In this document: positions 1-31,523 of the stretch, piece after piece
How the letters are laid out: each line of letters begins with the position of its first letter
How positions within the stretch are numbered: the first letter of the stretch is position 1
IMG/VR virus record: IMGVR_UViG_3300032820_000067
Span: 1 to 31,523 of that record
Length of the DNA stretch: 31,523 bases
Reading direction: 5' to 3' (one strand)
Origin: a virus
The notes under the pieces: generated by a model
Told to the model about the DNA's origin: nothing
The model's database searches: none
What the model saw: only the letters and a program-made list of their open reading frames with translations
Translations under genes and position numbers: made by a program

Positions 1-2
1 CT

Positions 3-1538
3 TCTACTTTTGATGGTAATTTAACTGGAGATGTTACAGGTAATATTGATGGAGCAACGGGAGCTTTCAGTACGTCAGTTTCAGCCACAGCTATTACGGG
101 TGCAGGTATAACACTCACTGGACCAGTTAGTGGAACCAGCGCAACATTTACAGGTATAGTATCTGCTAGTAGTTTTGCTGGTGCTATAACTGCCGGAGCT
201 GTTTCTGCTACAAGTTTAGTTGTAAGCGGTAATTCTACTTTTGAAGGCGACATAATAAAATCAACCTCTGGTATAAGTAACTTTGCTGCTGGTGTTAATG
301 CAGGTAATTCAATAGAGTCAGGTGGTAACTATAATGTAGCAGTTGGTGATGAAGCTGGAACAGCTATCACGACAGGAGATGGGAATGTAGCCATAGGATA
401 TGCTGCTCTAGATACAGCAAGTACAGGTTCAAGAAATACTATTATAGGTCATCAGGCAGGAGATGCAATCACAACAGGGTCAGATAACACGGCTGTTGGC
501 AATTGGGCACTCAAGACTGCAACAGATGTTAGTTACAACACGGCTGTTGGTACTTATGCTCTGAAATTGGCTACTGGAGCAAGTAACACGGCTGTGGGTT
601 ATAATGCAGGAACGGCAATTTCATCAGGAACTAACAACACGGCAGTTGGAGCATTGGCATTAATTAGTAATACAACGGCAACGAATAACGTAGCTATAGG
701 ATATAATACAGCTTATGCAGTTACTACGGCTGGTCAAATTACGGCTGTTGGAAGTTATGCTGGTGATGCTATCACAACAGGAGCTAACAATACTGTAGTG
801 GGTCATTATGCAGGGAGCAGTCTTACTACGGGAGCACAAAGTGTTGCCATCGGTTCTTATGCTCTTCAAACTGCAACTGATCCTGTAAATAGTGTCTGTG
901 TAGGACATGATGCTGGTAAGGCTATTACTACTGGAGATTCCAACACATACATTGGTCAGGGAACAGGAACAGCTACAACTACAGGAGGTTCCAATACAGC
1001 TATTGGAAACGTAGCTGGTGATGTTGTCACTACAGGGTCTAACAACCTCTGCATCGGAATTAATACTGATCCAAGTGTCAATAGTGCCTTACAGGAAACG
1101 GCCATAGGCTACGGTGCTATTGGTAAAGGAATGAATACGGCATTTATATCTTCTAATGGTGGACCAGTTTATGCAGGAAATAACAGTGCGAACTTTTCAA
1201 CAACTTCTGACAGAAGAATTAAAAAGAATATTGTTGATAATAACATAGGTCTTGAGAAACTAAATCAGATTCAGGTTCGTAACTTTGAATATAGAACGCC
1301 TGATGAAATTGATGAATTACCTAGCCATTCTGCTATTAAGCAGGAAGGTCTTCAACTTGGTGTTATTGCTCAAGAGGTACAAGGATTTCTACCACAAATT
1401 GTTGATGAAGAATCTACTGGATGTTTAAGTGTAGATGGTAGTGATATTAAATGGCTTCTGGTAAACGCTGTAAAACAACTATCAAGTCAAGTTGAAGACT
1501 TGAAAGCTGAAATTGACATTTTAAAGAAAAAAGGTTAA
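3..1538 (+). CDS. Tail fibre/tailspike protein with YadA-like head repeats and C-terminal S74 chaperone domain (5' end outside window)
   Basis: The frame is open from base 3, so the first part of this gene lies left of the window; 511 codons are visible. The first ~105 residues are a Ser/Thr/Gly/Ala-rich beta-type fibre shaft. About 330-1110 encodes some fourteen copies of an N-T-A-V-G-x-x-A-type repeat, the pattern of YadA/Hia trimeric adhesin heads that fold as a left-handed beta-roll. The C terminus is a peptidase S74 / intramolecular chaperone domain: S-D-R-R-I-K (codons 1206-1223) supplies the Ser and Lys at +5 that in endosialidase-type chaperones cut the chaperone off after trimer folding, and a final helix (around 1480-1535) looks like a trimeric coiled coil. 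Cleavage would release about 110 residues. Role: trimeric receptor-binding fibre. The S74 assignment is strong; the receptor is unknown. Confidence 0.93.
   Translation, partial: STFDGNLTGDVTGNIDGATGAFSTSVSATAITGAGITLTGPVSGTSATFTGIVSASSFAGAITAGAVSATSLVVSGNSTFEGDIIKSTSGISNFAAGVNAGNSIESGGNYNVAVGDEAGTAITTGDGNVAIGYAALDTASTGSRNTIIGHQAGDAITTGSDNTAVGNWALKTATDVSYNTAVGTYALKLATGASNTAVGYNAGTAISSGTNNTAVGALALISNTTATNNVAIGYNTAYAVTTAGQITAVGSYAGDAITTGANNTVVGHYAGSSLTTGAQSVAIGSYALQTATDPVNSVCVGHDAGKAITTGDSNTYIGQGTGTATTTGGSNTAIGNVAGDVVTTGSNNLCIGINTDPSVNSALQETAIGYGAIGKGMNTAFISSNGGPVYAGNNSANFSTTSDRRIKKNIVDNNIGLEKLNQIQVRNFEYRTPDEIDELPSHSAIKQEGLQLGVIAQEVQGFLPQIVDEESTGCLSVDGSDIKWLLVNAVKQLSSQVEDLKAEIDILKKKG
330..1110 (+). 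repeat. Tandem YadA-head-like repeats inside the tail fibre gene
   Basis: Roughly fourteen imperfect copies of a 14-23-residue unit with core N-x-A-[VI]-G-x-x-A. Several units share near-identical DNA, for example two stretches reading gat-gc-atcacaacagg around 460-480 and 763-780. Such internal DNA similarity allows copy-number change by recombination, a common way to alter fibre length. Boundaries are approximate. Confidence 0.75.
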
Positions 1539-1549
1539 TTATTATAAAA

Positions 1550-1873
1550 ATGGACAACATCAAAATAAGCTATGCCTTGATATTTGCGGTTATACTACAA
1601 GCGATAGGATTAATCTGGTATGTATCCAAGCTGGACAGCAAGGTGGAAGCTGTTTATAAGTTTTATCAGGAAGAATCTCAAAAATCAGTTGTTGTTACTC
1701 AAGCGAAAATGAAGTTTGATTTAGAGCTTCTTAAAAAAGAATTGGCGGTAATTAAGGCTGATCTTAAAAAGAACCAAGACAAATCAAAAGAGATTGTCAA
1801 GCAACATGGGCAAATATTTGATCTTCTAAAGAATAAGAAAACAGTTCCTTCAGGATATAACTATGGAAATTAA
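1550..1873 (+). CDS. Small membrane-anchored coiled-coil protein (spanin- or holin-like, unassigned)
   Basis: 107 aa. Residues 7-27 form one strongly hydrophobic segment (S-Y-A-L-I-F-A-V-I-L-Q-A-I-G-L-I-W-Y), followed by a charged, Lys/Glu/Gln-rich stretch (residues 30-95) with heptad-like spacing that should be helical. A short N terminus, one transmembrane helix and a long periplasm-compatible coil is the plan of phage inner-membrane spanins (Rz type), but also of small tail-chaperone or holin-accessory proteins of marine phages. I do not recognise the family. It starts 11 bases after the fibre stop; an A/G-rich stretch ending in AAAGG lies about 16 bases upstream of the ATG, so the ribosome binding site is weak. 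Function is inferred from topology only. Confidence 0.75.
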   Translation: MDNIKISYALIFAVILQAIGLIWYVSKLDSKVEAVYKFYQEESQKSVVVTQAKMKFDLELLKKELAVIKADLKKNQDKSKEIVKQHGQIFDLLKNKKTVPSGYNYGN

Positions 1874-1875
1874 AA

Positions 1876-2136
1876 ATGACTGAACCAGAAGTAAGTAATG
1901 TTATTACTCTTAACGGTAAAGAGTATGATTCATCAAAAATGAATGAACAACAAACGTATTGGATTGCACAAATTCAAGATTTACAGATGAAAAGACAATC
2001 GGTGCAATTTCAACTAGATCAGGTAAGTGTAGCTTTGGATTCTTTTGTAAACGTCCTAATTCAAAGTTTATCTGATAATAGTGAAACAAAGGACGAAAGT
2101 GAAACTATCAACAAGACGGAGAAATATGATGCCTGA
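1876..2136 (+). CDS. Small phage protein, resembles the DUF6447 type
   Basis: 86 aa, starting two bases after the previous stop. It begins with N-V-I-T-L-N-G-K-E-Y-D, then a Gln-rich helical stretch (residues 24-68: Q-I-Q-D-L-Q and F-Q-L-D-Q-V-S-V-A-L-D-S-F), and ends in an acidic Ser/Glu/Thr tail. The pattern NVITLNGKEY followed by IQDLQ...FQLDQVxVAL recalls short proteins encoded next to tail fibres in marine cyanophages and pelagiphages and filed as DUF6447. That match is from memory and not searched. No enzyme motif is visible. The last bases overlap the next gene, which suggests coupled translation. Confidence 0.8.
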   Translation: MTEPEVSNVITLNGKEYDSSKMNEQQTYWIAQIQDLQMKRQSVQFQLDQVSVALDSFVNVLIQSLSDNSETKDESETINKTEKYDA

Positions 2137-2395
2137 AGAATGGTTAAGCGAAGACGAAATCAATCAACATTTTACGGCTATGGGCCATAGTGTTGATCTG
2201 ATTGATGCTACAATTGCTGATGATATAGAAGCAAAAAAGGCAAATTATGGTCCTCAAGGTGCCAAAGATATGGTTAAACGGAACACAGATCATCTTGAAC
2301 TACAACTTGGTAAGAGTTGGGCAATAGACGATAATCGGGACAAGACCTCTTATACGGATGCTATTACGGTAGGTAAAGCCTATATAGATTCATAA
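2129..2395 (+). CDS. Small conserved-type phage hypothetical protein
   Basis: 88 aa if translation starts at the second of two adjacent ATGs (2126 and 2129). GGAG at 2118-2121 is 7 bases from the second and only 4 from the first, so 2129 is preferred. The frame is open further upstream but that would overlap the preceding gene extensively. The ATG lies within the last codons of that gene, a coupled arrangement. The protein begins acidic (M-P-E-E-W-L-S-E-D-E-I), has no membrane segment, and contains K-R-N-T-D-H-L-E-L-Q-L followed by Y-T-D-A-I-T-V-G-K-A-Y-I. A similar R-N-x-x-H-L-x-x-x-L ... D-A-I motif occurs in small hypothetical proteins of marine phages. Function unknown. Confidence 0.75.
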   Translation: MPEEWLSEDEINQHFTAMGHSVDLIDATIADDIEAKKANYGPQGAKDMVKRNTDHLELQLGKSWAIDDNRDKTSYTDAITVGKAYIDS

Positions 2396-2423
2396 TATTT
2401 AACTGAAGAACAGGTAAAAAATA

Positions 2424-3128
2424 ATGTTTTTTAGTTCCATGATGATGGGTGGTGGTAACGTTTTCAATATTATTATTGATTCCCTTACGACTGATTTTAA
2501 TCTGAGAACCAAGTTAAATACTTTTGGTTTTAATAATAATAGTCCATCTATTATAGATTTTAAACTGAATAGTGGTGTCACTATCGGAGCCTCTACAGGT
2601 ACGGCTAAATCTTGGCAGACAGGTACACTGGCTACACACCATACTGTAACTATTACGATTGAAGGAACTATTAGTGGAGGCGGCGGTGCTGGTGGTGCTG
2701 GTGGTACAACTCAAACAGGATCTTGCCAAGATCCTGGTGAAGATGGAGTAGACGGTACAGACGCTATGAGTTTTGAAGCCAGCGGTCCTACCTATAACGT
2801 TATCCTTGCTTCTACCGCAACGTTAAACAGTGGTGGTGGAGGAGGCGGCGGTGGAGGCGGTTTTAAAGGTGGCGAAGCAGGTAACGAAGATGGTGGAGAT
2901 GGAGGACGTGGGCAAGGTTACGATCAGTCTGCTACCAACGGTCAAAATGTAGGACCATATGCAGGGGCTGGTGGTAACGGTGGTGCATTTGGTGTAGATG
3001 GAGAAGATGGTGGAGATGGAGAATGTCCTAACGGTTCTGGAGGAGCATCTGGATACGCCATACGTAAAAACAGTAACACAGTCAATGTAACAGATAACGG
3101 TGCGACAATAAATGGCACTGTAGGTTAA
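2424..3128 (+). CDS. Glycine-rich tail adhesin-like protein
   Basis: 234 aa. Residues 1-80 are a beta-rich N-terminal domain opening with M-F-F-S-S-M-M-M-G-G-G. The rest is dominated by polyglycine tracts: G-G-G-G-A-G-G-A-G-G, a run of ten glycines around residues 137-146, then GDGG, GAGGNGG and GSGGASG. These alternate with short variable loops and are followed by a C-terminal beta segment. Glycine-rich motifs separated by variable loops are the hallmark of T-even gp38-type adhesins, where they pack as a polyglycine-II sandwich and the loops contact the host receptor. It sits just after a tail fibre gene, as gp38 does after gp37. Homology to gp38 is inferred from composition and position only. 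Two cysteines occur (SCQ; ECP) and might pair. Confidence 0.8.
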   Translation: MFFSSMMMGGGNVFNIIIDSLTTDFNLRTKLNTFGFNNNSPSIIDFKLNSGVTIGASTGTAKSWQTGTLATHHTVTITIEGTISGGGGAGGAGGTTQTGSCQDPGEDGVDGTDAMSFEASGPTYNVILASTATLNSGGGGGGGGGGFKGGEAGNEDGGDGGRGQGYDQSATNGQNVGPYAGAGGNGGAFGVDGEDGGDGECPNGSGGASGYAIRKNSNTVNVTDNGATINGTVG

Positions 3129-3148
3129 AGAAAAAAAAAGTATAAGCT

Positions 3149-3880
3149 ATGTCTTTTGGATTAACTTCATTCTCTGAAGCTCCTTTTGGAGCATTTCCGA
3201 AAGGTAGTGAAGCTGTTATTTTAACAGGTCAGTCTGCTCAGTTTAACACTGGCACGTTAATTCTAGGAGGACATTCAAGTGTAACACTTAACGGTGTAAG
3301 TGCGTTATTTAAAACAGGTGCTTTCACCGTTGTTGGAAGTTTTGTTACTTCTCTTACAGGTGTAGAAGCTGCTTTTAATACAGGCAGTTTTTCAGTTGCA
3401 GTCAATTCAAGTATTGGTTTAAGCGGTGTTAACGCGACTTACGATACAGGCAGTTTTTCCGTTATAGGTCATGCCAGTATCGGTCTGGATGGAGAAAACG
3501 CTACCTTTAATACAGGTACGTTAACAATTCAAGGGCATAGTAGTCTAGCGTTAACAGGTCAAAATGCAACATTTAACGATGGATCATTTACTGTTAAAGG
3601 TTATGCTTCTGTTGGATTAAGTGGAGTTAACGCAACTTATAACACAGGTACTTTTACAGTTATAGGTAATACCAGTATAGGTCTGGAAGGGCAAGTATTT
3701 ACAGCACGTACAGGAACAATTACCTATCCGAAACCGTATAACGTATGGGTATTTGTAACTGATACAACAAAAGAAACGTGGACAACAGTAACACCACCAT
3801 CTGCGACGTGGACAACTGTAACACCAACAACAACGGATTGGACAACGGTTACTAATTTACCCGCACCTAAACCGTCCTAG
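3149..3880 (+). CDS. Repeat-built beta-structured virion protein (8 x 22 residues, then WTTVTP repeats)
   Basis: 243 aa. From residue 23 it contains seven full and one partial copy of a 22-residue unit with consensus [IV]-x-L-x-G-x-x-A-x-[FY]-x-T-G-[ST]-[FL]-[ST]-V-x-G-x-x-[SA]-S, which predicts a regular beta-solenoid or stacked sandwich. Units 4 to 7 carry N-A-T at the same position. After Y-P-K-P-Y-N-V-W-V-F comes a short tail with three spaced copies of W-T-T-V-T (bases 3775-3860), a motif common near the C termini of phage tail-associated proteins. No signal peptide or enzyme motif. It lies between the glycine-rich adhesin and the head-tail adaptor, so an external fibre or head decoration is likely. 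The exact role is unknown. Confidence 0.85.
   Translation: MSFGLTSFSEAPFGAFPKGSEAVILTGQSAQFNTGTLILGGHSSVTLNGVSALFKTGAFTVVGSFVTSLTGVEAAFNTGSFSVAVNSSIGLSGVNATYDTGSFSVIGHASIGLDGENATFNTGTLTIQGHSSLALTGQNATFNDGSFTVKGYASVGLSGVNATYNTGTFTVIGNTSIGLEGQVFTARTGTITYPKPYNVWVFVTDTTKETWTTVTPPSATWTTVTPTTTDWTTVTNLPAPKPS
3215..3727 (+). repeat. Eight tandem 66-bp (22-codon) repeats
   Basis: Copies begin at 3215, 3281, 3347, 3413, 3479, 3545, 3611 and 3677; the last is truncated. The period is exactly 66 bases for the full copies, and amino-acid conservation exceeds nucleotide conservation, so the array is old and selected at protein level. Confidence 0.88.
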
Positions 3881-3918
3881 CAGTTCTTTTTAATTAATTA
3901 ATTTGGTAAAATAAAATC

Positions 3919-4584
3919 ATGGCTGACATGACATATCAAACACTAAAAGATCTTATTCAGGATTCTGCTGAAAATGACAGTACAGAATTCACAGATAACA
4001 TTCCTAATTTTATAGATAGAGCAGAACGAAGACTGACACGGGAAATTGACACCATCGGTCTTACAAAGTATGCTTCATCCAACTTCTCCAGTGGAGATGC
4101 TTTTCTCGCTAAACCGTCTGATGCCCAAGTTATTAAATCAGTAAGTTTTACTAACGACGGATCAAGAATTAATTTGGTACAACAAACAAATGAATATCTT
4201 AACGATTACTGGCCTGTACGTACTACTACAGGTACACCAAGATACTATTCGAATTTCGGTAGAGATACCATTCTAATTGCTCCGGCTCCTTCGTCTGCCT
4301 GTCCTGTAGAACTGTCTTATGTGGGAAATCCTACAGCTTTAGCTTCTTCAACAAACGAAACAAACTATTATACGGAAAGATGTTCATCGGCCCTGTTTTA
4401 TGCGTCGATGGTTGAGGCTTGTTATTTTATGAAAAATACAACAGCAGCGGGTGGATGGGAGCAGCAATACCAGCGTGAACAGCAAGATCTAATCAACGAG
4501 GCACGACGACAACGACGTGACGATACACAGATTGCAGCAAATCCGGCTGGTGGTGAAGATAATCTAGTAGAGAGAGCAAGATAA
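3919..4584 (+). CDS. Head-tail adaptor protein (SU10 adaptor / P22 gp4-like)
   Basis: 221 aa. It starts M-A-D-M-T-Y-Q-T-L-K-D-L-I-Q-D, continues with a helix containing F-I-D-R-A-E-R-R-L-T-R-E-I-D, a central beta domain (residues 55-135, including T-G-T-P-R-Y-Y and I-L-I-A-P-A-P), then Y-Y-T-E-R-C-S-S-A-L-F-Y-A-S and a long C-terminal helix rich in Gln/Arg (EQQYQREQQDLINEARRQRRDD). This helix / beta / helix plan and the RAExRLxRE motif are typical of the adaptor that docks under the portal in podoviruses such as SU10. It forms a dodecameric ring joining the portal to the tail hub and helps retain DNA. The gene begins after a 38-base AT-rich gap (3881-3918, including TTAATTAATTAA) and ends 4 bases before the next gene. 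Family assignment is from motif memory. Confidence 0.85.
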   Translation: MADMTYQTLKDLIQDSAENDSTEFTDNIPNFIDRAERRLTREIDTIGLTKYASSNFSSGDAFLAKPSDAQVIKSVSFTNDGSRINLVQQTNEYLNDYWPVRTTTGTPRYYSNFGRDTILIAPAPSSACPVELSYVGNPTALASSTNETNYYTERCSSALFYASMVEACYFMKNTTAAGGWEQQYQREQQDLINEARRQRRDDTQIAANPAGGEDNLVERAR

Positions 4585-4588
4585 TATT

Positions 4589-5593
4589 ATGGCTGATTCA
4601 TATTCAACAAATTTAAAATTTATAAAACAGGAAGTCGGAGCTAACGACGGTACGTGGGGAACAAACCTTAACGATAAAGTTATAGAATTAGCAGATCAGG
4701 CTATTGCTGGATATATAAGTAAAACGGTGACTTCCAGTGTAACAGATGTAACGTTAACACAAGGATCTTCTGCTGCCGCCCGTAATGCTTTTATTCAACT
4801 TACTGGAACCTTGACATCTAATTCGGTTTTACGTGTACCACAAATTCAAAAAAGTTACTTCATTAAAAATAATACAGCTGGTTCATTTACTATGACAGTA
4901 AAATGTACAGGTAGTACAGGAAGTGAAGCAAAACAAGGATCAACGACTGTATTTCTTGTAGATGGAGCTTCTGTAACACCTGCGGCTCCTCCTGTTAATT
5001 TTGCAACAGGTATTGTAAATGTCAGTGCTATTCCAACTACTATTACAGGTAATGTTTTTCTTAGTGCTGCCCTGACCAACGTTTCTGTTTCTGGTGGTGT
5101 TATGAATGCAGTATCAGTATCAGGAGGAACAATTACTTCTGCAACATTAAATGGATGTCATTGGAATGCAGGAACTGTAAGTACTTCATCGTTAACTGTA
5201 TCAGGAACAACTACATTTAACGGTCAAGTTAACGTTTCAAGTAAAGCTTATGGAGTTATTACCTGTCTCACACCTGAAACGTCAGGAACAGTGACACCAA
5301 CATTCGGATCAGGTAATTTCTTTGCCGTTACCCTTGTATCTGTAGGAGCTTCTGGAGTAACAACCTTTCTTAATCCGACAAGTGCAGTAGCTGGACAAAG
5401 TGGTGTCTTTTATTTAACACAATCTGCATCAGCAGGTGTAACGATTAAATTTGGAGATGCTTATCATTTTAGTAATAAGACAACTGTAACGCCAACTAGT
5501 GTTGCAAGTTCAAAGGATATTATGGCTTACTTTGTGGTTACACCTTCTATCGTCAACGTAACACCAAGCCAGAATTATGGAACTGGGTCTTAA
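4589..5593 (+). CDS. Tail fibre / appendage protein with marine-phage fibre N terminus
   Basis: 334 aa. The N terminus M-A-D-S-Y-S-T-N-L-K-F-I-K-Q-E-V-G-A-N-D followed by G-T-W-G-T-N-L-N-D-K is the attachment segment seen on many marine podovirus and myovirus fibres (consensus L-x-K-P-E-V-G-x-x-x-x-T-W-G-x-x-x-N). The rest is Ser/Thr/Val/Gly-rich beta sequence with repeats such as V-S-V-S-G-G around residues 165-200 and no coiled coil. It probably binds the virion by residues 1-45 and extends as a trimeric beta fibre. It sits directly after the adaptor, which fits a tail appendage. No S74 domain or enzymatic motif is visible, and the ligand cannot be predicted. Confidence 0.83.
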   Translation: MADSYSTNLKFIKQEVGANDGTWGTNLNDKVIELADQAIAGYISKTVTSSVTDVTLTQGSSAAARNAFIQLTGTLTSNSVLRVPQIQKSYFIKNNTAGSFTMTVKCTGSTGSEAKQGSTTVFLVDGASVTPAAPPVNFATGIVNVSAIPTTITGNVFLSAALTNVSVSGGVMNAVSVSGGTITSATLNGCHWNAGTVSTSSLTVSGTTTFNGQVNVSSKAYGVITCLTPETSGTVTPTFGSGNFFAVTLVSVGASGVTTFLNPTSAVAGQSGVFYLTQSASAGVTIKFGDAYHFSNKTTVTPTSVASSKDIMAYFVVTPSIVNVTPSQNYGTGS

Positions 5594-5608
5594 CAAGGAA
5601 AAAGATTA

Positions 5609-5821
5609 ATGGATGAAAAACAGTCCAGAGAAAATGAGTTAGCGATTACTGAAATAAAAGGTGAATTAAAACTTATCCATTCTCGTATAGATACAATAAA
5701 GAATAACGATCTTCACCATATTCAAAAATCTGTTAACTCTATAAATAAAGTTCTCTGGACAATTGGAGTTATGGTCTTCAGTCATTTTTTATATGCTCTT
5801 CGTTCTCTTTTATCAGGTTAG
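5609..5821 (+). CDS. Small coiled-coil protein with C-terminal membrane anchor (XhlA/holin-like topology)
   Basis: 70 aa. AAGGA at 5595-5599 is nine bases from the ATG and gives a good ribosome binding site. Residues 1-48 are charged and helical (E-N-E-L-A-I-T-E-I-K-G-E-L-K-L-I-H-S-R-I-D-T-I), and residues 49-66 (L-W-T-I-G-V-M-V-F-S-H-F-L-Y-A-L) are a single transmembrane helix followed by R-S-L-L-S-G. A cytoplasmic coil with a C-terminal anchor is the layout of XhlA-type haemolysin/holin accessory proteins. It is embedded among tail genes rather than beside the 3TM holin at 26019. Lysis accessory, or membrane-penetrating tail factor, are both possible. Family not recognised with certainty. 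Confidence 0.78.
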   Translation: MDEKQSRENELAITEIKGELKLIHSRIDTIKNNDLHHIQKSVNSINKVLWTIGVMVFSHFLYALRSLLSG

Positions 5822-5839
5822 GAAAAATATTTAAATAAT

Positions 5840-7654
5840 ATGTCCACAGATACAAAGACAATTAAATTTAAGTTTGCTCAAGGTATCATGCGTGAGTCTA
5901 CACAGTTTGCAGCTGAAGGTGGATGGTACGATGGTAATCGTGTACGGTTCAGAGATGGAAAACCTGAAAATATACGAGGTTGGCAAAAACACGATACAGA
6001 TTCATTTATTGGAACATCACGAGCTATTCATTCATGGTCTTCCCTTGACAATCAAAAACTCGTAGCGTTTGCTACAGAACATAAAGTATATTTATATCAA
6101 GGGGGAAGTTTTTATGACATTACACCAATTCAATCTTCAGCCACTAACGCAACAGGGAATACAAGCTCTGGTTCTGCACAGGTTGTTGTAACAGCGACAA
6201 GTCATGGATTGGAAGTTGATAAAAAAACATACGTTGTTTTTAACAGTGCTACTGGTGTTATTGGAGGTAACGTTTCACTGTCAGGAAATGAGTATCTGGT
6301 TTCGGTAATAGATGCTAATTCATTTGCTGTAACTTATACGTCAACTGCTGATGCAACTTCAGCTTCCGCTGGAGCTTTTGGAATAGATTTTCTTCTTCAG
6401 TCAGGAACATCCATAGGAACAGGTGGTTTTGGTTGGGGCGCAGGTCCGTACGGTGACAGCACTTACGGTACAGCACGAAGTACATCCAACATCACTATTG
6501 ATATGCGTCAATGGTCAATGGATAATTTTGGAGAAGATCTTCTTATAAATCCGGCTCATCAGGGAAAAGTATATAAATGGGTAGAAGATAACGGATTCAG
6601 TACTCGTGCGGTATATGTAACAGCAACTCCGACAGCTTCAAATAATATTCTGGTTTCTCCGATAGACCGACATGTTGTCTGTTTAGGATGTAACGATATT
6701 ACAGGAACTTTTGATCCGCTTCTGGTTCGATGGTCTAATCAGGAAGATTTAAATAACTGGACGCCCAGTGTCAGCAGTACATCAGGTTCTATACGACTAG
6801 GAAACGGAACGGAAATCGTCGGTGGTTTAATGTCAAGAAATACGATCTTGGCTTTTACAGATAAATCTCTTCATTCACTGGAATTTATTGGTCCTCCTTT
6901 TATTTTCAGAACCAAACAGGTTGCAGATAGTTGTGGATTAATTGCCAAACATGCAGCCGCTATCTTTGATGGAAGAACCATGTGGATGTCTAACGGTAAT
7001 TTCTTTGTCCATGATGGTGGTTCGGTTAAAGTTCTTCCGTGTACCGTTCTTAAATATGTATTTGACGATCTAAATATTACACAAAAAGATAAAATATTTG
7101 CAGGTGTAAATTCTGAATTTGGTGAAGTTACATGGCTATATCCATCCAGTAGTTCGGATGAATGTGACAGATATGTAACGTACAGTCCTTCCGAAAACTA
7201 CTGGACGTTTGGTGAATCTATCTGGACTTCCTGGATGGATCGGTCAGTTTTTGACAATATGATGACGACAGGTGTATCGGCACCTGATACAGTTTCTTAT
7301 CTTTACGACAACGAACCGTCAAACATTTATACAGCTGATGGAACTAAGCTTCAATCCTATATAGAAAGCGGTGTCTTTGATCTTGGTGATGGAGATGATA
7401 TTCTATTTATAGATAGGATTATACCTGATTTTACTATTAAAAACGGTAATGTAGAGGTTATTGTCAAGACGCAGAATTTTCCCAATGCAACTACAGTATC
7501 CAAAGGTCCGTATACTATTCTCTCTTCGACTAACTTTATACGTACTCGTTCAAGAGGTAGGCAGGGTGTTTTGCGTATTCAGACTTCTGCCATCAATACA
7601 CAATGGCAATTAGGAACTGTACGCATGGATGTAATGATGGACGGTAAAAGATAA
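5840..7654 (+). CDS. Tail hub / DNA stabilisation protein (P22 gp10-like)
   Basis: 604 aa. The N terminus (F-K-F-A-Q-G-I-M-R-E-S, then G-G-W-Y-D-G-N-R-V-R-F-R-D-G-K-P-E-N-I-R-G-W) and repeated blades such as H-S-W-S-S-L-D-N-Q-K-L-V-A-F-A-T, R-W-S-N-Q-E-D-L-N-N-W-T-P and M-W-M-S-N-G-N-F-F-V-H-D-G give the pattern of phage stabilisation/hub proteins of the P22 gp10 type, which form a beta-propeller hexamer below the adaptor ring. A low-complexity Ala/Ser/Thr region (residues ~95-180) may be an insertion. It closes the tail tube and probably carries the fibres. The position two genes after the adaptor supports the call. The N-terminal motif is widespread in marine phages; a direct structural match to gp10 is inference. 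Confidence 0.82.
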   Translation: MSTDTKTIKFKFAQGIMRESTQFAAEGGWYDGNRVRFRDGKPENIRGWQKHDTDSFIGTSRAIHSWSSLDNQKLVAFATEHKVYLYQGGSFYDITPIQSSATNATGNTSSGSAQVVVTATSHGLEVDKKTYVVFNSATGVIGGNVSLSGNEYLVSVIDANSFAVTYTSTADATSASAGAFGIDFLLQSGTSIGTGGFGWGAGPYGDSTYGTARSTSNITIDMRQWSMDNFGEDLLINPAHQGKVYKWVEDNGFSTRAVYVTATPTASNNILVSPIDRHVVCLGCNDITGTFDPLLVRWSNQEDLNNWTPSVSSTSGSIRLGNGTEIVGGLMSRNTILAFTDKSLHSLEFIGPPFIFRTKQVADSCGLIAKHAAAIFDGRTMWMSNGNFFVHDGGSVKVLPCTVLKYVFDDLNITQKDKIFAGVNSEFGEVTWLYPSSSSDECDRYVTYSPSENYWTFGESIWTSWMDRSVFDNMMTTGVSAPDTVSYLYDNEPSNIYTADGTKLQSYIESGVFDLGDGDDILFIDRIIPDFTIKNGNVEVIVKTQNFPNATTVSKGPYTILSSTNFIRTRSRGRQGVLRIQTSAINTQWQLGTVRMDVMMDGKR

Positions 7655-7656
7655 CT

Positions 7657-7959
7657 ATGGCTGCTTATAATTTATTTCCCCGTTTTCCGTTTGTATTTAT
7701 TGATAATAATATGGATAAAGTCTGGACGATGACAAGCGAGTGGGGCAACAATCTAATTGCAGAATTGGAAAGTAACGATTCTGACGTTTTAAAAAGAAAA
7801 GTAGAGATAGACGGTAACGGAAGTATTGAAGTAACGGGCCGTATAAATGTAGCTGATGTCGATGCAACGGTATCGGCTACGGCAGGAGATATACGTTTTA
7901 ACAGTACGTCAAGTAAGTTTCAAGGATTTGACGGTACAAGCTGGCAGGATTTTCATTAA
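7657..7959 (+). CDS. Small tail-associated protein with fibre-type C-terminal motif
   Basis: 100 aa, starting 2 bases after the hub stop and ending 2 bases before the next ATG, so clearly part of the same transcript. Residues 1-45 are aromatic at the start (F-P-R-F-P-F-V-F-I-D) and then helical. Residues 46-75 look like beta structure (V-E-I-D-G-N-G-S-I-E-V-T-G-R-I). The last 25 residues, T-A-G-D-I-R-F-N-S-T-S-S-K-F-Q-G-F-D-G-T-S-W-Q-D-F, match a motif common in phage appendages and tail fibres (G-x-[IL]-R-[FY]-N-x-x-x-x-x-[FL]-[EQ]-x-[FY]-x-G-x-x-W). It is probably a minor tail or fibre-connector protein. No catalytic residue is evident. Confidence 0.8.
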   Translation: MAAYNLFPRFPFVFIDNNMDKVWTMTSEWGNNLIAELESNDSDVLKRKVEIDGNGSIEVTGRINVADVDATVSATAGDIRFNSTSSKFQGFDGTSWQDFH

Positions 7960-7961
7960 AC

Positions 7962-9776
7962 ATGGCTGACAATGATTTTGAATTTGATGAAGACGATATG
8001 GCTGCTTGGGGCGGTAGAGATAGAGATGGTTGGTCTTCTGATCCAACTGGCCGTGGTGGAGAAGGGACGGATGAAAAAAGAGATGTATTTGGATTTACTA
8101 AAAAAGAAAAGGAAAGGCATAGTCGTTTAGTAGACGAACTTGAAGAAAAAGAACGACAGAGGGTATCTAAATTACCTGAAGATAGAAGAGATGCTCATTT
8201 AGGTGTTATTGCACAGATGTATGGTAGAGATGATCCTCACGGTTTTGAAGAAGAACCTGATTACGGTGAATTTTATACTAAACCATTTGATCCTGAATTA
8301 GATAAAGAAGGTGTACTTAAACCATTAGATACTATTCCTCTGTATGAGCCTGATAAATTAGGATTAAAAGGTATATCTGAAACTCAAAGACGAATAAATT
8401 TTTTATACGGTAAAAGACATCCAAAAGGTAAAAGTCATCTACAAGTTAAAGCCGAACTAACTGCAAAATTAAATAGTCTTAAAAAAGATTTTAATAGACC
8501 AGGAGCTATGACAAGACAAAAGGTAGATGTGTATCAAAAAACTTTTGATAAACTTAATGAATTAAAAGAACAGGAAAGAAATGCTTTAGATATACTAGGT
8601 AAACAAGGTGGAATAACAGCCGGAGGTTATCACGAAAAACAGACACCTGATTGGGTCTTACAAAATAAAGGTGTTCTTACGAGAAACTTTGGAGGTGTTT
8701 TAGGTATATTAGGTGTATTGCCTCAATATAGATTCTTAGAAGAAGCTACAAGACCTGGAACATTTGCTCAACATTGGAAAGAACAGCAAAGAGTAGAAGA
8801 CTTACCTGATGATTGGTCAGCTGGTTTTAAAAGAAAGCCTAAAAGAAGAAAAAAACCTGTCTGTCCTCCAGGTGTTCCGTGGTTTTTCTGTCCACCAGGA
8901 AGTAGTCGTGGTAAAACGTCTAAAAGAAAGGCACAGGGAGGATTAGTAGAGCTTGCAGAAGGTGGACCTGTGAATTTTGCACAAGGAGATTTAGTTAAAA
9001 CTAATAACGATAATAATATGGAGATAAGCGATATGGTAGGTAGAACAACGAATACACCGGATTTTAAAAATACTATTAAAACCTCAATAGATGCATTAAA
9101 TAATTTTGGTTTAACAGGTCGTACTATGGTAGGTGCAGAAGAGGAGGAGGGAATAGGTATACCTACAGACATACCTACAGATGTTGCTTCTATGGATGTA
9201 GACGAAACTGAAAATGACTATATGAATATGTTTGCTGAAACAATTGATCCTTCTACCGGAGAAACAGAAGTTGCAGATTATGCTGAAGATGAAGAATTTG
9301 AAGAAACGCCTGGAGGCGGTTTAACAGAGATAGCAGGGGCAGAAGAGATAGATGAGGAAACTTTTGGAGGTGGTGGCGGCTTACCTGTTATGGGAGCACG
9401 AGGAGGAGGTTATGTAGACAGTCCAACAGGCGGTTTAGATGACTTAGTTCCAGCTTACATAGAAGGTGGAGAAATACCACGTTACAGTAGAGGTACGATG
9501 GGTGGTGGTGGTGGTTTATCTAATTACTTGTCTTCTCGACATCTTGATCGTCATTTACCTCAAATTACTCCAGAAGGTAGACAAGCAGCAAGATTAAGTG
9601 GTGGCGAATTTGTTGTTCCAGCTGATGCGGTTGCAGATGCAGGAGGAGGAAATTCACGGAATGGAGCACTACAGTTTACAAATTTAATAAAGAATATAAG
9701 GTTACAGAAACATGGGACAACTAAACAGCCTTCTAAATTACCTTCTTCAGTATCAGGTTTGATGGGACTTGCTTAA
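7962..9776 (+). CDS. Acidic structural protein with GGPV/LSGGEFVVPADAV motifs (marine phage virion protein)
   Basis: 604 aa. The first 60 residues are very acidic (M-A-D-N-D-F-E-F-D-E-D-D). Residues 60-275 are charged and mostly helical. A basic, Pro/Cys-containing stretch follows (R-K-P-K-R-R-K-K-P-V-C-P-P-G-V-P-W-F-F-C-P-P-G). Then comes G-G-P-V-N-F-A-Q-G-D-L-V at residues 334-345, an acidic low-complexity region, glycine runs, and near residue 547 G-G-E-F-V-V-P-A-D-A-V-A-D, ending in H-G-T-T-K-Q-P. The LSGGEFVVPADAV...HGTTKQ ending is recurrent in structural proteins of marine podoviruses with no assigned role. Short GG-rich motifs of this type also end tape-measure-like proteins. Between the tail hub and ejection genes it is probably an internal or tail-interior protein. 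Function unproven. Confidence 0.8.
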   Translation: MADNDFEFDEDDMAAWGGRDRDGWSSDPTGRGGEGTDEKRDVFGFTKKEKERHSRLVDELEEKERQRVSKLPEDRRDAHLGVIAQMYGRDDPHGFEEEPDYGEFYTKPFDPELDKEGVLKPLDTIPLYEPDKLGLKGISETQRRINFLYGKRHPKGKSHLQVKAELTAKLNSLKKDFNRPGAMTRQKVDVYQKTFDKLNELKEQERNALDILGKQGGITAGGYHEKQTPDWVLQNKGVLTRNFGGVLGILGVLPQYRFLEEATRPGTFAQHWKEQQRVEDLPDDWSAGFKRKPKRRKKPVCPPGVPWFFCPPGSSRGKTSKRKAQGGLVELAEGGPVNFAQGDLVKTNNDNNMEISDMVGRTTNTPDFKNTIKTSIDALNNFGLTGRTMVGAEEEEGIGIPTDIPTDVASMDVDETENDYMNMFAETIDPSTGETEVADYAEDEEFEETPGGGLTEIAGAEEIDEETFGGGGGLPVMGARGGGYVDSPTGGLDDLVPAYIEGGEIPRYSRGTMGGGGGLSNYLSSRHLDRHLPQITPEGRQAARLSGGEFVVPADAVADAGGGNSRNGALQFTNLIKNIRLQKHGTTKQPSKLPSSVSGLMGLA

Positions 9777-10205
9777 TTGTATAAGGTTTCGGGTGTGCCT
9801 TTTGAACTTCTGGCAGAGGCTATAAAAGAAGTGACACCGTTTCTGGAAAAGGTCATTCCGTATACAGGGGGAAGATATAAAGTAGAAGATATTGTACAGG
9901 CATTATTAAAAGAACAGATGAAATTATGGGTAGCTTTCAGTTCGTTAGATCAAAAAATATGTGGTGCTATTGTAACTGAAATTAATCAATATCCACAAAA
10001 GAAATATTTTACTATTTTATTCTGTGGAGGCGAAAAAATTAGAGAATGGGACGATCAGATGCATCGTCTTTTAGAAGAAGTCGCACGAACAAATAAATGT
10101 GATGCTATAGATATAAGTGGAAGAAAAGGCTGGATACGTTACATGAAGAGCTACGGTTACAACGAAGATCATAAATATATAGAGAAGGATTTATCCAATG
10201 GGTAA
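9777..10205 (+). CDS. GNAT-like acyltransferase-fold phage protein
   Basis: About 142 aa. The TTG at 9777 directly follows the preceding TAA and keeps the conserved-looking start Y-K-V-S-G-V-P-F-E-L-L. An alternative GTG at 9795 has AAGG at 9783-9786 with ideal 8-base spacing, so either non-ATG start is possible. The layout helix (residues 8-30), strand L-W-V-A-F-S, strand I-C-G-A-I-V-T-E-I, strand Y-F-T-I-L-F-C-G-G, helix, strand C-D-A-I-D-I-S-G and the closing G-W-I-R-Y-M-K-S-Y-G-Y-N-E is that of compact GNAT-fold proteins encoded amid virion genes in T7-like marine phages. A classic acetyl-CoA loop (R/Q-x-x-G-x-G/A) is not obvious, so it may be a structural or degenerate member. It overlaps the next gene by 8 bases. 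Confidence 0.72.
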   Translation: MYKVSGVPFELLAEAIKEVTPFLEKVIPYTGGRYKVEDIVQALLKEQMKLWVAFSSLDQKICGAIVTEINQYPQKKYFTILFCGGEKIREWDDQMHRLLEEVARTNKCDAIDISGRKGWIRYMKSYGYNEDHKYIEKDLSNG

Positions 10206-13200
10206 AAGCAAAGGCGCGAGCAGTATAAAACAATCAGGTAGAGAAGCTGACATACCTGATTGGTATAAGCCATATGTTGAACGAGGATTAACACGCACTG
10301 AAGAACAATACGGTCAACCTCATCAACCGTATGAAGGTCAACGACTAGCGGGTGCTGATCCGTCACAAACAGCTGCTTTAGCAGCATTGGGTGGTACGGG
10401 AGCCGGATCAATAGCTGAATCTGCTCAAGCCGGATTAACGGAAGGTATGGATTTATTAAGACAGGGAACACGAGGGACAACTGATCAAGCTGAAATTCAA
10501 AGCCATATCAATCCTTATTTAGCAAATGTAACAAACATAGCACAACGAAAAGCTATTGAAGAATCTCAACGACAGTCACAGAGAAATGCTGCATTAGCTG
10601 CACAATCAGGTGCTTTTGGTGGTACTAGAGGAGCCGTTGTTGAAGGTATGCGTATGGGTAAACTGGGAGAACAGATAGGAGATATTCAATCAAAAGGATT
10701 AGCAGCTGCTTATGAAGATGCTCAAAGGCGTATGGCACAGGAAAGAGGAAGACAGTTGCAAGCGGCCCCTCGTATGGGTCAGTTTGGTGTTCAACGACAA
10801 AAAGGATTACAGGAAGGTTACAGAGGGGCGTTAGCTGCTGGCGCACAACGACGCGATATAGCTCAAGAACCACTCGATGTTGCCTATCAGTCTTTTCTGG
10901 AACAACGTGAATATCCACGACAGCAACTCGCTGATTATATGGGAGGTATTCAAGGTTTGGCTCCTCGTAACGTTATTGATCCTTATTCCTATCAGGATAC
11001 TTCTCGTGCCTACAAAAGATATACACCTTTTCAACAATTTAAACAGGCTGGTTCAAATATTATGGGTGCTAAAGCAGCTGGTTGGTTTGGTGCTGGAGGA
11101 GGTCAGGTTCCTTCTTATGCAGGAGGAGGACAATTGGCTCCTAACCAACCTTATGAAGAACAGGTAGGACAGCCTAGTGGATTAACAAGTCTTGGATCAG
11201 GTCCGACATTGGCTCTTAATAAAGGTGGACCCGTAAAACGTTACGCTGCTGGTGATTATGTTCTTTCCGATATTCCAACGCAAGAAGATCCTTTAATATC
11301 CGAAGATGAAGCTTATAGCGAATGGGAACAAGGTTTAGATCCGTTTAGAGATACTGATGATCTGTATAATAAAGATATTTGGGGCAAACCTTCAAGTAAA
11401 CAAGATACTCAAATAGGTACGGAGAAATCTGGAGTAAGGAGAGGAGAAACTGTAAGAAAGATTAAGCCTCTAACAAAAAACCAAAGACAAGTTATGTCTT
11501 GGATGAAGGATAGAAGAACGGAAGAAAATAAATTAATAAATAAATTAATTAGAGGTTACAAGACAACTGGTCTGTATGGTCGAAAATCATTTACGTTACA
11601 AGATTATAGAGAGGGTAAAATAACTCCAAATGAGAAAAAAAGATTAAATCTGGAAGTTAATGAAAGAAACATAGATCATTATTCAAATTTAATTAGGAGA
11701 GGAGAAGAGGATTCTCCAGGCTGGGCAGAGAGTTTTAAAGGTGGACTTGAATCACAACGTCGTCCTGATATTTCAGAACCAACTGCGGAACAAGTAGACT
11801 TAGGAACTGATTTAACAAAGAGGGAATGGGGAGAACGTGAATGGAACAAAGAAAGAAAGAGAATCTTAGCAAACATAAAAAGTGATAGAGCTGTAAAGGT
11901 AGGAAAGCATGGGCCGATAAGTCCTTCTCCTCAATATATGCTTCATTCTGATACTAATAGAGAAAAAGCTTTAGCAGATTATGCGAATTGGCAAAAACAG
12001 AATTCAGGGAAAAAGCCTAGAGATAGAAGTCCATTACCAGCTACTTATATAGAATATCAAAAGTTACTAAAAACAGATCCTTCTCTTAAAGGTCGTGATA
12101 GAAGAGAACAAATAGCATTTCCTGAACGTCATGCAAAAAGAGTAAAGGATTACAAAAATCAAAGAAGAGCCTATGAATTAAATTTGATGAAGAAACTAGG
12201 TAGAACACCTATAGATGATTTTGATTTACCTGGTGGTTTTGACGAAGTGGTACGTCAAGAGGCAGATCCTAGTGCTCGTTTATCATCAGGCGCAGGAGGT
12301 GATTTAGGTATATTACCAATACCGTCTGAGAAAGGTGGTCCTTACGACATTGATAGTGACGTTGAAAGTGAAGCATCCAGTTTAGCTTATTGGGGAAAAA
12401 TACTTGGTAAGTTAGCGATGGGAACTAAAGAAGAACAAGTAAAGGGAGCAGGAGCTAAAGAAAAAGCCAAGTTGGATGAAATTCTAAAAGGTCACGCTAA
12501 GTATAAACAGCGTGTTTTGTCAGCCGAAAATATAAATAAAGCTAATAAAAAGGTTAGTGATCGTTATGATCATCAAGTAGTAGAGAATAAGATACGACAT
12601 GCGAATCAGCAAAAACAGTATGAGGAAAATGTCGCTGCATGGCATGAAAGTGATAAAAGTGTAAAGGCTCGAAATAAATTTGAAAAATCCGAGTACGACC
12701 GTAGGATAAATATTTTTGAAAAAGACAAGAAAGACGACAGAAAGAAACTTTATGATAGTATTGAATATGATAAGGATATTAACAAGTGGATAAAGGATGA
12801 TCACAAGGCGGTAGTTAAGACATTTAGGAAACGGTATGACAAAGTTGCGGAGTCCGTTAAAAATAAAAATATAAGTATACGGGAAGCTAGACAATTTATT
12901 AGAGATAACTGGAAGGAGTATCAAGCAGGTATAGCAAGAATAAATGCAACAATACGTCGAAATAATAAGAATAAAAAGAAATTTTATGATAGTGGTGTAG
13001 GACGAGCTTTAGCTGGTAAAGCCGTTTTTGATTCTGCGGGTATGGAAGATCCTAAAATGGATTATGCTTTAACACGAGCTTTAGTAGCACCACCAAAATA
13101 TGATGTTGAAGTAGTTGCAAGACAGTCACCAACACTACCAGAGATAAACGCTTTAACTGCTGATCAGTTAGGAAAGATACCTGCTGTTCCTCAATATAAG

Positions 13201-13794
13201 GCAATTGCACCTTCAGCAGCAAGCGCATTGCAAGCAATAAATAGTAGGAAGCCACCAACATTAGGCACGTTTATACAGATGAATAGAAAACGACCTACAC
13301 CACCTCTTTATAAGGATATACCAGCACCTAAATTTGCTGTGAGAGCAGATATTACACCACTTAGTAGAAAGGAATATATGTTAGCTGTTTTCGGCCCTGC
13401 TGAAGAATCTCGTAATATTCTTAATAATAAACTAAGGTCTGTTGCAGAAAAATATCTAGCTGATGCACGATATGTTGGAGTAGGTGACAAACTTAAAGTA
13501 TGGCAAGAAAGGCAAAAATTACTTTTTGATTACCGTGAACTTGATGTAAAAGCTCAAGAAGCCAAGATGAAAGAAATGAGTAGTTGGATAGAGAAATTTT
13601 TAGGTACTGATGCTATGACTATTGGATTTGCAAGACTTGGCAAGATAACAGATCCAGAAGAAAAGAGGAAATATTTAGCACAAATGGGAACAGATGCCTC
13701 TAATTTTATTAAAGGTATGTTAGGAGGTTTGCAAAGTGCTTCAGATGCAGGAAAAAGTAAGCCTCGAATTGGCTATAATGTAAATCCAGACTAA
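10198..13794 (+). CDS. Large internal virion / DNA-ejection protein
   Basis: 1198 aa; the ATG has AAGGA 8 bases upstream and overlaps the previous stop. Residues 1-300 match the pattern of marine podovirus internal proteins: P-D-W-Y-K-P-Y-V-E-R-G, A-G-A-D-P-S-Q-T-A-A-L, and a helical block A-A-Q-S-G-A-F-G-G-T-R-G-A-V-V-E-G followed by L-G-E-Q-I-G-D-I-Q-S-K-G-L. Glycine-rich G-G-G-Q-V-P-S-Y-A-G-G-G-Q and G-G-P-V-K-R-Y-A-A-G-D-Y-V (residues 343-355) close this part. From about residue 360 the protein is highly charged, Lys/Arg/Glu-rich and helical, with no membrane segment. Arginine codons shift from mostly CGN before ~11270 to mostly AGA/AGG after it, which suggests a composite origin. Probable role: core protein ejected with DNA, acting with the adjoining giant protein. 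Confidence 0.82.
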   Translation: MGKSKGASSIKQSGREADIPDWYKPYVERGLTRTEEQYGQPHQPYEGQRLAGADPSQTAALAALGGTGAGSIAESAQAGLTEGMDLLRQGTRGTTDQAEIQSHINPYLANVTNIAQRKAIEESQRQSQRNAALAAQSGAFGGTRGAVVEGMRMGKLGEQIGDIQSKGLAAAYEDAQRRMAQERGRQLQAAPRMGQFGVQRQKGLQEGYRGALAAGAQRRDIAQEPLDVAYQSFLEQREYPRQQLADYMGGIQGLAPRNVIDPYSYQDTSRAYKRYTPFQQFKQAGSNIMGAKAAGWFGAGGGQVPSYAGGGQLAPNQPYEEQVGQPSGLTSLGSGPTLALNKGGPVKRYAAGDYVLSDIPTQEDPLISEDEAYSEWEQGLDPFRDTDDLYNKDIWGKPSSKQDTQIGTEKSGVRRGETVRKIKPLTKNQRQVMSWMKDRRTEENKLINKLIRGYKTTGLYGRKSFTLQDYREGKITPNEKKRLNLEVNERNIDHYSNLIRRGEEDSPGWAESFKGGLESQRRPDISEPTAEQVDLGTDLTKREWGEREWNKERKRILANIKSDRAVKVGKHGPISPSPQYMLHSDTNREKALADYANWQKQNSGKKPRDRSPLPATYIEYQKLLKTDPSLKGRDRREQIAFPERHAKRVKDYKNQRRAYELNLMKKLGRTPIDDFDLPGGFDEVVRQEADPSARLSSGAGGDLGILPIPSEKGGPYDIDSDVESEASSLAYWGKILGKLAMGTKEEQVKGAGAKEKAKLDEILKGHAKYKQRVLSAENINKANKKVSDRYDHQVVENKIRHANQQKQYEENVAAWHESDKSVKARNKFEKSEYDRRINIFEKDKKDDRKKLYDSIEYDKDINKWIKDDHKAVVKTFRKRYDKVAESVKNKNISIREARQFIRDNWKEYQAGIARINATIRRNNKNKKKFYDSGVGRALAGKAVFDSAGMEDPKMDYALTRALVAPPKYDVEVVARQSPTLPEINALTADQLGKIPAVPQYKAIAPSAASALQAINSRKPPTLGTFIQMNRKRPTPPLYKDIPAPKFAVRADITPLSRKEYMLAVFGPAEESRNILNNKLRSVAEKYLADARYVGVGDKLKVWQERQKLLFDYRELDVKAQEAKMKEMSSWIEKFLGTDAMTIGFARLGKITDPEEKRKYLAQMGTDASNFIKGMLGGLQSASDAGKSKPRIGYNVNPD

Positions 13795-13819
13795 TAGAAT
13801 TACAACAGGATCATAGAAC

Positions 13820-16800
13820 GTGCAGATAACTATTGATTCACTTCCTCATTTGGGAACAGTCACAATTCCTGATGGTCTTAACGATGAACAAATTCAGGAA
13901 TATATTCGAGATACTTATTCTGATGTTTTACCAGATGAATTAAAAACATCTACCTTTCCAAATCAAATGGCATTACCTGATATATCTGATATAGATCTGT
14001 CAAATTTGCCTGATATGAGTAACCTTGCACCTCCTATATCTACAGATCCTTTTATGGGAATAGTTCCGTTATCACCTTCTGATTATAAACCAGCTAGAGG
14101 TCTTCAATCAATTCCAAAAACAGACGAGGGAACAGCTTTAGGTCGTGGTTTATCCAGTGGTATTTCTGGTTTCACTACAGCAATTGGAACAACTTTTAAA
14201 CTAGGTTTACCAGGACTTGTTGAAGAGGCTACAGGACTTGATACTGTCAATCGTCAGGATGTTGCCCGACGTTATCAGCAGATGCAAGCAGATGCTCAAG
14301 TCGATAAAGCAACAGTAACATGGGACGATGTTTCAGAAACTTTTGGAAAAAAAGGTATAATAGATGGTTTAGATAAACTGCTGACTTACACAGGTGAACA
14401 GATAGGTCGTTCTCTTCCCTACATGGGACCGACAATTGCAGGTGCAGTTACAGGTTCGGTAATTTTGCCCATACCTATTCTTGGAACTATTCTTGGAGGA
14501 ACGTTAGGAGGAGCAGCTACCTTTTTTGGTATGAACCTTGAACGTCAGATAGCTGAAAAGAGTAAAGCTACAGGTAAACCACCAGAACCTGAAGAATTAG
14601 GTTTTGCAGGAAGTGCAATTACAGCTATTCCTCAAGCTGCTTTAGATACAGCGTTATACTTAGCTTTTGGTCCGGCGGCTCGTTCACTGGGAGTATTGGG
14701 AAAATCTCCTACTGCTTTTGCTCGACAAAGAGCTATTGCCAAAGATATGGGAACCAAGACAGCTGAAGAACTGGCAGCAGGTCGTGTTGCTCTAGGGAAA
14801 ATGCTGGCAAAAGAAATACCGAAAGGTATGGCTATAGGTACATTAGTTGAAGCTCCAACAGAAACAATGCAACAAGCTCTGGAAAGATTACAGGCTGGTC
14901 TTCCTGTAGATCCAGCAAATGCAGATGCGTTTGCTGAATATCTGGAGTCAGGTATAGCCGGAGGATTACTTGGGGCTGTATTCGGAGCCGGAGGAGGAAG
15001 TTTTCGTGGTTTAAGTAAAAGACAACGCCTCCAAGGAATTATGCGTCCCTATTCTGAAAAAGTAAAAGCTCTTCGAGCAAAAGGTATAAGTTTTGATGAT
15101 ATAAATCAATCAATGGTACGAGAGGTAGATGAAGAAGGGAAAGCAACCTCCCCTGGTGGATGGCTTGGACTAGCTCGTTTATATAATAAAGAGGTACGTG
15201 CTACTCTTCGTGACAGACCTACATCAGATATTATAGTAGGAGGTACTGTACCTTCTGATACTACTGATACTATTGATGATGATGCTGTAGAAGTTAAAAA
15301 GGAAGATATAGATGTAAAAGAAGAATTAAGGGAAGGAGAAATAGCAGCCTATAAAGAGGTTGTAAAAACGGCTCTCAGCGATGATCAGAATCCTATAGAT
15401 GCTCTTGTAGGTGTAGGTTTTGGTTTAGATCAGAATACTAATAAACTTAACATAGAAGAATTAAATAAAATTATAGGATCAGTAAGAGGACATAATCTTT
15501 CTGATGAGGAAATAGCAGACGCTAAAGAACGTATTGAAGAAGGTCGGCCTCCAAGACCACCTGAACGTACAGAAGAAGAGGTTCCACCATTAAAAGAAGG
15601 AGAAGCTTTTGAACCACTGCTACAAGAAAGAGGGGCAGTATATCAGACAGCGGAACAGGAAGCTCGTCAAAAGGCGGAAGATGAAAGAAGAACCATAAAA
15701 ACTGCTGAAGAAGTATCGCAACGTAGAGAGGTTACTGGTGATATTATTAGACCTTTTGTTGGAACAGAAGAATATGTATCTAGTCGTAAAGAGAAAATAG
15801 ATAGAGGAGAAGAGGAGCCTGAATATTATAATCCTCGACATGATCCTGAAGCTGTTCCTCATTTAAAACTTTCTTTAAAACAATTAAAATTTCCTGAAAG
15901 ATGGTTGCCTCGTGCTCAACAAACATCAGTATTAAAACAACAGGAAGAACAGAGAAAAAAACAATCTGCTGCTGAATGGAATAAAATTGTTTCTGAAATG
16001 ACACCTGAAGAGTGGAAAAACTCTAGTCAAGCTCTCGAAAGAATTAATAAAACTTTAAGGCGTAGACGGTTAATAGAGGAAATGCGTTCTCCTTCTTATA
16101 TGTTGGGGCCGGAAAGAGTATGGAGAAAGGGAGAAGAAGTTTACGCTGTGGACCCGACAGCTACTTTTGCAACTTCTTTTGGAACTGTTGATCCAGAAAC
16201 TTTAATACGGGAAGAACCTGACCCACCTATGGCTCTTCGTCGTAATGTACAATTACAACGACAAATGAGAACTTTACGGGGAGCGTTTTCTGATACAGCT
16301 TACAAAGAATATTTAAGAAAGAGAGAAGAAGATAGGGAAAATTCTCCTGAATTAGATGCTGATAAACAGAAATTACTTTTGGCACGAATAAAAAATGAAA
16401 ATGAAAAAAAGAAATATAAATTAACTAAAGATGAGCAACAATCTTTTACAACTTTACGTAATAAACTTGAAAACAAAATAGATCTTTCCAATGCAGAAAC
16501 AGCAACGTTAAAAAGATTAACAAATAAAATAGACAATTATATTAAGGCAGAAAAAGATTGGCTGGAGGTTAGAGCCGATAATAAAGTTGCTATTAAAATT
16601 GACAAGGCTCTTAATATTCTTGAAGAGAAACGGATACAAGAACGTTTGGAAAAAACTGATTTAGAGAAGAAACGAATAAAACAAAGAGTTGTTGTTGACG
16701 CTGATGCAGCTGGACCTAAAACTTCTGCGTCTCGTATTGACCTTGAATTATTTGAAACAGCTGGAACAGCTATTGATCATTCTTACACAGATGAAAAGGG

Positions 16801-19800
16801 TGAAGTTCAATCTATAAATATTACTCCTTCGGTAGCTTTGAATTTAAGAGAAAAATATCTAAAGGATAAAAAGAACATTAAAGATAGTGATTATACTTTA
16901 GAGCGTGTTAAAGAAGAAATTGATAAGTTTCTTAAACCTCTTACAACAAAAGATGGAAAAATTAAGGGTGGAAGACAAATACAATTAACGGAAGAATTTA
17001 AGAATATACCTAATGTTGCTATAAAAACTATAGAAAAAATTGCTAATTATAAACCGCAAGTTAATCGTCTTGATTTTATAAGGGAAAAGGTTTTAGAAAC
17101 AACGAATCCAGAAATGAACGGTGCAATGCTTGATTTTCTTACTACTACAGATTTGAAAGGCAGACCAAAATTTGGCTGGATGGACATCAGCAAGAAAATT
17201 ATTTTTGGTGTAGGTCCAAATAATATTCCCTTTATATCTTTTACATTAAAAAATCAAAAGACAAAACCAAAGCCGATGCCACTAACCAGTGAAGGTGATA
17301 TAGATATTGATTTAGCAGAGAAACAAAAGGCAAATAATGAACATTTAGAAATTGTTCCTGCAACAGAAGCTTATATAACAGCAAAAGATATAGAGTCATC
17401 TGGTTCTGAGGCGGATTGGATAGCAAAGACAAATCCTTTATTTTTACCTGAACCTTGGACATATAATCTTGACGGAACAGTACGTCTTTTCGGTGTCCTT
17501 CCAGCAGAGACCGAAGGAGTAGGAAAAGAACGTCACGCAGCAGTAATGAAATTAGCAACGAGCAGGATTGGTAATAGATTTAATCAGAGAAGAGCTTTCT
17601 TGGATTTTTCGGAAGAAGTCTTTTCAAGAGGATCTATTTCTAAACCTGAAGAAGAAAAAGCCCGTGATCTCATAGAGGAATTAGGTATTAGTTTAGTGGG
17701 AACTAAACCTGAGATGATAGAAGATATAACAGTAATAGAAGAACCAGAATTTAAAGGTATTCTTCTACAGAAAAAAATTACACTTTCAACACTGAAAGAA
17801 ATTTTTGATGAAGTATTTCCAGAATTAACAGCATTAGAAATGGAAAACGCTAGAAAGGCTCAACTAGAAGGGGAGTCTTTAGATGAAACCGTTTACAGGA
17901 TAAGAATGGCAAAGAAAAAGGAAGATAAAGAACGGACAAAAAGAACCAATAAAGATTATAAAGATGCTGCTGCACGGGAACAGTTAAGATTACAAGACAC
18001 CTTCAGAGAACCTTTTGTTCAAGCACAAACGATTAACGTACTAGAAAATGAGTTGGAGAAATTAAAATATAATTATCAACAAAATCAATCTGCGATGTCA
18101 GATACACAACTTCAAGCAAAATCATCGGAAATAGAGGATCTTGAGAAACGTATTGAAGATTATAGAGAAAAGGTAGGTATTAAAGAAGTAGTAGAAGAAG
18201 AAGAGAAGGCGGCAGTGGAACGTGCTCCTAAAAGCGAATGGAAAGTCGAGTCAGATACTAAAGATAAATTAAAAGAAGCCTTAGTTGAAACAGATACAGA
18301 TCCAGAATCATCACCATTAAAAGCAGCTATATTAAATAAGAATATGGCAGATAGAGTAGTCGGTGAAGAAATTCTTCTGACTAATCAGGAACGACAGAAT
18401 ATTTTAAACTGGATTGCTGATAAACTTGGAAGTTCTGTTGAAGTTATTTTCTTGGCACAGAAACAACTTCAGGAAAAATGGAAGGATATGGGAGGAGCCG
18501 AAAGTTTAACAGATAGAGTCATGGCTTTTACTGATCCTGTCAGTCGTATCATTGTTCTATCTTCAGACAGAAACTTATTAGGCGATACCATACACGCAGC
18601 AGGTGAAGAAGTTTTTCACATGTTTGAAGCATTGGCTATGACTGCTAAAGAAAGAAAATTATTTGCTTCTGTTTTGAATCGTAAGCTGGCTGAAGAAAAT
18701 AATATAGATCTTAGTTCTTATTCAAAAGCACAACAAAATGAAGAAGCTAGAGCTAAACTGGTTGCGAGATATTTTAGTGGTATTCCTATAAAGGGACTGA
18801 CAACTCCTGTGAAACGTCTTCTCTATAAAATGAAGATGTTCCTAAACAGGTTGCATAAATTTATTACAGGAAAAGATTGGAAGTTAAGTCCAGAAGAACA
18901 GGTTATAAAAAATCTTGAACAACTTAACAACGGTGAATTAGCGGCCCGTGTAGGGGCATCTCCCAGTTTGGAGCAAGCTTCCGTTACAGCGAGTACAGGA
19001 TTATGGGGAGCCGTAAAAGGAAGTCATCTGCTTACAGCTAGTAAAAATTCTCTCAATGATCTTGTAAATGCACAGGATATCACCAATACAGGTAAAAGAC
19101 TGAGTTTATGGAATAGATGGATTACGCATTTAAGTGGAATGTCTGCCAAGTATCCTCTCTTTGGAACTTTTTATAATCATCTTGAAGAAGAGATAGCTTT
19201 AAGAAATAGATTTAAAAATAAGTCTTCTACAAATTTACAGGACTTTCTTGACGCAACACAGGCGATGTTACCGTGGGGAAAAAAGAATGCAGAAGCTAAA
19301 CGGATACTTAAAGATGTATCAACTTTTATAACGTTAGCAGATTTTTTAAATCTACGAAGAGATGAGATTATAGATTATACAATAGAATTAGAACCTTCTC
19401 CGATACCAGATGAAAAACGAATTAAATTGGTAACAGGTACAGACCAAGTTGTACCTACAGATGCTTACATGCTGGACAAGATGGGTCTTACAGGTCAGAA
19501 GTCATTTTCATTGACCGATGAAGCTTCTCAAAAAGCTTTTGATGCTGTTTATAAAACATTTAGAGACAGCTATCAGGATTATCAACGATCTTTTCTGAAA
19601 ATGTTATCTGATACAGGATTTTCTTTTATAGACGATGTGGCTAAAGGAGGAGAAAGAACCGTTTTTGATACTTTAGAGGCTAGACGAAAGTTTATACGAA
19701 TGCCGTCAATCGACTATAAGGATTTAAATACTAATATTTCCGGTTTATATCCTCGTCTTTTAGATTACGTAAAAGATTATCTGGTTATAAATGAAGATAC

Positions 19801-22633
19801 AGATGTAGTAGTTCCTTTTAACGGCATAAAAGAATATTATGAGAAAGCAAATAAAAGGTATCCACCAGGAATGGGAATAGATGAACCAGATGCAAAAGAA
19901 ATAGCTGAAAAGTCTACAGAATATTTACATGATAAATTAGAACGTGCTTCTAAAAGTCCTGCCTTTGGAGGAACCAGTACGACACCAGCCGTTCTTTACA
20001 AAAAACTATCACAATTATATTCATCATTTTCTACTTTGAAAGATATTGAACATAACATATATGTTCCTCATTTCCGATTAGGACAGAAGGCCGTCCATGT
20101 AGCACAGAAGAAATACGATAACAAAACAGGGAAAATAAAAACCAGAACTTATCAAAATGCAGAGGGAAAAACTATAACAGAAAACGTTATGGAAACTGTT
20201 ATGGTTCGACCTATACCACCTACACGATGGAAATCTGTAGGATTAGCTAACGCAGATATAAAAGCAACTGAACGAACAGCACGGGAGATAGCTGATCAGG
20301 CACGAAGAGAATTTCCTGAAAAAGACGGATACGATATAAAAATTATAGATTTTAATAAAGAAAGTCTTTTCGGTGATGCCAAAGGAAAGGAACAGGAAAG
20401 GTTATCTTTACGACGTGCTCTTCCTTTAATTGACAAAGCTTTAATGGCTTTAGGTGGATACGCTGCTGATCCAAATGATACTGAAACGTTGATGAAAGAT
20501 CCACGTAAAGGGCAGTATATAATGGATCTTATGGAGGAAATCCATCAGAAAGCAGGACAAAGAGCATTTGAAAGATTTACTACAGAACGAAGAGATCCAC
20601 CTATTGTTGGTTATTTTAACGAAGATAACAACGATGGAAGTTATTTATCAACGGCTCTTGAAAGATACATTAACAGTTCAGCAAATATTTCTTCAAGCTT
20701 GTGGCAACAGGCGGCTATTAACGATACTTTCAAAGTTCTGCAAGAGAGACAGCCTGGTCTTTATCAGTATGCTTTGGATTCATGGTTATACTTTAACACA
20801 TTCAGAGCACAAGATGAAGCGTTAAGAGCTTTTGCATTCCATGCTTTTCTTGGTTTTAATTTATCTTCTTCTGCTCTTAACCTGTTACAGATACCACAAT
20901 CTTCTTTTCCCATATTGGGAAGTATCATGGGAGCTACCAAGTCGGCGGCTTCTTTGTCGAAAGCTTTTCTTGATTCCAGTAGAATGCTTAAAGTTTTTGG
21001 TAAGCAAGCTGCTTCTTTAGGAGACTACGGTTTTAATTTCAGAGGAAAGAAACCGTCTCACGTTACACCTGATGAATGGAATATGTTAAAGACAATGCAC
21101 GATATAGGACAGATACAGCCTATTCAAAACTTGGATTTAGCAGGTGAATATTTTGGAGATACAGGTGGTTTGCAAAGATACGGTTTCTCTCGAAGAATTC
21201 TGTTTGCTTCTGCGTGGGCCTTTGGTTTAACAGAAAATATCAATCGTGTAGCTACTTCTTTATCTGCTTATCGAATGGCAAAGAGTAGTCTAAAAAATGA
21301 TAAAACAAAAAGACGTATTAAACTTTTTGCCCGTCATACACGTTTTGCTCCTTACTTTAAAATGATAGAGGACAGGCAGCGTCTTAATGGTTTGTTGATA
21401 AGTGAAGAAGGACTGCCTACTTACTTAAAAGGATTAAAAAAAGACGAACAATTTACTTTGTTAACTTCTCACATGATGATTGAGAAAACGCAGTTTATGA
21501 TGGGTAAACAGAATCGTCCTGGTTTGTTTCGAAATTTTCTAGGTCAACCAACGATTGCAGGATTAGCTACTCAGTTTCAAAGTTATCCATTTCAAATGAT
21601 GGAGAATTGGTCAGGTGCTTTTCAACGGGCGTTAACAGGTCGTTTCGGTTTCGAAGACGATGCAGGAACACCTACAGAATTAACACGAGAAGAAAGATTG
21701 ATGGCTTTAAAACAGGGTATCTTAATGACCAGTGGTTTTGTTGCATTCGCTGGATTGGTAGGTCTACCTTTTGCAGATGATACAAATGAATTATTAAAAA
21801 TAATGACTCGTAATCTGGGAGATAATATAGAATTTGATGCAATAAAATATTCTCGTAATGAAATGAATAAAATTTTTGGTGCTGAATTTACCGAAGGAAT
21901 TATGTATGGTCCTTTAACAAGATCGGCCCTTAACCTTGTTGGCTTTCCTATTGATCTATCAAGACGGGGAGGAATGGGAAGTTTAATTCCTTTTATGAGA
22001 GCTTTTACAGGGACACCTTCACCACAGGTTATGGTTGGTCCTGCTGGAACACGGATCTTTGATTGGGCGCAGGATCTTGTAAGAACAATGAACGATCCAG
22101 CTATGTCAGTTCCAATTAAAACATATGCCTTGTTAAGTTTTGCTTTTCCTGTAGCTCTTTCCAAGATATTCAGAACTTTTTCCGAAATACCAACCAGAGG
22201 TTTTACAACTAAATCAGGCATGACACTTATACCTCCTGATGAAATCAGCTGGCAACAGATTGTAAGTCACATGATAGGTTTTACACCAGGAGAATTAGCT
22301 AAAGAATATGAGAAACGTGGTATTAAAAACTATGCTAATCTTCGTACCCGTCCCGGTGCTCGAATCAGAGCAAATGCTATTGCCCGTTTAATGACAGATT
22401 CAATTGAAAATGACGATCCAGATAAATGGTCAAGAGCTATGGAGTTGTATTCAGAGGCTATAGATCACGATACAAATGCTATTTCACGAGGAGATTTAAC
22501 TTCTGTTTACGCTATCAGCTTCGGAAGAATTATTGATCTGGTTATGATGAATCTGAGCGAAGAGAAAAGAATATTACAACGAACACGTAAAATTGTTCGT
22601 CCTGCCTTAATGGAGCAACTTAATCCAATTTGA
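13820..22633 (+). CDS. Giant internal virion protein (2937 aa), polyvalent/ejection type, with degenerate zincin-like motif
   Basis: It starts with GTG at 13820; AGGA at 13806-13809 is ten bases upstream. The N terminus (I-D-S-L-P-H-L-G-T-V-T-I-P-D-G-L-N-D-E-Q-I) fits the short opening domain seen on many giant phage proteins. Residues ~195-245 form a Gly-zipper hydrophobic region (I-L-G-T-I-L-G-G-T-L-G-G-A-A), with more hydrophobic helices to ~395. Residues ~480-1500 are charged and coiled-coil-like. At residues 1592-1601, H-A-A-G-E-E-V-F-H-M resembles a zincin H-E-x-x-H helix but has Glu in place of the first His; a downstream N-E-E-A-R-A-K-L-V-A-R-Y could hold the third ligand. The C-terminal ~750 residues contain Q-F-Q-S-Y-P-F-Q-M-M and two hydrophobic helices (~2632-2650 and ~2764-2785), reminiscent of LPD38-type domains. 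Expected role: ejected protein that forms or stabilises a trans-envelope DNA channel. The zincin and LPD38 comparisons are inference. Confidence 0.85.
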   Translation: MQITIDSLPHLGTVTIPDGLNDEQIQEYIRDTYSDVLPDELKTSTFPNQMALPDISDIDLSNLPDMSNLAPPISTDPFMGIVPLSPSDYKPARGLQSIPKTDEGTALGRGLSSGISGFTTAIGTTFKLGLPGLVEEATGLDTVNRQDVARRYQQMQADAQVDKATVTWDDVSETFGKKGIIDGLDKLLTYTGEQIGRSLPYMGPTIAGAVTGSVILPIPILGTILGGTLGGAATFFGMNLERQIAEKSKATGKPPEPEELGFAGSAITAIPQAALDTALYLAFGPAARSLGVLGKSPTAFARQRAIAKDMGTKTAEELAAGRVALGKMLAKEIPKGMAIGTLVEAPTETMQQALERLQAGLPVDPANADAFAEYLESGIAGGLLGAVFGAGGGSFRGLSKRQRLQGIMRPYSEKVKALRAKGISFDDINQSMVREVDEEGKATSPGGWLGLARLYNKEVRATLRDRPTSDIIVGGTVPSDTTDTIDDDAVEVKKEDIDVKEELREGEIAAYKEVVKTALSDDQNPIDALVGVGFGLDQNTNKLNIEELNKIIGSVRGHNLSDEEIADAKERIEEGRPPRPPERTEEEVPPLKEGEAFEPLLQERGAVYQTAEQEARQKAEDERRTIKTAEEVSQRREVTGDIIRPFVGTEEYVSSRKEKIDRGEEEPEYYNPRHDPEAVPHLKLSLKQLKFPERWLPRAQQTSVLKQQEEQRKKQSAAEWNKIVSEMTPEEWKNSSQALERINKTLRRRRLIEEMRSPSYMLGPERVWRKGEEVYAVDPTATFATSFGTVDPETLIREEPDPPMALRRNVQLQRQMRTLRGAFSDTAYKEYLRKREEDRENSPELDADKQKLLLARIKNENEKKKYKLTKDEQQSFTTLRNKLENKIDLSNAETATLKRLTNKIDNYIKAEKDWLEVRADNKVAIKIDKALNILEEKRIQERLEKTDLEKKRIKQRVVVDADAAGPKTSASRIDLELFETAGTAIDHSYTDEKGEVQSINITPSVALNLREKYLKDKKNIKDSDYTLERVKEEIDKFLKPLTTKDGKIKGGRQIQLTEEFKNIPNVAIKTIEKIANYKPQVNRLDFIREKVLETTNPEMNGAMLDFLTTTDLKGRPKFGWMDISKKIIFGVGPNNIPFISFTLKNQKTKPKPMPLTSEGDIDIDLAEKQKANNEHLEIVPATEAYITAKDIESSGSEADWIAKTNPLFLPEPWTYNLDGTVRLFGVLPAETEGVGKERHAAVMKLATSRIGNRFNQRRAFLDFSEEVFSRGSISKPEEEKARDLIEELGISLVGTKPEMIEDITVIEEPEFKGILLQKKITLSTLKEIFDEVFPELTALEMENARKAQLEGESLDETVYRIRMAKKKEDKERTKRTNKDYKDAAAREQLRLQDTFREPFVQAQTINVLENELEKLKYNYQQNQSAMSDTQLQAKSSEIEDLEKRIEDYREKVGIKEVVEEEEKAAVERAPKSEWKVESDTKDKLKEALVETDTDPESSPLKAAILNKNMADRVVGEEILLTNQERQNILNWIADKLGSSVEVIFLAQKQLQEKWKDMGGAESLTDRVMAFTDPVSRIIVLSSDRNLLGDTIHAAGEEVFHMFEALAMTAKERKLFASVLNRKLAEENNIDLSSYSKAQQNEEARAKLVARYFSGIPIKGLTTPVKRLLYKMKMFLNRLHKFITGKDWKLSPEEQVIKNLEQLNNGELAARVGASPSLEQASVTASTGLWGAVKGSHLLTASKNSLNDLVNAQDITNTGKRLSLWNRWITHLSGMSAKYPLFGTFYNHLEEEIALRNRFKNKSSTNLQDFLDATQAMLPWGKKNAEAKRILKDVSTFITLADFLNLRRDEIIDYTIELEPSPIPDEKRIKLVTGTDQVVPTDAYMLDKMGLTGQKSFSLTDEASQKAFDAVYKTFRDSYQDYQRSFLKMLSDTGFSFIDDVAKGGERTVFDTLEARRKFIRMPSIDYKDLNTNISGLYPRLLDYVKDYLVINEDTDVVVPFNGIKEYYEKANKRYPPGMGIDEPDAKEIAEKSTEYLHDKLERASKSPAFGGTSTTPAVLYKKLSQLYSSFSTLKDIEHNIYVPHFRLGQKAVHVAQKKYDNKTGKIKTRTYQNAEGKTITENVMETVMVRPIPPTRWKSVGLANADIKATERTAREIADQARREFPEKDGYDIKIIDFNKESLFGDAKGKEQERLSLRRALPLIDKALMALGGYAADPNDTETLMKDPRKGQYIMDLMEEIHQKAGQRAFERFTTERRDPPIVGYFNEDNNDGSYLSTALERYINSSANISSSLWQQAAINDTFKVLQERQPGLYQYALDSWLYFNTFRAQDEALRAFAFHAFLGFNLSSSALNLLQIPQSSFPILGSIMGATKSAASLSKAFLDSSRMLKVFGKQAASLGDYGFNFRGKKPSHVTPDEWNMLKTMHDIGQIQPIQNLDLAGEYFGDTGGLQRYGFSRRILFASAWAFGLTENINRVATSLSAYRMAKSSLKNDKTKRRIKLFARHTRFAPYFKMIEDRQRLNGLLISEEGLPTYLKGLKKDEQFTLLTSHMMIEKTQFMMGKQNRPGLFRNFLGQPTIAGLATQFQSYPFQMMENWSGAFQRALTGRFGFEDDAGTPTELTREERLMALKQGILMTSGFVAFAGLVGLPFADDTNELLKIMTRNLGDNIEFDAIKYSRNEMNKIFGAEFTEGIMYGPLTRSALNLVGFPIDLSRRGGMGSLIPFMRAFTGTPSPQVMVGPAGTRIFDWAQDLVRTMNDPAMSVPIKTYALLSFAFPVALSKIFRTFSEIPTRGFTTKSGMTLIPPDEISWQQIVSHMIGFTPGELAKEYEKRGIKNYANLRTRPGARIRANAIARLMTDSIENDDPDKWSRAMELYSEAIDHDTNAISRGDLTSVYAISFGRIIDLVMMNLSEEKRILQRTRKIVRPALMEQLNPI

Positions 22634-22658
22634 CACCAGACATTAGGTAGTCTATATA
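22630..22658 (+). promoter_or_regulatory. Candidate sigma70 promoter (TTGACA-N17-TATATA) for the glycosyltransferase genes
   Basis: TTGACA at 22630-22635 and TATATA at 22653-22658 are separated by exactly 17 bases; the -35 matches the consensus fully. The -35 overlaps the stop codon of the giant gene (TGA 22631-22633). Transcription would begin near 22665, about three bases before the ATG at 22668, giving an almost leaderless message. No good Shine-Dalgarno is seen before that ATG. AT-rich DNA yields such matches by chance, so confidence is moderate. Confidence 0.45.
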
Positions 22659-22667
22659 AATTATATT

Positions 22668-23408
22668 ATGTATAACGTTTTTATAGGCTATGATTCCCGT
22701 GAAGGTGAAGCTTACGATGTCTGTAGTCATACCTTAACTCATCACGATAACGTAAATTGTTTTCCTCTTAATCATAGAACGTTAAGACAGGCAGGACTGT
22801 TTACCCGTGAATGGTTTGTAGAAGGTAACGGACAGTACATAGATGTTCAGGATGGTAAACCTTTTTCCACAGAATTTTCCCACTCCCGTTTTCTCACACC
22901 TGTTGTTGCTAAAAAAAGAGGACTGAAAGGCTGGGTACTTTTCGTTGACTGCGACTTTATGTTTCGAGCTTCCGTTAAATCGTTATTTGATATGGTTGAA
23001 GATAAGTACGCTGTGATGTGCGTTCAGTTTGATTGGGACAATCCTGACGAAAGAATAAAAATGGATGGTGTCACCCAATCAGCCTACCCTCGAAAACTAT
23101 GGTCTTCTCTTACGTTATGGAACCTCGATCATAAAGCTAACGATGCTGTTACAGCTAACTACGTAAACAAAACTGACGGCGGAAAGCTTCATGCGTTTAA
23201 CTGGTTAACGGATAAACAGATTGGAGCGTTACCGCCTGAATGGAATTATGTAACGGGTGTAACGAATAAGCATGTTATTCCTTCAGCTGTTCATTTTTCC
23301 AAAGGTGGACCGTGGCTTACTGTTCATCAGGATACACCGTATGCAGAAGAATGGCGTAAGAATTTTGTCGAGACACGTTTAAAATATACGCCAAGGATTT
23401 ACGATTAA
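22668..23408 (+). CDS. Glycosyltransferase, GT-A fold, GT8-like
   Basis: 246 aa. It begins Y-N-V-F-I-G-Y-D-S-R-E, the opening of a family of small GT-A glycosyltransferases found in phages and bacteria. F-S-T-E-F-S-H-S-R-F-L-T-P (residues 66-78) would line the nucleotide-sugar site, and L-F-V-D-C-D-F-M-F (residues 91-99) carries the D-x-D metal-binding pair (Asp94, Asp96). A C-terminal H-F-S-K-G-G-P-W (~207-214) resembles the H-x-x-G-x-x-K/P-W motif of GT8 enzymes that binds the diphosphate. The expected reaction is transfer of a sugar from a nucleotide sugar to a surface glycan or protein; donor and acceptor are unknown. Two bases separate it from the three-domain enzyme downstream, so they are probably co-transcribed. 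Confidence 0.85.
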   Translation: MYNVFIGYDSREGEAYDVCSHTLTHHDNVNCFPLNHRTLRQAGLFTREWFVEGNGQYIDVQDGKPFSTEFSHSRFLTPVVAKKRGLKGWVLFVDCDFMFRASVKSLFDMVEDKYAVMCVQFDWDNPDERIKMDGVTQSAYPRKLWSSLTLWNLDHKANDAVTANYVNKTDGGKLHAFNWLTDKQIGALPPEWNYVTGVTNKHVIPSAVHFSKGGPWLTVHQDTPYAEEWRKNFVETRLKYTPRIYD

Positions 23409-23410
23409 CA

Positions 23411-25690
23411 ATGAATAAAATACTGGTTGTTTCTTCTTTTCATACGTCAGCGTGGGAAGTCTACGGAAAAAACTTTGTTGATTCTTTTATCAAGAACTGG
23501 GACAAAGAAGTTGATCTTGTTATTTATTATGATGGACCTAACGCTGATAAGTTTTTACCTAAAGATGATTCTGAAATTGAATATAGGAACCTTGATGATA
23601 GCAAAGATCTGAAATGGTTTAAAAAAACTTATCCAAATCGGAACGGTAAGAACGAAAAAAAGGAATACAACTATCGGCTGGACGCTCTTAAATTTTCCCA
23701 TAAAAGTTTTGCCATGTCCGAAGCAGTACGCATCGTTGTTGAAAACAATCTGGATTACGAATGGGTCATCTGGCTGGATGCAGATGTTATAACTCGCGTT
23801 CCGTTTCCTACTGAAAAACTTCTTGAGATGCTGGGTAACTGTGAAGTAGCACATCTGGGACGAACGGCTATAGACTACAGTGAAACAGGTTTCATTGCGT
23901 TTAACGTTAAGAAGAACAATCACGCTACGGAACTGATCGTAGATCTGGAAGGACTGTACCTGAGTGGAGAACTGTTCGGGTATCGGGAATGGACAGATGC
24001 TTTTGTTTTCACACGTCTTCTGAAACTTCACGAGGCACACGGTCTGGTAGTTAACGATCTGAGTTTAGGCTGTCCTGATCTGAATGCGTTTGAAGCTTCT
24101 CCTCTGGGAAGTTACCTTACCCATAAAAAAGGAAATAAAAAATACGAGAACAAGGAAGCTGTTCCGACTACCGTGAAAACACGTTACGACGTTATTAATA
24201 AATTGATTGCTGAATATAAGTGTAGCAATATTCTTGAAGTAGGAACATGGAATGGCGATAGGGCAATATCTATGGCACAAGCTGCGTTTAAAAATAGCGA
24301 TGTGGTGCATTACACTGGATTTGATTTGTTTGAAGAGGCGAATAAAGAAACGGATCAAAAAGAATTCAACGTAAAAATTCATTTCTCTGAGAAAGAAGTA
24401 AAAGAAAAACTGAATGAGTATGCTACTGACGTAAGAAAGGACGGGAAGATATTTACCTATTGCATTATCAAAGGTAATTCCCGTTACAGTTTACGACGGT
24501 TAAAGGATAACGATTTCTGCAACATTCAGAATATAAAACCTGACTTTGCTTTTATAGATGGTGGGCATAGTATTGAAACCATTACCTCTGATTTTGAAAA
24601 CTTAAAAGATAAATCACCTATCATTGTATTTGACGATTACTATACAGCTGATCCTGTCGGGAGTATACCTGACGTTGAGAAGTACGGTTCTAATAAACTA
24701 TTTGATAATATAGATATTGACGGTTCCAAAAAGTTTCTGGTACAGGCTAATGATCGTGTTAAAGATGGTGGCTTTACTAACTTGGGCGTTCTTCTTATAC
24801 GACCCACTCTTCCTCTTCCCAACTTTCCTGAAAGTGTAGGAGCCAACCAGATACCTATTAGGGTACGGCCAAAAGATTGTATGCCCGATGAACATATTCA
24901 TGCGAATATAGAGGCAAATGAAAAGAAACTGGATAAATGGATTATAAAAAAGGGAAGATTAAATAACGAGCATATCATTATTGCTTCAGGCGGTCCTTCC
25001 CTTTTAAAGTATATAAAAGATTTAAAAAGTTACAAAAAGAAAACAGGAGCTAAAGTTGTCTGTGTTAAACATTCTCTTCCTGTTCTTCTGGAAAACAATA
25101 TTGTACCGTGGGCCTGTATGATTCTTGATCCACGTCCTGTTGACGGTGTATCCACTCACGGTGTAGTGCGTTCTACATTATTTGATAACGTTCCCAAAGC
25201 AACTAAATTCTTCGTAGCTTCAATGACAGATATATCAGTTCTGGATTTACTTATTAAAAAGAAAGCGGATATATATGGATGGCATGCCTATTCAGATGCG
25301 ATTAAAGAGTACGAGCCGTTAAAGAACAAGATGCTGGTTACAGGAGGAACGTGTGCGGCCATGAGAGCGTTAGGTCTGATGTTTACGTTAGGCTTTAGAA
25401 AGTTCAAGATGTACGGTTTTGATTCTTCGTTTGATGAGGAGCCAAAGGATAAAAAAGCTGTAGACGAAAATAACAGAAAGAAATATATTCATGTAGGACT
25501 AGGAGCTACTACAGAGAAATTCTGGACAACCGGAGAACTGCTGGCGATGGCACAGGATTTCGAAGAACTTCTGGGAAGAGAAGATATAGATATTGATCTG
25601 GATGTACAGTGTGGTGGTTTAATTCAGGCTATATGGAACGACAAAGTTCAGAAGAAACGTCCAACTTATAAAGAGATATTAAAACAATGA
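23411..25690 (+). CDS. Three-domain glycan enzyme: GT-A glycosyltransferase + class I methyltransferase + MptE/DUF115-like domain
   Basis: 759 aa. Residues 1-235 are a GT-A transferase with W-L-D-A-D-V-I (D-x-D at 123-125). Residues ~256-465 are a SAM-dependent methyltransferase of the Methyltransf_24 kind: I-L-E-V-G-T-W-N-G-D (274-283) binds SAM, F-I-D-G-G-H (381-386) and V-F-D-D-Y (406-410) match the later motifs. Residues ~520-745 match the MptE-like/DUF115 domain (A-S-G-G-P-S-L at 525-531; L-D-P-R-P at 572-576; G-G-T-C-A-A at 645-650; M-Y-G-F-D at 667-671), a fold found in Maf flagellin glycosyltransferases and archaeal 6-hydroxymethylpterin pyrophosphokinase. Leu codons are CTG in 17 of 27 cases in the first domain but 2 of 15 in the methyltransferase, suggesting separate origins. 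Likely builds and O-methylates a surface or virion glycan. Domain calls are firm; the substrate is unknown. Its stop overlaps the next ATG (ATGA). Confidence 0.85.
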   Translation: MNKILVVSSFHTSAWEVYGKNFVDSFIKNWDKEVDLVIYYDGPNADKFLPKDDSEIEYRNLDDSKDLKWFKKTYPNRNGKNEKKEYNYRLDALKFSHKSFAMSEAVRIVVENNLDYEWVIWLDADVITRVPFPTEKLLEMLGNCEVAHLGRTAIDYSETGFIAFNVKKNNHATELIVDLEGLYLSGELFGYREWTDAFVFTRLLKLHEAHGLVVNDLSLGCPDLNAFEASPLGSYLTHKKGNKKYENKEAVPTTVKTRYDVINKLIAEYKCSNILEVGTWNGDRAISMAQAAFKNSDVVHYTGFDLFEEANKETDQKEFNVKIHFSEKEVKEKLNEYATDVRKDGKIFTYCIIKGNSRYSLRRLKDNDFCNIQNIKPDFAFIDGGHSIETITSDFENLKDKSPIIVFDDYYTADPVGSIPDVEKYGSNKLFDNIDIDGSKKFLVQANDRVKDGGFTNLGVLLIRPTLPLPNFPESVGANQIPIRVRPKDCMPDEHIHANIEANEKKLDKWIIKKGRLNNEHIIIASGGPSLLKYIKDLKSYKKKTGAKVVCVKHSLPVLLENNIVPWACMILDPRPVDGVSTHGVVRSTLFDNVPKATKFFVASMTDISVLDLLIKKKADIYGWHAYSDAIKEYEPLKNKMLVTGGTCAAMRALGLMFTLGFRKFKMYGFDSSFDEEPKDKKAVDENNRKKYIHVGLGATTEKFWTTGELLAMAQDFEELLGREDIDIDLDVQCGGLIQAIWNDKVQKKRPTYKEILKQ

Positions 25691-26013
25691 CTGATGTTAT
25701 TAAATTTCCAATTAAAAGTATAGTCCGTTCTGTTCAAAATGATTTACCTGATGAAGACCATGAAAAAATAAGAAAAATTATTTTGGAATCAATGGATGAA
25801 ATAAAAGAAGAGATCGAAGAAAATAAAAATATAAATGGTATTGTTGTATTGGCTTTTGAAGACAAGGGGAAAATGCCAAAAACTTACGATTGGTTTGCTG
25901 GCGATCTTAGTTTATCTGGAGTATATTTAACGTTGGATAAATTAAAAATAGAATTGATGGAAGTTGTAAGTAATAAAGATGAAAAGAACGAAGATAACGG
26001 AGAAGAAAGGTAA
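25687..26013 (+). CDS. Small hypothetical phage protein
   Basis: 108 aa, overlapping the previous stop by ATGA, so translationally coupled. Residues 15-48 are a charged helix (D-H-E-K-I-R-K-I-I-L-E-S-M-D-E-I-K-E-E-I-E-E-N). A strand I-N-G-I-V-V-L-A-F-E-D follows, then D-W-F-A-G-D-L-S-L-S-G-V-Y-L-T-L-D-K-L-K-I-E-L-M, and an acidic tail. The last pattern, a strand, loop and helix ending L-D-K-x-K-x-x-L-M, resembles small proteins next to lysis genes in marine phages, none with known function. It has no membrane segment. It lies immediately before the holin. I do not recognise the family. Confidence 0.78.
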   Translation: MTDVIKFPIKSIVRSVQNDLPDEDHEKIRKIILESMDEIKEEIEENKNINGIVVLAFEDKGKMPKTYDWFAGDLSLSGVYLTLDKLKIELMEVVSNKDEKNEDNGEER

Positions 26014-26018
26014 CGACT

Positions 26019-26429
26019 ATGGTTTTTGGAATAGCTGAATCAGTAATAGGTGTAGCCGGAAAAGTTCTGGATAAGTTTGTAGAAGATAAAGATCTTAAAA
26101 CAAAACTGGATTTCGAATTACGAAAAGCTTACACTGATGCCAACCTTGGGCAAATCGAAATAAATAAGGAAAGTGCGAAGCATCCTTCCATCTTTGTCGC
26201 CGGAGCTAGACCAAGCATCATGTGGATATGTGCTTTTGGATTGGCGTGGCAATTCGTATTCTTGCCCTGTGCTACATGGTACATGACTGTCAGCGGTACT
26301 CCCGTTGTTCTACCAGATATTCAAACTGAAGGATTAATGAGCTTGACGTTGGCTCTTTTAGGACTTGGTGGCATGCGTACTTTCGAAAAGCGGAATAACA
26401 CCCACAGAAATAATATGAAGCATTCTTAG
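26019..26429 (+). CDS. Holin (GTA/phage 3TM holin family)
   Basis: 136 aa. Residues 1-55 are amphipathic and charged, ending in the family signature H-P-S-I-F-V-A-G-A-R-P-S-I-M-W-I (55-70). Membrane segments follow at ~66-90 (C-A-F-G-L-A-W-Q-F-V-F-L-P-C) and ~104-121 (G-L-M-S-L-T-L-A-L-L-G-L-G-G-M-R), then T-F-E-K-R. This matches the holin family known from the Rhodobacter gene transfer agent and marine phages (PF11351). It would insert in the inner membrane and trigger lysis timing. No endolysin is recognisable beside it or elsewhere in the window. Its stop (TAG 26427-26429) overlaps the stop of the opposing gmd gene, so there is no room for a terminator between the two transcription units. 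Confidence 0.88.
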   Translation: MVFGIAESVIGVAGKVLDKFVEDKDLKTKLDFELRKAYTDANLGQIEINKESAKHPSIFVAGARPSIMWICAFGLAWQFVFLPCATWYMTVSGTPVVLPDIQTEGLMSLTLALLGLGGMRTFEKRNNTHRNNMKHS

Positions 26430-27481
26430 CCGAATTCTTTAACGTCCCAATCCACCATCTCTTGAGCCAGAGTATGAAGTGTGTGTTTCCGTTTCCATTG
26501 AAGATGGCTCTGTGCTTTGATGGAAATGCCCAACAACATATCAACTTCAGAAGGACGAAAGAATTCTTCAGATGTTTGTACAATAAGATGACCTGTCTTA
26601 TTATCCTGTACACTGAAATCTTTTCCGAAACCGTTAAAGGATACGTCCCATTTCATCTTTTCCAAAACAAGTTGCAGGAAATTTCTTACTCTGGTTGTTA
26701 ATCCTGTTGCTATAACAAAATCATCTGCCTTGTCCTGTTGAAGCATTAACCACATGGCGTCAACGTAATCTTCAGCATGCCCCCAATCTCTTTCCGCTTC
26801 AACGTTTCCCAACTTGAGAACATGTTTTTGCTGGTCGTATTTCTTTTCTCTTAACAACCTGGAAATAACGGCCAGGTTCTTGGTTATTTTACGGGTAACA
26901 AATTCTTCTCCGCGCAACGGACTTTCATGGTTGAACAGAATGCCGCACGAAATAAACATATCGTAAGCTTCCCGATAGTTGATGCAAGTGTGATGAGCAA
27001 ATGCCTTGGCCGTCCCATAAGGACTGCGTGGATGAAAGCGTGTCATTTCTGTTTGTGGTGTCTCCCGAACTTTACCAAACATTTCCGAACTGGATGCCTG
27101 ATAAATTCTCGGTTTATAAGAAGAGTCACTTAACATAACGTGACGTACAGCTTCCAGTAAATTCAGTATACCTACAGCAATAACGTTTGTTGTATAGATA
27201 GGTATTTCAAAACTCGACTGTACAAAACTCATGGCTCCCAAATTATATATCTCGTCAGGTTTTATTTTTTCTACTATCCTCCACAGACTTTCGTACTCTG
27301 TTAAATCTCCGTCGTGAATAATAATATTTTTATCCATGTTTAATTTTTTAAGACGCCAAAGGTTAGGTGCACTGTTGCGACGAACCAATCCGTGCACCTC
27401 ATAGTTTAGTGTTTTAAAGAGCAATCGGGACAGATAAGCACCGTCTTGCCCTGTAATGCCCGTGATTAAAGCTTTTTTCAT
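26426..27481 (-). CDS. gmd: GDP-mannose 4,6-dehydratase
   Basis: 351 aa, full length for the family. Converts GDP-D-mannose to GDP-4-dehydro-6-deoxy-D-mannose, the precursor of GDP-fucose, GDP-rhamnose and GDP-perosamine. Visible features: Rossmann G-x-x-G-x-x-G in T-G-I-T-G-Q-D-G (7-14), R-R-N-S near 34-37, N-L-G-A-M-S-F-V (80-87), catalytic S-S-S-E-M-F-G (130-136), Y-x-x-x-K (Tyr155, Lys159), N-H-E-S-P-L-R-G (184-191) and the C-terminal F-R-P-x-E-V-D motif (308-314). All key residues are present, so it should be active. The ATG at 27481 has AAGGG eight bases upstream; a GTG 36 codons earlier is rejected because the extension lacks family similarity. A 137-base non-coding leader (27482-27618) precedes it on this strand. 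It is the last gene of the minus-strand series and faces the glycosyltransferase genes. Reductase or epimerase partners are not in the window. Confidence 0.94.
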   Translation of the reverse strand: MKKALITGITGQDGAYLSRLLFKTLNYEVHGLVRRNSAPNLWRLKKLNMDKNIIIHDGDLTEYESLWRIVEKIKPDEIYNLGAMSFVQSSFEIPIYTTNVIAVGILNLLEAVRHVMLSDSSYKPRIYQASSSEMFGKVRETPQTEMTRFHPRSPYGTAKAFAHHTCINYREAYDMFISCGILFNHESPLRGEEFVTRKITKNLAVISRLLREKKYDQQKHVLKLGNVEAERDWGHAEDYVDAMWLMLQQDKADDFVIATGLTTRVRNFLQLVLEKMKWDVSFNGFGKDFSVQDNKTGHLIVQTSEEFFRPSEVDMLLGISIKAQSHLQWKRKHTLHTLAQEMVDWDVKEFG

Positions 27482-27618
27482 GTTGTGACCCTTAAATTTA
27501 GATAAATCGCTGAGAAAGGACGTAGAGAGCCGTACAGAAGAATTGATACGATTCTGGTAGGGTGGGTAGGAAAAGGTACGAGATGACACCTCAGTGACGC
27601 TATACGAGCTTGTTTTTG

Positions 27619-27819
27619 TCAGTCACACTTGCAAGATAGCTTAACCATCTCACTTTGTATCTCATTTACTCTTAGTTTAAGAACATCTACGGCTGTATGA
27701 AGATGACCCGTATCATGCTCTTCAAACCTGTCTTCAAGGATATTTATCTCCCTGAAAAGGAAGTTCATGTGGTTGATCATGCTCTGCATGTTTTCTGTAT
27801 TCAGTTCAGTTGTTTCCAT
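27619..27819 (-). CDS. Small coiled-coil hypothetical protein ending in Cys-x-Cys
   Basis: 66 aa from the ATG at 27819. The ATG at 27864 would add 15 residues but overlap the end of the preceding gene, which stops at 27834, so the shorter form is chosen. The sequence is largely helical (M-N-F-L-F-R-E-I-N-I-L-E-D-R-F-E-E-H-D, then H-T-A-V-D-V-L-K-L-R-V-N-E-I) and ends S-C-K-C-D. No membrane segment or known domain. Function unknown; the Cys pair and two His could bind a metal, but that is speculation. Confidence 0.68.
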   Translation of the reverse strand: METTELNTENMQSMINHMNFLFREINILEDRFEEHDTGHLHTAVDVLKLRVNEIQSEMVKLSCKCD

Positions 27820-27833
27820 AATGATTATCTTTA

Positions 27834-28043
27834 TTATTCCATAAAGGTTGAAGTACTTCCCCATCCTGTTGGTGTCTCTTCAAGTTTACCAACAGGAAGA
27901 ACATATATTTCTGTGTCAACAGAATCAGGACCGTCAGGCCAGATTGATGCGTTAAAGAACGAAGAAGAAAAAGATGTTAAAATACCATACCCTTCCTGTT
28001 TTCTCGTAAACCTGTACCATTTCCAGTATCCACGTTTATACAT
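27834..28043 (-). CDS. Small hypothetical protein
   Basis: 69 aa, ATG at 28043, with AGGGTAGAAATTAAG just upstream as a weak ribosome binding site. The start is basic and aromatic (M-Y-K-R-G-Y-W-K-W-Y-R-F-T-R), the centre holds F-F-N-A-S-I-W-P-D-G-P-D, and the end is T-G-W-G-S-T-S-T-F-M-E. No family recognised and no membrane segment. It fills the space between the Nfu-like gene and the 66-aa gene without overlap, in the same direction, which is the main reason to accept it. Confidence 0.6.
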   Translation of the reverse strand: MYKRGYWKWYRFTRKQEGYGILTSFSSSFFNASIWPDGPDSVDTEIYVLPVGKLEETPTGWGSTSTFME

Positions 28044-28077
28044 CTTAATTTCTACCCTGTCAAAGAATTAACCTTCA

Positions 28078-28347
28078 TCAGCTACCATACCAAGGATGAA
28101 CAACTTCTCCTTCTTCGTGGGAAACTGTTTTTACGTCATCAGGAAATAATTCTATGAGCGTCTGCTCTACACCCATCTTTAACGTAAATATACTAGCCGC
28201 ACATCCTGCACAAGAACCTGATAACTTAACGTGAACATTTTTATTTTCTTCATCGTAAGACAGTAACTGAATAACTCCTCCGTGTTGAGCAATAGAAGGA
28301 GCTACTTGATCAGCCAGTACATCTTCAATCTTTGCAAACATTGTCAT
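28078..28347 (-). CDS. NifU C-terminal/Nfu-type Fe-S cluster carrier
   Basis: 89 aa consisting of one NifU C-terminal (Nfu) domain. I-E-D-V-L-A-D-Q-V-A-P-S-I-A-Q-H-G-G-V-I-Q (7-27) and L-S-G-S-C-A-G-C-A-A-S-I-F-T-L-K-M-G-V-E (42-61) match the family, with Cys46 and Cys49 as the C-x-x-C that binds a bridging 4Fe-4S cluster between two subunits. The usual Pro/Ser after the second Cys is Ala here. It would receive and pass on Fe-S clusters in the cytoplasm. The ATG at 28347 is chosen because AAGGAG lies ten bases upstream; an ATG two codons later is less well spaced. It has only the Nfu domain, lacking the A-type domain of bacterial NfuA, so it is a minimal phage-encoded version. It follows nrdJ and a tiny membrane ORF on the same strand. 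Confidence 0.9.
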   Translation of the reverse strand: MTMFAKIEDVLADQVAPSIAQHGGVIQLLSYDEENKNVHVKLSGSCAGCAASIFTLKMGVEQTLIELFPDDVKTVSHEEGEVVHPWYGS

Positions 28348-28361
28348 TATTAAAATGCTCC

Positions 28362-28439
28362 TTAAAAAATTAACCAGATGATTCCTGAGAGTACAATAAT
28401 ATCTGCACAGATAGACCAGACAATATAAGTTCTTAACAT
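28362..28439 (-). CDS. Candidate 25-residue single-pass membrane peptide
   Basis: A short ORF in the gap between nrdJ and nfu. ATG at 28439 opens M-L-R-T-Y-I-V-W-S-I-C and continues as one hydrophobic helix to the end (I-I-V-L-S-G-I-I-W-L-I-F, then TAA at 28362-28364). The positive charge sits at the N terminus, consistent with an N-in transmembrane helix. AAGG lies about 12 bases upstream, a so-so ribosome binding site. The stop immediately precedes the AAGGAG that serves nfu, a spacing expected of real adjacent genes. No homologue is known to me. It could also be chance in AT-rich DNA. Confidence 0.45.
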   Translation of the reverse strand: MLRTYIVWSICADIIVLSGIIWLIF

Positions 28440-28458
28440 CCACTTACTCACGCCTTGC

Positions 28459-30144
28459 CTAAACTCCACAGCTTCCACCATGTCCTGTTATATGGCAAAT
28501 ATCGTGTGTCTCAACGTTCTCTTCAAATTCTTCGCCCAGTTTGTCAGCAGCTTCTTTATATGAGACACGAGTAAGAGGCTGACCACCACGACACCCATCA
28601 GGGTAAACAGTAAAACCTCGTAGACGACAAGCATAAGAAGCAAGGACGTTAGTAAAATCATCCACCATATCTTCATTGTTCAGTTTACTTCCCCACTGTG
28701 GTAAATTAATTGTAGAAGAAATAGACATGTCCACATAGTCTTGAACGTCTGCCTGAAACGCTATTCTTCTTTTGTAGTTTTCGGAAAGGTCGAGAGCCGA
28801 TTCAATCTTGTCAGGAGAAATTCCGTACAGATCTATAATTTCCTGCGCTGCACTATCTACGACATATTGGTAATGCCAACGGCTTTGACCTTTAAGAAAC
28901 CGTCGCTTGTAAGCTACAGCAAAGATAGGTTCAATACCTGTGCTGGTTCCAGCCAGTATACCTATGGAACCAGTAGGAGCGATAGCACGATTAGCAACAG
29001 GTCTGGAGATTTCCAACGTATCCGAAAACGAGGAACTGGTCTTGTCGGATACGCCTTTGTAGACAGAAAGCCACTTGTGCAGTTCAGGTGAAACTTCATA
29101 TTTGTACTTACGTTTAATGAGCCACTCATGCATACCCATTAAACCTAAACCAAGTCGTCGGTTCTTGTCCCTTACCTTGTAAACTTTATCGTAAGGAAGT
29201 TGAGCTTTCAGTGTACCACAGAGAAGAAACTTTGTTGCCAGTTCAATTATCTGAGAAAACTCCCTAATATTATCGACACGACCCAGATTAACGCTGCCCA
29301 GATTACATACGTCACTGTCGTCTTCGGAGGAGACTTCTGTACAAGCATTCCGTAGCGTTTCTTCTTCCTTGTCAAAAAAGTTAAACGAGAAGCCTGGTTC
29401 TCCCGTACTAAGTGCTTGTTGTACATTGGTTTTAAATACATCTCCTGTATCTTTGTTCTCCATATAATTAAGAATCCAATCGGTATCATAATTAACGGAT
29501 ATGTTGGTCATGTCCAACGGACAGGAAAAGTTAAAATCCTGTTCCTTGATTTGACCGTAACTATATTCAGTATCGCCTACTGTCATTTCATACCAGTTCT
29601 TAGTGGTTAGAAATTTTTCTACATCACGATGTTGCCAGTTTAAACTTGCATAGATAGCAGAACGACGACTGCCTCCCTGCATAACTCGTCTTCCTATTTC
29701 GTTAATCATTAACATTTTGGGAATAGGGCCAGAAGCTAGTCCACCTGTTCCTCTTAAAACTTCTCCTTCAGGACGGTAGATAGAATAATCAACACCTATT
29801 CCTCCACCTGTCATTAAACAAGATTCAGATTTCCACGACAGGTTTGCCCAATCTTCCCGTGTATCTTCTTCGGCTTTTAACAGAAAACAGTTGTTAAAGA
29901 ATTTGTTAGTTCGTCCTGCGTAATAAAGATAACGTCCACCGGGAATAAATTTTAAATCAGTAATAATATTGATAAGCTCATCGACTTCATCAGAAGTAAG
30001 ATGTGTATCACATACATCGTGAACCAGTGTACGGGCCAGATCAGACCAAGTTTCACAACCTGTATGCTGGTATTTAAGTTTAAAAATATCTTCGCTGAAT
30101 TTAGAGCGAAACATAGGATTCTCATTGCTTCTAAACGTCGGCAT
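28459..30144 (-). CDS. nrdJ: Ribonucleotide reductase, class II (adenosylcobalamin-dependent) type
   Basis: 561 aa. Reduces ribonucleotides to deoxyribonucleotides for phage DNA synthesis. Key residues: Cys96 (N-N-C-F-L-L) and Cys280 (V-C-N-L-G-S-V-N-L) form the active-site redox pair; N-A-C-T-E at 266-270 gives Asn266, the thiyl-radical Cys268 and Glu270; T-G-G-G-I-G (112-117) and A-P-T-G-S-I-G (389-395) bind substrate phosphate. The C-terminal C-H-I-T-G-H-G-G-S-C (Cys550, Cys559) is the tail pair that re-reduces the site. There is no N-terminal ATP cone. The short length and the absence of a small-subunit gene next to it support class II, which needs host-supplied or scavenged B12. Class assignment is by motif and length; the active-site set is certain. 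The start ATG has GGAG 13 bases upstream inside a small inverted repeat. Confidence 0.92.
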   Translation of the reverse strand: MPTFRSNENPMFRSKFSEDIFKLKYQHTGCETWSDLARTLVHDVCDTHLTSDEVDELINIITDLKFIPGGRYLYYAGRTNKFFNNCFLLKAEEDTREDWANLSWKSESCLMTGGGIGVDYSIYRPEGEVLRGTGGLASGPIPKMLMINEIGRRVMQGGSRRSAIYASLNWQHRDVEKFLTTKNWYEMTVGDTEYSYGQIKEQDFNFSCPLDMTNISVNYDTDWILNYMENKDTGDVFKTNVQQALSTGEPGFSFNFFDKEEETLRNACTEVSSEDDSDVCNLGSVNLGRVDNIREFSQIIELATKFLLCGTLKAQLPYDKVYKVRDKNRRLGLGLMGMHEWLIKRKYKYEVSPELHKWLSVYKGVSDKTSSSFSDTLEISRPVANRAIAPTGSIGILAGTSTGIEPIFAVAYKRRFLKGQSRWHYQYVVDSAAQEIIDLYGISPDKIESALDLSENYKRRIAFQADVQDYVDMSISSTINLPQWGSKLNNEDMVDDFTNVLASYACRLRGFTVYPDGCRGGQPLTRVSYKEAADKLGEEFEENVETHDICHITGHGGSCGV

Positions 30145-30154
30145 GATGTTTAGC

Positions 30155-30187
30155 TTTCTCCTATTTAAAATAGGAAAATATATTATA
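30155..30187 (-). promoter_or_regulatory. Possible -10 box and RBS-overlapping inverted repeat upstream of nrdJ
   Basis: On the minus strand the nrdJ leader holds TATAAT (30187-30182) and, just downstream, an inverted repeat at 30174-30160 (CCTATT-TTA-AATAGG) whose right arm runs into the AGGAG ribosome binding site. No convincing -35 is seen 17 bases upstream of the TATAAT. The hairpin could partly hide the ribosome binding site. The stem has only six base pairs, mostly A-U, so it may have no effect. Confidence 0.25.
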
Positions 30188-30190
30188 TGA

Positions 30191-30394
30191 TCAGGGACTG
30201 AGACGAGGAACTTTAAATTTTAGATTACTTCGTATGACCCAAACGTAATTATCAGGACTGACTTCTTCTCTTAAAACAAATGCTTTTACAGAAGGATGCC
30301 CCTGCTTATGATAATATTCTTCTATCTTACGTGCGAGTCTGAGAGAGTCGTTTCGACTAGAGAGATAATCAATCGGAAGAATATTATTTATCAT
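30191..30394 (-). CDS. Small hypothetical protein
   Basis: 67 aa. AGGA ten bases before the ATG at 30394 supports the start. The N-terminal half is helical with L-R-L-A-R-K-I-E-E-Y-Y-H-K-Q-G-H, followed by V-K-A-F-V-L-R-E and V-W-V-I-R-S-N-L-K-F, a helix-strand-strand layout. Basic overall, no membrane segment, no known motif. It lies 15 bases after the DUF3310 gene and 46 bases before nrdJ, so it is probably in the same transcript. Function unknown. Confidence 0.72.
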   Translation of the reverse strand: MINNILPIDYLSSRNDSLRLARKIEEYYHKQGHPSVKAFVLREEVSPDNYVWVIRSNLKFKVPRLSP

Positions 30395-30409
30395 GGTATA
30401 GCTATCCTA

Positions 30410-30772
30410 TCAATTATCACCATTATCCACAAACGTATCGTCTATCGTCTTAAAATAATTAGATAAATATGTCTCGTCAATTTTACCACATTCCTCCATT
30501 AATTTACACAAGTACCAATGAGCCTTTCCCAGATCTTCCATCGGCTTGTTTTTATAAGCGTACCGCCAAAGATATTTCTCAACGTTTCCTTTTAAATACC
30601 CTAAAAATTCTATCTGGGTCATGCTGGCTTCAATCGCCGCAATTGCTTCAATATCGTTACGATTATAATGAGGTGGTTTAGCTACTTCGTTCTTCATCAT
30701 AATATCTTTTCGAATAGCTTGCCATCCTGGCGAATCGTTAGGTATGTTGGCAAAAACATTTGGCTGGCTCAT
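30410..30772 (-). CDS. DUF3310 family protein (T7 gp1.7-like nucleotide kinase family)
   Basis: 120 aa. AAGGAG eight bases before the ATG at 30772 is a strong ribosome binding site. The DUF3310 signature is clear: K-P-P-H-Y-N-R-N-D-I-E-A-I-A-A-I-E (32-48), F-L-G-Y-L-K-G-N-V-E-K-Y-L-W-R-Y (56-71) and K-P-M-E-D-L-G-K-A-H-W-Y-L (76-88). The family includes T7 gp1.7, reported as a nucleotide kinase, and many phage proteins of unknown activity. A role in nucleotide supply fits the neighbouring nrdJ. The first ~28 residues are an extension before the domain. Family assignment is firm; enzymatic activity of this member is inference. Confidence 0.86.
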   Translation of the reverse strand: MSQPNVFANIPNDSPGWQAIRKDIMMKNEVAKPPHYNRNDIEAIAAIEASMTQIEFLGYLKGNVEKYLWRYAYKNKPMEDLGKAHWYLCKLMEECGKIDETYLSNYFKTIDDTFVDNGDN

Positions 30773-30778
30773 TGTTGA

Positions 30779-31246
30779 TTACTCCTTTGCACTGTTAAGC
30801 AGAACGTTTATACGTCTGTGAACAAACTTTAAATCTTTGCTCAAGACTCGATTAAAAAATTTTCTACCGTAGTCGGGAGCAATTCCTGCCAATTCACAGA
30901 TAGGCTCATATGTAGAGGCAGTAACACAGGAAGGTAGAGTAAACCATTTAAGAGCAGACTGTCTAGCTTTTTCTGAGGAAACTGGTTCTTCTTCTGTTTT
31001 AGGTTTGGTTGCGTCTAATAACGCCTGTAGAAATACAGAAATAAAGAGAAGTTTTTCGGGAACAGCTGTTTTATTTGTTTGAACTGAGGAAAGCCACAAA
31101 AAATCGTTATGTTTTTCTTTATTGAATATATGTTGAAGATCATCTTCATAATAATTTAGAAGTTCTTTTAAATCTTCATAACTAAATTCTCTATGATCTG
31201 TCTTGTCCGTTAGTTTTTTGTTGTCTTCTTTTTCTTTTTCTTCCAC
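30779..31246 (-). CDS. Hypothetical protein of the phage DNA-metabolism module
   Basis: 155 aa from a GTG at 31246, the only start between an upstream in-frame stop and the conserved-looking region; the protein has no internal Met. The start lies inside the end of the endonuclease I gene (56-base overlap). An AAGGA sits only two bases from the GTG, so true initiation could be slightly downstream at a non-ATG codon. The first 20 residues are Lys/Glu/Asp-rich. Residues ~25-90 are helical, and the second half contains A-R-Q-S-A-L-K-W-F-T-L-P-S-C-V-T-A-S-T-Y-E (~99-119) and A-G-I-A-P-D-Y-G-R-K-F (~126-136), the latter resembling a helix-turn-helix. A DNA-binding role is possible but unproven. Confidence 0.75.
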   Translation of the reverse strand: MEEKEKEDNKKLTDKTDHREFSYEDLKELLNYYEDDLQHIFNKEKHNDFLWLSSVQTNKTAVPEKLLFISVFLQALLDATKPKTEEEPVSSEKARQSALKWFTLPSCVTASTYEPICELAGIAPDYGRKFFNRVLSKDLKFVHRRINVLLNSAKE

Positions 31247-31523
31247 TTTCCTTGATCCATGCTTTCGGTATTATTTTGTCGGCCCATTTAAAAGAATTCT
31301 TGTCGCACCATTGAGCTACCGTTGTTTTTGCTTTGGGAGCAATAGAAAGATTAGGATTCTGAAAGACAAAACGTATATCTAAATCAGGGTATTGATCCTT
31401 TATCAGTAAATGTTTCCTTCTATCATCACTAAAGAATCTTCCTTTTAATTCTATTATAATACCATTAGGTAAAACAAGGTCAGGAAGATAATGTCGTTCA
31501 ATAGAAGGAACGATAAAATTTAT
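31191..31523 (-). CDS. Endonuclease I, T7 gp3-type Holliday-junction resolvase (5' end outside window)
   Basis: 110 C-terminal codons are visible; the start lies beyond the right edge. L-P-D-L-V-L-P-N-G-I-I-I-E-L-K-G holds Asp, Glu and Lys at visible positions 15, 25 and 27, the same spacing as Asp55, Glu65 and Lys67 of T7 endonuclease I. D-D-R-R-K-H-L-L-I-K-D-Q-Y-P-D-L-D-I-R-F-V-F and F-K-W-A-D-K-I-I-P-K-A-W-I-K-E follow the T7 sequence closely. The enzyme is a dimeric, Mg-dependent nuclease that cuts branched DNA and also degrades host DNA. The C-terminal tail (K-R-K-R-R-Q-Q-K) is basic. The counterpart of T7 Glu20 is outside the window. The 3' end overlaps the next gene by 56 bases. Confidence 0.92.
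   Translation of the reverse strand: MNFIVPSIERHYLPDLVLPNGIIIELKGRFFSDDRRKHLLIKDQYPDLDIRFVFQNPNLSIAPKAKTTVAQWCDKNSFKWADKIIPKAWIKESGRKRKRRQQKTNGQDRS

Follow-up and report, generated by a model that had tools for sequence, protein, structure and literature searches.

A single phage gene encodes a GT-A glycosyltransferase, a class I O-methyltransferase and a DUF115/MptE-like domain in one chain, and pairs with an adjacent GT8-like gene in a cassette whose work is very likely glycan assembly. The DNA analysed (the window hereafter) is a linear IMG/VR record of 31,523 bases from an uncultured, probably marine phage; a 31.5-kb fragment does not show that phage to be virulent, as the first-pass annotation had it. 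The best explanation of the cassette's product is a short, sometimes O-methylated glycan made from host sugar nucleotides. That the fusion and its 246-residue partner form a cytosolic glycan-building cassette, with a phage structural protein as the most likely acceptor, is a proposal that we hold with about as much doubt as confidence.

We infer the chemical steps, the donor sugars, the reaction order and the acceptor as follows. Sugar transfer, with nucleotide sugars of the host as donors, would fall to the GT8-like protein and to the GT-A domain at the N-terminus. The middle domain may O-methylate a sugar hydroxyl in the manner of MycE and ThnM1, with a metal on Asp-383 and Asp-408/Asp-409 and with His-386 as the base. 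The C-terminal DUF115 domain would be a transferase of Maf type, either attaching the glycan or lengthening it. A structural protein of the phage, present in the same cytosol, would be the acceptor; a host surface glycan is less likely in this role.

Architecture of the fusion protein and its partner

Shuffling the window 50 times gave stop-free runs of at most 199 codons, against 759 residues for the fusion, and dN/dS among the three-domain family members compared was ~0.07-0.18 in every domain; thus, the frame is a real, selected gene. Its start follows the stop of the GT8-like gene by 2 nucleotides (Table 1). Pfam recognised PF01973 and PF13578 in the chain, both above the curated cut-off, and nothing in residues 1-250; a PDB sequence search with the single fusion protein yielded nothing useful. 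An AlphaFold2 model of the whole chain, built with 22 family members, had a pLDDT of 84 and a pTM of 0.44, so the single domains are well predicted and their mutual placement is not. Foldseek comparison of this model with the PDB recovered the GT-A, O-methyltransferase and Maf/MptE folds. The first-pass annotation had divided the chain into a D-x-D GT-A domain, a class I methyltransferase and a GGPSL/DUF115 C-terminus. Profiles and AlphaFold/Foldseek bear out both these assignments and the domain borders, and the D-A-D, ILEVG, FIDGGH, VFDDY and GGPSL motifs are all intact in the window protein.

Table 1. Positions in the window of the cassette genes, their domains and motifs, and neighbouring genes.
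Feature	Position	Strand	Basis or remark
Cassette gene 1, 246-aa GT8-like GT-A glycosyltransferase	22668..23408	+	phrog_28018, E 2.6e-72
Fusion gene (cassette gene 2), GT-A/methyltransferase/DUF115	23411..25690	+	ATG start, 759 aa
GT-A domain, residues 1-243	23411..24139	+	Foldseek to GT6 enzymes, E about 1e-7
D-A-D, residues 123-125, putative metal/nucleotide-sugar motif	23777..23785	+	D-x-D in most relatives
Class I O-methyltransferase domain (Methyltransf_24/TylF-like), residues 250-478	24158..24844	+	PF13578, Foldseek
SAM-binding motif EVGTWNGDRA, residues 276-285 (ILEVG, 274-278)	24236..24265	+	
D-G-G-H, residues 383-386 (FIDGGH, 381-386), putative metal Asp and base His	24557..24568	+	Spacing as in MycE/ThnM1
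D-D-Y, residues 408-410 (VFDDY, 406-410), putative second metal site	24632..24640	+	
DUF115/MptE-like (Maf-type) domain, residues 485-759	24863..25687	+	PF01973, AlphaFold2, Foldseek
S-G-G-P-S-L, residues 526-531 (GGPSL, 527-531), GGPS loop	24986..25003	+	
KHS (553-555) to LDPR...STHG (572-584)	25067..25162	+	Family-invariant motifs
108-aa small protein, overlapping the stop of gene 2	25687..26013	+	Same cluster at +1 in 17 related loci
Holin, usual downstream neighbour of the cassette	26019..26429	+	phrog_3427, E 5.6e-26
GDP-mannose 4,6-dehydratase (gmd), possible donor supply	26426..27589	-	TIGR01472, 417.8 bits, above cut-off

The N-terminal domain has no sequence-profile match, Pfam included, and was placed by its predicted fold. 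Its best PDB structures are GT6 enzymes (alpha-1,3-GalT, blood-group glycosyltransferases and BoGT6a), along with LARGE1, COLGALT1 and GT8 structures; identity to GT6 is ~10% and the target TM mostly 0.45-0.59. Domain-only tblastn retrieved separately encoded homologues from two phage records, MW202713 (33% identity) and Pelagibacter phage Mosig (26% identity). In one subclade of relatives the D-x-D is replaced by N-T-N, which resembles the NxN of BoGT6a, a working motif of metal-independent GT6 enzymes (PMC3961637).

The methyltransferase was identified by PF13578 (Methyltransf_24) over residues 275-410, with an E-value of about 1.3e-9 and 39.3 bits against a cut-off of 26.3. Foldseek matched it to the O-methyltransferases TomG, COMT and a B. 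cereus OMT at E-values of about 1e-6, and six relatives gave weak matches to PF05711 (TylF). MycE and ThnM1 methylate sugar hydroxyls with Mg, using Asp275, His278 and Asp304; the D-x-x-H of the window protein is spaced as Asp275/His278 and is followed by a DD resembling Asp304, a likeness of motif spacing and not of aligned structures (PMC9275233). Judged from these motifs, the window protein appears to carry the signature of Mg-dependent sugar O-methyltransferases (Asp-x-x-His plus a second Asp) in D383/H386/D408-D409. A near twin contig, 97% identical, reads NGGH for DGGH, with Asn at residue 383, by natural variation or sequencing error.

Of the three domains, DUF115 shows the strongest conservation. 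PF01973 (MptE-like) covers residues 499-676 with E-values of about 2.6e-18 to 8e-18 (65.2 bits, cut-off 34.6) and matches 22 of 22 family members. The sole NCBIfam match is PseD, a Maf protein, over residues 512-679 (E 5e-9, 35.2 bits against a cut-off of 670), and the full-length Maf/PseD architecture is absent from the fusion. Modelled alone, the domain reached a pLDDT of 88 and a pTM of 0.85. Its best Foldseek match was the Maf structure 5mu5 (E 3.6e-9, query TM 0.62) and the second was MptE, 8sd5 (E 4e-7, target TM 0.67, 17% identity); the whole model gave the same pair at 1.4e-9 and 1.5e-6. Thiamin pyrophosphokinase appeared further down the list, and no sialyltransferase was among the 50 best matches. 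At the level of the predicted model we regard the fold as settled. The GGPS loop varies in the family, with GGPY, GGHS, GGSS and AGPS in relatives.

The product of gene 1 has a DCD motif at residues 94-96, and the DxD is invariant in its relatives. PF01501 (Glyco_transf_8) matched 19 of 22 relatives, the best at 2.7e-7; the window protein itself scored E 0.097, below the cut-off. The best PDB match of the gene 1 profile was the GT8 structure 5gvv (E 0.005). This gene lies one or two genes upstream of the fusion in 161 of the 164 fetched loci that have any upstream gene, which makes the unit a cassette of two genes and four domains. The glycan reading of the first-pass annotation therefore stands, whereas its assembly by one protein gives way to a conserved pair.

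The start of gmd is probably an internal ATG near 27481. The gene is found in 5 of 43 related records, including the near twin, and one bacterial GT-A relative forms a fusion with an FkbM-like methyltransferase and has gmd after it; a methylated 6-deoxyhexose is therefore a reasonable guess, not a finding. No gene of the CMP-sugar synthetase family occurs in the 43 records, so that any CMP-sugar donor would come from the host.

Several other features of the window were recorded. The 2937-residue giant ORF at 13820-22633 (+) matched nothing in Pfam; towards its C-terminus it is similar to large proteins of Pseudomonas, Shewanella and Vibrio phages, some of which carry annotations as DarB-like antirestriction proteins or DNA methylases. 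A TTGACA, 17 bases and a TATATA directly precede the GT8-like gene (22630-22657, +) as a possible cassette promoter; a promoter consensus scan did not list this site and found fewer sites than in shuffles. Downstream lie a small protein with a NifU-like Fe-S domain (28078-28443, -; PF01106, E 8.6e-20) and a 561-residue ribonucleotide reductase resembling class II NrdJ (28459-30144, -), which is shorter than the models and well below their cut-offs.

Distribution and genomic setting

The fusion is no singular find: it is widespread among uncultured phages. A viral-contig scan with the family alignment found relatives encoded in at least 579 uncultured viral contigs. The relatives sampled were the best 80 per scan and are hence biased towards close ones. 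The uncut genes in the fetched loci comprised 154 with GT-A, methyltransferase and DUF115 domains and 6 with GT-A and DUF115 only. One contig of 106,894 bases, IMGVR_UViG_3300025168_000039, carries two copies of the fusion. A library of viral structures contained a full-length match, A0A6J7X5Q0 (714 residues, uncultured Caudovirales phage; 31% identity, E 2e-66).

None of 50,697 phage genome records contains the fusion. Domain-only tblastn against these records returned nothing for DUF115 and weak noise for the methyltransferase, and megablast with the first 25 kb of the window gave no match. The cassette thus represents a common viral glycan chemistry without an isolate in which to study it. 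Among GTDB genomes four loci matched: one full-length, one GT-A-methyltransferase fusion and two free-standing methyltransferases. The full-length match, in a Sneathiella MAG, was rejected as a cellular homologue, being on a phage contig among holin, terminase and ribonucleotide reductase genes; at 33,035 bases this contig is also exactly as long as the IMG/VR contig of another relative. Scanning 385 genomes from that class gave no further full-length match. GT-A-methyltransferase fusions do exist in alphaproteobacterial assemblies. No cellular chromosome in these searches carried the triple fusion, which on this evidence is not a common, characterised bacterial enzyme; what bacteria do have are two-domain counterparts. 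A literature search for DUF115 together with phage found no paper.

The surroundings of the cassette differ among relatives. In the window's subclade the giant ORF is followed by the GT8-like gene, the fusion, the small protein and the holin, in that order; the giant ORF closes the virion gene block and is at -2 in 17 loci, some contigs having been fetched twice. Elsewhere a ribonucleotide reductase, HSP20 or 2OG-Fe(II) oxygenase gene precedes the cassette, and holin and terminase small subunit genes follow it. In many relatives the upstream neighbours are nucleotide-metabolism or HSP20 genes and not virion genes. Among 130 loci counted, a holin homologue lies within +1 to +4 in 71 and an HSP20-like gene lies upstream in 62.

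Other phages carry pieces of a similar module as separate genes. In phages of Caulobacter and Stenotrophomonas and in spring-water phages, the GT8-like gene has homologues that adjoin small methyltransferases, which belong to the family of an extra methyltransferase found at +1 in some relatives. In Caulobacter phage CcrColossus (locus 3617-7286) a PF01973-like protein (gp126; 1.5e-7, below the cut-off), a GT8-like protein (gp129) and a small methyltransferase (gp130) are clustered; the gp126 gene begins where a tail gene ends, and the cluster precedes lysis genes. In DLP6 a GT29-like gene lies in the neighbourhood of the GT8-like homologue. The fusion looks like a compact form of a recurrent phage glycan module. 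Neighbouring proteins of S-SCSM2R, DLP6, Mosig and the Caulobacter phages were also considered as close DUF115 or GT-A homologues, which profiles did not support.

Loss of the methyltransferase site within the family

Motifs were surveyed in 132 distinct proteins, with a tree built on the DUF115 domain. In a clade of 27 rows (support 100/100) the putative metal and base residues are lost, DGGH having become GGGN or GGGD, and DDY having become DNY, DNF or DHY. A separate methyltransferase gene is present at +1 for 55 of 56 proteins of the degenerate clade and for 0 of 76 others. Motif loss and gene gain each map to one branch of the tree; their correlation is therefore a single event and not repeated evidence. 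In another clade the methyltransferase domain has been deleted altogether, leaving GT-A and DUF115. A methyl cap is thus not obligatory in the family: the capping proposed in the first-pass annotation fits the window protein, whose methyltransferase is intact, but is dispensable among its relatives.

The intact group gave dN/dS estimates of ~0.07-0.10 and the degenerate group 0.13-0.18, the degenerate methyltransferase itself being at about 0.18. Purifying selection persists, which argues that this domain is kept for something, perhaps for structure or partner binding. A fuller version, in which a Maf-like/GT-A/methyltransferase machine decorates virion proteins and the fused methyltransferase of one clade has become a non-catalytic partner of the newly gained neighbouring enzyme, seems to us rather unlikely.

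Acceptor, alternative readings and known systems

A virion protein is slightly favoured over the host surface as the acceptor; the former is about an even call, and the latter a somewhat unlikely one. Gene position speaks for the virion in three settings: the cassette comes after the giant ORF that closes the virion block in the window's subclade; the CcrColossus PF01973-like gene begins where a tail gene ends and clusters with a gene 1 homologue; and in an alphaproteobacterial assembly a DUF115-only gene adjoins that of the major head protein. This last gene encodes 277 residues and, within the region 1264-3365 (-), comes immediately after the genes of the major and one further head protein in what is apparently a prophage. 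Against our explanation stand the non-virion upstream neighbours in many relatives, the variable GGPS loop, and the fact that the best structural relatives of DUF115 are a Maf glycosyltransferase and the MptE pyrophosphokinase.

Modification of a surface glycan of the host, LPS or capsule, is the somewhat unlikely alternative just named; it might, for instance, keep other phages or the released progeny from adsorbing. The first-pass annotation had suggested superinfection exclusion, to which nothing in this analysis pointed. Host-surface modification would agree with the reading of Pelagibacter phage glycosyltransferases as LPS modifiers (PMC9599517), with the operon of a Clostridium methyltransferase-DUF115 protein, which has been read as directing surface polysaccharide synthesis (PMC4000134), and with the presence of DUF115-like and glycosyltransferase domains in bacterial glycan neighbourhoods. 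However, neither cassette protein has a hydrophobic segment of transmembrane level, and no flippase or membrane-anchored transferase was among the recurrent neighbour clusters examined. The cassette also usually adjoins genes for holin and the terminase small subunit; this hints at late expression without proving it.

An MptE-like reading, in which DUF115 is a pyrophosphokinase-like or other nucleotide-using enzyme and the chain makes or activates a small metabolite, is improbable. It draws on the Methanocaldococcus MptE as second-best structural match, on thiamin pyrophosphokinase lower in the list and on the name of the Pfam family, which comes from MptE; Maf is nevertheless better both in E-value and in the part of the query covered, PseD is the only NCBIfam match, and the fusion to GT-A and the constant GT8-like pairing point to glycans. 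Still less credible is a decaying chain in which only DUF115 and its GT8-like partner matter. Site loss in the 27-row clade, domain deletion in another, the change from D-x-D to N-T-N in one clade and the superior conservation of DUF115 would fit such decay, but all domains are under purifying selection, the degenerate methyltransferase included, and NxN works in metal-independent GT6 enzymes (PMC3961637). Moreover, the clade without the motif has another methyltransferase next door, and the window protein keeps every motif.

Glycosylation of a hypermodified base in phage DNA is highly improbable: glycosylation of modified DNA is known from phages, and 27 of 130 loci have a 2OG-Fe(II) oxygenase gene within four genes upstream, but this oxygenase is of the PF13640 type without a TET/JBP match and never accompanies the degenerate-methyltransferase clade, no thymidylate synthase-family gene occurs in 27 related records, and Pfam detected no DNA-binding domain in the fusion protein.

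Should the acceptor be a virion protein, as we slightly favour, the cassette would add these phages to those with glycosylated virions and provide a compact, soluble one-chain enzyme for methylated glycans. Its occurrence in hundreds of uncultured viral contigs, against none of the phage genome records, gives the question weight, and the natural series of active methyltransferase, lost site with extra methyltransferase, deleted methyltransferase, and DxD changed to NxN suits tests of the role of each domain.

Maf enzymes, phage glycosyltransferases and a Clostridium methyltransferase-DUF115 fusion (PMC4000134) were already known. A0A6J7X5Q0 has been named only for its methyltransferase ('Methyltransferase domain containing protein'), and we found no functional work on it. 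Serotype-converting (Gtr-type) phage cassettes comprise a flippase and membrane-anchored transferases, neither of which was among the recurrent neighbour clusters examined around the fusion cassette. The Maf proteins (Magnetospirillum 5MU5, Clostridium botulinum Maf and PseD) share the PF01973 fold with the fusion C-terminus, and the window protein has a GGPS-type loop; Maf enzymes glycosylate proteins and have N- and C-terminal domains of their own, without a GT-A or methyltransferase domain (PMC11339370). The activity that defines the flagellin enzymes is transfer of a CMP-nonulosonic acid to Ser/Thr of flagellin; no flagellin gene is among the annotated window proteins. MptE (6-hydroxymethyl-7,8-dihydropterin pyrophosphokinase, 8SD5) has the same fold and is free-standing, whereas the phage domain is fused to GT-A and methyltransferase domains and paired with a GT8-like gene. 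Compared by description, CA_C2196 of Clostridium acetobutylicum has a methyltransferase and MAF_flag10/DUF115 in one chain as the phage fusion does, but it is encoded on a bacterial chromosome, in a carbohydrate operon with a NeuB-like gene, and no GT-A domain is described (PMC4000134). Finally, MycE, ThnM1 and TylF act on sugars of secondary metabolites, whereas the phage methyltransferase sits between two transferase domains.

Follow-up and report, generated by a model that had tools for sequence, protein, structure and literature searches.

An optional gene for a stand-alone Nfu-type iron-sulfur carrier downstream of a class II ribonucleotide reductase gene in a marine phage

The nfu gene of a marine phage, located next to a gene for a class II ribonucleotide reductase (RNR), is a genuine, selected and optional gene for an iron-sulfur (Fe-S) carrier; the carrier would be supplied with clusters by the host, and its best phage-encoded client is predicted to be a Cas4-domain exonuclease. 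Taken as a whole, this reading falls just short of an even prospect in our judgement. At the level of sequence, we document the Nfu fold with its CxxC motif, selection on the gene, its optional presence and a putative four-cysteine site in the exonuclease. The stretch of DNA analysed (the window) is an entire IMG/VR virus record of 31,523 bp, which bears out the original prediction that the gene is phage-borne. Because the record ends inside an endonuclease I gene, it is probably an incomplete genome. Positions 20000-31523 of the window had no near match in the phage collection.

On the minus strand the genes read in the order endonuclease I (31191-31523, truncated by the contig end; PF05367, E=5.4e-39), a 155-aa frame, a DUF3310 protein, a 67-aa frame and nrdJ, followed on the 3' side by nfu, two small frames and a GDP-mannose dehydratase gene. 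The frame next after nfu (69 aa; 27834-28043, minus strand) forms the right-hand flank of the nfu cassette and is 86-96% identical in two related loci, L011 and L012. The 111-nt gap between nrdJ and nfu, both on the minus strand, agrees with the predicted position of nfu directly downstream of a class II RNR; it contains the end of a 39-codon, membrane-peptide-like frame (28362-28481, minus strand), which overlaps the nrdJ 3' end and is retained in L012, which has no nfu. The virion gene block of the window contains a very long frame of 2937 aa (13820-22633, plus strand). The product of nrdJ (28459-30144, minus strand; 561 aa) matched Ribonuc_red_lgC (Pfam, E=1.2e-48), and its best NCBIfam match was NrdJ_Z (TIGR02504, E=1.8e-63), yet with 215 bits against a curated cut-off of 400. 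Among solved structures, the B12-dependent RNR of Thermotoga comes closest (E=1e-34; aligned to 1xjk/1xje). The protein thus combines the active-site cysteine (motif N266-x-C268-x-E270), the redox cysteine pair (C86/C280) and the B12-type relatives of a class II RNR with a score under the NrdJ_Z cut-off. A B12-type RNR needs no cluster, as had been argued beforehand, and NrdJ is implausible as an Fe-S client.

The nfu gene (28078-28347, minus strand) encodes a stand-alone Nfu/NifU domain of 89 aa. It starts with ATG, preceded by a Shine-Dalgarno-like hexamer, AAGGAG (28358-28363, minus strand); an alternative, longer frame starts with GTG (28078-28443, 121 aa), and the alignment of relatives begins at the ATG. 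The product matched PF01106 (NifU) with E=3.7e-20 and 72.3 bits (Pfam cut-off, 27), and its CxxC motif, C46-A-G-C49 (28201-28212, minus strand), provides the expected cluster ligands, both of them invariant among 42 aligned viral Nfu sequences, so that the intact, stand-alone domain described in the original prediction was recovered. An AlphaFold2 model based on the alignment of the 42 viral copies (pLDDT 86.6) was, among solved structures, most similar to the C-terminal domain of human NFU1 (2m5o, E=2.2e-5), and it also resembled plant CnfU (2z51, E=1.6e-4). With a domain above the Pfam cut-off, an intact CxxC in a conserved loop and the Nfu fold, we identify the 89-aa protein with high confidence as an Nfu-type carrier, which would bind [4Fe-4S] clusters. 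It is not an NfuA: the degenerate A-type N-terminal domain is missing, and the NfuA profile was matched at positions 106-177 of 190 alone, with 55 bits against a cut-off of 269. Bacterial Nfu (Nfu_N plus NifU) and NfuA have the NifU domain, the CxxC and the fold in common with the phage protein, but differ from it in their N-terminal domain, whereas the phage protein has a viral P-Y-Y-like tail.

Purifying selection acts on nfu, with dN/dS of about 0.05-0.1 (dN 0.063 and dS 0.629 between the window and locus L002; dN 0.019 and dS 0.418 between L004 and L005). The sporadic presence of nfu, together with a clean empty site in a relative (see below), could suggest a passenger gene of no use to the phage, but such selection and the retention of nfu across a deep viral clade make this the least probable of the explanations considered, and an extremely improbable one. 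In the comparison of the window with L002, synonymous sites are saturated in nrdJ but not in nfu, suggesting that nfu was probably exchanged between these two lineages after their split.

A regular linkage of nrdJ and nfu, for which a survey had been proposed, did not emerge. Among the best 80 of at least 594 confirmed nrdJ loci, nfu adjoins nrdJ in three (L002, L011 and L010, in the last of which nfu is cut by the contig after 18 codons), and it is present in two of the 76 loci that include at least 450 nt downstream. The relative L012 has the same neighbours as the window (identities of 97% for NrdJ, 96% for the 69-aa protein, and 100% for both an 81-aa protein and the dehydratase), and in the alignment nfu and its ribosome-binding site are absent from it at a clean empty site, although L012 is a contig of 10.7 kb and nfu might be present elsewhere in that genome. 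Absence of nfu beside unchanged neighbours had been named in advance as evidence against the prediction; what it refutes is an obligate nrdJ-nfu unit, which the 3/80 count likewise rules out, and not the function of an Fe-S carrier. Both observations identify nfu as an optional cassette, placed where an early operon ends, rather than as an RNR accessory gene. An 8-bp repeat, GGTTAATT, flanks nfu on both sides in the window and is present as a single copy in L012; loss of nfu by recombination across the repeat, or equally its gain there, would both give this pattern. Within a second, distant RNR lineage, nfu occupies the post-RNR slot in three of 42 contigs (L004, L005 and L272, the latter being the same contig as L101), and the slot is otherwise filled by other cassettes or empty; it is a place for optional genes. 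Viewed from the 82 nfu loci, the RNR is found up to 0.7 kb upstream of nfu in six, on the opposite strand in eight, downstream on the same strand in 34 (32 of them at 2-4 kb, the T4-like set), and was not seen on the stretch examined in another 34. Most of the contigs compared are genome fragments.

Cobaviruses (Lentibacter phage ICBM1, SIO1) display the same order of Cas4-domain exonuclease, endonuclease and B12 RNR; in ICBM1, however, the RNR is directly followed by a glutaredoxin gene instead of nfu. The CxxC of Nfu might thus be regarded as a thiol-disulfide donor that re-reduces NrdJ from the slot of the glutaredoxin, and neither the window nor the podovirus-like records with nfu (G001-G029) contain a glutaredoxin or thioredoxin gene. 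We consider this very unlikely, because glutaredoxin is also missing from all of the 50 relatives without nfu (0/50), so that the slot needs no reductant, because the slot of the second RNR lineage is empty or holds other cassettes, and because nfu is far from the RNR in many phages. An alternation of glutaredoxin and Nfu after the RNR is likewise unsupported. If true, a redox partnership with NrdJ would be a second job for the Fe-S carrier.

The original prediction had regarded Nfu as uncommon in phages, but a scan with the viral Nfu alignment confirmed Nfu relatives on 278 viral stretches, the best 80 of which were retained. In a tree of 103 Nfu domains (82 columns), one clade (100/92) takes in most of the sampled viral Nfu proteins and comprises 58 rows: 25 podovirus-like (24 of which are grouped at 100/99), 32 T4-like and one from a Rickettsiales bin, the labels podovirus-like (T7) and T4-like having been given by locus number and shared neighbours and not by a taxonomic tool. 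Locus L009 has IscU and radical SAM genes in common with the T4-like set. Cyanophage P-SSM2 and one of the two Nfu copies of locus L111 are placed outside the viral clade. A C-terminal tail of the form P-[YFW]-[YF] (P85-W86-Y87 in the window, 28087-28095, minus strand) was found in 78 of 83 viral copies (two of the five exceptions are cut by contig ends) versus one of 75 genome-contig copies, which were selected by likeness to the viral protein and are not a fair sample of bacteria. The sole genome contig with the tail (L162, PALK01000009.1), from the Rickettsiales bin, shows synteny around nfu with T4-like phages; this bin thus contains phage DNA. Stand-alone NifU domains are also known from the marine cyanophages P-SSM2 and P-TIM68 (38% and 32% identity to the phage Nfu); the domain of P-SSM2 lacks the tail, and that of P-TIM68 was too short and was left out of the tree and the tail count. 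An origin from gammaproteobacterial NfuA, considered because of a similar tail (Salmonella NfuA ends in EHSYY), found no support in the tree of 82 columns: the viral copies were placed beside alphaproteobacterial Nfu, although NfuA was represented by a single row on a long branch. That viral Nfu proteins form a clade distinguished by a tail suggests an old viral tool, not a fresh copy of a host gene.

The lack of the N-terminal domain of cellular Nfu/NfuA and the virus-specific tail might also be expected of a decoy, i.e., a stand-alone domain that rivals the host Nfu and keeps clusters from reaching host or defence enzymes, whether by diverting or by blocking them. We judge this highly improbable: both ligand cysteines are retained under selection, and the linkage of nfu with IscU and A-type carrier genes in other phages points to supply and not to blockade. 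Among records with nfu, IscU was identified in 8 of 49, an A-type carrier in 5 of 49, glutaredoxin in 10 of 49 and radical SAM proteins in 2 of 50 (both with IscU). IscU is found just upstream of nfu in seven of the 82 nfu loci, all T4-like (L155:5810-6631 and six more), with nothing between the two genes; the copy in L155 has the IscU cysteines. The 99-kb record L111/G031 (IMGVR_UViG_3300047362_000477) contains an Fe-S island (L111:8763-11710, within 3 kb) that encodes a SufT/PaaD-type protein, a ferredoxin, two Nfu proteins from overlapping genes, one of cellular and one of viral type, and an A-type carrier. IscU is encoded elsewhere in the record, which also gave 18 radical SAM matches, of which 15 exceed the family cut-off. 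A podovirus-like phage with nfu also encodes an ErpA-like A-type carrier (L006:10930-11319, minus strand).

Viral genes of the IscU and ErpA type have been described (PMC5332604, PMC9038755); they too belong to Fe-S assembly, but represent a scaffold and A-type carriers, and neither nfu nor nifu is mentioned in the main text of PMC5332604, while nifu is also absent from the accessible part of PMC9038755. As far as its accessible text goes, PMC5332604 names the Cas4 exonuclease as a viral Fe-S protein and reports a T4-like genome similar to L111/G031, in which an A-type carrier gene is accompanied by 12 radical SAM genes, cas4, grx and paaD, while the corresponding part of PMC9038755 reports IscU and ErpA genes in phages of the HMO-2011 type. 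NifU has been recorded, in the available portions of the respective papers, from Cariaco viral contigs (PMC7785012) and from viruses of an oxygen minimum zone (PMC8940887). With IscU, A-type carriers and NifU already published, the phage nfu joins an established class of viral Fe-S genes. As no IscU gene was found in the window and a local profile search of the window gave no match to an A-type carrier, the clusters for the phage Nfu would come from the ISC/SUF machinery of the host as the likely donor. We suggest that nfu would be expressed late within an early operon for nucleotide metabolism, and that Nfu would hand the clusters to apo-proteins in demand during infection; the cassette is gained and lost among relatives, and nrdJ is not its partner.

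As the best phage-encoded client we propose an exonuclease that belongs to the same replication module. L011, the nearest relative with nfu, encodes a Cas4-domain exonuclease of 292 aa (L011:7664-8542; phrog_1990, E=5.6e-45) directly before endonuclease I, as does L012, and this order is also seen in ICBM1. The Cas4/RecB-like nuclease that the original prediction had suggested looking for was thus found in relatives, whereas the window ends before its position. The relatives of the exonuclease in SIO1, P12053L and ICBM1 are likewise named Cas4-domain exonuclease in RefSeq. A structural model (pLDDT 92.7) resembled Cas4 SSO0001 (4ic1, Z 10.4), human Exo5 (Z 9.2) and lambda exonuclease (Z 10.9); since folds of the lambda-exonuclease type are equally alike, the fold alone is uninformative on a cluster. 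Among 46 long, distinct exonucleases chosen from 82 matches, C247, C250 and C256 are invariant (46/46), and a fourth cysteine is located either at the N-terminal Cas4 position (12/46) or at a C-terminal CY position 18 residues before C247 (C229; 34/46), never at both and never at neither, although the two arrangements trace to a single switch in the tree of these sequences, so that the 12/34 split counts as a single observation. Of the isolates, CRP-13 has the N-terminal site, SIO1, ICBM1, HTVC115P and phiM6 have the C-terminal site, and HMO-2011 has the C-terminal site and a further cysteine near the N-terminal one. Cas4, AddB and Exo5 hold a [4Fe-4S] cluster through such a set of four cysteines, and the set found in all 46, and in L011 and L012, is cluster-like and forms a putative four-cysteine Fe-S-type site. 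In T4-like phages, a PD-(D/E)XK exonuclease (phrog_298, e.g., L155:6609-7289) follows nfu at a median distance of 20 nt; a PD-(D/E)XK nuclease right after nfu (45 of 82 loci) was rejected as an Fe-S client, having no conserved cysteine cluster.

The Cas4-domain exonuclease is present in all five podovirus-like records with nfu of at least 40 kb, in 13 of the 30 records G000-G029 (mostly short records), and on the stretch examined in 70 of 80 nrdJ loci (the best 80 of at least 594); it is a core gene of this phage group. Since 68 of these 70 loci are without nfu, the phage Nfu is not required for maturation of the exonuclease, and none of 12 T4-like records with nfu contained the exonuclease. 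That most close relatives have the exonuclease but no nfu, and that T4-like phages carry nfu without the exonuclease, would be expected if Nfu had an auxiliary metabolic role, keeping host [4Fe-4S] enzymes (e.g., lipoyl synthase and enzymes of the TCA cycle) loaded when host protein turnover and oxidative stress rise during infection. Published readings of viral Fe-S genes also favour such a supply, as far as the accessible parts of PMC7785012 and PMC8940887 indicate, but it accounts for the viral tail and the single viral clade no better than a phage client does. We regard it as a possible explanation and a serious rival, and the actual clients may be host enzymes. The exonuclease as a main client of Nfu is put forward tentatively, on the strength of its conserved cysteines. 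Of the earlier proposal that the carrier serves an enzyme other than the RNR, the candidate enzyme stands, found in relatives, but the supposed rarity of the gene and any regular linkage to nrdJ do not.

Fe-S assembly is in part encoded by marine phages, and the phage Nfu bears on which proteins profit from this. New here are a viral clade of Nfu proteins marked by a tail and the case that four cysteines make for a phage exonuclease as client; a single-domain carrier and a core phage exonuclease would make a pair small enough for testing in the tube.
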